NCBI GenBank assembly: GCA_029570375.1 | Contig: JAKPXB010000040.1 | Location: 91,464-155,463 of the forward strand | Direction of reading: 5' to 3' | Source of the DNA: Bacillota bacterium | GTDB taxonomy: Bacteria; Bacillota; Clostridia; Saccharofermentanales; DTU023 | Length of the DNA: 64,000 nt | In this document: positions 1 to 64,000 of the stretch, piece by piece | Layout of the letters: each line of letters starts with the position of its first letter | Numbering within the stretch: the first letter of the stretch is position 1 | Position numbers and translations under genes: made by a program | The notes under the pieces: model-generated | What the model was told of the DNA's origin: nothing | Seen by the model: the letters and a program-made list of their open reading frames with translations, nothing else | Database searches by the model: none

Positions 1-794
1 GCTTTCGGCTCCACGACAAAGTCTTCTTCCGTCGAATGGAACAGACCGTCCTTGATCTCGCCCTGGAAGATATTCATGGTCGGCGAACCGATGAATCCGG
101 CGACAAACAGATTGGCCGGCTTCTCATAGAATAGCGTCGGCGGGCCGACCTGCTGGATCTTGCCCTTGTCGAGCAGGACGATCTTCGTCGCCATCGTCAT
201 CGCCTCTGTCTGGTCGTGCGTGACGTAGATCGAGGTCGTGTCGAGCGACTTATGGAGCCGCACCAGTTCAATGCGCATGTGTTCGCGCAGTTTCGCGTCG
301 AGATTCGAGAGCGGCTCGTCCATCAGGAAGACGCCTGCCTTGCGCACCATGGCGCGGCCGAGCGCGACGCGCTGGCGCTGGCCGCCTGAGATCTCCGACG
401 GTTTCGAGTACAGGTATTCCTTAATCTGCAGGAGTTCCGCCGCTTCGAGAACACGGTCGTGGATGACCGATTTGCGCTCTTTTCTCATCTTCAGCGAAAA
501 GGCCATATTCTCATAGACCGTCATGTGCGGGTACAGCGCGTATGACTGGAACACCATCGCGATATCCCTGTCCTTGGGCTCCACGCTGTTCATCCGCTTC
601 CCGCCGAAAAGCAGGTCGCCCTCCGTAATGGAGGTAAGCCCCGCGATCATCCGGAGCAGCGTGCTTTTGCCGCATCCCGACGGACCGAGAATGACGCAGA
701 AATCCTTATCGTCGATGTCGAGGTCAATATGGCGGATCGTGAAGTTCTCCCTGCCCTCATATTTCTTTCCAATGTTGACTAACTGAACTTTCAT
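1..794 (-). CDS. Sugar ABC transporter ATP-binding protein, MsmX/UgpC/MalK type (runs off the window edge)
   Basis: Minus-strand reading from ATG at 794: [14 protein letters not shown]...[16 protein letters not shown] (Walker A)...[36 protein letters not shown] (signature, Walker B)...THDQTEAM; next to MalG/MalF-like genes. Confidence 0.93.
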
Positions 795-803
795 CGTACC
801 CTC

Positions 804-1694
804 CTAACCTTTGACAGCGCCGCTGGCGAGGCCAGAGACGAGCTGTTTCTGCAAAGCGATGAATAGAATAATGATCGGAATCGCCGTCAGCAGGCCGCCT
901 GCCGCGAATACGGGCTGGTGCATGTTGCGGACGTCGGTGATCAGTGTGTATAGGCCGGTCGCGAGCGTGTACTGTTTCGGATCGCTCAACAGGATGCTCG
1001 GCATCAGGTAATCGAGGAACGGCCCGATAAAGGACCAGAGCGCGATAATCGCGAGCATCGGCCGGACGATCGGCATGATGATCAGGCGGTAGACCTGCAG
1101 ATTCCCGCATCCGTCGATACGGGCCGCGTCGTCGAGCTCCGACGATATCGAATCGATATACCCCTTCAGAATGAAGGTGTTGCCGGCGATCCCGCCTCCC
1201 GCGTAAATCAGGATCAGGAACATCTGACGGGTAAAGCCGGGGATGACCGCGGAGATAATCGAGTGCATCGTGTAATACGCGGCAATACCGACAAACGCGG
1301 GAATCGTCTGGATCAGCATGATCGCCATCAACGACGCTTTTCTGCCTTTGAACCGGTACCGCGAATACGCGTAACCTGTAAAGGAAACGAACAGCAGCGT
1401 CAGCAGTGCCGTCGCCACTGCGATCACGATCGTATTGATGACCCAGTTCAGAAAGTATGTCTCCTGGAACAGGTACTTGAAATGTTTCAGGGAGAACTGA
1501 TACGCGCCCCCGACATGGATGTACTCGCCCTGGTTCCCGTTAAAGCTTGAAAACACGATCTGAGCGAGCGGCCAGACGATGATGAATACGTAAAAGAAGA
1601 GAAGTATGTAACTGATGGTCAGCAGGACGGCCTTGACCGGTGTCAGCGGCGGGCGATCCGACAGATAAAGCCCTTTTTCTTTATTCTTGCTCAT
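804..1694 (-). CDS. Carbohydrate ABC transporter permease, MalG family
   Basis: Start set at MSKNKEKGLYLSD, preceded by GGAG; inner-membrane permease with EAA-like loop SELDDAARIDGCGNLQVYRLIIMPIVRPML. Confidence 0.9.
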   Translation of the reverse strand: MSKNKEKGLYLSDRPPLTPVKAVLLTISYILLFFYVFIIVWPLAQIVFSSFNGNQGEYIHVGGAYQFSLKHFKYLFQETYFLNWVINTIVIAVATALLTLLFVSFTGYAYSRYRFKGRKASLMAIMLIQTIPAFVGIAAYYTMHSIISAVIPGFTRQMFLILIYAGGGIAGNTFILKGYIDSISSELDDAARIDGCGNLQVYRLIIMPIVRPMLAIIALWSFIGPFLDYLMPSILLSDPKQYTLATGLYTLITDVRNMHQPVFAAGGLLTAIPIIILFIALQKQLVSGLASGAVKG

Positions 1695-3772
1695 AGCTTC
1701 TCCTCCCTGAAAGACTTGGAGCGGCTGAAGCCGATCCATGTGAAAAAGATCAGTACGAGTGACACGATCATCGTTATGGCGGCGCCGATTCCCTGGAACT
1801 GTTTCTGAATCGTCAGCTTGTATATGTACGAGATCAGAAGATCGGACGAACCGGCCAGGTTGCCGTACTTGCTCGGCTCGAACGGCCCGCCTCCGTTAAA
1901 CAGGTAGATGATCGAGAAATTGTTGAAGTTAAACGTGTACTGACCGATCATCAGCGGCGCTGTCTGGAACAGCAGAATAGGAATCGTAATATGCCGCGTC
2001 TGCTGGAATCCTGTCGCCCCGTCGATATTAGCCGCTTCGTACAGATCCTTCGGAATACTCTGCAGAATGCCGGTGCAGAGGAGGAAGACGTATGAACTCC
2101 CCAGCCACCCCTGCAGCAGAATCAGAACAATCCTCGTCCCCCAGGGCGACTCCTTGATATTGATCACCTGCCCTGTCAGCTGTTGCAGAAGCGCGGTCAG
2201 AGGACCATTCGGCGAGAACATGATCGAGAAGAACATGATTGTAATGAAGGCCGGCACCGCCCACGGCAGGAGGTATATGGTCCGGAAGAAACGCTTGCCG
2301 TACACGCGGTCCTGATTGACGAGGAGCGCGAGCACAAACCCGACGAAAATCGCGAGCGATGTCGCGAACAGCGTCCATATCAGCGTCCATCCCGTGATCA
2401 GCCAGAAGGGACCGCCCGCGATCCCCTGTCCGAGAATGATCTGCTTGTAGTTGGCAAGCCCGATCCAGTTGAATTTCGACTGGTGCGTCGGGTCATAGTT
2501 TGTAAAAGAGATCAGGACAGTGACGGCGATCGGGAGCAACACGATAAACAGTGTGACGAGCGCCGACGGCGATGACGCGAAATACGGGAAGCCCTTGTGT
2601 TTGGCTGCCGTTTTCGTTTCGAACCAGTTGTTCAGCCTTATACCGCTGATCATCTTCTTCTCATTCCTGTTGACATCGCGGAATGAATTGTAATAAATGA
2701 GAAACGCGATCAGAAGGAGGATAATCGCGATCACGCCTTCGATCATAAAAATGACGGAGCGGTCGAGCCTTGAAGCGCCTTCGGCGAGCGAGACAAGCCC
2801 GAAGAGGCCTTGTCCTCTGTAATTCCCACGTCCGAGCGCGTATGGTATCGCGATCAGATAGATGTAGAGCGATCCGATAAAGAAGAAAATTGACTTGAAC
2901 GTCTGCCCGAGAAGCAGCTGTCCCAGCCCGGGGAGGGGAAATGTCAGATAAGAAATCCATGGGCAGCGCTTCGTCACTTCGATCGGTGTCTTGCGGCGCA
3001 AATCGGAGATATCGGAATTAAGGACGGCAATGCCCTGCTTCTTGTCCTGCTTCAGCCGGTGCTTCAGATAGCGCACGCGATCCGCGAGCATATTTATTTT
3101 GAGCGACTGTTTCATCGAGCGGATATCTTCCGCCGCAGCGAGATCTTTCTGATGTTTCTCGTTTACGTATGCTTTCGATGAGATCTGCCCTGATTTATAA
3201 AGCTTTCTTAAAGCCGCTTTTTCCTCGCCGCGCTGCTTTAAACGCTCTTTGCGCAGGCGCCGGAAATCAGCGTTCGCCTGTGAATGGTCTTCCTTTTTGG
3301 CCGCTTCGAGATCGGCTTTCGCCGCGTCGAGTGCATCAAGTGTCTCTCTCCTGGTGTCAGCGATAGCCGGCAGCTGTTCCGCGATCATCCGATGCTGCTC
3401 GGCGAGCAGCTCGAAATCATACGAGAGATCGGCATGGGGCGCATAGAACTCAGCGCGCGCCCTGCTTTCCATCGCTTCGAGTTTCCATTTGCGAATCGTC
3501 GGATCACTGTCTGCCAGCGATCCTTCGAAGGTTGTTTTCCGTTCTGAAGCTTTCGCGAGAAAAGCTTTTTCCTCCGCGCGTACCTTGGCGAACTTTTTCT
3601 CATAATCATGCTCTTTGCGTGGCAGTGATTTCAGCTCTCCTTTGATCTGCGCGGCCTTCTCTTTCGGTTCTGACTCCAGGCGTTCTTCCAGCGCTCCCCT
3701 CTCGGCGAGCCGGAGATTCCGGCGCGGATGTTCATTGCCGATGTCATCCATTATAGTTGTTCCGTACCTCAT
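1691..3772 (-). CDS. Carbohydrate ABC transporter permease, MalF-like, with long charged coiled-coil N-terminal extension
   Basis: C-terminal half has MalF-like permease with EAA loop (IPKDLYEAANIDGATGFQQTRHITIPIL); first ~270 aa are Lys/Glu/Ala-rich and helix-forming; start could be Met8 (3751). Confidence 0.85.
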   Translation of the reverse strand: MRYGTTIMDDIGNEHPRRNLRLAERGALEERLESEPKEKAAQIKGELKSLPRKEHDYEKKFAKVRAEEKAFLAKASERKTTFEGSLADSDPTIRKWKLEAMESRARAEFYAPHADLSYDFELLAEQHRMIAEQLPAIADTRRETLDALDAAKADLEAAKKEDHSQANADFRRLRKERLKQRGEEKAALRKLYKSGQISSKAYVNEKHQKDLAAAEDIRSMKQSLKINMLADRVRYLKHRLKQDKKQGIAVLNSDISDLRRKTPIEVTKRCPWISYLTFPLPGLGQLLLGQTFKSIFFFIGSLYIYLIAIPYALGRGNYRGQGLFGLVSLAEGASRLDRSVIFMIEGVIAIILLLIAFLIYYNSFRDVNRNEKKMISGIRLNNWFETKTAAKHKGFPYFASSPSALVTLFIVLLPIAVTVLISFTNYDPTHQSKFNWIGLANYKQIILGQGIAGGPFWLITGWTLIWTLFATSLAIFVGFVLALLVNQDRVYGKRFFRTIYLLPWAVPAFITIMFFSIMFSPNGPLTALLQQLTGQVINIKESPWGTRIVLILLQGWLGSSYVFLLCTGILQSIPKDLYEAANIDGATGFQQTRHITIPILLFQTAPLMIGQYTFNFNNFSIIYLFNGGGPFEPSKYGNLAGSSDLLISYIYKLTIQKQFQGIGAAITMIVSLVLIFFTWIGFSRSKSFREEKL

Positions 3773-3839
3773 GCCCTCCTACTTTCTATTCCCGGGCGGC
3801 TGAACGCATGAGCGCCGCCGGCTCGGGCAGTAAGACATG

Positions 3840-4292
3840 TCATGTCTCCTCCGGCACTATTTCCAATCGATGAATATTGATCACGACAAGAAAAAGCGCC
3901 GCCATTAAAACGAGCGCCATGTACCAGAAGGCCGACGCCGTTTGAAACGAAAAGAATTTATAAATTGCCGAAACGGCGATAATGGCGCCCCAGATCAGCC
4001 GATAGGTCAACGGCGTTCCGAAGCGCGCGATGGTGAAATAGGTGTAGAGTGCGAGCGCCACAGGCAAAAAGACATCGAGAAAATAGCGCGTGAGAATAAA
4101 AGCGGAATATCCCGCTGTCGTCTCCTCCGGGTTGAGCTCCCGCCAGATCCGAAACCCCTCCGGATTGGCAAGCAAGACCGCTTCAAGAGTCGAAACCAAA
4201 ATGAGCGCCGCGCAGAGCGAAACCAAAACGGTTAATTGGCGACGATGCCGTTTCGCCTGCGCCTCTCGGCGAAGAAGCCTCTCTTCCTCCAT
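3840..4292 (-). CDS. Small membrane protein of unknown function within the sugar ABC locus
   Basis: 150 aa, several hydrophobic segments (LTVLVSLCAALILVSTLEAVLLA; LIWGAIIAVSAIYKFF; YMALVLMAALFLVVI). Confidence 0.65.
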   Translation of the reverse strand: MEEERLLRREAQAKRHRRQLTVLVSLCAALILVSTLEAVLLANPEGFRIWRELNPEETTAGYSAFILTRYFLDVFLPVALALYTYFTIARFGTPLTYRLIWGAIIAVSAIYKFFSFQTASAFWYMALVLMAALFLVVINIHRLEIVPEET

Positions 4293-4385
4293 ACGAATCC
4301 TCAGTCTTTATTTTGCCGGCATCGCCCGGCAAACAACACATCTCTTCTCATCATGCGCCGCGATCGCAGCGGCTTATAGAAAAAA

Positions 4386-4412
4386 GCAGGAGAACCGCTC
4401 GAGTTCTCCTGC
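4386..4412 (-). terminator. Stem-loop with T-tract on the minus strand, between binding-protein and permease genes
   Basis: GCAGGAGAAC-CGCTCGA-GTTCTCCTGC perfect 10-bp arms; minus-strand 3' flank is TTTTTT. Confidence 0.8.
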
Positions 4413-4435
4413 CTGTTCCTGCTTTGGCCGATCAC

Positions 4436-5770
4436 CTACTTGAGGTCCGCCATCATCGCGTCGAAAGACGCTTTCAATTCTCCGTAAGCTTTCTCAACGC
4501 TGTCAGGGGCGACAGTATTCCATGACAGAACGCCGTTCTTCCACGTATCCCAGACGGGACCGAACTGCTGGAAGAGAGGTCTTCCGGGTGAGATCTTGAA
4601 GGATTCGATGACCGCCACGATCAGCTTCTTCTCGATCTCGCTGAGATCAGACGCCTGATACTTCTCGGCCGGCACGTTCTCCAGGATTTTACCGGTGGCC
4701 CTGAAAAGCTCAGCAAAATATTGTGGATTGACAATCTCCGCGATCACGGCTTCCGCGAGAGCGACTTTGTCTTTATCCTCTTCGATACGGGGGTTGATCG
4801 CGAGGCCCCAGCCGCCTTGCCAGTGCTTCATCGGCTTGCCGGCGACCGTGATCTGGCCGATCGGGAGAATCTCGAGATCCGCGCCGTCGGCTGTTTTATC
4901 TTTCATGCCGTTGAGTTCCCATGGGCCGCCAATGCGGAAGATGCCCTTGCCGCCTGTTTTAAACTGATCGTCGATGTAGCCCCAGCCGGCATCGGGATCG
5001 AACAAAGCTGTGTTGGCTTCCCGGTTGAGTTTCCAGTATTTGTACAGTGTCTCGATCGCCGCCTGTTTCTCCGGCGCGAGGCTGCCCCAGTCTGTTGTCA
5101 GATCGGAGACAAACCCTTCTCCCTCCGGTTTGAGGAGCGCGATGTCGGCGGAGTTCGCCAGCGCGACACCGTACCATGTGTCGAATACGGGAAGAAGTAC
5201 ATGCGCGGGGTCTTTCACATCCGCGAGTTCAATGGGCGTGTCCAGCTTGATGCCTTCCGCTTCGCCATTCTTCACATTGGCGAACGTGACAAGTGTCTCG
5301 ATATTGAAGGGGAACGCGAGATATTCGCCGTTGACCTTGAACAACCCGCCGAGCCCTGCGTCAAAATCCGTCCATCCGCCGAGCTTATCGGCCATGGCCT
5401 TCGCGTCGATCGCGCCGAGCAGATCTTTGCCGGCAAGTCCGGTGAGGCGGTCACCGGGGAGCGCGAAGACGTCTGCCACATCCGGGTTGGCCGCGTCAGT
5501 TTGATCCAGCGTATCAATGTGCTCAAACGATCCGACTTCCTTGATGTTGACTTTAACGTCCGGGTTCGCGTCCGTCACGCGTTTAATCGCGGCTTTGTAG
5601 TATTCCATCCATTCCTTTTCTGCCTGAACGGTAATCTCGGCTGCTTTAAGCCCTCCCGTTTGATTATCGGGTTCAGAATCCTGAGGCGTCGGTACTTTGG
5701 GCGGGCCGCAGCTAACGAGCAACGCCAGAACCAGAACCAACGCGAAGAGAATTGGCAGTGTTTTTTTCAT
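4436..5770 (-). CDS. Extracellular sugar-binding lipoprotein, MalE-like
   Basis: MKKTLPILFALVLVLALLVSCG lipobox; solute-binding protein pattern; GGAGGAATTTC RBS before ATG at 5770. Confidence 0.9.
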   Translation of the reverse strand: MKKTLPILFALVLVLALLVSCGPPKVPTPQDSEPDNQTGGLKAAEITVQAEKEWMEYYKAAIKRVTDANPDVKVNIKEVGSFEHIDTLDQTDAANPDVADVFALPGDRLTGLAGKDLLGAIDAKAMADKLGGWTDFDAGLGGLFKVNGEYLAFPFNIETLVTFANVKNGEAEGIKLDTPIELADVKDPAHVLLPVFDTWYGVALANSADIALLKPEGEGFVSDLTTDWGSLAPEKQAAIETLYKYWKLNREANTALFDPDAGWGYIDDQFKTGGKGIFRIGGPWELNGMKDKTADGADLEILPIGQITVAGKPMKHWQGGWGLAINPRIEEDKDKVALAEAVIAEIVNPQYFAELFRATGKILENVPAEKYQASDLSEIEKKLIVAVIESFKISPGRPLFQQFGPVWDTWKNGVLSWNTVAPDSVEKAYGELKASFDAMMADLK

Positions 5771-6096
5771 GAAATTCCTCCTCTGATTACTCTTTTTATG
5801 AAGTGTCAACAAAGCATTCCGGCCATCCGGCCATCTCTGCCCGATAGCGAATCAGCCATTCATGATTCGTTCACACATATGAGACTATTTCATTATAAAT
5901 GATCGCGGGTTAATCGACAAGCCGCGACGACCTCTTATAACCGCATGTTTTGAAGTGCATACCGCATGGTGTTCTCCACTCTCACGAAGCCACCCAATTC
6001 GATTATTCATTAAATAATACAATTATATCTAGTATTTCGATAAATAAAAAATCCAGGAATCGTCATCGCCCTCTTCCTCATCCTCAAAATGATCTC

Positions 6097-7161
6097 TTAT
6101 TTCGAATACCAGTCTGTAAAGAGTGCCTGTAAGACCGGGATCGATTGCGCTTCCCCGACAGAATAGACGCTATGACAGCGCGACGACAACGAAAACACAG
6201 GATTAGTTTTGCCAACATCTGATAAAAGCAGCACATAATCTTCGCCAATCCGGACAGTGCCGTTGAATAATTGGACGTAGATATGCTCTGGAATATCCGA
6301 CGTCTGGCGCAGTACCTGTTTGACGCGGCAATAGTAGAGCGTTGTGGGGCCGTATGGGTTTTTGTCAAGTTCACAATCTATGTTCACGATAAAAATATGA
6401 TCGGAAGCCAGCAGGACATCGTCGAGGTTGTCCGATTCCGTCCAGGGTTCACCGTACATGATCTCTGTCGGGACGCTTTCTGCTGACAAGGCGTCAACTT
6501 TGTCATGATACTCAATCCATTTATCCCTGTCGTTTGCCGCGACGTACAGGCCACCTGATATAACGAACTTATCGTGTTCGTAATAGACTGAAATGTGCTT
6601 CTCGAGTACTAACAAGTACGTCTGCCCTTTCTCGTATGCCGGCTGCTCCCCCTCTTGCGTACCCTCGGACGTTATCACCTGCTCGTCCATATCCCCGTAT
6701 GGCTGCACATAGATGGTCATCTTGTTTTTTTCACTTAACTCGCCCCTGTAGACCTTCGTCGGCAGAAACATCAGCTCCGTACCGTATTCAGTGGTATATG
6801 TTCCTAGATAGACAGCGTCCAGAATATGCGTCGCATGTGCCATATGCTCTTCGTCTGTACGTATGATTTTGTCTTTGTCTTTGCCGCCTGCGATGAATGC
6901 GCGTCTATCCCAATCAGGCGGAATACGACCGCTGCTCTCCGGCCCCGATACCGCCGATATATCCGTCTCTGTTGCCACCGGTATCTTCGGGCCTCCCGCG
7001 ATGCCGTTCTTCACGAAAACAACCGCGGCGATCACGACAAGCGCCGACACCGATGCACACGCCGCCGCTTTCAGAATGCTCCGCGTCTTTTTCTTTCGCC
7101 CTTCCAGATACTCGTCGCGACGGCGAAGGATACTGCGCGACATCTCGTCATAACTTTTCAT
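6097..7161 (-). CDS. Membrane-anchored protein, putative anti-sigma/regulatory partner of the ECF sigma factor
   Basis: Cytoplasmic charged N-terminus then one TM (ILKAAACASVSALVVIAAVVFV); ATG lies inside the 3' end of the sigma factor gene. Confidence 0.6.
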   Translation of the reverse strand: MKSYDEMSRSILRRRDEYLEGRKKKTRSILKAAACASVSALVVIAAVVFVKNGIAGGPKIPVATETDISAVSGPESSGRIPPDWDRRAFIAGGKDKDKIIRTDEEHMAHATHILDAVYLGTYTTEYGTELMFLPTKVYRGELSEKNKMTIYVQPYGDMDEQVITSEGTQEGEQPAYEKGQTYLLVLEKHISVYYEHDKFVISGGLYVAANDRDKWIEYHDKVDALSAESVPTEIMYGEPWTESDNLDDVLLASDHIFIVNIDCELDKNPYGPTTLYYCRVKQVLRQTSDIPEHIYVQLFNGTVRIGEDYVLLLSDVGKTNPVFSLSSRCHSVYSVGEAQSIPVLQALFTDWYSK

Positions 7162-7711
7162 CGTCCATCCCTTCCTTTTCAAGAGCATCTTTCAAGGCCC
7201 TTCTCGCCTGATATGCCAGCGATTCGACGCTTCGCCGCGTCTTCCCCATCACCTTCGCCGCATCCCTGTAGCGGAGTTCTTCGAAGTAAACAAGCCAGAG
7301 AATCCGGCGGTACTCTTCTTTGAGACCGCGCATGGCCCTGTGCAGCGCGATCTTCCGATCTTCTCGCAGATACTCGTTTTCAAGCTTTTCGACGAAGTCA
7401 TCCGCGTCCGGGCGTTCGCCGACATCGAACGGAACGAGCGCTTCCCTCGCCGCCCGCCTTTTGTAGTCGATTGCGGCGTTCCGACCGATCGCGTACAGCC
7501 AGCTCTTAAACGACGACTCCCCGTGAAATTTCGGCTTTTTTATCACCAGCTTGACGAAGGTGTCCTCCGTCAAATCCTCGGCAACGGCAATATTGCCAAC
7601 ATAAGTATTGATAAACAGCATGAGTCCGTCTCTGTACTCCCGGACAAGGTCGGACAAGCTGTCATCATCTCCTTCGAGGAAACGGCGGTAGCTACCGGCA
7701 CCGTTATCCAT
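7148..7711 (-). CDS. RNA polymerase ECF-type sigma factor (sigma-70 family)
   Basis: Region 2 (AEDLTEDTFVKLVIKKPKFHGESSFKSWLYAIGRNAAIDYKRR) and region 4 (EEYRRILWLVYFEELRYRDAAKVMGKTRRSVESLAYQARRALK); AGGAGG RBS upstream of 7711. Confidence 0.92.
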   Translation of the reverse strand: MDNGAGSYRRFLEGDDDSLSDLVREYRDGLMLFINTYVGNIAVAEDLTEDTFVKLVIKKPKFHGESSFKSWLYAIGRNAAIDYKRRAAREALVPFDVGERPDADDFVEKLENEYLREDRKIALHRAMRGLKEEYRRILWLVYFEELRYRDAAKVMGKTRRSVESLAYQARRALKDALEKEGMDDEKL

Positions 7712-7817
7712 TCGACAACCTCCTGTCACAAGCGCTTTTACGCCTCTCATTGATTAGACGGATGAACCATTAAAAACACGCACTTAAAGGTACATCAGTG
7801 GGACTTCCCCAAAAATC

Positions 7818-7910
7818 GATGAGATAGTTCCTCTTTCTATGATAAGATCATTCCTCGTTTTCTGATGAAATAGTTCCTCTTTTTCTGATGAGATCGCTCC
7901 TCGCTTTTCT
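7818..7910. repeat. Four degenerate ~23-bp tandem units (GATGARATAGTTCCTCTTTTTCT-like)
   Basis: Units 7818-7840, 7841-7863, 7864-7886, 7887-7910 aligned by eye. Confidence 0.7.
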
Positions 7911-8210
7911 TCGGTCTTAAATCCAAGCGCCCAAGAGCAATCGGAATTGGCCCACTGCTTAGACGGCAATTCCCCTTCCACAATATAAACATTGGTTCTC
8001 ACCTTAATTCGACTTCGGATTGAACCAGACAATAGCCATACTTTCCGCTAAATAAATTAAATTTCAGTCTCGTTGTTGATGATGCATACGATTATCAAAC
8101 TGTTCGGGAAAGCACGGTTATATTGCCAACAGCGGTTCTTTCGTCCGGCATATGTGTCAACAGAAAGAATCGTCCCCCCACCCTCCGGGATGGCAGTTCA
8201 GAGAAAGAAA

Positions 8211-8858
8211 CTAAGGCCGAACCTGTCGAATCACACCGGCATCCATTTCATGTACGGTGTCGCAGAGTTCTTCGATATCCAGAGGATTGTGACTCGCCAG
8301 AAGGATGGTCTTCCCCTGCTCCTTCAGCGTCCGGATTGCCTCGCGAATCTCTTTGACCCCCTGGTTATCCAGACCGTTCATCGGCTCATCGAGAAAGAGA
8401 ATATCGGGGTTTTCCATGGTCGCCTGGGCGATGGCAAGACGCTGCCGCATCCCCATTGAATATTTCGCGACGTGTTTTTTCGACTTCGGATCGAGCCCGA
8501 CAAACCTCATGCTCTCCTCCACTTGCGAGCGATCGACAAGATTCCTGATTTTCGCGAGGTACATGAGGTTCCGCATGCCGCTGTATGAGGGGAGAAACCC
8601 GGGATTCTCAATGACGATGCCGATGTCCGGCGGCACGTCGATGTCTTTACCGACGCGCTTTCCGCGCACCAGAATCTCGCCCTCCGTCAGATGCATCAGC
8701 CCGCAGATCGATTTGAAAAGCACCGTCTTCCCGGAACCGTTGCGCCCGATCACGCCGTGGATCAGGCCTTTCTCAAACGACACTGTCACGTCGGAGAGCG
8801 CCGTCGATTCCCTGAATTTCTTTGTCGCGTTTTTTACTTCGATAATCGCCATTTCCAC
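8211..8858 (-). CDS. ABC transporter ATP-binding protein
   Basis: GVIGRNGSGKTVLFKSICG, YSMGMRQRLAIAQATMENPDILFLDEPMNGLD. Confidence 0.92.
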   Translation of the reverse strand: MEMAIIEVKNATKKFRESTALSDVTVSFEKGLIHGVIGRNGSGKTVLFKSICGLMHLTEGEILVRGKRVGKDIDVPPDIGIVIENPGFLPSYSGMRNLMYLAKIRNLVDRSQVEESMRFVGLDPKSKKHVAKYSMGMRQRLAIAQATMENPDILFLDEPMNGLDNQGVKEIREAIRTLKEQGKTILLASHNPLDIEELCDTVHEMDAGVIRQVRP

Positions 8859-8859
8859 C

Positions 8860-9717
8860 TCACAGCTCCGGATAGATATCCAGGTCTCTTTTTCTGAATA
8901 GTAACCAGCTCGCCAACGACAGCGCGACGATGAACAACGCCAGCAGCCAGAAAGCCGATGCGTAGGTCACCGGAACGCCCGGTATATGCGGTTTCAGAAA
9001 ATACGGGATCGACCACATGGCCGGAAAGAAAGTAATCATCTCCGCCTCATCCCATAACCCGTAAAAAAGCGGGGCAGCCCCGTATAGCGCCCCCAGTAAA
9101 ACGCCGAGAAAACGGCTGCGCTTCGCGAGAAGGTTCGCGGCAAAGATCATGGTGCCGACCAGCGCCGTCTGCAGCCACAGCATCAGAAATGTCAAAAGCG
9201 TCGCCTGGATCGGCCCATAGTTTTTTAGTATATGGTCACTGAAGAAGGCCAGGTCGTACGAATAACCAGCTGTCGTTAAAGACAGCGTCGTGATCACCTT
9301 TCCCCACTCGCCGATCCAGACGAGGTAACGGGCGACGAGCAGGAGCGTCAGACTGAAGAGCACGGCAACGTAGACAAATGACGCTGCGTAAACATAGAGC
9401 AGTTTGCCGGCAAACCAACGTTTTTTACCCGAGCGAGCGATTTCGTAAGTACTTAAATTGTCCATAAACGGAGCGTTGCAAAACAAAATGGCCGCTAAAA
9501 ACAGAAGCGTCGGAACGACGTAGCCCCTTGTGACGAGATGCGGAAAGATAAAAGGTGTTGTGCGGCATCCGGTGTCCCGACAGTAATGGCGCATCGGCGA
9601 CACGAAAAAGTGCGCCGCGGTAAACAGCATCAACGCGACGGCCAGCATCCGTTTACTGCCCGCCCATTTCCTGAACTCGTTGCCGGTCAGGCGTAAAACG
9701 CGGTATGCCTTACGCAT
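8860..9717 (-). CDS. ABC transporter membrane subunit (putative)
   Basis: Polytopic membrane protein directly upstream of the ATPase gene, overlapping the next membrane subunit. Confidence 0.7.
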   Translation of the reverse strand: MRKAYRVLRLTGNEFRKWAGSKRMLAVALMLFTAAHFFVSPMRHYCRDTGCRTTPFIFPHLVTRGYVVPTLLFLAAILFCNAPFMDNLSTYEIARSGKKRWFAGKLLYVYAASFVYVAVLFSLTLLLVARYLVWIGEWGKVITTLSLTTAGYSYDLAFFSDHILKNYGPIQATLLTFLMLWLQTALVGTMIFAANLLAKRSRFLGVLLGALYGAAPLFYGLWDEAEMITFFPAMWSIPYFLKPHIPGVPVTYASAFWLLALFIVALSLASWLLFRKRDLDIYPEL

Positions 9718-10504
9718 GGAGCACCTCCTTCACCATCTTTCGACAGGAGAGCCAACCGAGAATGCCTGAGATGACGAGCGCGTAGAAAAGCGTGTAGAGG
9801 AGTGTGACCGCCACAGAGTACAGATGGAAATTGTTGTAGGCAACGACGATGGGATTCAGATAAAGGGGCGCTGAAAGCTCTCTCATCAAGTTGATCATAA
9901 AGTACACAACGATCGGCGGGACAGCGATCGTCAGAAACACATTGGCAAAACAGACAGAGACGAGAAAGGAAATCATCGACCACATGCCGGCGATCAGCGC
10001 AATCGTCGTGGCGCGTGTCACATAGTATAAAAAATAACTTTTTGAGGCGATGGCGTAGTATGTCCGGGTCAGATCATAACCACACTCGATATAGGGTCTC
10101 TCAGAAGGCACGCCCCATATACCGGTGACGAGAATGACACTAAGCATAAGCAGCAGGACGACAGCGAAACTGAAAAGAAAGTACGAAGCCCACGCGCCGA
10201 CGGTTTTGGCACGCGCATATTGCTTCGGCGAGCAGCGCGTCGCCATGTAGGATGTCATCCCATAGTTGCGGTCGTCCGGCCAGGAAACGGCACACGGAAT
10301 GGCTGCCGCTGTAAAAAAGAGGGCGTAATTATTCCCTGCAAAAAGATAAATATAATAAAAAGGATCATTCACAATCATGGGAGAGAGGCGCATCTCCATA
10401 AATACGGGATGCCACTGTATCAGCAGAAGTGCCATCAGAGCAAACAACGAACGAACATTAAAGAGATTTCTTTTTATCTCATTCCCGATCAAACGCCTGT
10501 ACAC
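9710..10504 (-). CDS. ABC transporter membrane subunit (putative)
   Basis: Polytopic membrane protein in the same operon; 8-bp overlap with the downstream gene. Confidence 0.7.
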   Translation of the reverse strand: MYRRLIGNEIKRNLFNVRSLFALMALLLIQWHPVFMEMRLSPMIVNDPFYYIYLFAGNNYALFFTAAAIPCAVSWPDDRNYGMTSYMATRCSPKQYARAKTVGAWASYFLFSFAVVLLLMLSVILVTGIWGVPSERPYIECGYDLTRTYYAIASKSYFLYYVTRATTIALIAGMWSMISFLVSVCFANVFLTIAVPPIVVYFMINLMRELSAPLYLNPIVVAYNNFHLYSVAVTLLYTLFYALVISGILGWLSCRKMVKEVLHA

Positions 10505-10516
10505 TTCGATTCTCCC

Positions 10517-11809
10517 TCACCTGAAGATCGTATCAGTGATCGGCTCTCCCGTTATCGCATTAAAGACGAAATCCGTGGATCCGATACAAACATCCGCTCC
10601 TGTCTTTTCCGTTTTCTCCACAACGGTACAGGTGTATACCGGCATAAAGGAAAGTACGTTGGGCAAAGTCTTCGTAATGTCGAACTTCTCCGGAAGATAA
10701 CGAAGCCGGATTTTAGCAAGCTCAAAGGAACTGACCTCGGGTTGCACCATGTAGAGTTCGTTGATTTTTTCACTCATTTCTTCACGGCTCAACAGCTTCG
10801 TCTTTGCCGCGGAAGGCTCATCAAACTGATAAAAGGATCGGACTTCGATATGCTCGAGTCCGCGTTGTCCGGCAAAACAACAGATCAACGTGCCGCATCG
10901 CAGCCAATTTGGAAATTCGCCTATCATCATAAGCGTCCCGCTTTCATGAGGAGGGATGTGGTGTGAACCCAGAGACAGGAAATACATGACATATTTCCCA
11001 TCTTCTTCATTCCAATCGGTTCGATAATCGTACATTTCATAACCAGGATTCTTTTTTTTGAACTCCTCCGCAGCGCGTTTTTGCTCTAACGTTTTTTCAA
11101 GAATTTTCTCGTGATGTAAAGCAAGGACATCCTGCAAGACGATATCCCCATATCCCAAACGCGCGAGCGCTGTCTGAGCTAATGCGACCGCCTGATCCTT
11201 CTCCATGATCGAAAGAGAGGAATCACTGAAAAAATCTTTCTCTTCGACAAATCCTCTACAGAAAGAACTTACATGCTTCATTCCAACCACCAGATCGATG
11301 TCGGACGATAATTTCTGATCGAGAGAGAAAGAAAAATCACCCAGTCGGCTAACAGAAAAGACGGAAGCATCTGTCATACATACATAATTGGAATAAACGT
11401 CCGCAGTGACGTAAAGCGGCTCGGTTGTAACGGTGAAATCCTCAAGTGTCCGATCTTTCATGAGTACCTCAAAGATCGTTTCGATACTCGGCGTATACCA
11501 ATGTCCTGTCAGCGACGCAGGGGCTTCCTCCGCCTGGACATCGACATCGGGCAGCTCGCCGATACGGCGAGCAAGTGAACCGACATCATAGGATATTTCA
11601 TCACCGTCATCGGGATTATCTTTTTCACTATTTTCAGGAGCCGACTCGTTATTTCCCGGACGCCTGGTATGATTTTCCGGTGTCATGATTTCGTTCTTTT
11701 GACAAGCGGCAAGGCACAACGAAACGAGCAATAACGCCGTCAAAAGAATTGAAACGGAAAGCTTTTCCCTGAACTTCAACCGGATCTTAGGAAAATACAG
11801 ATTTGACAT
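10517..11809 (-). CDS. Lipoprotein of unknown function linked to the ABC exporter
   Basis: Signal LSVSILLTALLLVSLCLAACQKNE with lipobox; 430 aa. Confidence 0.65.
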   Translation of the reverse strand: MSNLYFPKIRLKFREKLSVSILLTALLLVSLCLAACQKNEIMTPENHTRRPGNNESAPENSEKDNPDDGDEISYDVGSLARRIGELPDVDVQAEEAPASLTGHWYTPSIETIFEVLMKDRTLEDFTVTTEPLYVTADVYSNYVCMTDASVFSVSRLGDFSFSLDQKLSSDIDLVVGMKHVSSFCRGFVEEKDFFSDSSLSIMEKDQAVALAQTALARLGYGDIVLQDVLALHHEKILEKTLEQKRAAEEFKKKNPGYEMYDYRTDWNEEDGKYVMYFLSLGSHHIPPHESGTLMMIGEFPNWLRCGTLICCFAGQRGLEHIEVRSFYQFDEPSAAKTKLLSREEMSEKINELYMVQPEVSSFELAKIRLRYLPEKFDITKTLPNVLSFMPVYTCTVVEKTEKTGADVCIGSTDFVFNAITGEPITDTIFR

Positions 11810-12024
11810 GTCGCGACCTCCTCTGTCATTCCGTTACCCGGCAACGGAAAATAAAGACACCGCATCATTTTTACGACGGAGAACGAAGACTCCGTCATTC
11901 GCTTCAATTTCGTCTCCCGGACAGTATTTGAGTCTATTATAGCGGATTGAATCAACAGCGATAGCTCCCGGTTCATACCGATCTGTTCAATGCCGGCATC
12001 TCACAGATGAAAGAACCGTCGCGC

Positions 12025-12888
12025 TTAGCCCCTCCCTGTCAGAGGCACGCTCTTCGCTTTTTCTTCCGTGTCGTCGGATTCATCGTATCCGTCGTAAGGC
12101 GCGGTCGGGTCATGGGGCTTCTGTTTCCTCCACGCATGACAGATTTTATCTTTATGGGCGAACGCGAATTCGAGACGATCTGTCCAGCCAGTATGGCCGG
12201 TGATGATGACGGGAGAAACGCTTTTTTCTTTCAGTTTCCGTTCCAGATCGGCCAGCGAGGTTACGGCAAGCTTGTTATCCTCGGCGAGGACATTGATAAA
12301 GCTGTACCCGCCGTCCTGCCCGAACCACAGTATATCGCCCGTGAAGAGATAGCGGTCGTCAAGCAGGTACGCCATATGCCCCCAGGTATGCCCCGGGACA
12401 ATGAAGCACTCTATCTTTATGTTCCCGATATAGAAAATATCGCCGTCTTTCAGAAGTTTCTTTCTATTGTCAATCCTGACCTTCGGGAGTTTATACATTC
12501 CGTAATATACCCTGCGGCGCGTTTCACCTGTCAGATAACGGTTTTCAATTTCTCCGATATACAGCACGGCATTTCTGAACAGCCCGCCGCCGTCTGTTTC
12601 CACGGCGCCCACATGGTCAGTATCCTGATGGGTAATCAGAATGTGCCCGACGGACCCGGGATCAATATCCAGCCAGCGCATCTTCTCAGCCAGGCGGTCA
12701 TAATGGTAGCCGGCATCAATCATGATGGTCGTGCCATCTTTCTTGTAAAAGAAAACATTGGCAATCCATTCCCTTATACAAAAAACATGTTCATCGATCC
12801 GGCCGGTATTGAGCGGCTTAAATATTTCCTTTCCGCGGTAATTTATCGCCATTATTTTCCGTTGAAATTCAGTGGCTTTCTTAGACAT
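12025..12888 (-). CDS. MBL-fold metallo-hydrolase
   Basis: HILITHQDTDHVGAVE (HxHxDH-like), FIVPGHTWGHMAYLLDDRYLFTGDILW. Confidence 0.9.
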   Translation of the reverse strand: MSKKATEFQRKIMAINYRGKEIFKPLNTGRIDEHVFCIREWIANVFFYKKDGTTIMIDAGYHYDRLAEKMRWLDIDPGSVGHILITHQDTDHVGAVETDGGGLFRNAVLYIGEIENRYLTGETRRRVYYGMYKLPKVRIDNRKKLLKDGDIFYIGNIKIECFIVPGHTWGHMAYLLDDRYLFTGDILWFGQDGGYSFINVLAEDNKLAVTSLADLERKLKEKSVSPVIITGHTGWTDRLEFAFAHKDKICHAWRKQKPHDPTAPYDGYDESDDTEEKAKSVPLTGRG

Positions 12889-13173
12889 CGCGTATAACCT
12901 TTCTTTTTGTAGGACTGATCATTTCGCGAAGCAGATTCCGCAATTCTTGCCGTTCTGCCGGACAGGTGATTTCTCCGAACCCGTCCCGGTTTATTTCCTT
13001 GCCAGAACCGTCATCCAGGGTTTCTTCCTGTGGCGGTCTGTTGTAACCCGGAAGAATCCCGCCTCCCGCAGCGCCGATCCGGACAACCCCATCCATCGGG
13101 ACGCTGATTTAGTCATGAACATCTCGTCTGTCACAGGAATCAGTTCTGCTTTTTCATTAACCACGGCGATCAT
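12881..13173 (-). pseudogene. Possible remnant of a SAM-methyltransferase C-terminus
   Basis: ORF 12991-13173 ends ..GLSGSALREAGFFRVTTDRHRKKPWMTVLARK, similar in style to methyltransferase C-termini; no N-terminal motif I found upstream. Confidence 0.25.
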
Positions 13174-13400
13174 GTCGGCAGCCGCCCGGTTTTTTTAGTC
13201 CGGGTTCACGACTATCCCATCTCCCTGCGCACAAGCGCGCCTGTATTGCGGTTAGCTATTCCTAACTATAGCGCTCACGAACGCGGAAATCAAGTGGCAA
13301 TGATTGTTGGGCAGAACTTTGGTCGGGAACGAGTCTCCGTCGGGAGGGGATGGTTGTTTCGCCTGAAACTGCTGTAAGGGGGAAGGTTCTCCCCCACACT

Positions 13401-14054
13401 TTACTCCCGCTGTTTGCGCTGTTTTACATCCTGACGGATTTCGTCGAAGCAGGCCGCCTCGACGATTCCTTTTTTGCGGAAAGCCGTGACGGCCTTTGTC
13501 ATGACTTTGAAGTTCAGTTGCGTACCCTCGCTGTCGGCGAGGTAGTCAAAGGCTCTGTCGGGAGCAACCCCGAAACGGCCGGCCGTTTCGACCGCGTCGA
13601 TATTGGCTCCAAGGAAAATGAATTCCCACCCGTCTTTCGATTTCCGCTGTTCAATCAGCGCCTTTACTTTCTCGGCTGAAAATTCACGGCTCGCGTTTTC
13701 TTCGCCGTCTGTGATGATGACAAACATCACTTTTTCGGCGCGGTAGTCCTCGGCTGTGTTCTTCTGTGCGCTGCCGATCTTGTTGACGGTTCGGCCTACA
13801 GCGTCGAGAAGCGCCGTCGAACCGCCGACCTGATACTCCTTATCCGTCATGGGGGCGACCGCCCTGAGATCAATCCTGTCGTGAAGCAGCTCATAACGGT
13901 TGTCGAACAGGACGGTGGTGACGAGGCACTCACCCCCGACGGCCTGCTGTCTGGCGAGCATGGCGTTGAATCCGCCGATCGTATCTGATTCCAACCCGCC
14001 CATCGATCCGCTTTTGTCGAGGATAAAGACCAGCTCTGTCAATCCTTTTTTCAT
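13401..14054 (-). CDS. VWA domain protein (TerY-like)
   Basis: MIDAS motif VFILDKSGSMGGLESDTIGGFNAML; VIITDGEENASREF. Confidence 0.88.
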   Translation of the reverse strand: MKKGLTELVFILDKSGSMGGLESDTIGGFNAMLARQQAVGGECLVTTVLFDNRYELLHDRIDLRAVAPMTDKEYQVGGSTALLDAVGRTVNKIGSAQKNTAEDYRAEKVMFVIITDGEENASREFSAEKVKALIEQRKSKDGWEFIFLGANIDAVETAGRFGVAPDRAFDYLADSEGTQLNFKVMTKAVTAFRKKGIVEAACFDEIRQDVKQRKQRE

Positions 14055-14417
14055 CGCAAAATCCTCCTGAAGTCTTATGGTGATTCAAGGATAGGATTGA
14101 CCGGGGGGCGAAAGGTCTCCTGAAAAGCGACATTTGTTTTGTCAGGCGCCAGTCTGTCAGAGTGGTTCGCATGCGCTTCATCGGGGAGAAGGGCATCACC
14201 CGGTGTGCGATCACGCCCGAATGATCAGGACAAGTCGCTCGTATAGACGCGTGTGCAGTTCCTGCGACGGGGCAGAAATCGGGGAGCAGACGGAACAAGG
14301 ATCTCCTATGGATGCGCATGCAGTTCCCGCGCCGGCTCTATCAGGCAGACAGCCGATTTCAGCGCAGCATCACGCCGACGATTCCGGCAAACAGCGCAAC
14401 CCTGCGTTACGGGGCGT

Positions 14418-15434
14418 CTAGCCGCATCCTCCCAGAAGCGGCTGATCGTACGCGAACAGCACCTCGTTGATTTCGAAAATATCGTACCGGCCCTGCACGA
14501 TGAAAAACTCGACGATCACATCGAATTTGACCGCGTGCGAAAGCGCGTATCCCGCCCGTTCCAGGAGCTCACCGGTTTCCTGAAGCGACAGCTTCAATGC
14601 GACGGCCAGGGCGACGGCCGTGCGCTTGCTCGGCATATATCCACGATTGGTTCTGATTTTGGAAAACAGTTTGCGGTCGAGGTTGGCGCGCTTATACACG
14701 TCAACATCGGACATGCCTTTCGCGTCGATCAGCCGCAGAAGCATCTGCGAAAAAGGCTCGTCCAGATTTCCGACCAGCGCGTCGAGCGAGGACGGCGCGC
14801 CGGGAGCGGCGGCCGCTCTCTCCGCCGCCAGACACGCTTCGGCGTCGTAAGAGACCGAACGCTTCTCGCGAACCAGTGTTCTCCGTCCGGCCTCGCGGGC
14901 TTTAACGTAATGCTCATCGATATACGATTCAACCGCTCCGAACCGCTTGCGGCTCAGGGAGAATGCGGCCTTGTCAAAGACGGCGAGCGTCACATCAAGT
15001 TCATGATCGGCCAGAAAATCGCGAATGGCTGAAACCGCGACTGCCAGCGCCTCCTCTTTCGGATAACCGTAAATACCGCTGGAAATCAGCGGAAACGCGA
15101 TGCTTTCGCATTGATGTTCTACCGCCGTCTTAAGCGCGTTCGTGTAGGCCGCCCGAAGCATCCGCTCGTTTTGCGCCTTGTTCTGCGGTTGGTAAACGGG
15201 GCCTGCCGCGTGAATAACGCACCTTGCCGGCAGATTAAACCCCGGCGTCATTACCGCTTCGCCTGTCTGAATCGGGGCGAGCTTATCGCAGGCCGCCTGA
15301 AGCTGCGCCGCTCCCGCCGCCCTGAAAATAGCGCCGCACACGCCGCCGCCCATTTGCAGGCCTGTATTGGCGGCGTTGACAATCGCGTCAACCTTCATTT
15401 CTGTAATGTCCTGCCGGACAATCGTAAAAGGCAT
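14418..15434 (-). CDS. Macrodomain (ADP-ribose-binding/hydrolase) protein with C-terminal helical extension
   Basis: VDAIVNAANTGLQMGGGVCGAIFRAAG...IAFPLISSGIYGYPKEEA; C-terminal ~150 aa has an HTH-like segment (ANLDRKLFSKIRTNRGYMPSKRTAVALAVALKLS). Confidence 0.92.
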   Translation of the reverse strand: MPFTIVRQDITEMKVDAIVNAANTGLQMGGGVCGAIFRAAGAAQLQAACDKLAPIQTGEAVMTPGFNLPARCVIHAAGPVYQPQNKAQNERMLRAAYTNALKTAVEHQCESIAFPLISSGIYGYPKEEALAVAVSAIRDFLADHELDVTLAVFDKAAFSLSRKRFGAVESYIDEHYVKAREAGRRTLVREKRSVSYDAEACLAAERAAAAPGAPSSLDALVGNLDEPFSQMLLRLIDAKGMSDVDVYKRANLDRKLFSKIRTNRGYMPSKRTAVALAVALKLSLQETGELLERAGYALSHAVKFDVIVEFFIVQGRYDIFEINEVLFAYDQPLLGGCG

Positions 15435-15679
15435 GGCTCACTCCTCTGCTGATCCCGCATTAGCGATGGTTCAAATATCAGCGCTATTAGATGGACGGTT
15501 CTTTCGCTTCAATAGGGACAGTTCTTTCATCTGGACTTTTACGGGGACGGTTCAGCATCCTTGTCAATATTCTACACTCCTCTTGCCTGATCCGCTCATA
15601 TCCTGTATGACGAACAAAATGCATATCAATAAGACGCCATGCGCGCCTCCATTTCCGACAGGCAGAAGCAACTCATGTC

Positions 15680-16072
15680 ATGGAGAATTTCCTCGATGAC
15701 GATCTGTACCGAACAGACGGATTATTGCATTGCGTGTGTTTTATAGGAGAGCTGACAGATATTTTGGAAGATGAGAGCAAGAGAGTTCTTTCTGTGGACG
15801 AAATCAAAGGTGGCTGTGAAAAAGTCTTTTCCCAGTATGAGGTGTCTTACTGTTACTTATTTGGATCCTATGCCAAAGGGAAAGCAGGAGAAGATAGCGA
15901 TATCGACTTGTTGATTGCAACGCGTGTTACGGGATTGAAGTTCTTTGCTATGGTGGAAGAACTGAGACAAACGTTAGGAAAGAAAATAGATGCCTTGGAC
16001 AATAATCAATTAAGAAGCAATCAGGATTTGGTGAATGAAATACTGAAAGACGGGATAAAAGATTATGGATAA
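15680..16072 (+). CDS. MNT-type minimal nucleotidyltransferase
   Basis: YCYLFGSYAKGKAGEDSDIDLLIA (GSxAxG...DxD) signature; true start uncertain. Confidence 0.85.
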   Translation: MENFLDDDLYRTDGLLHCVCFIGELTDILEDESKRVLSVDEIKGGCEKVFSQYEVSYCYLFGSYAKGKAGEDSDIDLLIATRVTGLKFFAMVEELRQTLGKKIDALDNNQLRSNQDLVNEILKDGIKDYG

Positions 16073-16115
16073 TGATATTCTGGACATATACCGCTTGATC
16101 AGAGACATATCATAA
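16065..16115 (+). pseudogene. Possible truncated HEPN-type partner of the MNT gene
   Basis: ATG at 16065 overlaps the MNT stop; reads MDNDILDIYRLIRDIS* and ends after 16 codons. Confidence 0.35.
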
Positions 16116-16127
16116 GGAGAATTGATC

Positions 16128-16952
16128 ATGTACAACTGGATTGACGCGAAAGAATATTCATTTGAGTGTTTTTTTCTCTTTGACCGCTGGATCATCGAGG
16201 CGATTCTCGATGAAAAAGCCATTCGCTATCTGGGAAATTACACCGAGGCGGCATATCTCTCAGACCTTTCAATAGCGATGAAACGCCACCCGGCGGTGAG
16301 GCGCTACTGCGAGCGGAAGGCCCCCTCCTGCCGGAAGTTTCTGAATCGACTGCAGACGATAGAGCAATCGGACTGGAACGAACAGGCGATGCGCGAGGCT
16401 GAAGAAAGGATCCTGCAGGCGCAGGAAACTTTTGTCGTTTACGCCTATCCGGAAGCGATGGAACGGGTGAACTACATTCGCAACTGGCATTCCGAACACC
16501 TCTACCGACTCGTTGATCTCGACGATAAGCTCGTCCTTGATGTCGGCAGCGGAACAGGCCGCCTGGCCTTTGCGGCTGCCGCCAAAGCGAAACGCGTTTA
16601 CGCGAGCGAGCCTGTCGATTGTCTGCGCGACTATATGCGGGACAAGATACGCGCCCGGAACATCACCAACATGAAAGTCGTGGACGGGATCGTGACCGAT
16701 TTGCCTTTTGAAAACGACACCTTTGACGCGGTGCTCTCAGGGCATGTCGTCGGCGACCGGTACGACGAGGAGATTGCCGAAATGAGCCGTGTCTGCAAGC
16801 CCGGCGGCTGGCTTGTGATCTGCAACGGCGACGATGAGTTCAAGCGAAAAGGGCCCATGGAAGAATTGACCCGGCGCGGCTTCGAATCTTTCTGCCACAC
16901 AAGCGTTGAAGGCGGCATCATCTACGACTACCGAAAACAAATCTGCGGCTAA
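16128..16952 (+). CDS. Class I SAM-dependent methyltransferase
   Basis: VLDVGSGTGRLAFAAAAKAKRVYASEP motif I; LPFENDTFDAVLSGHVVGD. Confidence 0.88.
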   Translation: MYNWIDAKEYSFECFFLFDRWIIEAILDEKAIRYLGNYTEAAYLSDLSIAMKRHPAVRRYCERKAPSCRKFLNRLQTIEQSDWNEQAMREAEERILQAQETFVVYAYPEAMERVNYIRNWHSEHLYRLVDLDDKLVLDVGSGTGRLAFAAAAKAKRVYASEPVDCLRDYMRDKIRARNITNMKVVDGIVTDLPFENDTFDAVLSGHVVGDRYDEEIAEMSRVCKPGGWLVICNGDDEFKRKGPMEELTRRGFESFCHTSVEGGIIYDYRKQICG

Positions 16953-17067
16953 TCCAGAGCTACAGCTCTTTGATCAATTCTTTTCTGCGGCTAATCCAGC
17001 ACCACGGCTCTTTGATCAATGCTTTTCTGCGGCTAATCCAGCACCACGGCTCTTTGATCAATTCTTT
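16942..17067. repeat. Three tandem 42-bp units starting inside the methyltransferase stop region
   Basis: TCTGCGGCTAATCCAGCACCACGGCTCTTTGATCAATTCTTT; units 16942-16983, 16984-17025, 17026-17067; units 2 and 3 differ by one base. Confidence 0.95.
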
Positions 17068-17347
17068 CCATTCTGTAGAAAACGATATGTATTCCGCGTA
17101 CTGTCCGATTCTGATCGGATCTCAGAACCTGCGGGCATAGCAAATACCTGTCCGTCGTCGATTGTATCGCAAGACCGCCAGTAACGAAATGATAAACCGC
17201 CTCTGCAGCTCTTCTCTGTAATTTGTGACTTCTGACATGCAGCAATTTGTATTTATTCCCTGAAAAAAGGGATATACTGATCCTCGGTTCTGCGGCTGAT
17301 GACCTGTCCGCAGGCTGATACAAATACTTGAAACAAGGAGAAAAAAG

Positions 17348-17929
17348 ATGAAGAAATTTGCAAGCATCTTACTGATCATCGTTCTTGTCTTCGCTGTCAG
17401 CGCCTGCGCACCGAAAACAAACGAGCCGGATAAAACCACGCCGTCTGACACGAACACTAACACAACAATGCCATCAGAGCAGGGAACTGAACCCGAAACA
17501 TCGACAACCACGCCTGCCGGCGAAGGGAAGACACTCGAGCTCGACACCGCCACGATAACACTGACAAATGCGATGGAACTCACGACAAACCTTCTCGACG
17601 AACCCGTGGTGCGGGTACCCGACGTATTCAAGGCTTCCTTCAGCGTAACGGATGAAGACTATGAAGAAGCCGCCTCATCCTGGGAAGAAGGCGTCAGCGG
17701 AAACAAAGATTTCATGAAAATCGAACTTACCGTGGACGACCAGCCAGCCACCGTTCTCGCCTATCTGACGGAGACAGGAACCGACGTACAGGTTTTTGTG
17801 AAACAACCGGACGGCAAAGCCCTGAATATTATGGTGCTCGAAGACAACTCAGCGAAACCTCTTAAACCGGAAGAGATGATCGGAAACGAGCATTTCATGG
17901 GTCTGCTCGAAGGTATCAAGCTGAAGTAA
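17348..17929 (+). CDS. Lipoprotein of unknown function
   Basis: MKKFASILLIIVLVFAVSACAPKTNEP lipobox then Thr-rich linker; AAGGAG RBS. Confidence 0.75.
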   Translation: MKKFASILLIIVLVFAVSACAPKTNEPDKTTPSDTNTNTTMPSEQGTEPETSTTTPAGEGKTLELDTATITLTNAMELTTNLLDEPVVRVPDVFKASFSVTDEDYEEAASSWEEGVSGNKDFMKIELTVDDQPATVLAYLTETGTDVQVFVKQPDGKALNIMVLEDNSAKPLKPEEMIGNEHFMGLLEGIKLK

Positions 17930-18043
17930 ACGGTTTCCACTCATATTCCGGATAAAACGCTGCCTCACACCGGTTTACCCTCCTTTGAATCGCACCATTT
18001 TCCCGGGAGACAAATTAAACCGCATAAAGGGCGGCGAATAAGC

Positions 18044-18084
18044 AGGAGCTGTCTCAGAACACAAGCGTTTGAGAGACAGCTCCT
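18044..18084. terminator. Intrinsic-terminator-like inverted repeat
   Basis: AGGAGCTGTCTC ... GAGACAGCTCCT perfect 12-bp arms (18044-18055 / 18073-18084), followed by TT. Confidence 0.65.
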
Positions 18085-18180
18085 TTGATTCACACAAAAG
18101 CGAAATGCTTAGACAGGCCGTCGTTTCGCAAATCGGTTCCAGCGTCATCGGGGACATTGGCTTCCGGACGGTGTGGCTTA

Positions 18181-18639
18181 TTAAGCGTCGTCCCCGAACA
18201 GATCCCCTGCCCCCATATCCAAACCGCGGCGATCTTTCTTCTCCGAGTCCGCCTGCAGCTGGGCGACCTCATAAAAGATTTCCGCCCGATCCAGAATGCG
18301 GGCTCTGGCCAGCGGCGATAATTTGTCCATCAACTCGACCAGCCTGATCTTCTGATCCAGCAAAAGCGCGTCTTCATCACCCAGATCGTCACTCTTTTCG
18401 AGGATCAGTCTGAATGGTTCTCCTGCTGATCGCAAGTCATCTTCCGTCATGCTCTCCGATCCGAGGATCTGGTCAAGCGTCGCTCCGAAAATATCGGCAA
18501 GTCTTTTGGCTGTTTTGATATCCGGGTAGTTTCGGCCGCTTTCCCATTGGCTGACAGATGTCTGAGTCACACCAATAACATTGGCAAGCTCAGTCTGTGT
18601 CATATGATTCTTCTTTCTGAAAAATCTGATTCCGTTCAT
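18181..18639 (-). CDS. XRE-family (HTH_3) transcriptional regulator
   Basis: MNGIRFFRKKNHMTQTELANVIGVTQTSVSQWESGRNYPDIKTAKRLADIFGATLDQIL. Confidence 0.92.
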   Translation of the reverse strand: MNGIRFFRKKNHMTQTELANVIGVTQTSVSQWESGRNYPDIKTAKRLADIFGATLDQILGSESMTEDDLRSAGEPFRLILEKSDDLGDEDALLLDQKIRLVELMDKLSPLARARILDRAEIFYEVAQLQADSEKKDRRGLDMGAGDLFGDDA

Positions 18640-18994
18640 TTTCTCTCCCTCTTCACCTCTTTAATCGCTTTATACGTCAAAATATGCTACCTGTAGGAAT
18701 CAATCAACATGAACCTCTAAAGATATGATCAAAGTATGTCATAATCACACCCGTTCAATGTAATTATCATATAGCCAAAGCATACCTCTCTGCAAGGGGT
18801 ATTTTATTGTATATATGCCAATAATCTAACTTTTATTGCATTAATAGCTGTTAACACTGAATAAATCGCCCTCAGATGAGAACAACATATGGCTTCATGA
18901 AGCAAAAGAAGATATTATAAATATCAGAATAGTATTCGATGCAAAGTAAGAATTTAATATACTGTTAATATTGATTGTATATCACAATAATTAT

Positions 18995-20056
18995 TCAATA
19001 ATACTTATACCAGTGCGGGACGGGGGAGCGAAATCGTTCGTACTCCTGGGATAAATTTTCAAATTCTCTTAACAGGTATGATTCACGCCCCGAGCCTCGT
19101 GTGCTCGCTCTTAATGCCTCCAGAACAAAGACGATATGCTGATGCGCAAGCAGAGAAAAAAACTGACAGGGAACATCGCGGTTAAAGTACGAGTCAATCA
19201 GACATTGGCGATCCTGCACATATTGCTTGCGCAGAACAAATAATAACCGGCAGAGATCACTGTGTTCCAAATCCTCTGAGAGAAGGAACGGGAAATCGAT
19301 CAGCAGCGCGGCTCGCTCTGTGTAAGCAATACATCCGGGCGCGAACGGGCCAAGAGAAAGCACGAGGCGGCCCGAGTACGATATACTCTTTGCGTTCTGA
19401 AGCAGAAAGGACTGCCAGCGCGCGTACCGCGCCTTCTGCGGAACCCGCTCCTCTACGCTCTTGATAAGCGAAAGCGTTCGCTGCTCCAGTTCATCGACGA
19501 TCTTATGGCTGTTCCCGTTTGAGAATACGTTGTCACCCAATTGAAGCAGCCTCAGAAAACCGGTCAACTGGACGATATTCTCAAAACGGGCCGGAAGGTT
19601 ATGCTCTGAGAGAAGCTGGAAGTAAGGTGTGTACGCGCGCCTCTCTGAAAGAGCGAGAAAACCTTCACTTGTTTTCAGCCATTTCACTCCGGGCAGCATA
19701 GAACCAAATACATAAAAGAGCGGCGAAATGTCCATCAAAATCCGGTTGACGGTCTCAAGATGGGACCATAGATCTGACACCCTCTGCCATTCGCTCCAGG
19801 GACCTAGGTAAAGCCAGTGTTCACGACATTCCTTATCATAAACGCGGCAGACATTAATCCCGCGCTCTTCACAACGGAGCACACATTCACCCACCGTCCA
19901 CCCCATGATCCCGGGCGCGTTGTTCAATCTTTCCTCGATAGCGGCGCGATCATTTTTCGCGGCGCCGCAAGCCTTGAGGCCATGGTCCGTCCAGGGCGCA
20001 AACGCTCTCACATGACGCCGTTCGCTAAACTCGGAATGATCATTCTTTGTGTCCAT
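18995..20056 (-). CDS. Hypothetical protein, no family recognised
   Basis: 353-aa ORF in an AT-rich surround, no recognised motif. Confidence 0.65.
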   Translation of the reverse strand: MDTKNDHSEFSERRHVRAFAPWTDHGLKACGAAKNDRAAIEERLNNAPGIMGWTVGECVLRCEERGINVCRVYDKECREHWLYLGPWSEWQRVSDLWSHLETVNRILMDISPLFYVFGSMLPGVKWLKTSEGFLALSERRAYTPYFQLLSEHNLPARFENIVQLTGFLRLLQLGDNVFSNGNSHKIVDELEQRTLSLIKSVEERVPQKARYARWQSFLLQNAKSISYSGRLVLSLGPFAPGCIAYTERAALLIDFPFLLSEDLEHSDLCRLLFVLRKQYVQDRQCLIDSYFNRDVPCQFFSLLAHQHIVFVLEALRASTRGSGRESYLLREFENLSQEYERFRSPVPHWYKYY

Positions 20057-20129
20057 AAAGCAGAATCCGCTCGATCTATTAGTGACACATGGATAGTATA
20101 TATTAATAATATCAAATTAATCGATGGTC

Positions 20130-20150
20130 ATGCGCCACATTTTGGCGCAT
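20130..20150. promoter_or_regulatory. Operator-like palindrome upstream of the 353-aa gene
   Basis: ATGCGCCA-CATTT-TGGCGCAT, perfect 8-bp arms. Confidence 0.45.
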
Positions 20151-20284
20151 TGTGATATATTTATATTTACGAATAACGTAAATTATAAATAAAACACCGC
20201 GCCGTATTCAGGAAGCACTCTGAGACGGCGCGGCTGTATCAATCAGTTATTTTTATAGCGTTATGTTACTGCGCGAAGCCGGAT

Positions 20285-21481
20285 CTATCCGACACGCCCC
20301 GGGTAAGCCTGAAGTGCCGTCGCCAGCACTCTCATCGCTTCGGCGAGGTCCTCCGTATTCAGCACATAGGCGAGTCTCACTTCATCAACGCCCATACCGG
20401 GGGTCTGGTAAAAATTCTCAACAGGTGCTACCATCACCGATTTGCCATCGAGCTGGAATTCTGTCAACAGCCAGATCGCGAATTTCTCCGCGTTATCTAC
20501 AGGCAGCTTGGCTATCGCGTAAAAAGCTCCGCCGGGGCGTTCGCACAGCACCCCGTCCATCTTTTGAAGCGCGTCAATCATGATATTGCGTCTCGCCTCA
20601 TAGCGCTCGCGGATGGGTGTGAAGTAATCAGGTTCCAGGTCATACAGAGCCTTAGCGCCAATCATTTCAATAGTGGGCACACAGAGACGGGCTTGCCCAA
20701 GTTTCAGCGCGGCGCTCATGACATCCCTGTTCTTGCATGTCAGTGAGCCGATACGCGCTCCGCAAGCGGAGAAGCGTTTGGAAACGCTGTCAATGATCAT
20801 GACGCGGTCAAGAATATCAGTCATAGAGCCGAAGCTCGTAGCCTGTTTCCCATCGTAGCAGAATTCGCGGTAAACTTCGTCCGCAATGATAAAGAGTTGA
20901 TGGTCGCGCGCGATATCCGCTATCATGCGGATTTCCTCGGCAGAATAGACAGCGCCCGTCGGGTTCCCCGGATTCGAGAGCGCAATGCCTCTCGTTCTCT
21001 CCGTAATCAACGTTTCGAGGACCTCTCTCGAGGGGAGGGCAAAGCCGTTCTCAGGATGAGTGGTTATCGGCCTCAAAACAACATCATAGGGAGCGGCAAA
21101 TCCGCGGTAGTTGGTATAAAAAGGCTCGGGGACCAGGATTTCGTCACCCGCGTCGCATGAGATCAGGAACGCCCACTGAAGTGCTTCGCTCCCTCCGTTC
21201 GTAATAATAATATCTTCCACTTCATATGGAAGACCCATACGTTTGTAATAATTCGAAATGCTCCGGCGCAGCGGCTCCCAGCCATTCGAGTCAGCGTATG
21301 CCAGCACCTGGATGTCAGCTTTTCTCACTGCCTCCATGAAAACCTTCGGAGTCTCAATATCAGGCTGTCCGATGTTGAGATGATAGATTTTCACACCTCT
21401 CTTTTTCGCCTCATTGGCAAAAGGAACTAGTTTACGGATAGGCGATGCCTGCATGGCTTCGCTGCGCTTTGATACATTCAT
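20285..21481 (-). CDS. Pyridoxal-phosphate-dependent aminotransferase, class I/II
   Basis: YHLNIGQPDIETP, IALSNPGNPTGAVYS, IIADEVYREF, SVSKRFSACGARIG. Confidence 0.93.
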   Translation of the reverse strand: MNVSKRSEAMQASPIRKLVPFANEAKKRGVKIYHLNIGQPDIETPKVFMEAVRKADIQVLAYADSNGWEPLRRSISNYYKRMGLPYEVEDIIITNGGSEALQWAFLISCDAGDEILVPEPFYTNYRGFAAPYDVVLRPITTHPENGFALPSREVLETLITERTRGIALSNPGNPTGAVYSAEEIRMIADIARDHQLFIIADEVYREFCYDGKQATSFGSMTDILDRVMIIDSVSKRFSACGARIGSLTCKNRDVMSAALKLGQARLCVPTIEMIGAKALYDLEPDYFTPIRERYEARRNIMIDALQKMDGVLCERPGGAFYAIAKLPVDNAEKFAIWLLTEFQLDGKSVMVAPVENFYQTPGMGVDEVRLAYVLNTEDLAEAMRVLATALQAYPGRVG

Positions 21482-21608
21482 TCGATGGTACCCCCTTTTA
21501 GTCGAACAGCGTTTTCATAAGACAAAAGAACGAGAAAACAGGTAAAAATACCTGACTTACCCCGCATCACAATGATAGCATATCCAACGATTATGCTAGA
21601 ATGTGTTC

Positions 21609-22643
21609 ATGAAAAGAGTCCTCAGTTTCCCCGATGTCAACGATCGTATCGAATGGATCGGCACCCCCGAACAACAGCTTGCCATGTTAGAGGAGTATTC
21701 CCTCGACGGATTTGAAATCATCTGGTGTGATCAGAAAGTTCAGGAGCGCTTTCCTTCCGGGAAAGTACCCGGCATGCACCTTCCATTTTACGCTGACTGG
21801 ATGAGCTTCTGGCTGGAAGACCGCGACTGGCTCGACTATGAATTTGGCGGCCGCGCTGTCTGGCAGGAGTTTTTCCAGGGAGATAACAGGGAAGCGATGA
21901 TACGGTATCTGGGAAGCTCGCTTGAATACGCCGACGCGCAGCATGTCGAATACGTCGTTTTCCATGTCTCACAGGTCTCTGTCGACGAAGCGTTCGATTA
22001 TCAGTTCCACTATGACGATTTATCGGTGATCAATGAGACAATCAAGCTGATCAACATGTTGCTTGACCCTCAGGGGCCGGGAAGGACAGCGGCGACACGC
22101 GGACGCCCGTACCGGTTTCAGTTCCTGATGGAAAACCTGTGGTGGTCAGGACTAAACATGAGGGACGCCTCTCTGACGCGGCATCTGTTCGACTCCGTTA
22201 ACTATGAACATAAAGGGTTTGTGCTCGATTTCGGCCATCTGTTGAATGCCAATACGTCGATCCGGACAACGGATGACGCCGTCCGCTGGATTCACCATGT
22301 CCTCGATGAACATGAGGACCTGCTCCCTTTTATAAAAGCGGTTCACCTGCACCAGTCGCTGACAGGCGCCTTTGTCGAAGCGTCGTGTGCCCGGTACAGG
22401 GAGGAACTTCCTCCGACATCGCTTGACCGGCTGAATGGTCGGGAGCAGGACTATTACGACCGCTACCGCGTCAGCTACGAACAGGTCGCCCGCATTGATC
22501 AGCACGCCGTCTGGGAGATGCCGGGACTTAATCCGATCCTTCAGCGCATCAATCCTGATTACCTCGTTTATGAGTTCCGCTCGGCGACGAAAGACGATCT
22601 CTTCTCGAATCTCAAACGGCAGAATCGCTATTTCGGATTGTAA
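21609..22643 (+). CDS. Sugar phosphate isomerase/epimerase-like TIM-barrel protein (tentative)
   Basis: Start MKRVLSFPDVND; pattern GFEIIWCD..MHLPFYADW..VVFHVSQ..LMENLWW..FVLDFGHLLNANT..IKAVHLHQS resembles AP-endonuclease-2-like TIM barrels. Confidence 0.6.
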   Translation: MKRVLSFPDVNDRIEWIGTPEQQLAMLEEYSLDGFEIIWCDQKVQERFPSGKVPGMHLPFYADWMSFWLEDRDWLDYEFGGRAVWQEFFQGDNREAMIRYLGSSLEYADAQHVEYVVFHVSQVSVDEAFDYQFHYDDLSVINETIKLINMLLDPQGPGRTAATRGRPYRFQFLMENLWWSGLNMRDASLTRHLFDSVNYEHKGFVLDFGHLLNANTSIRTTDDAVRWIHHVLDEHEDLLPFIKAVHLHQSLTGAFVEASCARYREELPPTSLDRLNGREQDYYDRYRVSYEQVARIDQHAVWEMPGLNPILQRINPDYLVYEFRSATKDDLFSNLKRQNRYFGL

Positions 22644-22757
22644 ATACGTCCGGAACAGCCTGACGGTCCGGTAATATGAGCCTTCAGCAGCGGTTTCGCC
22701 CGCGGGTAGATGAAGGCTTTATCTGATACGTTTCGCCAGCGGATTTTCCTCTGTCTT

Positions 22758-23954
22758 TTAATACAGTTTGTAGAACTCGTCCACCAGCTGCTCGTGATGT
22801 CCGAGCACAATCATATGGTGATTCGCGATGGGTCTGGTGGTGAAATAATCGAGGCCTTTCGGGATCTCGACGGCTATCTGCGTGCGGCACAGCTGGCTCT
22901 CATGGAGACTATTCAGGATGCGGGCGTCCGCGGCGAAATAGGAAACAAAATCCTCACGGCATTTAAAAACAGTGCAGGCGCCGGCAGGCAGATCAGCCGC
23001 GATGGCGATACCGAGACCGCTCTCAAAGTGTGTTGTCAGTTTGTACTGCTCTGTCATGTTGAGAGGGAGAACACAGTGCGCGAAAACAATCTCATTTCTG
23101 GCGTGCGACAATCTGGAGGGATTGGCCATAAAGACTGGCTGCCCTGTCAGCTCACCGATCACAACCATCGATACAAGTGAACGGCTGTCGCCTTCACACG
23201 CGGCCCAGATTCCCTCGGCGTTGAGTACGGCGAGCGCAAGACAGCCGGAAATACAGGCGGGCTTGAGGAGATCGAAACATCTCAGCGTGATTGCGTCGAG
23301 CTGATACCTGTCGACAATTCTGCGGCAAGCACCGTACACGTTGAGAGCGCTCTCCATGGCCGGGGGATCATAGCCCATGCTTTTCAGCTGAAGTGTCCAC
23401 TGATTATCCTCATAAAAGTTTTTTCCCAACTCTTTGAAAATTTCGGACATCGGAATGTGAATGAGTTCCATCCCGCTGCGCTCCCTGAGCAAATCAGCGT
23501 CGACCGGCGCTCCGATCAACCAGTCTGACTCTCCTGTGACACCGAGGCGTTTCCCTTTCAACGCCTCTTTTGTACCAGACGCCCGCATCAGTACGCTGAC
23601 TCGTTTCGCGATATCACCGGGGTCACCGTGCAGAATCTCTCCCTTTCTCCCCCGCTCGCCAAGGAAAGAGAGAATCTCCATCGACGCGGCGAGAGAGTTA
23701 TGTGTGGGCATCGTCAACAGGTAGTATGGACCTTCGATCTTGTCATAAACAGATTGAAAAAGCTGTTCAGAACCTCCCGAGCCGATAAAAAACAATGACA
23801 TCGGCTGCCGAGCGAAAGCCTCAAAGTCTTCTGTGAACGCCAGTTCATAACCGAGCGATTCTTCGATCCGGCGGAGAAAATTCTGACATGTTTTTGTCAG
23901 ATACGGGTCCCTGTTATCATGCGGTGCTTTAATCAGCCAAACAAGTTTTTTCAT
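22758..23954 (-). CDS. L-fucose/L-arabinose isomerase-family-like protein (tentative)
   Basis: DAITLRCFDLLKPACISGCLALAVLNAEGIWAACEGDSRSLVSMVVIGELTGQPVFMANPSRL resembles the FucI/AraA-like C-terminal pattern. Confidence 0.6.
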   Translation of the reverse strand: MKKLVWLIKAPHDNRDPYLTKTCQNFLRRIEESLGYELAFTEDFEAFARQPMSLFFIGSGGSEQLFQSVYDKIEGPYYLLTMPTHNSLAASMEILSFLGERGRKGEILHGDPGDIAKRVSVLMRASGTKEALKGKRLGVTGESDWLIGAPVDADLLRERSGMELIHIPMSEIFKELGKNFYEDNQWTLQLKSMGYDPPAMESALNVYGACRRIVDRYQLDAITLRCFDLLKPACISGCLALAVLNAEGIWAACEGDSRSLVSMVVIGELTGQPVFMANPSRLSHARNEIVFAHCVLPLNMTEQYKLTTHFESGLGIAIAADLPAGACTVFKCREDFVSYFAADARILNSLHESQLCRTQIAVEIPKGLDYFTTRPIANHHMIVLGHHEQLVDEFYKLY

Positions 23955-24008
23955 TCGGAGCTCCTTCCGGGACATGACGCGTGTCAGACGCGGCGCTTCG
24001 GCAAATGG

Positions 24009-25970
24009 TCAGCGATCCGAGTTCGATGATGTGACTCCCTGCTCCCGGAGCGCCTCTCCCCGATGGCAGTATTTCTCAACGAAATCATCAATGTTTTTGC
24101 CGCGGAGCGCCTGCCAGGACGCCTTTGTCTGGGCAAAGATATCCTCTATGTTCTTCAGTTCTACACCGCGTCTGACCTTCATGGTCGTCGTCTTCACCAT
24201 ATCTTTAAAACTGTAAAAATAGGAACGTATACCTTTAAATGAAGGCAGACTCCTGTTCACTTCTTCAATAATCGAAGAGACGGCGCGGAGAAACCCTTCT
24301 TCAGTCGCTTCCGAACCCTGCAGCTCGCGGAATTTCTCTTCATCAATGACTATCTTTGCCGTGATGACAATCTCGCCAGGCGATCCTTCATAACCGAAGA
24401 CGAGCGAATCGCGCACGATCTCGTGGCGGTTGATCAGGGCTTCCAGTTCCTCCGGGAATATTTTTTTGCCGTTCGAGAGCACAATCATCGATTTGCTCCG
24501 TCCCGTGATCATCAGGCCGCCCCTTCTCGTGAAATAACCGATATCTCCTGTATGAAGCCATCCATCCTCGTCTATCGCTTCCGCGGTCGCCTCCGGATCG
24601 TCGAGATAACCCTTCATCACGATGGCGGAACGGACGAGAATTTCCCCCGGTATCCCGTGTTTTCTGCCGTTATCGATGGCGACCTCGACGCCCGACAGCG
24701 GCTGCCCGATCGTTCCGAACAGGTTGACCTTTGTGTTGCCGCCGCCGACAACAGGCGAAGCCTCCGTCAAACCGTAACCGGCGAGAACTTCAACGCCGAT
24801 GGCGCGGAAGAACCTGAGTGTTTCGTGTTCCACGGGAGCGGCACCGCAGATAACCCACCTGAGATTCCCACCCAGCTTATCAAGCACATCCTTAAACAGC
24901 GAGCGGCGCCTGTCAATGCCGAGCTTATAGAGCAGAGTTGATATAAAAAGACCGATTTTCAGCTTTTTCAACTGACCTGCCCGCTTGGCTTCACTCACCA
25001 CCCGCCGGTAGATCGCGTCAAGGACGGCGGGGACGACAACTGTCAGGTGAACGTGATGCTCCTCGAGATTGCTCCCAATATACCGCAATCCGTCACAGAT
25101 GTGTATCGTGCCTCCCAGTGACAACACGGTGAGAAATCCGCATGTATTCTCAAAAGCGTGGTGAAGCGGCAGCAGAGAGAGCGTGTTCATGTTTTCACAG
25201 AAATAAACAGAGCCGAGAAGTGCTCTGAGATCGGCAGAAATCGATCGATTCGTCAGAATCACCGCTTTGGCTGTCGCGCTGGTGCCGGAGGTGAATAGGA
25301 TCGCGGCGTCATCCTCGGGATCATCCGGCGCGAGAAGCGCTGAAACCGGATCCCCCTCGGGTAATTCGCCGTTAAGCGCGTCATCCAGAATGAAAAGCGT
25401 GTCATCTTCCTCCATGCTTTCTCTGACGGCGCCCCTCTGCGCCTCGGTCATCAGACCGCGATCCATGACGACGCGGTATTTCAATAATGGAAGTTCCTCG
25501 CGCATGGCTTCTACATGTTCATGCCAGGATGCATCGTAGACAAACATGACGGACTGGCTGCGCCGGACAATCGGAAGGAGTTCCTGCGGTTTCAGAAGGC
25601 GGTCAAGTGGAACTATCACGCCGAACCCTGAGGCTACCGCAAGCCACATGACCATCCACGGATAGCTGTTATCCCCTACAAGGGCGATACGGCTTCCTCT
25701 GGGCAGCCGTTCGCCGAGCCACGCCTGAACACGCGCGACATCGCGCGCCAGATCGCGATAGGTTCTTGACTTCAGTTCCTTATCGCGCGGTCTGACCCGC
25801 CAGCGGACGGCTTCCCGGTCTCCGTATTTTTCATATCCCCGGGCGATCACATCGCGCAGAGAAAAGAGCGGAGGCGCTTCATACCATGTCCTGCCCCTGA
25901 TGATTTCATATTTCTTTTCAGCGGCGGCCGTTCTCTTCCCGCCGTCTGTCTTTATTTCAAGCTTACACAT
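24009..25970 (-). CDS. AMP-binding acyl-CoA synthetase / ligase
   Basis: AAILFTSGTSATAKAVILTNRS; AGYGLTEASPVVGGG; DEDGWLHTGDIGYFTRRGGLMITGRSKSMIVLSNGKKIFPEELE. Confidence 0.93.
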   Translation of the reverse strand: MCKLEIKTDGGKRTAAAEKKYEIIRGRTWYEAPPLFSLRDVIARGYEKYGDREAVRWRVRPRDKELKSRTYRDLARDVARVQAWLGERLPRGSRIALVGDNSYPWMVMWLAVASGFGVIVPLDRLLKPQELLPIVRRSQSVMFVYDASWHEHVEAMREELPLLKYRVVMDRGLMTEAQRGAVRESMEEDDTLFILDDALNGELPEGDPVSALLAPDDPEDDAAILFTSGTSATAKAVILTNRSISADLRALLGSVYFCENMNTLSLLPLHHAFENTCGFLTVLSLGGTIHICDGLRYIGSNLEEHHVHLTVVVPAVLDAIYRRVVSEAKRAGQLKKLKIGLFISTLLYKLGIDRRRSLFKDVLDKLGGNLRWVICGAAPVEHETLRFFRAIGVEVLAGYGLTEASPVVGGGNTKVNLFGTIGQPLSGVEVAIDNGRKHGIPGEILVRSAIVMKGYLDDPEATAEAIDEDGWLHTGDIGYFTRRGGLMITGRSKSMIVLSNGKKIFPEELEALINRHEIVRDSLVFGYEGSPGEIVITAKIVIDEEKFRELQGSEATEEGFLRAVSSIIEEVNRSLPSFKGIRSYFYSFKDMVKTTTMKVRRGVELKNIEDIFAQTKASWQALRGKNIDDFVEKYCHRGEALREQGVTSSNSDR

Positions 25971-25976
25971 ACAAAC

Positions 25977-26534
25977 CTATGAGGGAAATATCTCTGTAAA
26001 GAGCCAATAGTGCGATACGGCGATGCCCGCTGTCAGAATCAGCGCAACAAAAGCGATGAGGGTTCCGGCGACAGCCAGCCCGCGCCCTTCACTCTGCCGG
26101 CGTTTCGAGCAAAAGCCCCCGATCGGTGTCAACACAAGACCGAGCAGACCGAACAGGGCGGAAGCGCCTCCGAAAACCCATGACGCGTAGTAATAATACC
26201 GGAGAAGAGCCTCGACCGTTCCCTCGTATAACAGGTAATTGGAAAACGCCTCTTTGAATAACGGAAACAGAAACAGACTCAACAGCGCGGATGTAAAACC
26301 AAACGCCGTCGCGCCGGGCACCCCTTTACGTACTTTGGCGGGAACAGGCGGCGCGTATGGAAGCGGTGCATGGTGAACCGGCTCCGCGTACACAGCAGGC
26401 GGCGCGTATTCGTAAGAGACAGCCGGCTTATCCTGGACAGATGGCACCGGCGGCACACCCGGCGTCTGCGGGGCGGGCACTTCCTTCTCCGCCATTAAAT
26501 TGTGTTCACTGTCGTGAACAAGATGATCGTCCAT
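25977..26534 (-). CDS. Small Pro-rich membrane protein (DUF4190-like)
   Basis: Pro/Ala-rich cytoplasmic N-terminus then several TM helices. Confidence 0.55.
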   Translation of the reverse strand: MDDHLVHDSEHNLMAEKEVPAPQTPGVPPVPSVQDKPAVSYEYAPPAVYAEPVHHAPLPYAPPVPAKVRKGVPGATAFGFTSALLSLFLFPLFKEAFSNYLLYEGTVEALLRYYYYASWVFGGASALFGLLGLVLTPIGGFCSKRRQSEGRGLAVAGTLIAFVALILTAGIAVSHYWLFTEIFPS

Positions 26535-26621
26535 AATTGTACCTTTCTAGAGCTGATCCGCCCCGGGCAATTCTTGCGATCATTATCGCACATCTCTTGT
26601 GATTAAACCGTTTCCGGACGG

Positions 26622-27644
26622 CTATTCTGCGGGGAATCCTTCAAATATTTTATCAAAAAGCGCGTTTATGCTCTGCTGGCTTTCAACAGACAGCTGCTCA
26701 TAGCGCTGCAATAACTCCCGACCGATTTCTGTCAGCGTACTGCTGCCGCCTTCCTGTCCGCCCGGTTTGCGGACGATGACTCTCGCTCCGAGCTGCTCCT
26801 CCAGAAGATTGAGGATCTGCCATCCCTTGCTGTACGAGAGTTTCATCCGAAGGCACGCCGTCCGCACCGACCCCGTCTCATCAATCAGACGCAGTAAAAC
26901 AGCGGGACCCGGGCCGAAGAACACCTTCTCCCGCGCGAGGTTGAGTTTGGGGCGTACACGCATCGGAAGCTTTAACGCCCGTTCATGCTGTGATTCAGCT
27001 CGCTCAAATAAATCCGGATCCCCGATGCTTGACAAAATTCCCTGATCATCGAGTTCCACACGCTCAACCGTTCCGGGCGCGACAGCGACGAGATCAGCGA
27101 AGGTGCGTCCCTTCTCCGCGCGCGCGATACCGCGGACAGCGTCCTTCCGGATGACAATCGGAAGCCCGTCCTCGCCTTCGAAGACCGGTACGGCCACCGT
27201 CGCTTTGGCAACCAGAAGCCTTGACAGCGAATCCGTACTGACGGATGGAACCAGCGGTGTCGCGAGAAAAATCTTCTCACAGTCTTTACACGTTCTGTCA
27301 ATGTAGGAAAGCCCTTTGACGGCGTCATCAAAAACGGAGGTTTTCCGCCAGTGAAGATTGTTGAGGCTCACGACGCTCATCCGCGCGAGATGTTTCTCAA
27401 GCGTCTCGCTCTCGAAACCGGTGATCACCACAATCGGCGCGACACCGGCCATCTGAAAGCGGATAATAATGCGTTCGATAAAGCTGACCTGTCCCGCTTT
27501 TATCATGGCCGGCAGTATCTGCTTGTCTTTGCCCGGATCGGAAATCGCTTCTTCCCGTTCCAGAGGTCTCGACGCGACAATGACAGCCGCGGCGCGCGGC
27601 AGGCTGTCGTTTATATTCAACTGTTTCTCTGTGTTCGCGTTCAT
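26622..27644 (-). CDS. MobA-like nucleotidyltransferase fused to ModE-like winged helix
   Basis: N-terminal AAAVIVASRPLE..KQILPAMIKAGQVSFIERIIIRFQMAGVAPIVVITG; C-terminal LIDETGSVRTACLRMKLSYSKGWQILNLLEEQLGARVIVRKPGGQEGGSSTLTEIGRELLQRY. Confidence 0.82.
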   Translation of the reverse strand: MNANTEKQLNINDSLPRAAAVIVASRPLEREEAISDPGKDKQILPAMIKAGQVSFIERIIIRFQMAGVAPIVVITGFESETLEKHLARMSVVSLNNLHWRKTSVFDDAVKGLSYIDRTCKDCEKIFLATPLVPSVSTDSLSRLLVAKATVAVPVFEGEDGLPIVIRKDAVRGIARAEKGRTFADLVAVAPGTVERVELDDQGILSSIGDPDLFERAESQHERALKLPMRVRPKLNLAREKVFFGPGPAVLLRLIDETGSVRTACLRMKLSYSKGWQILNLLEEQLGARVIVRKPGGQEGGSSTLTEIGRELLQRYEQLSVESQQSINALFDKIFEGFPAE

Positions 27645-27673
27645 TTCGCCTTCCTTTCGCCAACCCTGATGCG

Positions 27674-30247
27674 CTATTTTGCTTTCCTGTAATATGTGTC
27701 CTCCATGGGAAGCGCGGTTCTCATTTTACCGTCCAGCCGGAAGTAGGCGTGCGCGACAGCCGGCGCGATCGGTACACACGCGAGTTCACCCACGCCGCGT
27801 GCTCCATATGCGTGATCGACATACCCGGGACCTTTTACGATATGCGTCTCTATCTCAGGCACCCGGTTCGCACGGAAGAGACCATACGTGCCAAGTCTGA
27901 ATTTCGGAATGCCGCCTTCATTGTTAAAATACTCAGTCAAAGCGTAGCCGAGCCCCATGACACAGCCACCCTCAATCTGCCCTTCGACAGCCTGTATATT
28001 GATCGGCGTCCCGAGATCGTATGCGCCGACCATTTTCCGCAGTTCGCCCTTTCCGTCAATAATGGCTACTTCGCATCCATAGCTGTAACCGACATGGCTG
28101 ACAGGAAATTCCTTTGGGGATCCCATTGGATCTGTCGGCGGACCGAATTCACCGTAATACTCCCGGCCTTCCAGCTTTGCGAGATCGCCGCCCGCCGCCT
28201 CAAGCGCTTCTTTCAGTTTCGCCGCGGCTTGCCGCGTCGCCTCACCGGTCAGAAGCGTCTGCCGGGAGGCTGTGCTCGTGCCGGCGTTGGGAGTGCGGTC
28301 GGTAAAGGGCCTTTCATAGATTGTTCCGGAGACAGGACAGCCTATCGTCTCACACGTGATCGTCGTCACCATCTGGGCGATTCCCTGCCCGGAACAGGCG
28401 GCTGAAGTTCTGATATGAATCTTTCCGCCTTCGACGGACAGAATCGCACGCCCGAAGTCGGGAATTCCGACACCGAGACCGCTGTTTTTGAATCCGCAGG
28501 CAATCCCGGCGTAAGGACTTGACTGATACGCTTCGCGGACTGTTTCCAGACATTCTGCCAGGCCGCAGCTGGCATCGACAATCTGCCCGTTCGGCAGAAC
28601 GTCGCCGGGTCGGACAACGTTCAGGTAGCGGAACTCCCAGGGATCCATGCCTATTTTATCCGCCAGGAGATTGAGGTTGCTCTCGAAAGCGTAACAGCTC
28701 TGCGTAACACCGAATCCCCGAAAGGCGCCGGAGACGACATTGTTCGTATAGACCGCCTTCCCTCTGATATCGACATTCTGGAAGTTATAAGGTCCGCCCG
28801 CGTGCGTACAGGCGCGCTGTGTAACGGGACCGCCAAGCGAGGCGTACGCGCCCGTGTCCGCTACAATGTCCGCGATAAGAGCGGTAAGGCGGCCGGTTTT
28901 GTCGCAAGCGGTCGTCATCTTCATGACCATCGGGTGGCGCTTGGTGTGAACAAGCGTGCTCGTATAGCGGTCAAGTTTTACGTTGACCCGCCTTCCCGTC
29001 TTCCATGCGAGGAGCGCCGCGTGGTGCTGCACGCTCATATCCTCGCGCCCTCCGAACGCTCCGCCGACGAGCCCGGAGCGAATATGAATTTTCCCCTTGT
29101 CCACCTGCAGCATATTCGAAATCTCACGCTGCTCATCGTAGATGGATTGCGAGGCCGTGATCAGGTTGACACCGCCATCGTCCGACGGCCACGCAACCGC
29201 GCACTCGGTCTCCAGAAAGGCATGTTCTTCCCAGGATACCTTGTATGTCTCCGTTACGACATAAGCCGCCTCAGAGACGGCTTTTTCCGCGTCGCCGCGG
29301 ACGAGGCGCTCATTTGAAAGGATATTGCCGCTTTCATGAATCCTGGGAGCGTCTTCTTTCATGGCGTCAAAAGGATCAAGTACCGGCGGCAGCTCCGTGT
29401 AATCGACTTCGATCAGATCGAGAATTTCCTGCAGGCTTTCCTTTTTGCTGGCGGCGGCAAGCGCCACAGCATCTCCGATATAGTGAGTGATGTCCCCTTC
29501 ACGGATCATGACATCCCAGTCCTGGACGATGTGTCCGATTTTATTCTGAGGAACGTCCGCCGCTGTCAGAACAGTCACACAGTCGGGGTGTTGAAGCGCT
29601 TTTGCTATATCGATGCGGTTAACACGCGCCCTCGGATATTTAGACCGGAGTGCCCGGCCGTAGATCATGCCATCAAAGTGGTAATCATCCGGAAATTTCC
29701 CTGTGCCGAGAACTTTTTCCGCTACATCTACGCGGTGGTGCCGATCGCTGAGCGACGCGGTATCGGACTGTTCGGGGATACCCGCTTCCGATCGGAGCAG
29801 GCCGGCGGCTATTTCGATCGCGTCGATAATTTTCTTATATCCTGTACAACGGCAAAGATTTCCGACTAACGCTTTAGCGATCTCACCGCGCGACGGCGCC
29901 GGATTTTTATCGAGTAGCGCTTTAGCGGCCATCACCATTCCCGGCGTGCAGTAACCGCACTGAACGGCCCCCGCTTCGCCGAACGCATACACATACACTT
30001 CTTTCTCACGGGGAGACATGCCCTCAACTGTCGTGATATGCGCGCCGTCATACGCCGATACTTTCTGAAGGCAGGATTTAACCAGTCTGCCATCCGCGAT
30101 CACCGAGCAAGTACCGCACGCCCCTTCACTGCATCCATCCTTCACCGACAAAAGCAGGAGATCATCGCGCAGAAAATCTATCAGACGTTTATCCTGTTCG
30201 ATTGTATAAGCTTGATTGTTAACCGTTACCGTCCACGGCATAATCAT
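27674..30247 (-). CDS. xdhD: Xanthine dehydrogenase-family molybdenum hydroxylase (XdhD-like; [2Fe-2S] and Mo domains in one chain)
   Basis: DGCSEGACGTCSVIADG, QCGYCTPGMVMAAKALL, GNLCRCTGYKKIIDAI; then Mo-domain motifs GGAFGGREDMS, AYGARGVGE; near ygfK/ssnA/ygeY homologues. Confidence 0.88.
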   Translation of the reverse strand: MIMPWTVTVNNQAYTIEQDKRLIDFLRDDLLLLSVKDGCSEGACGTCSVIADGRLVKSCLQKVSAYDGAHITTVEGMSPREKEVYVYAFGEAGAVQCGYCTPGMVMAAKALLDKNPAPSRGEIAKALVGNLCRCTGYKKIIDAIEIAAGLLRSEAGIPEQSDTASLSDRHHRVDVAEKVLGTGKFPDDYHFDGMIYGRALRSKYPRARVNRIDIAKALQHPDCVTVLTAADVPQNKIGHIVQDWDVMIREGDITHYIGDAVALAAASKKESLQEILDLIEVDYTELPPVLDPFDAMKEDAPRIHESGNILSNERLVRGDAEKAVSEAAYVVTETYKVSWEEHAFLETECAVAWPSDDGGVNLITASQSIYDEQREISNMLQVDKGKIHIRSGLVGGAFGGREDMSVQHHAALLAWKTGRRVNVKLDRYTSTLVHTKRHPMVMKMTTACDKTGRLTALIADIVADTGAYASLGGPVTQRACTHAGGPYNFQNVDIRGKAVYTNNVVSGAFRGFGVTQSCYAFESNLNLLADKIGMDPWEFRYLNVVRPGDVLPNGQIVDASCGLAECLETVREAYQSSPYAGIACGFKNSGLGVGIPDFGRAILSVEGGKIHIRTSAACSGQGIAQMVTTITCETIGCPVSGTIYERPFTDRTPNAGTSTASRQTLLTGEATRQAAAKLKEALEAAGGDLAKLEGREYYGEFGPPTDPMGSPKEFPVSHVGYSYGCEVAIIDGKGELRKMVGAYDLGTPINIQAVEGQIEGGCVMGLGYALTEYFNNEGGIPKFRLGTYGLFRANRVPEIETHIVKGPGYVDHAYGARGVGELACVPIAPAVAHAYFRLDGKMRTALPMEDTYYRKAK

Positions 30248-30326
30248 CCCTCATTCAGCTGGTTATGGTCGGCTCTGCGCCGGTGACAACACGCCGGATC
30301 CGTTTTCAATCATGCGGAACGGCAGG

Positions 30327-31730
30327 TTACCGGATATCCGAGTCGGGCAATGCCCTGCGCATGTAGCGGCCGTCTGTATTCTCTGAGATTATTTTACCAG
30401 ATGCGACTTTATGGCTTCCGCGGAGGAACACATCGCGGACTCTTCCTTTCAGGGCAAACCCTTCATACGGCGTGTAGTCGCAGTTGTCGTGGAGCAAATC
30501 AGACGAGACCGTCCATTCGGCGCGGGGATCAAATACAACGATATCGGCGTCGCTGCCCACCTGAAGAATGCCCTTACGTGGAAAGAGTCCGAAGTATTTA
30601 GCAGCATTCGTCGAGGTGACAACGGAAAAGCGATTGATATCCATTCGTCCTCTTACTACGCCATACGCGTACAAAAGGTTCATCCGGAGCTCAATGCCCG
30701 GCGCTCCGTTTGGGATCGCGGAGAAATCATGCCGTCCCATTTCTTTCTGCCCGATAAAATTGAATGAGCAATGGTCAGTCCCGACGAACTGAATTCCGCC
30801 GGACGCGAGTCCCTGCCACAGCGCTTCCTGGTCCCGCCGGTCGCGGAGTGGCGGGCTCATAATATATTTTGCCGCTTCAAAATCATCGCCCTCGGGTGTT
30901 CCGTAACGCGAGTGGTCGAGGAGAAGATATTGCGGACAGGTCTCTACCACCACCTGGTTGCCTCGCTCTCTGGCGCGCAGAATGGAGGACAGGCCGCGCG
31001 CCGTCGACAAGTGAACGATATAGTGATTCGTGTGAAGCAGATACACGACCGTCTCAAGGCGGTCTATCGCCTCCCCTTCGATTTCATCCGGCCTTGTCAT
31101 CTGGTGATAGTACGGTGACAGATGGCCTTCTCCTCTGATACGGCGAGTCAGTAAATCAATCAGAAGACCGTTTTCGCAGTGGAACCCGATGGTCGCGCCG
31201 AGCCGTCCCGCCTCCTCAAGCGCTTCGTAAATGTCATCTTCCTGGACCATCATTCTCCCTTTATAAGCCATATACATCTTAAAGGAAGTAATGCCGCCGT
31301 CGACGACCGAGGCCATTTCCCGCCGCAGGTTCTGGTTCCACTCGGTCATTGCCATATGGAACCCGTAGTCAATGGCTGACTTGCCGTCAGCCTTTTCATG
31401 CCATCGCTCAAGCCCGCGCGCCATGGATTCCCCGTGAAACTGGGTCGCGAAATCAATGACCGTCGTTGTTCCTCCCGCCAAAGCGGAGCGGGTTCCCGAC
31501 CTGAAATCATCAGCCGTCACGGTTCCCATTGACTCGAGATCGAGATGTGTGTGTGTTTCAATTCCGCCCGGCAGTAAATAACACCCGCTGCAGTCGATAA
31601 CTGTCTCGTCTTCCAGAGGCGTCAAATCTCCCAGAGCGATGATTGTCTCGCAACAGATGCGAATGCTGCCTTCGAGCGTCTTTTCGGGCAGCACGATAAA
31701 CCCGTCTTTAAGTAGTATGCTTTTATTCAT
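30327..31730 (-). CDS. hydA: Dihydropyrimidinase/hydantoinase-like cyclic amidohydrolase
   Basis: LLPGGIETHTHLDLES; GGITSFKMYMAYKG (carbamylated Lys site); GTDHCSFN; cluster context. Confidence 0.88.
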   Translation of the reverse strand: MNKSILLKDGFIVLPEKTLEGSIRICCETIIALGDLTPLEDETVIDCSGCYLLPGGIETHTHLDLESMGTVTADDFRSGTRSALAGGTTTVIDFATQFHGESMARGLERWHEKADGKSAIDYGFHMAMTEWNQNLRREMASVVDGGITSFKMYMAYKGRMMVQEDDIYEALEEAGRLGATIGFHCENGLLIDLLTRRIRGEGHLSPYYHQMTRPDEIEGEAIDRLETVVYLLHTNHYIVHLSTARGLSSILRARERGNQVVVETCPQYLLLDHSRYGTPEGDDFEAAKYIMSPPLRDRRDQEALWQGLASGGIQFVGTDHCSFNFIGQKEMGRHDFSAIPNGAPGIELRMNLLYAYGVVRGRMDINRFSVVTSTNAAKYFGLFPRKGILQVGSDADIVVFDPRAEWTVSSDLLHDNCDYTPYEGFALKGRVRDVFLRGSHKVASGKIISENTDGRYMRRALPDSDIR

Positions 31731-31755
31731 TTTGTCATCCGGCCTCAATGATCCT

Positions 31756-33078
31756 TTACAGATTCTTCCAGACCTCTGCCGCGCGCGCTTTCGTGCGATT
31801 GAAGATCTCTTCTTCGTCTACTGTCAGGAGCCGGCGGTCCCTCATGACCATTCTGCCGTTGATCATGACATCGTTTGTCATACGCCCGTATCCGCCGAAC
31901 AGCAGATGTCCTTTCCAGTTGGCGGCGCCGAAAGGCGTGAACGGGTAGTAATCAAGCGTAATAATATCCGCGTAGGCACCCGGTTTCAGCATACCGAGAG
32001 GACGCTTGAAGTGTTTCGCACAGATGGCGGGGTTTCCCTCGTACTGCAATTGCAGCGCCTGCCCGAAACCGACGGTAGGGTTGGACAGCCTGTATGACTG
32101 AAGAATCTTAGAAACCTTGACGGATTCGAACATATCATGCGTATAGGCGTCTGTACCCATTCCGAGCCGGATGCCGCGGCTGAGCATACCGAGCACGGGC
32201 GTCGCGCCGACCGCATTCCCCATATTCGACATGGGATTATGGACGACCGAGGTATCCGTCTCAGCCAGAATATCGAGCTCCCGGCCATTGACGTGAACGG
32301 CGTGAACCGCAATCGACTTCGGGCCGAGTATCCCCCAGTTGAGCAGGCGCTCCACTACACGGCAATCGTATTTCTGAAGGCTGTCGTACTGGTCTTCGCG
32401 CCCTTCGCCCACATGGACATGATAACCCGCGTCAATCCCCGCCATTGACTCGGCGATTTTTTCCATCGTCCTGTCAGAAATGGTAAAAGACGCGTGCATG
32501 CCGAACATGCCTTTGATCATATCCTGATCATCTGTATTCATCGCCTTAATGAAATCGATGTTCTCTTTGATTTCCGCGTCTGTGATCGCTTCGCCGTCAC
32601 GGTCGGATACTTCCATAGAAAAAGAGCCTCGGATACCGATCTCCCCGGCGGCGGCGGCGAGAACAAAAAGCGAGCCCTGGGCGGCGTGCGGACTTGCGTG
32701 GTGGTCAAACAGCGTCGTCACGCCATTGCGGATACTGTCTATGTATGTCGTATAAGCCGACAGTTCACAGTCTTCAGTAGTCAGGCTCCTGTCAAGCGTC
32801 CACCAGAGATTCTCCAGAATTTCCGGGAAATTGCGCGTTGGCCGTGAGACCCCCATGCCGCGGGCGTAAGAACTGTAGATGTGGGTATGGGCATTGATCA
32901 TGCCGGGCATGATCACGCGGCCGCCGACATCAATCACTTCATCCTCGGGGAACCGCTCCTTTAACTCCTCGAAGCTGCCGACTTCTTCTATTATCTCTCC
33001 GACGACGCGGACAGCGCCCTGTTCATAGTAGAGATTTTTCTCGCAGTTCGTAACTAGTCTTCCGTTACCAATAATCAT
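31756..33078 (-). CDS. ssnA: Putative aminohydrolase SsnA
   Basis: MPGMINAHTHIYSSYARGM; AVHAVHVNGRELDILAETDTSVVHNPMSNMGNAVGATPV; LGMGTDAYTHDMFES. Confidence 0.87.
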   Translation of the reverse strand: MIIGNGRLVTNCEKNLYYEQGAVRVVGEIIEEVGSFEELKERFPEDEVIDVGGRVIMPGMINAHTHIYSSYARGMGVSRPTRNFPEILENLWWTLDRSLTTEDCELSAYTTYIDSIRNGVTTLFDHHASPHAAQGSLFVLAAAAGEIGIRGSFSMEVSDRDGEAITDAEIKENIDFIKAMNTDDQDMIKGMFGMHASFTISDRTMEKIAESMAGIDAGYHVHVGEGREDQYDSLQKYDCRVVERLLNWGILGPKSIAVHAVHVNGRELDILAETDTSVVHNPMSNMGNAVGATPVLGMLSRGIRLGMGTDAYTHDMFESVKVSKILQSYRLSNPTVGFGQALQLQYEGNPAICAKHFKRPLGMLKPGAYADIITLDYYPFTPFGAANWKGHLLFGGYGRMTNDVMINGRMVMRDRRLLTVDEEEIFNRTKARAAEVWKNL

Positions 33079-33193
33079 TTGGACCTCCTGATCTTTCGGC
33101 TTTCAGACTGCCGCTTTCTTCTCGCCGGCCTGAATCATCGTGAGGAAAGCCGGTCGAGTATCGTATCTCCGTCATCCAACAAGCCGGCAGCTG

Positions 33194-36100
33194 CTAATCT
33201 TGCCGGCTATGGTAATCTTCATTTAAGATCCACGGCGCTTTCTTTTCGACTGCGGCGATGACCGCGCGCATCTTCGGATCGAGATCAGCGCCTTCAACAC
33301 CTGTATCGAATACGCGCCCCCTCTCATCACGGATCCTGTACATCGATTCCGACAGCTTAAGGAACCCGCTGTTTTCCGAACTCGCAAAATCTTCTTCACT
33401 CCAGAAGGCTGTCAGCTTGTTTTTGTACGGTTTACCCGCGTGCGGACAGAATGTAGCACAGTTCCCGCACTCATTGCACATCCCGTCGATGTGAATAATC
33501 TGCTCGCTGTTATCAAAGCCTTCGACTGAAACGGCCGTATTGGCGCGGTTCGGGCAGACCTCCGTGCAAACACGGCAGATCTGGCCGCAGATCAGACAGC
33601 GGCTGCCCTCTTCTTCGGGAGTTTCCCGCGGTTCAGCCAGTTGACCGCGTCTGCCGATGATCACCTCGTCATCGACCGGAACCTGGACGGAATCGAAATC
33701 ATGCTCCAGCTTTTCCCTCGCCAGAATGCCGAGCGCGGCTTTCTTCGCGTCGCCCATGGCGCTGACAATCGTTGAAGGTCCCCGACGGCAGTCGCCGATG
33801 ACATACACGCCGTCGATCGACGATTCCATCGCGTCTGAGACATACGGTACTCCGTTACTGTCAAGAGCCAGTCCCCAATCCCCGAACAGCGTACCGTCGA
33901 CCCGCGCGCCTGTCGCACCGATCACAGTATCAAATTCAAGCGTTTCGAATTCCCCTGTCCCGAGACAAGCCCGGCGCCCGGATTCGTCAAATCCGCTGAG
34001 GCGCTGTTTCTCACAAACCAGTTTCCTGCCATCGTAACTGACCGGAGCGAGCAGATCACGCCACGCGACACCTTCGGCCATCGCCTGATCGAACTCATCC
34101 TGGCTCGCCGGAGCATACATCTCTGTACGCCGGTATACGATCGTCACTTCAGGCGATCCGGGCATGCGTCTGGCGAGACGCGCGCAGTCCATGGCGACAT
34201 CGCCCGCGCCGACAACCGCGACGCGTTTCCCGAGGTCTCGCGGACCTTCCTCATGGACAGAGAGCAGGAAATCAAGAGAGTCGACCACGAGTTCCCTTCC
34301 TTCCGAAACGGGTGAGCGTCCCTCCGCCCACGCCCCGACAGCCAGAACAATGTAGTCGTATTTTTTCTTCAGCGCGTCAGGATGCAAACGCGGATCAGCG
34401 TTAAAATGGAATTGAACGCCGGCCGCTTTGGCCAGCGCGAGGTCGCGGTCGATCTGTTCCTTCGAGATTCTGAACGAAGGGATGGCATAGCGCACAATTC
34501 CGTGTGAATCCGCTCTCTTTTCGAACACATCCGCGCGGACTCCGTTCCTCGCGAGATAGTAAGCCGCGGCCACACCCCCCGGACCCGCTCCGATGACGCA
34601 GACTTTCTTGTCGGTTCGCGCCGGTTTTGGGTGTATTCCGGTTGTGATGCGATCCTGTGCCTCGTCCGCCGCTTTCTTTTTAATGTCCCGCATATGGAGC
34701 GGAATATCGTAATCCAGGCGCGTACAGCGCGTACGGCAGGGTTGCGCACAGAGAACGCCTGTAATCGTCGGGCAGGCGTTATCGATCGCGATCACGCGCA
34801 TAGCTTCTTCGTATTCTCCAAGGGCAACGAGCGTGTTGTACGCGGGGATCTGCTGCCCGATAGGACATCCGCCTTCTTGGCACGGCGCTTTATAACAATC
34901 GTAAAGCGGGAGTTCGGAATCCGTTTTTCGCGACCAGACCTTCTCCCGCCGGCGCTTCTGCACGCGCGGGCCGGCGAGGATAGATTCTGTCAGTTTCTCC
35001 AGTTTCGCGACATCCACGTCGTTGTTCTCATTCCCCAAAAAGGATTCTGATTCTTTCGCCATTTGACCGAATCGCGCATACCCGCCCGGTTTGAGCAAGG
35101 TTGTTGCCACCGTCACGGGACCAATGCCCGTCGCCAGAATATCCGCCACTCCGAGTGCATCGGCTCCGCCCGCAAACGAGATCGGTAGTTTGCCGTTGAA
35201 CGCCTTCGACAGTTTCAGCGCCAGACTGATGGTCAGCGGGGTCAATGCGCGCCCCGACATGTACATCTCTTCGGAGGGCACTTCGTTTCTTTTCACGTCG
35301 ACCGGGCATGTATTCGACAATTTCACGCCGAATGAGAGGTTATTCGCGGCGCTTATCTCGAGCATGCGCCCGAAGATACCTTTCGCGTCTTCGAACTGGA
35401 GATCCTCCAGGAAATGCTTATCGGGGAATACAATATAATCGTACCCGAGTTTGTCGAGCGTTTCTCTGACGAAATCGTACCCGAGCATCGTGGGGTTGCA
35501 TTTGACGAAAGTATGACAATGCTTCTCCGTCAACAGGTAATGCGCGATTCTTTCAATCTCAGCCGGCGGACAGCCGTGCAGTGTGGACAGCGTAATCTGA
35601 CTGCATATGACGGGTGGGATGGCGTCAATCACCGCTTCATCGACGCGCTCAAATAAGCGCAGATGTCTTCTCAGAAAAGCGATGCTCTCTTTGAAAACCG
35701 GTGTATCCGAAGCGTCTTTCAACCCTTCGATAAATGCATCCATTTTGGGAAGTTTTATCCCTTCGAGATCGTAACCGACACTCATGTTAAATGCGAAATC
35801 GCAGCCGTCGGAGATTCCGAATTCGACGGCAAGCACTTTAATGGCGATCCACGCTTTGATGTACTCATCAAATGCTTCTTCGACGGTCAGCTCCGTTGAC
35901 CACTCACAGTTATAACATTCATCTTCCGCGTTGATACAGGGTTTGGCGACCGCGTGCCTGATCACCTCGCCGTCCATTTTCTGAACTGTTTTAAGTTCAA
36001 TAAAACGAGCGCCCGCAAGATACGATACGATTATATTCTGTGCGAGCTGCGAATGCGGACCGGCAGCAGGACCGACTGCTGACGCGATCTTATCGCCAAA

Positions 36101-36247
36101 TGGCGTATGATAACGGCCCTCCGTCCGTGTGAAGTAGAATTTGCTCTTGTCGAGACCAAACACCCGACCACTTTCTCTGTACTCCCGAAGGCTCCAGCCG
36201 ATAAGATTGGCGAAGCTGATAGGTCTCATAATATCGCTCATATTCAA
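33194..36247 (-). CDS. ygfK: YgfK-like putative selenate reductase / NAD(P)-flavin-FeS oxidoreductase
   Basis: N-terminus MSDIMRPISFANLIGWSLREYRESGRVFGLDKSKFY; GltD-like ACPTITGVLCAQPCRTRCTRLDYD, VCVIGAGPGGVAAAYYLARNG; C-terminal ferredoxin CNECGNCATFCPHAGKPYK. Confidence 0.92.
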   Translation of the reverse strand: MNMSDIMRPISFANLIGWSLREYRESGRVFGLDKSKFYFTRTEGRYHTPFGDKIASAVGPAAGPHSQLAQNIIVSYLAGARFIELKTVQKMDGEVIRHAVAKPCINAEDECYNCEWSTELTVEEAFDEYIKAWIAIKVLAVEFGISDGCDFAFNMSVGYDLEGIKLPKMDAFIEGLKDASDTPVFKESIAFLRRHLRLFERVDEAVIDAIPPVICSQITLSTLHGCPPAEIERIAHYLLTEKHCHTFVKCNPTMLGYDFVRETLDKLGYDYIVFPDKHFLEDLQFEDAKGIFGRMLEISAANNLSFGVKLSNTCPVDVKRNEVPSEEMYMSGRALTPLTISLALKLSKAFNGKLPISFAGGADALGVADILATGIGPVTVATTLLKPGGYARFGQMAKESESFLGNENNDVDVAKLEKLTESILAGPRVQKRRREKVWSRKTDSELPLYDCYKAPCQEGGCPIGQQIPAYNTLVALGEYEEAMRVIAIDNACPTITGVLCAQPCRTRCTRLDYDIPLHMRDIKKKAADEAQDRITTGIHPKPARTDKKVCVIGAGPGGVAAAYYLARNGVRADVFEKRADSHGIVRYAIPSFRISKEQIDRDLALAKAAGVQFHFNADPRLHPDALKKKYDYIVLAVGAWAEGRSPVSEGRELVVDSLDFLLSVHEEGPRDLGKRVAVVGAGDVAMDCARLARRMPGSPEVTIVYRRTEMYAPASQDEFDQAMAEGVAWRDLLAPVSYDGRKLVCEKQRLSGFDESGRRACLGTGEFETLEFDTVIGATGARVDGTLFGDWGLALDSNGVPYVSDAMESSIDGVYVIGDCRRGPSTIVSAMGDAKKAALGILAREKLEHDFDSVQVPVDDEVIIGRRGQLAEPRETPEEEGSRCLICGQICRVCTEVCPNRANTAVSVEGFDNSEQIIHIDGMCNECGNCATFCPHAGKPYKNKLTAFWSEEDFASSENSGFLKLSESMYRIRDERGRVFDTGVEGADLDPKMRAVIAAVEKKAPWILNEDYHSRQD

Positions 36248-36427
36248 TACCTTCCCTTTTCTGACAATCCCGTGCCATCCGCGGCATCCGGGACGAGATC
36301 CTGCGCGTTCACGATGTCTTGCTACTATATTAACAGTTATTGGTGAATTTTTATCCGTTTTATTCTCAATTTAACCAGATATGAGAAAGGGGACGGCAAA
36401 TTGTGAAAGAAACAGCCGGATGATAAA

Positions 36428-36459
36428 AAGCCGGGGTTCCCCTGAGCGAACCCCGGCTT
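36428..36459 (-). terminator. Intrinsic terminator downstream of ygeY, before ygfK
   Basis: AAGCCGGGGTTC...GAACCCCGGCTT perfect arms; minus-strand 3' flank TTTTATCA. Confidence 0.85.
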
Positions 36460-36479
36460 CTGCTGTCAGACCAGCTGAC

Positions 36480-37715
36480 TTACGCGTTATCTTCTCTTGT
36501 GATGTCCATATAGAGCGTCGGCATCACGCTGTAGATGGCGGCACATCGGACGAGATCTTCTTTCCAGGTGATTTCGTTCGGCGCGTGTGCCTGTTCCTCC
36601 TTGCCGGGACCGAGCCCGATGGTAGGGATGCCGTGGCGTCCCATTATCGCAACGCCGTTCGTCGAGAAGGTCCATTTGTCCACTTTCGGCGCTCCGTACA
36701 GAGTCGTGTAGGCCTTGACAAGCGCTTTTGTCTGAGGCGCGTCTTCAGGGATCACCCACGTCGGGAAATAGCAGTCCTGTACGTAGATTTCTCCGGTCCA
36801 TGACGGGCGGTCATACTTGTACATGCTGACCTTCGCGCCCCATTTTTTGACAGAGGGCAGGTCTTCAATTTCCTTCAGGGCTGACAAATATGTCTCCCCG
36901 TCCGTCAGGCGGCGGTCAAGCGAAATGGCGCAGCTGTCGGCGACAGCGCAGCGTGAGGGCGATGTGTAGAAAATCTGTGACACGGTGACGGTTCCCTTGC
37001 CGAGGAACGCGTCGTAATGCAGTCGTTCGTTCAGTTGTTCAACCTCTTTGATAATATCAGCCATTTTGTAGATGGCGTTCTCCCCGCGTTCAGGCGCGGA
37101 ACCGTGGCAGGAAATACCGAGAACGTCCACACGGATCTCCATGCGTCCGCGATGGCCGCGGTACACGTGCATATTGGTCGGTTCTGTCGAAACGACGAAT
37201 TCGGGGCGGATGCCGCTCTTTTCAATGATATAGAGCCAGCACATGCCGTCACAGTCTTCTTCCTGTACCGTACCGGTGACAAGCATCTGATACTCATCGG
37301 AAAGGAGCCCCAGGTCTTTGGCCATTCTGGCCCCGTAAACGGCTGACACAATACCGCCGAGCTGATCGGAGGCGCCCCGCCCGCCGATTTCCGTCTCGTT
37401 CTCATACCCTTCATAGGGATCGAACTTCCAGTTGGAAATCTCGCCGATGCCGACGGTATCGATATGGCCGTCAAAAGCGATAAGGCGCTTGCCGGTTCCC
37501 ATCCATCCGAGAACATTCCCGAGCGGATCGATCTCTGCTCTGTCGAAACCGAGCTTTTCCATCTCCTCTTTGATGCGCTTTGATTTGCCTTCCTCTCCGC
37601 AGCTCTCTCCGCCGATTCTAATCAGATCACGCAGAAAGCGGACCATGTCTTCACGGTAGCTCACGGCCAGTTCTCTGACGCGGTCATAGTCAATTTGAGT
37701 GTTTGTCATATGCAT
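36480..37715 (-). CDS. ygeY: YgeY-family selenium-metabolism-linked hydrolase (M20 peptidase-like)
   Basis: [46 protein letters not shown]; cluster context. Confidence 0.9.
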
Positions 37716-37738
37716 GTTCTCCTTATACTCTTCAATTG

Positions 37739-37793
37739 CTCAGGTTTTGATGCCTGAGAGGCTGTCTAACGCTCCTTCGGTAAGTTAGACAGC
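37739..37793. promoter_or_regulatory. Two adjacent hairpins between ygeW and ygeY
   Basis: CTCAGG-TTTTGATG-CCTGAG (37739-37758) and GCTGTCTAAC...GTTAGACAGC (37761-37770/37784-37793). Confidence 0.6.
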
Positions 37794-37813
37794 TTTCTCT
37801 TCCCGGATTCGGA

Positions 37814-39010
37814 TCAGGCGTTATCCGCCCATCGGGGCGCAGCGCCCTTCCAGAGTTCATCCAGTTTCGCGGCGGGATGCTTGACCTTCTGAAGGAAAAT
37901 CATCGCGGCGATAATGTAAGGCTTAAAGCTCGCCTGTTTGTAGAGGGGGACGCGGTAACGGTCAAACACCGATCCGTCCACTTCTCCTTCCGCGCAGGAT
38001 ACGCCGGTAATGTCGGCCGGCAGACAGTGCAGATAGAGCGCGCGGCCATCCCTGGTCAGTTTCATCATCTCTTCCGAGCATGTCCAGTTTTTATAGCGGG
38101 CGTTCTGTGCGAGCAGTTCTTTCTCGAGTGCGTCGATACCGGCTTTGTCACCTTTCGCGTAAAGATCCGTACGGATTTCCATCGCCCTGAAAGGCGCCCA
38201 GCTCTTCGGATAAACGATATCCGCGTCTTTAAAGGCCTCTTCCATTGATGTCACACGCGTGAATCTGCCACCGTACTGCTCTTCGTTATGCTTCGCCACC
38301 TCTTCCATCGTATCCATGATCTCATACCCCTCGGGGTGCGCGAGCACGACGTCCATGCCGAAACGGGTCATCAGGCCGATCACACCCTGCGGAACGGAGA
38401 GGGGTTTGCCGTAGGAGGGCGAATAAGCCCATGTCATCGCGACCTTCTTGCCCCTCAGGTTTTCGACACCGCCCAGTTCATGAATCACGTGAAGCGTATC
38501 CGCCATGATCTGCGTGGGGTGGTCGATATCGCACTGAAGATTTACCAGCGTCGGACGCTGTTCGAGAACGCCGGTTTCGTAGCCCTCCTTGACATAATCG
38601 GCGACATTTTTCATATAGGTATGGCCTTTGCCGATGTACATGTCGTCACGGATTCCGATGACATCCGCCATAAAAGAGATCATGTTGGCAGTCTCTTTGA
38701 CCGTCTCCCCGTGGGAGATCTGCGACTTGCCCTCATCGAGATCCTGAACCTCAAGGCCGAGCAGGTTGCACGCGGAGGCAAATGAGAAACGTGTTCTCGT
38801 CGAGTTGTCGCGGAACAGTGAAATAGCGAGCCCCGAATCGAAGATGCGTGCGCTCCTGTTATTTTCGCGAAGTGCCCGTAAAGCGTCAGCCACCGCGAAA
38901 ATAGCCATAATCTCGTCTTGTGTTTTGTCCCATGTCAGGAAAAAATCGTTCTGATACAGTTCCCGGTAATCGCAGCTTTCCAGCTGATCGATGAGATGTT
39001 TAAAATCCAT
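37814..39010 (-). CDS. ygeW: YgeW-type carbamoyltransferase
   Basis: LFRDNSTRTRFSFASACNLLGLEVQDLDEGKSQISHGETVKETANMISFMADVIGIRDDMYIGKGHTYMK; LHCLPADI; start MDFKHLIDQLES at 39010. Confidence 0.92.
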   Translation of the reverse strand: MDFKHLIDQLESCDYRELYQNDFFLTWDKTQDEIMAIFAVADALRALRENNRSARIFDSGLAISLFRDNSTRTRFSFASACNLLGLEVQDLDEGKSQISHGETVKETANMISFMADVIGIRDDMYIGKGHTYMKNVADYVKEGYETGVLEQRPTLVNLQCDIDHPTQIMADTLHVIHELGGVENLRGKKVAMTWAYSPSYGKPLSVPQGVIGLMTRFGMDVVLAHPEGYEIMDTMEEVAKHNEEQYGGRFTRVTSMEEAFKDADIVYPKSWAPFRAMEIRTDLYAKGDKAGIDALEKELLAQNARYKNWTCSEEMMKLTRDGRALYLHCLPADITGVSCAEGEVDGSVFDRYRVPLYKQASFKPYIIAAMIFLQKVKHPAAKLDELWKGAAPRWADNA

Positions 39011-39059
39011 ACGTATCTCTTTCCTCTCTAATCTGGAATCTCTCGTCCGCACCCGTCAT

Positions 39060-40535
39060 TTATTCCATCGCGGCGAGAACACCCGTGCGCTCATTGAACG
39101 CCGTAATCAGTTCGTCAATCTCATGCACCTGATCGTGAATACCCGTCCAGTAATGCTCGTCGTACCACTGGGCGTTCAGTTCCTTCACGGTGCGCCCCTG
39201 CTGCTCGACCCATGTGTAGTATTTAAGATTGTGCACGCGTTTACGTGAGCGGTACGTAAACTCCTCCATATTATCTGTCGTAACCGACGCGAGATAGCGC
39301 CAGTAGTCGCGGGACGCAAGCGCAGGCGTATAGGGTTCGGCTTCCTCGAGCTCCGCGATACGGGATTTGTACATCTCGGAAGAGTCCGTCGCGACGGTGC
39401 CGATCACATCGTCCTTCGTGAATTCAAAGTATTTGGCCAGTTTGATGCTCCCGAGCACGTTGGCAATTCCGCTGATGCCGAGCAGAGGCAGCAGATCCAG
39501 AAAACCGGCGGAAACGCCTGTTTCGCGGATGAGGAGCTCGCGCCCGATTTCCGTATTGAACAGACGGAGCAGATTCTGTGAGTTGTTATCGTCGAGGGCG
39601 CAGACGACATCCGTGTTCTTGACATTGTGGACAAACGGAACATGTTTATCCCCGATCCCCTCGATGCGGTGAGCGCCGAAGCCGTTATTCAAAATGGTGG
39701 GGCACTGCAGAGCCTCGCCAACCGCCAGTTTCAGCCGCGGATACTGCTCTTTCAGGTAATCACCGGCGCTCAGCGAACCGCCGCTGCCGCTTGTGAAAAA
39801 AGCCGCCGCGAATCTCGAAGCCGGCGTCGCCAATGACTCATATACTTCCTGCATCGCGGGTCCTGTGACGTGGAAATGCCAGAGGACGTTTCCCATCTCT
39901 TCAAACTGGTTGAAAATGACAGCGTCCGGACGCGTTCTCCGGAGTTCCCAGACCTTGTCGAAGATCTCTTTGACATCGCTTTCGCAGCCGGGAGTCGCGA
40001 TTGTTTCATCCGCGATGTTCAAAAGCCACTCAAAACGCTCCCGGCTCATGCCTTCGGGCAGGATCGCGATCGATTTGCAGCCGAGCAATTTTGAGTTAAA
40101 GGCACCGCCCCGGCAGTAGTTTCCCGTTGACGGCCAGACAGCTCTGTTTTGGTAGGGATCGAACTGCCCGGTGACGAGACGCGGCACAAGACATCCGAAC
40201 GAAGCGCCGACTTTGTGGCATCCCGTCGGGAACCATTTGCCGATCATCACGAAAATGCGCGCGTCGACTCCCGTGAGCTCACTCGGAATTTCGATATAGT
40301 TGACGCCGCCATAGCCGGCGCCGTTGAGATTGGGCTCGTTTTTCCATGTGATGCGGAACAGGTTCAGAGGATTGATATCCCATGTACCGACGTTCTTCAA
40401 TCTCTTTTTGATTTTATCCGGAACCTTATTGACAGGATCGCGCAGCTGCGCAAAAGTCGGAATAACAATATTGTTCTCGCGCGCACGTTTTACCGCGTTC
40501 TCAAGCGCTTCACGGTGGATCGTCAGATCGATCAT
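39060..40535 (-). CDS. Fold-type II PLP-dependent enzyme (cysteine synthase-like / YgeX-position protein)
   Basis: Start MIDLTIHREALENAV with AGGAGA RBS at 40535; GCHKVGASFG (likely PLP Lys), STGNYCRGGAFNSKLLGCKSIAILPEGMSRERF, TSGSGGSLSAGDYLKEQYP; ORF track start 40682 lies upstream of the RBS. Confidence 0.82.
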   Translation of the reverse strand: MIDLTIHREALENAVKRARENNIVIPTFAQLRDPVNKVPDKIKKRLKNVGTWDINPLNLFRITWKNEPNLNGAGYGGVNYIEIPSELTGVDARIFVMIGKWFPTGCHKVGASFGCLVPRLVTGQFDPYQNRAVWPSTGNYCRGGAFNSKLLGCKSIAILPEGMSRERFEWLLNIADETIATPGCESDVKEIFDKVWELRRTRPDAVIFNQFEEMGNVLWHFHVTGPAMQEVYESLATPASRFAAAFFTSGSGGSLSAGDYLKEQYPRLKLAVGEALQCPTILNNGFGAHRIEGIGDKHVPFVHNVKNTDVVCALDDNNSQNLLRLFNTEIGRELLIRETGVSAGFLDLLPLLGISGIANVLGSIKLAKYFEFTKDDVIGTVATDSSEMYKSRIAELEEAEPYTPALASRDYWRYLASVTTDNMEEFTYRSRKRVHNLKYYTWVEQQGRTVKELNAQWYDEHYWTGIHDQVHEIDELITAFNERTGVLAAME

Positions 40536-40817
40536 AATTGTTTCTCCTTGCATGTGATGGTAATGAATTGATGTGGGACAGTCGTTCTCAAAACTCCCAT
40601 ACCTAAGCGATATCAGGTTACAACCGCCATGGACTTTCGTAAATAATTCCTTTTGAACAGACTCCGCGGAATGATTGATCACAAACTACTGCAGATTGGC
40701 AATAAAATGACAAATTTTTGTGAAATTTTCGTCTTTATACATAAGAATGGGGCCAAAAGGAAGTTTTCAAACGGTGGCAGCGGTTCGTCCGACCGGCGGA
40801 TCCCCTCTGCAGTATCG

Positions 40818-40841
40818 CCCCGGCAGGCGTGCCTGCCGGGG
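40818..40841. repeat. Perfect 11-bp inverted repeat in the PLP gene leader region
   Basis: CCCCGGCAGGC-GT-GCCTGCCGGGG; no T-tract on either strand. Confidence 0.6.
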
Positions 40842-40910
40842 AAATAACGTGACCGCGGCAGGATCTTTTTCTCTTTCCCCGCAGATAGGCTTCGTCCGCG
40901 CGTATCTTCC

Positions 40911-42287
40911 TCATTCTATTGCGAGCGCCGCCTCATACCAAACCTTTTGCCTGCGGTAACGGAGAGCTTGCCAGTTTACCGATTGCGGCATATATAGAGA
41001 AAAACCGTACTGCCAGATGCCGTCGCCGAGATTCCCGTCGTCGAAGATCGGAAATGCCTCGTACCACATCTGACCGTCAAACAGCTGGACAGCTTCCACA
41101 GTTTCTGCCCAGGATGAGTCGCGGGGAAGAAAGTTATAGAAATAAAGGCCATTCCGCTTTTCGCACATCAGTTTTGAAGTGACGCAGTCAGCACGCCGGA
41201 AATCCCCTTCCACGGGAAATGCTTCAGGAGCGATAAGCTCCGGTGTCATTTGCAGCAGATAGTCCAGGTTTCTTTCCGCCAGTTCGAGTATGACGAAGTC
41301 CGGATTAACTTCGGACAGCAAACTATACCGATATGGGAGAATACGCGAATAATGAACAGTATGAAAAGTACTGGAGAAAAAATCAATCCAGGCGTTCGCG
41401 AAACTGTCGCGAAACATAAGAACCGTGTTTTCGTTCTTTGGATTGATTGTCTCAATCGCCGGATCTTCGGATGTTCGAATGGGGCGTTTTAGCAGATAAT
41501 CCTTTTCAAAACAGGGAAAAAGGACCTGCTCATCGCTTGACTGAACGGCGGGGAATAACATATTCGTCAGATCCGCTTCCCATCCCCGATCGACAGGGCA
41601 GGGAGAACCCAGAGATAACGTTCGTTCTTCCAGTGACAGCCGCTCCATGATTTCTTTGTAGGCGATGGAAGAACCCAGGAGGTTCCAATGCGTATCTTCC
41701 GGATGATAGAGGTTGTACGCGGATGTGTCCTTGGCCCTGATCAGCACCTCCTCAAGATAACAGCCATCAGGCATGACCGCTTTCAATCGCTCCAGCGGCC
41801 GCTTGCTTCCAACGACGCGCACCCACTTCGGCATAAACTCCGGATAGACCGTCGACTTATTAGGAGCAAAACATACCAGGAAAACGCGGTCTCCCTGTTC
41901 TGCCGCGTGCCGCTGAATTGCGAGTGATTGTGCGATTTTCCGGCAGTCTCCCTCGCTTAAGTGCTCGCTTCGCACATAGTCTTTCGTCGTCGGTGCGAAA
42001 TAATACCAACCCCCCCGTCCCTTGACAACCTGGTCGCTGCCGCTGTCATTGAACAGGGAGCACAGCGCTCTGTGGTAAAACGTCACAAGCGTTGATCTGA
42101 AGGGAAAATGCCTGCTCCACCAGCGGTCAAAATCCACGCCGAACTGATGACTCACTTCAAACGCCGGAAGAGGTGAAAGCGGTTCTTTTGAATAGTTGGG
42201 GGAACGGATTCCGGCTGCAAACGCGATCAGAGGTACGAAAAGTGATATTAACAGGAGAGAACTGATTACCTTTTCAAAACGTGACAT
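40911..42287 (-). CDS. DHHW/AlgX-like protein, putative O-acetylation partner
   Basis: N-terminal TM; GGWYYFAPTTKDYV; YHPEDTHWNLLGSSIAYKEI; LMFRDSFANAWIDFFSSTF; next to an MBOAT gene. Confidence 0.82.
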   Translation of the reverse strand: MSRFEKVISSLLLISLFVPLIAFAAGIRSPNYSKEPLSPLPAFEVSHQFGVDFDRWWSRHFPFRSTLVTFYHRALCSLFNDSGSDQVVKGRGGWYYFAPTTKDYVRSEHLSEGDCRKIAQSLAIQRHAAEQGDRVFLVCFAPNKSTVYPEFMPKWVRVVGSKRPLERLKAVMPDGCYLEEVLIRAKDTSAYNLYHPEDTHWNLLGSSIAYKEIMERLSLEERTLSLGSPCPVDRGWEADLTNMLFPAVQSSDEQVLFPCFEKDYLLKRPIRTSEDPAIETINPKNENTVLMFRDSFANAWIDFFSSTFHTVHYSRILPYRYSLLSEVNPDFVILELAERNLDYLLQMTPELIAPEAFPVEGDFRRADCVTSKLMCEKRNGLYFYNFLPRDSSWAETVEAVQLFDGQMWYEAFPIFDDGNLGDGIWQYGFSLYMPQSVNWQALRYRRQKVWYEAALAIE

Positions 42288-42298
42288 TCCGCATTCTC

Positions 42299-43648
42299 CT
42301 AGAATCGAAAATAAATAAACGGGTTATAGGTGGACGCGGACAAATTCAGAAGACAGCAAATCCAGAGAAGAGCGACCCATCCCCATCTCAGCTTGTCATG
42401 AACGCGGATATCGGGCGTCCAACGAATCGAAGCGACGACACAGACGGCCATCGCGATCCAGAACAAAGGCGTCGCTACTTCCTGGATCGCCGCCGCGACA
42501 GGTACTGAAGAATACCAGGGCATAAGCATTGCTCGCATATGAGAGAGCGCGGCGGTCAGCGAGGGTGCTCGAAATAACACGAATCCAAAGATGACAACTG
42601 AAAGCGTATAAACATGCCCCGCGATCTTAGGCCATCGCCGAGAACGCAGAATCAGTCTCTCGATTGACAGGAAAAACCAATGCCATAAACCCCACAGAAC
42701 AAAATTCCATGCGGCACCGTGCCAGAGACCGGTAAGCAAGAAGATAATCAGCTGGTTCCTGATTGTCCGTCCTCTGCCCGCGCGGTTTCCTCCGAGCGGA
42801 TAGTAGACATATTCGCGAAACCATGTCGTCAAGCTGATATGCCAGCGGCGCCAAAAATCACGGACACTGAAAGCGGCTAGAGGTTTGTCAAAATTTTCTT
42901 TGAAACGGAACCCAAACATCCGCCCAAGTCCGATTGCCATGTCCGAGTATCCCGAGAAGTCGTAGTATATCTGGAAGACATACGCAATCGCGATGAGCCA
43001 TGATCCGAAAAATGAAAACGGTTCAACCTCGTAAAGCCGGTCGACGACAACAGCCATCGGGTTGGCGAGCAGAAGTTTCTTTGCCAATCCCATGGTAAAC
43101 CGCGAAAGACCGGCAGCCGTCTCCTCAAACGACATTTTTCGATGCGGCAGCTGTTCCCGGATGTCACTGTATCTGACAATCGGACCCGCAATAAGCTGTG
43201 GGAAAAAAGCGAGATAGAGCAGAAAGTGGTCGAATCTTCTCTGTACGTCTACATGTCCCCGATGGACATCAATCACATAACTTAACGCCTGGAAGGTATA
43301 AAAACTGATGCCGATCGGAAGCGGGATTGCGGGGACCGCAATGCTGATCACCGCGGCACTGTTGAGCGTGTCCACAATAAACGCAGCGTATTTAAACAAA
43401 GCGAGCAGCCCGAGGTTAAATACGATATTGACCGTCATCATTCCTCTGCGATGAATTATGAACGCGGATGCATAGTTGACCAATGAACTCAGAAGCAGGA
43501 GCAGAATATAGAGTGGCTCACCCCATGCGTAGAATACCAGGCTGAAGAAAAGCACGCTATAGTTTTTCACACGCGGCGGCGCGAGCCATACAAGCAGGAG
43601 TGTCACCGGCAGAAAAATAAAAATAAAAGTAGTACTGCTGAAAACCAT
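42299..43648 (-). CDS. MBOAT-family O-acyltransferase
   Basis: MVFSSTTFIFIFLPVTLLLVW; YYDFSGYSDMAIGLGRMFGFRFKENFDKPLAAFSVRDFWRRWHISLTTWFREYVYYPLGGNR; LLTGLWHGAAWNFVLWGLWH. Confidence 0.95.
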   Translation of the reverse strand: MVFSSTTFIFIFLPVTLLLVWLAPPRVKNYSVLFFSLVFYAWGEPLYILLLLLSSLVNYASAFIIHRRGMMTVNIVFNLGLLALFKYAAFIVDTLNSAAVISIAVPAIPLPIGISFYTFQALSYVIDVHRGHVDVQRRFDHFLLYLAFFPQLIAGPIVRYSDIREQLPHRKMSFEETAAGLSRFTMGLAKKLLLANPMAVVVDRLYEVEPFSFFGSWLIAIAYVFQIYYDFSGYSDMAIGLGRMFGFRFKENFDKPLAAFSVRDFWRRWHISLTTWFREYVYYPLGGNRAGRGRTIRNQLIIFLLTGLWHGAAWNFVLWGLWHWFFLSIERLILRSRRWPKIAGHVYTLSVVIFGFVLFRAPSLTAALSHMRAMLMPWYSSVPVAAAIQEVATPLFWIAMAVCVVASIRWTPDIRVHDKLRWGWVALLWICCLLNLSASTYNPFIYFRF

Positions 43649-43680
43649 GGCCGCAGATTGAGTACCGCTGACCGGGAGGG

Positions 43681-44373
43681 TCAGGACGTAGTTTTCAGGA
43701 TATATGAAATTGATGTTACCTGATCTTCAATAATCACAATAACGAGTTCGGCGCCATGCCTGTGCCAGACATACTGACCTGTTTCTTCCGAATCGTACGC
43801 TCCATATGCGCTCTGTACATCAGCGGCAGATGATCCGATCGCGATCCCTTCAGGAGTCTTCACAGAACTACCGGTGATGATCACAGCCACACATGTTTCC
43901 TTCCCGTCAATATCAGCGGAATTGACATCGAACGCTTCATAGCTGTACACGCGGTCATTCCCATCGAAGAAACAGCTTGGTGTCTCGTAGATGGACTTGG
44001 GATCACCGAGACTTGATAAAATATGCTCTATCTGATCACCCGGCAGAATCGGAACACCCCGATATGTAAAAGTTTGCCAACCTTCATCGGACGAAGCAGA
44101 CGGATCCCCGGAAACACCCGTCGCAGCCGTTTTGCCGCCAATTCTGACCACTCCCTCCGACGGCGCCGGCAAATTCGATTGTATCGGAAAGGCGCTCTGA
44201 TTCACGGACGAGGTCGTTCTCTCGTATTCTGTCCGATCCTGGCAGGACGTTAAAAGCGTCTCCGTCAGCAGAAAAAGACACAAGAGCAGACTAAACAAGA
44301 GCGGGTTTACCCAAGACAAGCGTTTACTATTGCACATCATGTTATCCTCACATGCCTGCTCCTCTCGGAGCAA
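43681..44373 (-). CDS. Secreted/lipoprotein-like hypothetical in the MBOAT operon
   Basis: Signal LLFSLLLCLFLLTETLLTSCQD; 230 aa. Confidence 0.6.
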   Translation of the reverse strand: MLREEQACEDNMMCNSKRLSWVNPLLFSLLLCLFLLTETLLTSCQDRTEYERTTSSVNQSAFPIQSNLPAPSEGVVRIGGKTAATGVSGDPSASSDEGWQTFTYRGVPILPGDQIEHILSSLGDPKSIYETPSCFFDGNDRVYSYEAFDVNSADIDGKETCVAVIITGSSVKTPEGIAIGSSAADVQSAYGAYDSEETGQYVWHRHGAELVIVIIEDQVTSISYILKTTS

Positions 44374-44386
44374 TCGTTTCTGTATG

Positions 44387-46723
44387 TTATGGCGGCGTCA
44401 CGGCCGAAGCTGTTGTGCTGGAAGGTGGCTCCTGCGAAGGTTGAGTCACCTCGCCGGTTTTTTCAGATATCGATGTGCCCGACGCCGTCGATTCAGGCGG
44501 GGGCGGCGATGTCGGAACCGTTGTTTCAGCGGTTGACGGCAGAGAAGAAGGTAACGATGTTTCAGACGGCTCTGTCTCGGATGAAACCGTTGAGCCCACA
44601 GACTCGCTGGAAGGAACCGTTTCTGAGGTAGGGGGTGTTGTCTTGGTGACCGTTGACAATGGAGACGACGCCGGTGTTGTTGTCGACGGTGCCGTTGTCG
44701 TTGGTGGCGGAGACGGGGGAACTTTCGTCCCGATCTTCACTACCTTGTCAACCGGTTCTCGCTCAACAACGCTCTCTCTTAATCTGCGCCACGACTCAAC
44801 ATTATCGATGTATTCAACATCATAGGTTTCTTTCTTCACGCCATTCACGCCCTCGCGAACGACGACGCTCTGACCAGCCTGAAGTGTCGGGTCATTCTCT
44901 TCGATGACTTTGTAAGGAATTGACACATACACCTCAACGACCTTCATGACTTTCTCTCGCGCACCTGCCCATCTGAAAACACCGTTCGGTCCTCTCTTCT
45001 GCGCTTCCTGCAGCGAAATCCCGTAGAACTGATAACGCGGAATCGCGTCCGAGACAAAAGTCCTCCCGCCGAGTGTCACCATCACCCATGAATGCGTCTC
45101 CATGTCATTCATCATCGAATAGTTGGGAATACCGAGACGTGTCAGAAGAGCGCGGTTCGTAAACTGATGGATAAAGCAATCGCCATTACGCTGCGAAAGT
45201 CCTCTGATCGCGCCGCTGATCCAATCCGTTCGGTTCGTCTGAGAGGTATACCGCAATGAGCGGGCAATCCATTTCATCACCTGATAGCCCTGTTCATATA
45301 GAGACATATCCCCATGTACAATCTGGCGGAGTACCGAGTCACACAACTGATCCAGCTGCGCATTACCTGTCGAACGTTTAGGCGAATAAGGAGTGCGGTG
45401 CTTCACTGTCACCTGCGCAGACTGAGAAGATGTATTCCCCGAAGCATCCCGCGCCGTATAGATCACTGTATATGTCCCCGGAATATTTTCATTGACGCGG
45501 GAACGATCAACCGTGACGACAGGTTTCGGATCGCAGTCATCCCGCGCGAAGACGCCCTGCATGTATGACCGGTTATCTCCCCGCCGGTAGTACGTAAAAC
45601 TGTTTACACCATACAGAACAGGCGCTTGGGAATCACGAATAACCGTCAGAGTGGAACGGAGCCTGATGCGGTTGTTACCTTCGTCAATCACATCAATCTC
45701 TACGTCGGATGTCCCTATGCGATTGAACACCGGTTGTTTCACAAATTTGTATTTCACACTGGTCGCGTCACGCACATCCGTTACAAACTGTGACGGCTGC
45801 AAAGAAACACCCGCATAGGTTGTCCGGGGCACTGATGTCGCCGAAGGTTTCACCGTATCAACGATATCAACGAAACATATCAGTGCTTTGTTGTTCCAAT
45901 CAAAGAGTACTTCCTGCCGACTCACATGATTAAAAGTGATTTTTTTCAAATCACTGATTAAACGGACCTCTTCCGGCAACTGTCCGCCGAGTATAAATTC
46001 CTCTGATGTTAACGGTTGTTTTCTCCCGGCCTCGACCGTAATCGCTTCTTTGATCGAAATAAATGAGACATCCAAAGTCAGTGAAGTCCGGTTGCCCCCC
46101 GCATCTTCAGCAATCACCGTTACTTTCTGCGTACCGGGGACATCCGCTTTCGGCTTCTCCAAAAAAGACAAATTGGTCTCTGTGGCGTCTTCCAGAGACT
46201 CAATAAAAGCATCCGGTGTAAGCGCACTCATGAGAGGAACGACAACATGCCTGCCCGTCATCTTGGGGGGAATCGTATCGACAACTCGCAGCCATGATGA
46301 GTACACGCGAGGGCCAGCCTGTACTGAGACCTGATAATCGCCGGGAGTATCCAGATCAACAGCGGATAAGTCGCCGACAAAATAGCCTTTCTCTTCCCGG
46401 TCGAGTAAAAACGACGAGACATCGACACCGTCACTGCCCGCCTCCACTATAACCTCTGATCGAACACGCGGTTTGTTGTACCATTGTTCATATTCTTCCT
46501 GACGCTGCCGTTCGTCCTGCTCATCCTTCCGTAGCGCTTCCACATCCCCGCGGGCAAATTCGGCCTTATTCATGTGTTGATCCCATACGGAGGCACCGAT
46601 CAGCGCGCTGAAAGCAATGGAAACAATAAAAATAATCAGAACAGTTTTGACAATAAATTCTTTTGGCAGAGATGGAGAATTGATCTGGTCATGGCGCTGA
46701 AAAATTCGACTGTATTGAAACAT
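44387..46723 (-). CDS. Membrane-anchored transglutaminase-domain protein with Ig-like segments and Ser/Thr/Pro-rich tail
   Basis: N-terminal TM; Ig-like strands (DNIPGTYTVIYTARDASGNTSSQSAQVTV type); GLSQRNGDCFIHQFTNRALLTRLGIPNYSMMNDMETHSWVMVTLGGRTFVSDA (Cys-His-Asp core). Confidence 0.83.
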   Translation of the reverse strand: MFQYSRIFQRHDQINSPSLPKEFIVKTVLIIFIVSIAFSALIGASVWDQHMNKAEFARGDVEALRKDEQDERQRQEEYEQWYNKPRVRSEVIVEAGSDGVDVSSFLLDREEKGYFVGDLSAVDLDTPGDYQVSVQAGPRVYSSWLRVVDTIPPKMTGRHVVVPLMSALTPDAFIESLEDATETNLSFLEKPKADVPGTQKVTVIAEDAGGNRTSLTLDVSFISIKEAITVEAGRKQPLTSEEFILGGQLPEEVRLISDLKKITFNHVSRQEVLFDWNNKALICFVDIVDTVKPSATSVPRTTYAGVSLQPSQFVTDVRDATSVKYKFVKQPVFNRIGTSDVEIDVIDEGNNRIRLRSTLTVIRDSQAPVLYGVNSFTYYRRGDNRSYMQGVFARDDCDPKPVVTVDRSRVNENIPGTYTVIYTARDASGNTSSQSAQVTVKHRTPYSPKRSTGNAQLDQLCDSVLRQIVHGDMSLYEQGYQVMKWIARSLRYTSQTNRTDWISGAIRGLSQRNGDCFIHQFTNRALLTRLGIPNYSMMNDMETHSWVMVTLGGRTFVSDAIPRYQFYGISLQEAQKRGPNGVFRWAGAREKVMKVVEVYVSIPYKVIEENDPTLQAGQSVVVREGVNGVKKETYDVEYIDNVESWRRLRESVVEREPVDKVVKIGTKVPPSPPPTTTAPSTTTPASSPLSTVTKTTPPTSETVPSSESVGSTVSSETEPSETSLPSSLPSTAETTVPTSPPPPESTASGTSISEKTGEVTQPSQEPPSSTTASAVTPP

Positions 46724-46938
46724 ATGTCATATCCTGTCATTTTGATGACCAATGCATACTTCGAACTGGAAGCTTTGCGATGAATCACAGCACGACCCAA
46801 GGAATGGTTAGATGACTGCTTGTATATAATACCATGAAAATACTCCGTCCAATCCCCCCGGACTGCAGTAAACAACCACAAAGCCGATTCAATCAGACAG
46901 CTTTTAACAACTCGACCCGTTCTCTGGAACTTGTTCTG

Positions 46939-47697
46939 TTAAGGCGCGGCATCGAGGTTTTTTTGACTGTCCGCAGGCTCCCCGGCCTTTTTATTCGAAA
47001 TCCTGTAGAAAACGATGCCGACCAGAGCGGCGGCAGCCCCGATTCCAAAGACAAAAGCCGCAAAACCGTACCTCTTGGATCCTAGCAATCCGCCGCCAAC
47101 CGTCGAAGTCACCACAGAGAAAAAGCGCGCGAACAGCAGTTTCAGCCATGTGCCCAGTTTCATCGGTGTGAGTCCCGCGAGATAAGTCAGAATGTCTTTC
47201 GGCGTTCCGGGGATGAGGAGAAGGAGAAACATGAGGAGGTTAAGCTGTTTGGGTTTATGAAAAATCTTCACAGCGTCGATTTTCTCAGATTCAAAAAACA
47301 ATTCAACGACCGGACGCCCGAATCGTTTGACAAACAGAAAGATCAAAACACTCGCGGCATAGATCGCGGCCATCGACAGCAGGGTTCCTTCCCATGAGCC
47401 AAACGCGTAACCGGCGGCAATTTCGAAGGGCTCGCCGGGTATGATCGCGAGCACGACCTGGACCATCACCGCAATAAAAAACAAAAACCGACTCGTAACC
47501 GGGTGTCTCGCGACCAGGGCACGCACCTTCTCCGCGTCCGCGAGAAACCGGACGAGGGGTCTGCCCCAGATCATAAAAATGAGCGCGGGTCCGACGGTCA
47601 TCAAGACCATCAGCGAAATGGCAAGGATACGCTGAAAGAGGCGCCGGCGGCGCGCGGCTAAAAGTGTCCCCGCAGGTTTGAATTGATTATCTGTCAT
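46939..47697 (-). CDS. VTT/DedA/TVP38-like membrane protein
   Basis: VVLAIIPGEPFEIAAGYAFGSWEGTLLSMAAIYAASVLIFLFVKRFGR; LLLIPGTPKDILTYLAGLTPM. Confidence 0.85.
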   Translation of the reverse strand: MTDNQFKPAGTLLAARRRRLFQRILAISLMVLMTVGPALIFMIWGRPLVRFLADAEKVRALVARHPVTSRFLFFIAVMVQVVLAIIPGEPFEIAAGYAFGSWEGTLLSMAAIYAASVLIFLFVKRFGRPVVELFFESEKIDAVKIFHKPKQLNLLMFLLLLIPGTPKDILTYLAGLTPMKLGTWLKLLFARFFSVVTSTVGGGLLGSKRYGFAAFVFGIGAAAALVGIVFYRISNKKAGEPADSQKNLDAAP

Positions 47698-47723
47698 CTG
47701 GTTTTTTCACAATTCTGTTAACA

Positions 47724-47752
47724 AAGGCGCAAGCCTGTTAAACTTGCGCCTT
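47724..47752 (-). terminator. Stem-loop after the Tim44-like gene
   Basis: AAGGCGCAAG-CCTGTTAAA-CTTGCGCCTT perfect 10-bp arms. Confidence 0.65.
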
Positions 47753-47794
47753 AAACCGTCAAATAGTTCACGCCATGAAAGGCAGGATCTGCCG

Positions 47795-48718
47795 CTACAG
47801 CGTCTGCTGCGCGACACCGGCGATGTTGGAAAGCACCCAATCGAATTCCGGCGCCGAAACGATGGAATGGCAGTATGCGCAGCGCGCGGATTGCGTCAGA
47901 TCGATCGGAGCGCCGCAGTGCGGGCAGTTCCTGCTGATCTCCGATTTTCCGGATTCGTCGGGGGCTGCCGTCTGTACGCCTTTTGATCGGATCATGGTCC
48001 AGTCGTATGTCATAAATTTCTCACGCTTGGGATCGCCGGAAACGACACCTCCCGTGTTTCGATCGATCGTGTAATCGACAATCCTCGTCGTCAGTCTCAG
48101 GGATAGGTTATCGTTCTGATCATCCTGATAGAATTGTTTAAGCGCAACATTCATCACGGCGATCCGTTCGATCCTGTTGATATACCCGCGGCTTATCAGC
48201 TCTTGCAGCTGACGCGCCATCTGACTGAAGAGATCATCCGTCATACGGGCGCGCATCGGCTCCCAGTCCTGGTTCTCCCACGCGCGCTGCATCTCCGTAT
48301 AGAGGTTTGCCACTTTCTCGCGCATTTCGGCTTCCGTAAAGAACGGGTCCACCTGACGAACCTGATCCGCGACCGCGGCAGACTGTTCAGGCGTAATCTG
48401 CCTCACCGCCGGTGTCACGCTGCCGCGATGTCCCCCTCTGGACTTGAGGAACAGGAAAATGAGCACGATAATAATGATGAAAACCGTTCCGCCGGTTCCG
48501 CCGGAGACAATAGGTATGCCAAAGAATCCGTCACCGCCGCTGAAACCTCCGCCGTCATTCCCGCCCGGATCAAAGTTGAAATCGTCATTCCCACCGAAAC
48601 CGCCGGCATCAAGGGGAGAGGGGAAAAGGCGTACCTGAGCCGATACCATCACACTGATGCCTGCCACGAGTGTCAGTACTATGAGAACAATCAATAGATG
48701 CTTCATCGATTTATTCAT
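47795..48718 (-). CDS. Tim44-like domain protein with Gly-rich linker and zinc-ribbon
   Basis: Start MNKSMKHLLIVLIV; GGNDDFNFDPGGNDGGGFSGGDGFFG; VDPFFTEAEMREKVANLYTEMQRAWENQDWEPMRARMTDDLF; CPHCGAPIDLTQSARCAYC. Confidence 0.8.
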   Translation of the reverse strand: MNKSMKHLLIVLIVLTLVAGISVMVSAQVRLFPSPLDAGGFGGNDDFNFDPGGNDGGGFSGGDGFFGIPIVSGGTGGTVFIIIIVLIFLFLKSRGGHRGSVTPAVRQITPEQSAAVADQVRQVDPFFTEAEMREKVANLYTEMQRAWENQDWEPMRARMTDDLFSQMARQLQELISRGYINRIERIAVMNVALKQFYQDDQNDNLSLRLTTRIVDYTIDRNTGGVVSGDPKREKFMTYDWTMIRSKGVQTAAPDESGKSEISRNCPHCGAPIDLTQSARCAYCHSIVSAPEFDWVLSNIAGVAQQTL

Positions 48719-48948
48719 AACACAAAAGCCGCCTTTCACAAATGCCGCATGCCCGCCGGTTGTTCTGCTTAAAGACTCGGTCAGGGACAGAGCCGCGATA
48801 ACGCAAACACAAGTCTCTCCTGAACAAACTATAGCACGGGTTCGGGCAAAATAGCATAGCTTCTCCGGTGAATTCACTCATCTGCCAATGATTTGTCACC
48901 GGGTCATCGATCGTGCATTTATTCTCATTGTTTTGTCAAAGACAGCCG

Positions 48949-49812
48949 TTAACCCACGCGCTCTGACATGATAATCTCAATTTCTTCCGGATTGAGGCCG
49001 ACCATGGCCTCACCGAGGTTCTCGGAAATGCGCGCGAGGTGCTCGGGGTCATCGTAATGTCTGCATGCCTCTACGATCGCTTTCGCGCGCTTCACAGGAT
49101 CACCGGATTTGAAGACGCCGGATCCGACAAAGACGCCTTCCGCGCCGAGCTGCCGCATCAATGCCGCGTCCGCCGGCGTCGCGACGCCGCCGGCAGAGAA
49201 ATTCGGGACGGGGAGTTTCCCGTGGTCATGGACATAGCGGAGCAAGTCAATCGGCACCGCCAGATCGCGCGCCATCACATACAGCTCATCCTCGCGCAGC
49301 GAGACAGCCTTCCTGATTTCTCCGGTGATCTGGCGCATATGTTTGACAGCCTGGACGATATCGCCCGTTCCCGCTTCCCCTTTTGTCCGGATCATCTTAG
49401 CCCCCTCGGAAATCCGGCGAAGCGCTTCGCCGAGCCCGCGGGCTCCGCAGACAAAGGGAACGGCAAACAGATGCTTATCGATATGGTTCAGCTCATCGGC
49501 GGGCGTCAGTACTTCGCTCTCGTCGACAAAATCGACACCGACAGCTTCAAGGATCTGTGCTTCGACGAAATGCCCGATGCGCACTTTAGCCATCACGGGA
49601 ATCTTAACCGCTTTCATGATGGCTTTGATCATGCCGGGATCGCTCATTCTTGAAACGCCGCCTGCCGCTCTGATGTCAGCAGGAACGCGCTCAAGCGCCA
49701 TAATGGAGACGGCGCCCGCTTCTTCCGCGATCTTAGCCTGTTCGACGTTGACGACGTCCATAATGACGCCGCCCTTCAATTTCTCTGCCAATTCCCGATC
49801 AAATTCTTTCAT
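48949..49812 (-). CDS. pdxS: Pyridoxal 5'-phosphate synthase lyase subunit
   Basis: [94 protein letters not shown]. Confidence 0.98.
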
Positions 49813-49860
49813 CCGAAATGCCCTCCGTCATATGTAAAACAGATCAATAAACTCAGGAAA

Positions 49861-49884
49861 AAGGGGCCCTGCACAAAAGACCCC
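49861..49884 (-). terminator. Terminator-like stem-loop downstream of nrdG
   Basis: Minus strand GGGGTC-TTTTGTGCAG-GGCCCC then TTTTTCC. Confidence 0.6.
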
Positions 49885-50221
49885 ATCACCGTTAACCTGC
49901 TCCTGTCGTCAGTATTATCAGTATACGACTGTCACTCCAAGAACGCAACAACGCGCAGGTTCTGAAGCCGCGATGGTTCGCCGCCGGGTCAGAAGTGTTG
50001 GAAGAAACGAAGATCACGCTCGAGGAAGGCGGCGTGCTCTTCCTGTTCAGTGACGGCGTCGGCCAATCCGGAATAGAGCGGAACCGTCCGCTGGGGTGGG
50101 GAGAAGGAGGAAAAAGGCAATCCATCCTGCTGAAATCCTCCGGCGTCATCAGGAGCAGCCGCCTCATCCATCGGACAAAGAGCGCAGATAAATTGTGCTC
50201 CCGCCACATAGTCCGCATGAA

Positions 50222-50803
50222 TCAGAATGTTCCGCGGTTTTCTACGCGTTTGATCTCGTCCGCGAGCCGTTTCCCTTTTCCCTCATTCATAGCGATGACC
50301 CGCTGATTCCGGCTCCCTCGGAACGGGATGTCCAACGACCGCTCGCCGATCAGAAAAGGACCATCAATGAGGAGGTCGATTTTGCCCATGAGAGCGTCGA
50401 CAGAAGCGTTCTCCCGGGCGATCACCTGCAGCTTATCAAGCGTAAAACCTGTATAACAGATCACATCGCCTCCCGCGGAATGAATATAGTCCGTTATATC
50501 AGCCAGCGGTTCCGGCTGCAAAAAGGGTTCGCCTCCGGAGAATGTCACGCCGGACAACAGCGGGTCGTCATCGTAAAGCGACAGAATTTCCTGAACCGCC
50601 ATGTCCCTGCCCCCGGAGGGATCGTGCGTCTCAGGGTTGTGGCATCCCGGGCAGTGATGCGGACACCCCTGTAAGAAAACGACAAGGCGCACTCCCGGAC
50701 CATCTGTCACCGATTCCGGCACAACGCCCGCCATGCGGATCTTCGCCGCGCAGGCCGCCTTTCCTGTATTAACGTTGGCTTCACCAAGATCTGCCGGCTT
50801 CAT
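50222..50803 (-). CDS. nrdG: Anaerobic ribonucleoside-triphosphate reductase activating protein (radical SAM)
   Basis: DGPGVRLVVFLQGCPHHCPGCHNPETHDP; VTFSGGEPFLQPEPLADI. Confidence 0.93.
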   Translation of the reverse strand: MKPADLGEANVNTGKAACAAKIRMAGVVPESVTDGPGVRLVVFLQGCPHHCPGCHNPETHDPSGGRDMAVQEILSLYDDDPLLSGVTFSGGEPFLQPEPLADITDYIHSAGGDVICYTGFTLDKLQVIARENASVDALMGKIDLLIDGPFLIGERSLDIPFRGSRNQRVIAMNEGKGKRLADEIKRVENRGTF

Positions 50804-50953
50804 TTATATCCTGACAATATGCTTGACGCGCTGGCGCTCTTCACTTTGTTTCGCGTCGTTAAATCGGTCGGTCGTTCCGACAAGGTACCCCGTGATCCTG
50901 CGGATACGCTGAAAATCGACTCCTTCTCCGATTTGTTTTCTCTTCTCTCGCAT
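50804..50953 (-). CDS. Separate NrdD C-terminal glycyl-radical domain protein
   Basis: MREKRKQIGEGVDFQRIRRITGYLVGTTDRFNDAKQSEERQRVKHIVRI resembles the NrdD radical-loop segment RRVCGYLG...FNxGKxxEVxxRVKH; AGAGGAAG RBS. Confidence 0.85.
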   Translation of the reverse strand: MREKRKQIGEGVDFQRIRRITGYLVGTTDRFNDAKQSEERQRVKHIVRI

Positions 50954-51059
50954 AGCTGCTTCCTCTTTCCAGGTGCTTATGACCTCCGGCAAACGCGGTC
51001 ACAAGTCCGATTAATTCTGATATGATCTGTCTTATCCGCCTCTTCGCGCGGGCTGGCTG

Positions 51060-53369
51060 TCAGCACGAAAACGGGACATTTTTATACTTGTGTCTCAGTT
51101 CTTCCAGTTTTTCTGCTGAAATGGATTCGCCGGCCCTTCGGCCGCAGCGTGGGCAGACATCGTTGATAATCCCCGTGTACCCGCAGACGGGATCGCGGTC
51201 GATCGGGTGGTTGATCGATCCGTATCCGATCCCCTGTTCTTTCATGAACAGAACGATTCTTTCAAATGCATTGAGATTATTAGCTATATCGCCATCGAGT
51301 TCCACGTAGCTGATATGGCCGGCGTTTGTCAGGGCGTGGTACGGCGCTTCGCGGCGGATCTTACCTGCCGCTGTAATCGGGAAATAAACGGGCACATGAA
51401 ACGAATTAGTGTAATAATCGTGGTCGGTTATCCCCCGGAGCTCTCCGTATTTCTTGCGGTCGATGCGGAGAAAACGTCCCGAAAGTCCTTCTGCCGGCGT
51501 CGCGAGCAGTGTGTAGTTGAGACCTTCTTCCAGGCTTCTCTCGTCACAGCGCTGCCGCATATGGCGAATAATCCTGAGTCCGAGATCCTGACTCGCGTCA
51601 CTCTCCCCATGGTGCATGCCTGTCAGCGCGACGAGCGTTTCAGCGAGCCCGATGAATCCGACACTGAGCGTCCCGTTGCGCAGCACTTCGCCGATTTCGT
51701 CGTCCATACTGAGCTGTTCCGATCCGATCCAGACGCCCTGACCCATCAGGAAAGGGTAATTGTAAACGTGTTTCCGGCACTGAATGGCGAACCTGTGCTT
51801 CAGCTGTCTGAAAACGAGGTCGAGCCTCTCGTCCAGTATCTGAAAGAATCGGTCTACAGACCCTCTCGCCTCAATACCGAGGCGGGGCAGGTTGACGGAG
51901 GTAAAGGAGAGATTGCCCCTTCCTTTTGTCACTTCACACGCCGGATCATAAACATTACCTATGACGCGGGTTCGGCAGCCCATGTACGCGACTTCCGTAT
52001 CCGGATCATTTTCGCGGTAATACGCGAGATTGAAAGGCGCGTCAAGAAAGCTGAAATTGGGAAACAGACGCTTCGATGACGTTTCAATCGCTTTCCGAAA
52101 TAGATCGTAGTTGCGGTCACCGGGACAATTGACACCCTCTTTGACCTTGAATATCTGCACAGGGAAAATAGGCGTTTCGCCGTTTCCGAGTCCTTCAAGC
52201 GTCACATCGAGCAAGGCCGAGATGACCATACGCCCCGCTTCCGATGTATCCGTGCCGTAATTGAGCGAACTGAACGGCACCTGCGCACCGGCGCGCGAGT
52301 TCATCGTATTGAGGTTGTGGACGAGCGCCTGCATCGCCTGATTTGTGTCATCCCTCGTCCTTTCAAGCGCCAGTTCAAGCGCACGGCTGAGATCCACCGT
52401 GAAATCGCCGGAGAGCAATTGCGCCAGATTATCCCGCATAGCAGGCATATCCTCGAGTTTGTCCAGCTTATTGACAACCTCCGCCGTCTTGTCCGCATCA
52501 AGGTGCTCTCCGGACAGATCCGCCCAGCCCTGAAGAATATTGAGAACTTTTTTCCTGAAAGTCTTGATGACACCGGGAGCCATCGCGAAGTCAAAATCGG
52601 GGATCGACTGTCCGCCGTGCATTTCATTCTGGTTCGCCTGCAGCGCGATACAGGCAAGCGCTGCGTAACTGATAATGCTCTTCGGCTCACGGAGATAGCC
52701 GTGCCCCGTCGAAAAACCATTGTGGAAGAGTTTATGCAGGTCAAGCTGACAGCAGGTCTCCGTCAGCATATAGAAATCTTTATCGTGAATATGAATATCG
52801 CCATTCGAATGGGCCTGCGCCATTTCCTCCGGGAGAATATAGTGATCAATAAAATACTTCGAACCCTCGGAGCCGTATTTGAGCATGGTTCCCATCGCCG
52901 TGTCAGCGTCGATGTTCGCGTTCTCCCGCTTCATGTCGACATCATGGGCATTCGCGAAAGTCATGTCCTGAAAGAGCTTCATGAGGTCATCCGCGGAATC
53001 GCGCCGCCTCGTATGCGCTTCGCGGTAGATGATAAAAGCCTTGGTCGTTCGGAAAAGGCGCTCAGAAAACAAGGTGTATTCGACAATATCCTGAATTTCC
53101 TCCACTGAAGGCGTATCAGAGGAAAAAGAAGAAACCACCTGGTCAGTCATCTGATCGAGCATCTCTTCCGACACATATTCGCTGGGAACAGAACGGTTGG
53201 CCAGTTCCATCGCGCGCCTTATTTTCGTGCGGTCGAACGCGGCTAAAGTTCCGTCCCGCTTAATCACGTGGGTCGGAACCGCGCGCGACGCGCCGCCTTG
53301 TTGGCATGTCTCCCGCGCGTTCGCGATCTCCGCTGAATGTAAAGTGCTCATCTCACAGGCTATTGGCAT
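51060..53369 (-). CDS. nrdD: Anaerobic ribonucleoside-triphosphate reductase, main chain
   Basis: ATP-cone VIKRDGTLAAFDRTKIRRAM; NGDIHIHDKDFYMLTETCCQLDL; Zn site VCGYTGIINDVCPRCGRRAGES; ends ..KYKNVPFSC*. Confidence 0.95.
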   Translation of the reverse strand: MPIACEMSTLHSAEIANARETCQQGGASRAVPTHVIKRDGTLAAFDRTKIRRAMELANRSVPSEYVSEEMLDQMTDQVVSSFSSDTPSVEEIQDIVEYTLFSERLFRTTKAFIIYREAHTRRRDSADDLMKLFQDMTFANAHDVDMKRENANIDADTAMGTMLKYGSEGSKYFIDHYILPEEMAQAHSNGDIHIHDKDFYMLTETCCQLDLHKLFHNGFSTGHGYLREPKSIISYAALACIALQANQNEMHGGQSIPDFDFAMAPGVIKTFRKKVLNILQGWADLSGEHLDADKTAEVVNKLDKLEDMPAMRDNLAQLLSGDFTVDLSRALELALERTRDDTNQAMQALVHNLNTMNSRAGAQVPFSSLNYGTDTSEAGRMVISALLDVTLEGLGNGETPIFPVQIFKVKEGVNCPGDRNYDLFRKAIETSSKRLFPNFSFLDAPFNLAYYRENDPDTEVAYMGCRTRVIGNVYDPACEVTKGRGNLSFTSVNLPRLGIEARGSVDRFFQILDERLDLVFRQLKHRFAIQCRKHVYNYPFLMGQGVWIGSEQLSMDDEIGEVLRNGTLSVGFIGLAETLVALTGMHHGESDASQDLGLRIIRHMRQRCDERSLEEGLNYTLLATPAEGLSGRFLRIDRKKYGELRGITDHDYYTNSFHVPVYFPITAAGKIRREAPYHALTNAGHISYVELDGDIANNLNAFERIVLFMKEQGIGYGSINHPIDRDPVCGYTGIINDVCPRCGRRAGESISAEKLEELRHKYKNVPFSC

Positions 53370-53388
53370 CCGTCCGCCCCTTTCGGAC

Positions 53389-53434
53389 TACATTATGTAG
53401 TGTATAGTTCCAAAGGAAGATACCATATGTAGTG
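53389..53434 (-). promoter_or_regulatory. Two NrdR-box-like elements upstream of nrdD
   Basis: TACATTATGTAGTG (53389-53402) and TACCATATGTAGTG (53421-53434), 32 bp apart in register. Confidence 0.7.
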
Positions 53435-53674
53435 GTAGACTGCAATTCCTGCCATGTTACATTCTTATGACAATGACTCGGCTTCCCCGGTGAGGAGCGC
53501 CCTTCGCGCACGCAAAACAGACGTCGTCCGGAAGAACGACTGACTTGAAAATGTGATTTTTCGCACGCGGATTAAAGCCTTCACAGAAAGAACCTTCCGT
53601 CAATCGACGTGGTATGATGACTCTGACGCTCGATGCCACAGGGCGGAACAAGGAAGGAACCTGTCTGAGAATCG

Positions 53675-54643
53675 ATGAGTGAGAAATTTAAAAGCGCGCT
53701 CATAATTGTGAACCCGAAAGCGGGACGGCACGGAGCCCTCGAATCAGCGGAGAGGCTGATCGGTGAGTTTCAGAAGGAGGGGGTCTCAACCTGTGAAGTG
53801 TTGACATCCGGCATCAGTCACGCGCGGCGTATCGCCTTTGACGAGGCGATGAAGTACGACCTGACTGTGGCGTGCGGAGGCGACGGCACGCTTTCGGAAG
53901 TGATTTCAGGCCTTATGAGGCTTGAGACTCCTCCGCCTGTTGGTTTTCTGCCTGTCGGTTCGACATGTGATGTCGCGAGAACTTTTCATCTGCCGTCCGA
54001 TCCCGTGAAGGCTTCACATCATATCCTGAACGGCATATCCTTCGCCATTGATATCGGGCGCGTCTCCGGAACCTCTCCGATTCTGCGCCGCGATCTGCCT
54101 GAGGGCGTCGTCCCCGCGAACGAAGAGCAGCTCCCCGACTACTTCACGTATATCACAAGCTTTGGAGCCTTCTCGGAGACGTCCTACGCGACAAGGCGGG
54201 ACCTGAAGAAGAAGCTCGGCCATTTCGCGTATGTCATCACCGGCCTTCAGTCTGTCCACAGCATTGAGCCGTCTTATGTCAATGTGATGATCGACGGCGT
54301 TGACCGGTCGGGTTCTTACATTTTCGGGGGTGTCATCAATTCTTTCTCCGTGGGCGGAATGATCAGGCTTGATGACGTCGTTTTCGACGACGGCCTGTTC
54401 GAAGTCATGCTGGTAAAGCCACCAAAAACCGCGGGCCAGGTGGCTAGGCTGCTCTCTCATCTGCTGTGGAGAAGAGGCGACAGCGCGGTAATCCGGGAAA
54501 AGGCGCGGGAAGTTATTCTCACCTTCGATAAACCTGTTTCGTTTACAATCGACGGCGAGTACGGCGGCACAAGGACATCGTGGCGCATTCGGAATATCCC
54601 GTCCGCGATCAGGCTGCGTATCGCCCGTCCGCCTTCCAACTGA
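53675..54643 (+). CDS. Diacylglycerol/lipid kinase (DagK-like)
   Basis: LIIVNPKAGRHGALESAERL; LTVACGGDGTLSEVISGLM; FLPVGSTCDVARTFHLP; FTIDGEYGG. Confidence 0.93.
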   Translation: MSEKFKSALIIVNPKAGRHGALESAERLIGEFQKEGVSTCEVLTSGISHARRIAFDEAMKYDLTVACGGDGTLSEVISGLMRLETPPPVGFLPVGSTCDVARTFHLPSDPVKASHHILNGISFAIDIGRVSGTSPILRRDLPEGVVPANEEQLPDYFTYITSFGAFSETSYATRRDLKKKLGHFAYVITGLQSVHSIEPSYVNVMIDGVDRSGSYIFGGVINSFSVGGMIRLDDVVFDDGLFEVMLVKPPKTAGQVARLLSHLLWRRGDSAVIREKAREVILTFDKPVSFTIDGEYGGTRTSWRIRNIPSAIRLRIARPPSN

Positions 54644-54786
54644 TATAGAAGCGCGGACGCAGCACTGTTCATCCATGATGGACAACGCCTGAAAGATAAA
54701 TACCGTCCATTGCCGCAAAAAGGCATCAGGACTCAGAACTGTTCGGCTTAGCCGTTTGCTTCGTTTCATAAAGAAAGAGGACTTAC

Positions 54787-55896
54787 ATGACACAAGCGAC
54801 AACGCGTTCCACGCTTCCGTCAAAGGAGCGGCGCCGCCAGGATGAAGACCTTGGCTTTCTGATCAAATACGAAAATGTCGCGTGGTTCGAGAGCGGGGTT
54901 GTCCGCATTCTCGACAGGCGCGTGTACCCAACGGAAATATCCTATGTGACCTGCCACGATGTCCGGGAGGTGGCACAGGCGATCGCCGACATGGTGACGC
55001 AGAGCGCGGGGCCATACACCGCCGCAGGAATGGGGATGGCTCTCGCCGCCTCTCAGTGCGCCCTTCAGCCGGAAGCCCTGCAGATCAGCTGTCTGGAGAG
55101 TGCCGCGGATATGCTGTCGACCGCGCGCCCGACGACAGAACCGCGGATGCGGAAAATAACGCAGGGAGCGGTCAAAGCGGCGAAGAAGGCATTTGCTTCC
55201 GGTCACGACGACGTTTCGGGAATACTTTTCCAGCTGGCTTTCGATTCTCTTGAACGCCGCTACGCGCGCATGTCCCTGGTCGGCGAATTCCTGATTTCTC
55301 TCCTGCCGAAACAATCTGTCATCATGACGCAGTGCTTCGGCGAGACGATTGTAGGCACTTCGCTGCGCGCCGCGAGAGAAGCGGGATACGAGGTCAAACT
55401 GTACTGCCCCGAGACAAGGCCTTACTTCCAGGGCGCGAGACTGACGGCCAGTCTCGCCGCGGATATGGGCTTTGATGTCACCGTCATCACTGATAACATG
55501 CCGGCTGAAGTGATGTCGGAGAAACACATTGACCTCTTCACCTCCGCCGCAGACGCGATTACGATGGACGGTTTCGTCGTCAACAAAGTGGGAACGCTGC
55601 AGATCGCTATTGCCGCGAAGTATTTCGGGATCCCCTACTTCGTCACCGGCATCCCCGACACTGTACGCCGCGGTGACATAACAATTGAACACCGCGATCC
55701 GTCGCTGGTCCTTGAAGCGCGCGGCATCCGGAATACAAAAGAGTCAGTGAAGGGGTATTACCCCTCGTTTGACATCACACCACCGCATCTCATCTCCGGT
55801 GTGGTCACAGACCAGGGAATCCTAACGCCCTATACGCTGTCGGCATACAGGTATCCTTCACCGGATGACGATTATTACGGAGGCCTTATCATCTAG
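54787..55896 (+). CDS. eIF-2B/MtnA-like sugar-phosphate isomerase family protein
   Basis: VAWFESGVVRILDRRVYP; QSVIMTQCFGETIVGTSLRAARE; YCPETRPYFQGARLTASLAADMGFDVTVITDNM; FVVNKVGTLQIAIAAKYFGIPYFV. Confidence 0.87.
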   Translation: MTQATTRSTLPSKERRRQDEDLGFLIKYENVAWFESGVVRILDRRVYPTEISYVTCHDVREVAQAIADMVTQSAGPYTAAGMGMALAASQCALQPEALQISCLESAADMLSTARPTTEPRMRKITQGAVKAAKKAFASGHDDVSGILFQLAFDSLERRYARMSLVGEFLISLLPKQSVIMTQCFGETIVGTSLRAAREAGYEVKLYCPETRPYFQGARLTASLAADMGFDVTVITDNMPAEVMSEKHIDLFTSAADAITMDGFVVNKVGTLQIAIAAKYFGIPYFVTGIPDTVRRGDITIEHRDPSLVLEARGIRNTKESVKGYYPSFDITPPHLISGVVTDQGILTPYTLSAYRYPSPDDDYYGGLII

Positions 55897-56197
55897 CCGT
55901 CCGGCGGCAAGTTTCCGCTCCCTAATATCCGTAGTCGACGAGGTGATAGTATTGCTTGTTCCGGCTAAGCGCCCATTGTTTCTGGTATTGCCGCATCGCT
56001 TCGCGGTCGAACAGCGCGCGGTTCGCTCCCGCTGAAACGGGAACACTCTCTGCGATCCCAGAGGTGCTTTTGTCTTTGGCGATAGCGGAAAGTTTCACGC
56101 CGCACCATGACAGGCGCTCACATTTTTGCTAACAGACCCGTAATCTTGTATGATAAGACTCAGGCAAGTGCCGAATACACGACAAGGAGGTGCGATC

Positions 56198-57241
56198 ATG
56201 TCTGACTCAAAGATTCGTCTTACCGCGTTGACCAAAGCAGGCGGCTGAGGATCGAAAATAGGACCGGCGGTCCTATCGGAGCTTCTTTCCGGATTGCCAA
56301 AGGTGGCAGATGAACGCTTACTTGTCGGTTATAGTTCTGACGACGACGCGTCTGTCTACCTCGCGTCAGAGGAAATCGCGATTATCCAGACGATTGATTT
56401 CTTCCCTCCTGTCGTCGACGACCCTTACGATTTCGGACGTATTGCGGCCGCGAATGCGATCAGTGACATTTACGCGATGGGTGCCACGCCGAAGACAGCG
56501 TTGAATCTGCTCTGCTTCTCAAACTGCCTCGATTTCTCGGTCGTGCGCAGAATTCTCGAAGGCGGAGCGGACAAGTGCATGGAAGCCGGCGTCGTCATCG
56601 CCGGGGGGCACAGCATCGAGGATGAGGAACCGAAATACGGACTCTCGGTCATGGGACTTTGCCATCCTGATAAAATCAGGCGCAATGACACACCGCGGCA
56701 CGGCGACGCGCTCGTCCTGTCGAAGCCGCTCGGCACAGGAGCACTGACAACGGGAGCTAAAGCTAACCTCGTCGAACCTGAAAACATACGTATCATGCTG
56801 GAGACGATGGCTCGGCTTAATAAAAATGCCTGTGAGGCGTCTCTTCCGTTTGACGTATCGGCTTCAACCGATGTGACCGGGTTCGGCCTAATCGGACACG
56901 CGGCGGAAATGGCAGGACAGGACAACCGGGTGACCCTCGTTCTGGAGAGCACGCGTATTCCGCTCCAGCCTCAGGCGATCGAACTGGCAACAGACGGTAT
57001 CCTCCCCGCCGGCGCTTACCGCAACCGCCATTTCGTCGCGGACCGTGTGTCTTTCGCCGACAGCGTGCCGCTCGCCCTGTCAGACCTGATGTTTGATCCG
57101 CAGACATCAGGCGGCCTTCTCCTCGCGATGCGCGAAGAAGATGTGGAACCCTACAGCGCGGCTGTACGGGACCGAGGCGAAGAAGTCTGGCGCATTGGCA
57201 AAGTCCTCCCCTGGGAAGGGATCCCCATCAGGGTGATCTGA
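56198..57241 (+). CDS. selD: Selenophosphate synthetase, selenocysteine-containing (TGA at 56246-56248 read as Sec17)
   Basis: AAGGAGG RBS; reading through TGA gives MSDSKIRLTALTKAGGUGSKIGPAVLSELLSGLPKVADERLLVGYSSDDDASVY; ORF track starts late at 56294 in the same frame (348 codons incl. stop). Confidence 0.93.
56249..56280 (+). promoter_or_regulatory. Bacterial SECIS-like hairpin downstream of the selD UGA
   Basis: ATAGGACC-GGC-GGTCCTAT (56258-56265 / 56269-56276) perfect 8-bp stem, GG in apical loop 18-19 nt after the UGA. Confidence 0.82.
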
Positions 57242-57455
57242 CCGGCCATCCGCGCCGCCCCCTATTTTCATCTACAGCTGACTGTTGTCAATCCGGGATC
57301 ACACGCCATCCTTCACCGGTTTTTGTGCGCATCTGGATAAACTTTCAGCGGATCGGATGTTTCATGAATGCCCGGTGAGGCGATGGGCGTTTGTCATCAC
57401 GGCATCCAGTGAATAAATGACGCCTACTAATTGAAATTTGAACAAAGGAGATTCT

Positions 57456-58562
57456 ATGAAAAAGAAAAACATTATCGCTGTTGTCGTGACAGGAGTTCTG
57501 CTCGGTTTTGCCGGCGTTTTCCTGATGACGAAGGGCAACCCGGGGAACATGGGTTTCTGTATCGCCTGTTTCCTGCGCGACACGGCAGGTGCGCTCAAGC
57601 TGCACACGGCGCCTGTGGTGCAGTACGTAAGACCCGAGATTATCGGATTCATCTTCGGATCATTTCTGATTTCACTGATCACGCGCGAATTCCGCGCGCG
57701 CGGAGGTTCCTCGCCTCTCACACGTTTCTTCCTCGGCTTCATGGTCATGATCGGCGCGCTCGTCTTCCTCGGATGCCCGCTCCGGATGGTCCTGCGCATG
57801 GCCGCGGGCGACCTGAACGCCTGGATCGGGCTCGTCGGATTCGTCGGGGGAATCTTTATCGGAACACTGTTCCTGCGCAAAGGATTCTCGCTCGGGAGAA
57901 CATATGAGAAAAATCCCCTTGAAGGGGCGCTCATCCCCGTTCTTCAGATACCTCTCTTTATCATGCTGGCCGTCAGCTCGCCTCTCCTCGCTTTCTCCGA
58001 GAAGGGTCCTGGCTCCATGCACGCAAGCATCTGGATTTCCATCGCACTGTCCCTGGTGATCGGTATCGCCGCCCAGCGCTCGCGTATCTGTCAGGCCGGC
58101 GGATTCCGCGATCTGATCATGCTGAAAGATTTCCACCTCTTCTGGGGCAACGCCGCCATCCTCGGCGTCGCGCTCGTCTATAACCTGATCAACAAGAGCT
58201 TCACGCTCAGCCTCTACCACCAGCCCGTCGCTCACAGCCAGTGGGTCTGGAATATACTCGGTATGGTTGTCGTCGGCCTCGGCTCTGTCCTGCTCGGAGG
58301 CTGTCCCATGCGCCAGCTCGTCCTGACGGGCACAGGCAATGTCGACTCCGGGATCACCGTCCTGGGCCTGATCGCCGGCGCGGCCTTCGCTCACAACTTC
58401 GGCCTTGCCTCCGGTCCTGACGCGTATGAAGAAGGAACAAATGTCGTCACCGGCGGCGGAACGACACCCAACGGAAGAATAGCGGTCATTGTCTGCCTCG
58501 TCATCATGCTTGTGATCGGCATCGCCTACACGAAAAAGAACCTGAAGAGTAAAAAGGCTTAA
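57456..58562 (+). CDS. yedE: YedE-like putative selenium transporter
   Basis: MKKKNIIAVVVTGVLLGFAGVFLMTKGNPGNMGFCIACFLRDTAGALKLH; AQRSRICQAGGFRDLIM; LLGGCPMRQLVLTGTGNVDSG; flanked by selD and yedF-like. Confidence 0.9.
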   Translation: MKKKNIIAVVVTGVLLGFAGVFLMTKGNPGNMGFCIACFLRDTAGALKLHTAPVVQYVRPEIIGFIFGSFLISLITREFRARGGSSPLTRFFLGFMVMIGALVFLGCPLRMVLRMAAGDLNAWIGLVGFVGGIFIGTLFLRKGFSLGRTYEKNPLEGALIPVLQIPLFIMLAVSSPLLAFSEKGPGSMHASIWISIALSLVIGIAAQRSRICQAGGFRDLIMLKDFHLFWGNAAILGVALVYNLINKSFTLSLYHQPVAHSQWVWNILGMVVVGLGSVLLGGCPMRQLVLTGTGNVDSGITVLGLIAGAAFAHNFGLASGPDAYEEGTNVVTGGGTTPNGRIAVIVCLVIMLVIGIAYTKKNLKSKKA

Positions 58563-58687
58563 GATCAATCCGGTAAGACAGGCCTGCGCCAACTTATCCC
58601 GGCGGCAGGCGATACGAAGAAAACAGCGCGGAAGGCCTGCCGACAGCATTAAATGAAATCCGCGCCGGTTAGAAAGTGAGAAAAACG

Positions 58688-58894
58688 ATGAAAACTGTTG
58701 ATACAAGAGGACTTTCATGCCCTGAGCCTGTACTCATGGTGAAACAGGCGATCGCCGAAGGAGAATTCCCCTTTGTCGTTCTCGTCAGCGACGAGACACC
58801 GAATGAAAATATCCGCCGCTTTGCCTCAAGCAAGGGCTGTACATTCGACGTTGTCGAAGAAGACGGCGAATACAAATTCACGTTCACAAAGTAG
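58688..58894 (+). CDS. yedF: TusA/YedF N-domain-like sulfur/selenium carrier
   Basis: MKTVDTRGLSCPEPVLMVKQAIAEGEFPFVVLVSDETPNENIRRFASSKGCTFDVVEEDGEYKFTFTK (CPxP motif). Confidence 0.88.
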   Translation: MKTVDTRGLSCPEPVLMVKQAIAEGEFPFVVLVSDETPNENIRRFASSKGCTFDVVEEDGEYKFTFTK

Positions 58895-58954
58895 TTACTT
58901 ACAGAATAACAGCAGCGCCGGCGGCTTCATCTCTCCGCCGGCGCTGCCGGCCAC

Positions 58955-59218
58955 ATGAGCATGACTGTGAGGCAGACGATGCACTATATAGCGACATTCT
59001 ATACGCATTTCGGCGCTCTCTCATTTCTGAAGCGCTTACGCGATCTGGGTGACAGCGAGGCAGCCATGATGCCCGCTCCGCGGAGATTGTCTGTCTCCTG
59101 TGGCTCAGCCGTCCGGTTTTCGCTGGACTTTGATGAGACGACGATGCCGGATGACGATACGGAAAGCGTTTACCGGATCGAAAAGGATGAATACATCGAG
59201 GTCTTCTCCAACCGCTGA
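58955..59218 (+). CDS. DUF3343-like putative Se/S carrier
   Basis: MHYIATFYTHFGALSFLKRLRDLGDSEAAMMPAPRRLSVSCGSAVRFSLDFDE; start may be 58979. Confidence 0.82.
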   Translation: MSMTVRQTMHYIATFYTHFGALSFLKRLRDLGDSEAAMMPAPRRLSVSCGSAVRFSLDFDETTMPDDDTESVYRIEKDEYIEVFSNR

Positions 59219-59411
59219 TACCGCCCTGTCCATATTTGCTATGATGGGATCAATACCAACATCACCGAAGAGGTGCCCGCGCTTCTTCCGCTGTCTTATT
59301 CTCCCTCTATAATCGGAGAGGGACGTGTGTTTTGATCAGCGGAACAGCCGCCGTACCGTTCGCGGTTTTAATAACCGCCGACGGATCCATATAGAAACCG
59401 AGGTCTACCGT

Positions 59412-60848
59412 ATGATCATACAAAATCTTTCCGACCTGCCCAAAGTGGATGAATTCATCCGCGACGATCGCCTCGCCAGCGCCATGGAAACATTTGGCTA
59501 TACACCGACGCTGAATGCGGTCCGGGCGGTCATCGACGACGCGCGGCAATCCATACGCTCCCGCTGTCAGCCGGCGCTGGCGGTTCCTGATTATTCACCG
59601 CTCACGCGGGATGAATTGATTGAGAGAGTGTTTGGCAGGCTGGAGCGGGAGTCAAAACCGGGAATTTATCCGGTGATCAACGCGACCGGAGTAATTCTGC
59701 ACACAAACCTCGGGCGCGCTCCTCTTGCGGAGGCAGCCGCAGAGGCTGTCCACCGGGCGGTCTCCACCTACAGTTCCCTTGAGTTCGATTTCGAACACAA
59801 GTCAAGAGGAAACAGAAACAGCCACATCGAGAAATTACTGTGCAGGCTTCTGAACGTTGAAGCGTCTATTGTCGTCAATAACAACGCGGCAGCGGTCATG
59901 CTCGCACTCTCGGCGCTCGCCAGAAACCGGGAAGTGATCGTCTCCCGAGGCGAGCTCGTTGAGATCGGCGGATCGTTCAGAATTCCGGAAATCATAGAGG
60001 AAAGCCAGGCGCTCCTGCGGGAAGTCGGGACAACGAACCGGACTCACCTACAGGATTATGAGCGCCTGATCGGCCGGGAGACGGCGGCTATACTCAAAGT
60101 GCACACCAGCAATTTTCGTCTGATCGGCTTCACCGAATGCGTTAAGACCGCAGACTTGGCAGACCTCGCGCATAAAAACGACCTCCCATTCATCTACGAC
60201 CTCGGAAGCGGGTGTCTGTCGGAACAGCTCGCCGCGCTGTTCCCGGATGAACCGACAGTCGCGTCCGCGATTGCCGATGGGGCTGACGTCATTTGTTTTT
60301 CCGGCGATAAACTGCTCGGCGGGCCTCAGGCCGGGCTTATTGTGGGAAAGGAGCGGTACCTTTCCTCCATGCGCACACACCCTCTCCTGCGAGCTTTCCG
60401 ATGCGGTAAAATGACATTAACCGCCCTCGAACAGACACTGCGGCTGTATTTTGATGAAGAGAAAGCGCACCGGCTGCTCCCTGTTCTTTCGATGGCGCTC
60501 GTCGATCCCACCGCGCTCAGGCAGCGCACGGAGGCTTTCGCGGAGAAATTGAAGGAAACCGGAATCCGGGCCTCTGTTGAGCCGTCAGGCATGACGATGG
60601 GCGGCGGGACAACACCGGAATATTACATCGATTCATTCGCCTGCGTTATTGATCCGGCGTTGAACAGCGGTACCCCGTCCCCGTCAGCGATAGAATCAAA
60701 ACTGCGCGACTGCTCTCCGCCGGTCGTCTGCCGTCTCGTGAAAGACAAACTGTATTTTGATCTGCGGACGGTGCGGGAGGAAGAAGAGGCTTCGCTCATC
60801 GGCTGTCTCTTGCGCGCCGTAAGAGGCGCGGTTCCCGGAACGGACTGA
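59412..60848 (+). CDS. selA: L-seryl-tRNA(Sec) selenium transferase
   Basis: GIYPVINATGVILHTNLGRAPLAEAA; RGELVEIGGSFRIPEIIEES; LREVGTTNRTHLQDYE; FSGDKLLGGPQAGLIVG. Confidence 0.96.
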   Translation: MIIQNLSDLPKVDEFIRDDRLASAMETFGYTPTLNAVRAVIDDARQSIRSRCQPALAVPDYSPLTRDELIERVFGRLERESKPGIYPVINATGVILHTNLGRAPLAEAAAEAVHRAVSTYSSLEFDFEHKSRGNRNSHIEKLLCRLLNVEASIVVNNNAAAVMLALSALARNREVIVSRGELVEIGGSFRIPEIIEESQALLREVGTTNRTHLQDYERLIGRETAAILKVHTSNFRLIGFTECVKTADLADLAHKNDLPFIYDLGSGCLSEQLAALFPDEPTVASAIADGADVICFSGDKLLGGPQAGLIVGKERYLSSMRTHPLLRAFRCGKMTLTALEQTLRLYFDEEKAHRLLPVLSMALVDPTALRQRTEAFAEKLKETGIRASVEPSGMTMGGGTTPEYYIDSFACVIDPALNSGTPSPSAIESKLRDCSPPVVCRLVKDKLYFDLRTVREEEEASLIGCLLRAVRGAVPGTD

Positions 60849-60898
60849 TCAACGGCAGAAGCCTGACATCTTAACGCCATAGACAATGGAGAAAAACT

Positions 60899-62797
60899 AT
60901 GAGTCATGTCATCATCGGAACGGCGGGACATGTCGATCACGGCAAATCATCACTCATCTTTGCGCTGACCAAACGCGATCCCGACCGGCTCGCCGAAGAG
61001 AAGGAGCGGGGGATCACGATTGAACTCGGCTTTACATGGCTCGAACACCCCGACGGCTCAAAGAGCGGAATCATAGATGTCCCGGGGCATGAGCGCTTTG
61101 TCAGCCATATGCTGGCGGGTGCCGGCGGTATCGACCTCGCGCTCCTGGTTGTCGCGGCAGACGAAGGCGTCATGCCGCAGACGCGCGAGCATCTCGGCAT
61201 CCTCTCCCTGCTCGGCATCAGCCGCGGAGTGATCGTCATCACCAAATGCGATCTCGTGGAAGAAGACTTTATTGAACTCGTGGAAGAAGACATCCGCGAC
61301 CATGTCCGCGGAACTTTCCTTGAACACGCGGCGGTGCGGAGAACATCGGCGAAGACGGGAGAGGGAATCGAAGAACTCCGCCAGACCCTTTTCGACGAAA
61401 TCGGGAAAATCAGTACGCACAAAGAACAGCTTCCTTTCAGGCTCCCCATCGACCGCGTCTTCACGCTCGGAGGCTTCGGAACGATCGTAACGGGGACGCT
61501 GATTGAAGGTGTGATTGAGAACGGCGGGCAAGCCGCTATCTATCCGGGAGAAAAAAACGCCCGTATCAGGAGCATCCAGATCCACGAACAGAGCAAAGAA
61601 TTCGCCGAACCCGGTCAGCGGGTGGCACTCAATTTGTCAGGGCTGAAAAAAACCGATATCGAACGGGGTGATGTGCTGGCGGCGCCGGGAAGCCTGATGG
61701 CAACCACTCGTTTCGACGCCGAACTGACAGCGCTCCGGAACACGCGCTTTCCCATCTCAAACAACATGCGTGTCCATTTGTTCCACGGCGCACGGGAGAT
61801 TCTGGCGCGCGTCATTCTCCTGGATATAGATACCCTGGAACAGGGACAGACCGCCATCGCCCAGCTTCGCCTCGAGGAAGAAGCGTTCGTGAAGTACGGA
61901 GACCGGTTTGTCATTCGTTTTTACTCTCCGCTCGAGACGATCGGTGGCGGCGTGATTGTCGACCCTCTGCCCGCGAAACGGCGCCGCGGCCGTCCGGACA
62001 ACGGCCTGGATTTCGGTGTGATGGCGGGAGAGGACAGAGCCGCCCGGCTCGCGCTGTCGATTCTGCAGAGCGGCAGCCGTCTGTCCCCACTTGACAGCGC
62101 CTGTTACCGGGCGGGAATTGCCGGCCGGGACAGAGCGGCCATCCTTGGGGAGCTCGTCCGGAAGAATTTAATTGTGATGCTGAACGAACGCGTGGCGGTT
62201 CACCGGGACACCCTCAAAGATCTCGGCGGGAAGACGGCGGCAATTCTTGAAAACTTTCATCGCGAGCGCCCGCTCGAACGCGGGATGCGGCGCGAAGAAC
62301 TGCGGACGCGTCTGCTCCCGCGCACCGATCTGCAGCTCGCCGATCTCGTCATTGACAGCCTCGGTGCCGCTGGATACCTGGAAACTACCACCGGACTGGT
62401 TTGCCGAAAGGGATTCGCCGTGTCGCTTTCAGAAGAGGAAAAATCAGTCATCGCGGAACTGGCATCCCTGTTTACCGCTTCCGCCTATACGCCTCCCGGC
62501 ATCGAAGAGATCACCGCCCAGTTCGGAAAGCGCGCGAATATAGGACAGGTTCTATCGCTGCTCATAAGCAACGGAACGCTTATTCGCCTGACTCCTCAAA
62601 TTCTTATGCCGGAAGAGCTGGTCAATCAGGCATGGGAGATCGCGCAGTCGACGATTGCCGAAACAGGACAGATCACACTCGCCGACTTCCGGGATAAGCT
62701 CAGCACGACCCGCAAATTCGCGATTGCGCTCCTCGAGTATTTCGACAAACAGAGAAAAACGAAACTCGTCGGTGACGCGCGCGTATTCTATGCATGA
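60899..62797 (+). CDS. selB: Selenocysteine-specific translation elongation factor
   Basis: [92 protein letters not shown]-terminal winged helices. Confidence 0.97.
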
Positions 62798-64000
62798 TGG
62801 TGAAATGATGGCATCCCGCGGTCTCGACATTGTCTTTTCCACGGATCACGAACGGCTCGTTGATCACATTTTCCGCCAGTTGAACCGGAGGCTGGACAAA
62901 TGGCCTGATCACCGCGCTTTCCTGATCGTCCCGGAACCGATGAAAGCCGATATCGAACGCGGCTACATGACGAAAGCGCACGCAGAAGGACTGATGATGG
63001 CGGAGGTGTTGTCTTTCCGCCGCTTAGCCGCGAGACTCTTCGCTGAATCCGGGACATTCACCGCCCCCCCTCTGTCAGGAGCCGGCAAGGCTGTCCTGGC
63101 GCAGAGCATTCTCCTCGATAATAATATTCCCTTCCGGCGCTTTCACCGGCTGGCGGGAAAACCGCGCTATGCTTCGGAACTTGTCAGCATCCTCGGGGAT
63201 TTTCAGCGGTACGACATCTCATCGGAGGACTTGCTCCGCGTTGACATGGAACACCGCGCCACGCTCGACAAATTCTACGATTTCGCGCTGCTGAAGAACG
63301 CGCTGGAAGGAGCGCTCTTCGAGCGCGGACGCGGGGACCCGGACCGGACGCTGACAAATCTGGCGGAAATGCTCTCCTCCCCTTCCCTGCCGGACCGCCT
63401 CCGCTTTCTTACAAAGTCCCACGTCTTTGTTCTGGGATTCGGCGGGGACCGCCAGTTCACGGCACAGGAACTGGCTATTCTCAGAGGCCTCGCGTCGCAC
63501 GCCCCCTGTATGACCATCACCGTCAGCGCCGATTTCCCGGGAGGCAGCCGCGGAATTCTTGCCTTTCAGCACGGCAGGGCGACGATCGACACTCTGTGCC
63601 GCTTATTCCCGGGAATCCGTGTCAGTCAGCCCGGGGAGGCGGATGGCGGAAGCGCAGAAACGGCTGCCGGTGGCGATTCCCGCGCGGCGGGGGACAAACA
63701 GGCGGCGATCCATCTTGTCCGGGCTGTCAATTCACGTGAAGAGGCGCGCTTTTGCGCGGGACAAATCCGGGAATTACTGCTGACGGCCGGCCTTCGCCGC
63801 AAAGATATCGGTATCGCGCTATGTGATGACCAGTCAATGACCGGCCTGATCGAGACAACTCTGGCGGAATACGGCGTCGACGCGTGGATCGATGGGCGAA
63901 GGCCGCTCACGCAAAGCTCCTTTCTCCGCACCTTCACCGCTTTCCTCGCGCTCTCCGCGTATGACTTTTCGCTGGATGATCTGATGGACTACTACCGCGC
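62790..64000 (+). CDS. addB: AddB-like helicase-exonuclease subunit (runs off the window edge)
   Basis: [78 protein letters not shown]; start may be 62805/62808. Confidence 0.75.
   Translation, partial: MHDGEMMASRGLDIVFSTDHERLVDHIFRQLNRRLDKWPDHRAFLIVPEPMKADIERGYMTKAHAEGLMMAEVLSFRRLAARLFAESGTFTAPPLSGAGKAVLAQSILLDNNIPFRRFHRLAGKPRYASELVSILGDFQRYDISSEDLLRVDMEHRATLDKFYDFALLKNALEGALFERGRGDPDRTLTNLAEMLSSPSLPDRLRFLTKSHVFVLGFGGDRQFTAQELAILRGLASHAPCMTITVSADFPGGSRGILAFQHGRATIDTLCRLFPGIRVSQPGEADGGSAETAAGGDSRAAGDKQAAIHLVRAVNSREEARFCAGQIRELLLTAGLRRKDIGIALCDDQSMTGLIETTLAEYGVDAWIDGRRPLTQSSFLRTFTAFLALSAYDFSLDDLMDYYR

Follow-up and report, generated by a model that had tools for sequence, protein, structure and literature searches.

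The reductive uric acid pathway was reportedly solved in 2025, and its use for lowering human urate levels is under discussion. In E. coli, the core of the pathway consists of a xanthine dehydrogenase-type protein (XDH), YgfK, SsnA, HyuA, YgeW and YgeY, and the last step belongs to YgeX, which splits 2,3-diaminopropionate (DAP) (PMC12507026). Both enantiomers of DAP, D and L, are substrates of E. coli YgeX (cited in PMC12507026), and the stereochemistry of the pathway intermediates is an open question (PMC12990295). Swaps of single pathway enzymes (UacX, UacY and the F420 type) have already been described (PMC12507026; comment in PMC12990295), and they concern YgfK, YgeW and XDH (PMC12507026). 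A swap of YgeX was not found described in the literature on pathway variants, to which our access was limited, so that a prior description is possible. Together with five other genes, ygeX serves as a marker for uric acid clusters (PMC12542679), and in a neighbourhood survey YgeX was assigned by PF00291 (PMC12507026). The protein considered here, PLPq, matches PF00291 as well; because PF00291 covers both proteins, such a survey would not separate PLPq from YgeX.

A reductive uric acid operon with PLPq as its first gene

The window, i.e., the whole stretch of 64,000 nucleotides analysed here, contains seven co-directional genes on the minus strand (27674-40535) in the order PLPq-YgeW-YgeY-YgfK-SsnA-HyuA-selenium-dependent XDH (Table 1). 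XDH, YgfK, SsnA, YgeW and YgeY score above their own NCBIfam cut-offs, and HyuA scores above the cut-off of the dihydropyrimidinase model. All six core genes of the reductive uric acid cluster are therefore present, the same set as in the described pathway variants (PMC12507026, PMC12990295), and the difference is that YgeX was not found in the window genome. The preliminary description had allowed for a true ygeX elsewhere in the genome; in the assembly, which measures 1.73 Mb and is 95.6% complete, there was no match to TIGR01747, and the three PALP proteins that it encodes are PLPq, the threonine-synthase-like F1 and an OrtB-like protein, none of them a YgeX. Besides PLPq, no further CysK-like protein was present among these PALP proteins. 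The OrtB-like protein adjoins a dehydrogenase resembling 2,4-diaminopentanoate dehydrogenase, both named by sequence resemblance. At the other end of the cluster, the 340-aa protein resembles, by eye, a nucleotidyltransferase of the MobA type that carries a ModE-like domain. The window gave no hits in Rfam and tRNA scans.

A 491-aa fold-type II PLP enzyme had been placed beside ygeW from the first inspection, and the reading frame bears this out: on the minus strand it runs from an ATG at 40535 to a stop codon ending at 39060, giving 491 aa, and YgeW lies 7 bp downstream. An AGGAG Shine-Dalgarno sequence is found about 9 nt upstream of this ATG, and the PLPq homologues begin at the same Met. 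Because of this site and the shared Met, a longer 540-aa ORF with a GTG start was ruled out as the gene. Both motifs singled out in the preliminary description are present as well. HKVGA had been proposed to hold the likely PLP lysine, and K108 is aligned with K46 of Arabidopsis OASS (1z7w/1z7y), the lysine mutated in 1z7y ‘K46A’; STGNYCRGG occupies residues 136-144. Across 55 PLPq homologues, distant ones included, the invariant residues are K108, T137-G138-N139, Q210, G250-S251, G253 and T383-D384.

Table 1. Features of the operon, of PLPq and of the partner enzyme F1. Positions refer to the window, except for residues of PLPq and for F1.
Feature	Position	Strand	Description
PLPq	39060..40535	minus	491-aa fold-type II PLP enzyme, CysK/CBS branch; first gene of operon
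PLPq K108	residue 108		predicted PLP lysine
PLPq STGNY	residues 136-140		predicted substrate-carboxylate loop
PLPq GSGG	residues 250-253		predicted PLP-phosphate loop
YgeW	37814..39052	minus	knotted carbamoyltransferase; TIGR03316 760 bits, cut-off 500
YgeY	36480..37715	minus	M20 hydrolase; TIGR03526 641 bits, cut-off 321.5
YgfK	33194..36247	minus	reductase; TIGR03315 1275 bits
SsnA	31756..33078	minus	aminohydrolase; TIGR03314 519 bits, cut-off 455.5
HyuA-type	30327..31748	minus	dihydropyrimidinase/D-hydantoinase; TIGR02033 560 bits
XDH-type	27674..30247	minus	selenium-dependent, candidate uric acid reductase; TIGR03311 1240 bits
340-aa protein	26622..27644	minus	cluster end; kept there in relatives L046, L047, L137, L143, L144
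F1	G000:C40:25125-26342		second PLP enzyme, threonine-synthase-like; ~65 kb outside window

PLPq forms a clade beside CysK and outside YgeX

YgeX (E. coli b2871) and PLPq are both fold-type II PLP proteins, and the genes of both adjoin ygeW and ygeY in the cluster of the same pathway, but the resemblance does not go much further. On the YgeX models TIGR03528 and TIGR01747, PLPq scores 10.4 and 12.5 bits against cut-offs of 532.25 and 274, and the sole good alignment with E. coli YgeX, a protein of 398 aa, is a local stretch of 46 aa at 35% identity. The TDGNH motif that is invariant in YgeX is not in PLPq, which has STGNY there with T137 invariant and so lacks the Asp of that motif, Asp120 in E. 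coli YgeX. In a tree of 57 fold-type II proteins, in which long branches elsewhere make the deeper joins unsure, PLPq is a distinct group beside CysK/CysM within a CysK+PLPq clade (support 100/99), and YgeX forms a separate clade (100/100). The phylogeny called for at the outset thus sets PLPq apart from YgeX, and the models together with the tree rule it out as a divergent YgeX.

That PLPq is more like cysteine synthase than like YgeX, as had been suggested, agrees with its best models, CysK and CBS (TIGR01139, TIGR01137), which are the nearest to it by profile, sequence and fold. The motifs held in common are the PLP lysine, the (S/T)(S/T)GN loop, Q-F and H-x-I-x-GIG. The AlphaFold model of PLPq (pLDDT 94) finds its best Foldseek matches in yeast CBS and bacterial CysK, most of the top matches having a TM by target of 0.76-0.86, over an aligned core of about 340 residues; judged from the lengths, about 75 N-terminal and 95 C-terminal residues would lie outside this core, probably as helical extensions. 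The matches to the model include the solved hydrogen-sulfide-producing enzymes Fn1055 and Fn1220. Enzymes of this kind act by beta-elimination, and the usual chemistry of CysK/CBS enzymes is beta-replacement. Nevertheless, PLPq reaches 81.7 bits against a cut-off of 350.95 on the cysK model and 65.5 bits against 510.25 on the CBS model, is 25% identical to E. coli CysK over 268 columns, has HKVGA instead of SVKxR, sits with uricolytic genes and forms its own clade. Model cut-offs and gene setting together rule it out as a plain CysK.

PLPq largely alternates with YgeX in genomes that carry YgeY

Relatives of PLPq are encoded in at least 586 genome stretches. The best-scoring 80 of these, which are the named loci and not a random draw, are at least 60% identical and come from Bacillota, Chloroflexota, Synergistota, Spirochaetota, Bipolaricaulota and one deltaproteobacterial MAG. 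Co-occurrence was counted in the 50 genomes of these loci and in a sample of 236 Clostridia genomes that includes the window genome; the counts ignore relatedness, and many of the genomes are incomplete MAGs. In the Clostridia sample, YgeY is present in 7/7 genomes with PLPq versus 13/229 others (P 1e-8, kinship ignored). Eighteen of these genomes have YgeY above the cut-off, and among them nine carry YgeX only, six PLPq only, one both and two neither (P 0.013). The genome with both, G077, has a divergent and unlinked PLPq (L127:8823-10202) that is about 33% identical, adjoins transporter and rubrerythrin-like genes away from the genome's YgeX-type uricolytic cluster, and possibly has a different function. 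Among the 50 named PLPq genomes, a YgeY match was found in 46, over the cut-off in 43, and YgeX is missing from 40. The remaining 10 carry YgeX too, so one-for-one replacement of YgeX by PLPq is not the whole story. There are also single genomes off this pattern: G009 has PLPq without YgeY, and two from the same genus as the window genome, G001 (contig C10) and G005 (C19), have a longer YgeY variant (~595 bits) and neither PLPq nor YgeX.

Neighbours at the 80 loci were annotated by tblastn; clustering of longest ORFs was dropped, these being often antisense ORFs in GC-rich loci. PLPq is accompanied by F1 in 53 of the loci, by YgeW in 42, by YgeY in 41, and by SsnA or YgfK in 10-11. In many loci, the knotted YgeW gives way to a shorter carbamoyltransferase, about 310 aa long and with 33-37% identity to E. 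coli YgeW (L066, L068, L076, L098, L100-L102, L106, L108, L112, L115, L118, L125, L126); the hosts are Halanaerobiales, Synergistota, Chloroflexota, Bipolaricaulota and some Clostridia.

F1 is a near-constant partner of PLPq

A second PLP enzyme, F1, was found genome-wide at 414 bits or more in 43 of the 50 PLPq genomes. It was absent from all 11 YgeX-only genomes, where one match of 298 bits resembles ordinary ThrC. In the 236 Clostridia genomes it is present in 6/7 with PLPq versus 1/229 others (G155, a partial match). At 47 of the 80 loci F1 lies less than 1 kb from PLPq. Away from PLPq, it adjoins SsnA-YgfK-XDH (L180-L185) or YqeA-YgeW (L189-L192), and in the genus of the window genome it adjoins an ABC transporter that is BMP-type by sequence. 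The F1 locus of the window genome (L135:9602-16786; C40:25-32 kb) holds genes for a BMP-type lipoprotein, an ABC ATPase and two permeases, and a RidA-like gene, and by its gene content is probably the transport and detoxification part of the same purine regulon. YgeX is present in three of the seven PLPq genomes that lack F1 (G286, G297 and G311) and in 7 of the 43 that have it; G278, G283, G301 and G305 have neither a strong F1 match nor YgeX. There is a hint in this that F1 and YgeX are alternatives among PLPq genomes.

In the tree F1 falls on the ThrC/dehydratase side, it resembles ThrC structures, and with 198-207 bits it exceeds the cut-off of 167 on the threonine synthase model TIGR00260. 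Its profile E-value to YgeX is 5.5e-16, closer than the 2.4e-6 of PLPq. In ThrC, the arginine of NPxR binds phosphate. Whereas solved ThrCs have NPYR or NPHR, F1 has NPYL or similar, and it differs further in having SVGDGCTI for PVGNAGNI and ADSI for TAxxI. F1 is found with PLPq and purine genes. Because the NPxR arginine typical of ThrC is missing, F1 probably does not serve as a housekeeping threonine synthase, a role also made unlikely by its gene setting and by how rarely it occurs in genomes that lack PLPq.

A proposed two-enzyme module in place of YgeX

Observed here are the operon, the lack of YgeX, the clade of PLPq, its conserved catalytic elements and its co-occurrence with YgeY and F1; from these we infer the substrate of PLPq, the elimination chemistry and the division of work between PLPq and F1. 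In the reading that we prefer, to which we give about an even chance, the two PLP enzymes form a module that takes over from YgeX in the last step of the reductive uric acid pathway. YgeW and YgeY would remove the ureido groups to yield DAP; PLPq would form an external aldimine with it via K108, bind the alpha-carboxylate with its STGNY loop, and expel the beta-amino group as ammonia, leading through aminoacrylate to pyruvate. F1 would carry out this reaction on the opposite enantiomer of DAP, or accept or finish the product. Because E. coli YgeX uses D- and L-DAP, a split of one enzyme per enantiomer is attractive, and because RidA hydrolyses 2-aminoacrylate, the RidA-like gene in the F1 locus fits an elimination. 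The work may also be divided otherwise, as between a racemase and a lyase, or with PLPq carrying out the beta-replacement usual in its branch; the lyase may be either PLPq or F1, and in the latter case PLPq would be a racemase or a beta-replacement enzyme.

The preliminary description had taken PLPq for a non-orthologous enzyme of the DAP step. What stands of this is that PLPq is CysK-like, lies outside the YgeX clade, largely alternates with YgeX among YgeY-carrying Clostridia and occurs in a genome where no true YgeX was found; what is in doubt is that PLPq itself eliminates ammonia from DAP. Since F1 is its near-obligate partner and 10 of 50 genomes have YgeX besides PLPq, the proposal is better put as a two-enzyme module for the step. 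The same ten genomes, seven of which also have F1, count against the module, as do G001, G005 and G009 with their departures from the pattern and the beta-replacement that is usual for CysK/CBS enzymes; and F1, being nearer to YgeX by profile, could be the lyase.

That F1 is indeed the DAP ammonia-lyase replacing YgeX, and PLPq performs another PLP-dependent step on the same intermediate, such as racemisation of D-DAP to the enantiomer that F1 can use or formation of cysteine from DAP and sulfide, is possible but doubtful. It is in keeping with the profile and tree position of F1, with its lack of the ThrC-typical arginine, with the beta-replacement branch to which PLPq belongs, and with the three genomes where YgeX stands in for F1; the four PLPq genomes with neither strong F1 nor YgeX, some of them maybe incomplete, argue against it, as do the YgeX-only uricolytic genomes, which do without PLPq, so that an extra step is not always needed. 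We think it improbable that PLPq, with F1, belongs to a neighbouring branch that merely co-occurs with uricolysis, such as direct cleavage of albizziin (2-amino-3-ureidopropionate), a branch for another ureido acid or diamino acid, or the salvage of purine nitrogen into amino acids, DAP being handled by an unrecognised enzyme. The scarcity of SsnA and YgfK at loci where F1, YgeW and YgeY are common, the seven genomes with PLPq, F1 and YgeX together, and the shorter carbamoyltransferase at many loci would suit this, but the way PLPq and YgeX nearly exclude each other among genomes with YgeY, and the place of PLPq directly before YgeW in the window operon, would not. A divergent cysteine synthase or CBS of ordinary sulfur metabolism might be expected from the nearest sequences and folds and from the lack of another CysK-like protein in the window genome; the score far below the cysK cut-off, the separate clade with its terminal extensions, the ordinary CysK-like proteins carried alongside by related genomes, and the tie of PLPq to YgeY and F1 make this very improbable.

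If the module of PLPq and F1 does the job of YgeX, many uric acid degraders are overlooked or mislabelled: the distribution suggests that many lack ygeX and use the PLPq/F1 pair instead, and surveys at domain level would miss them or label PLPq as YgeX. As far as sequence can tell, this would be a known pathway in a new form, built around a family of enzymes that is as yet uncharacterised. The chemistry of PLPq and F1 on the DAP enantiomers may bear on the stereochemistry of the intermediates (PMC12990295). A two-step route for DAP, in which PLPq would, for instance, invert the stereocentre or carry out a beta-replacement before F1 performs the elimination, is a tentative proposal with a chance well below even; if true, the chemistry that concludes anaerobic purine catabolism varies across a large group of bacteria spanning several phyla.

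Selenium genes in the window

No tRNA-Sec was found by the tRNA scan of the window. The ORF of the selD gene (56195-57241, plus strand) is interrupted by an in-frame TGA where the catalytic residue is expected (KAGG-U-GSKIGP). SelD is therefore probably a selenoprotein, and automatic gene calling would set its start too late. It is followed on the same strand (57438-62797) by genes for a YedE-like membrane protein and by selA-like and selB-like genes, named by resemblance. About 16 kb separate this selenium and selenocysteine machinery from the uricolytic operon, which is itself selenium-dependent.
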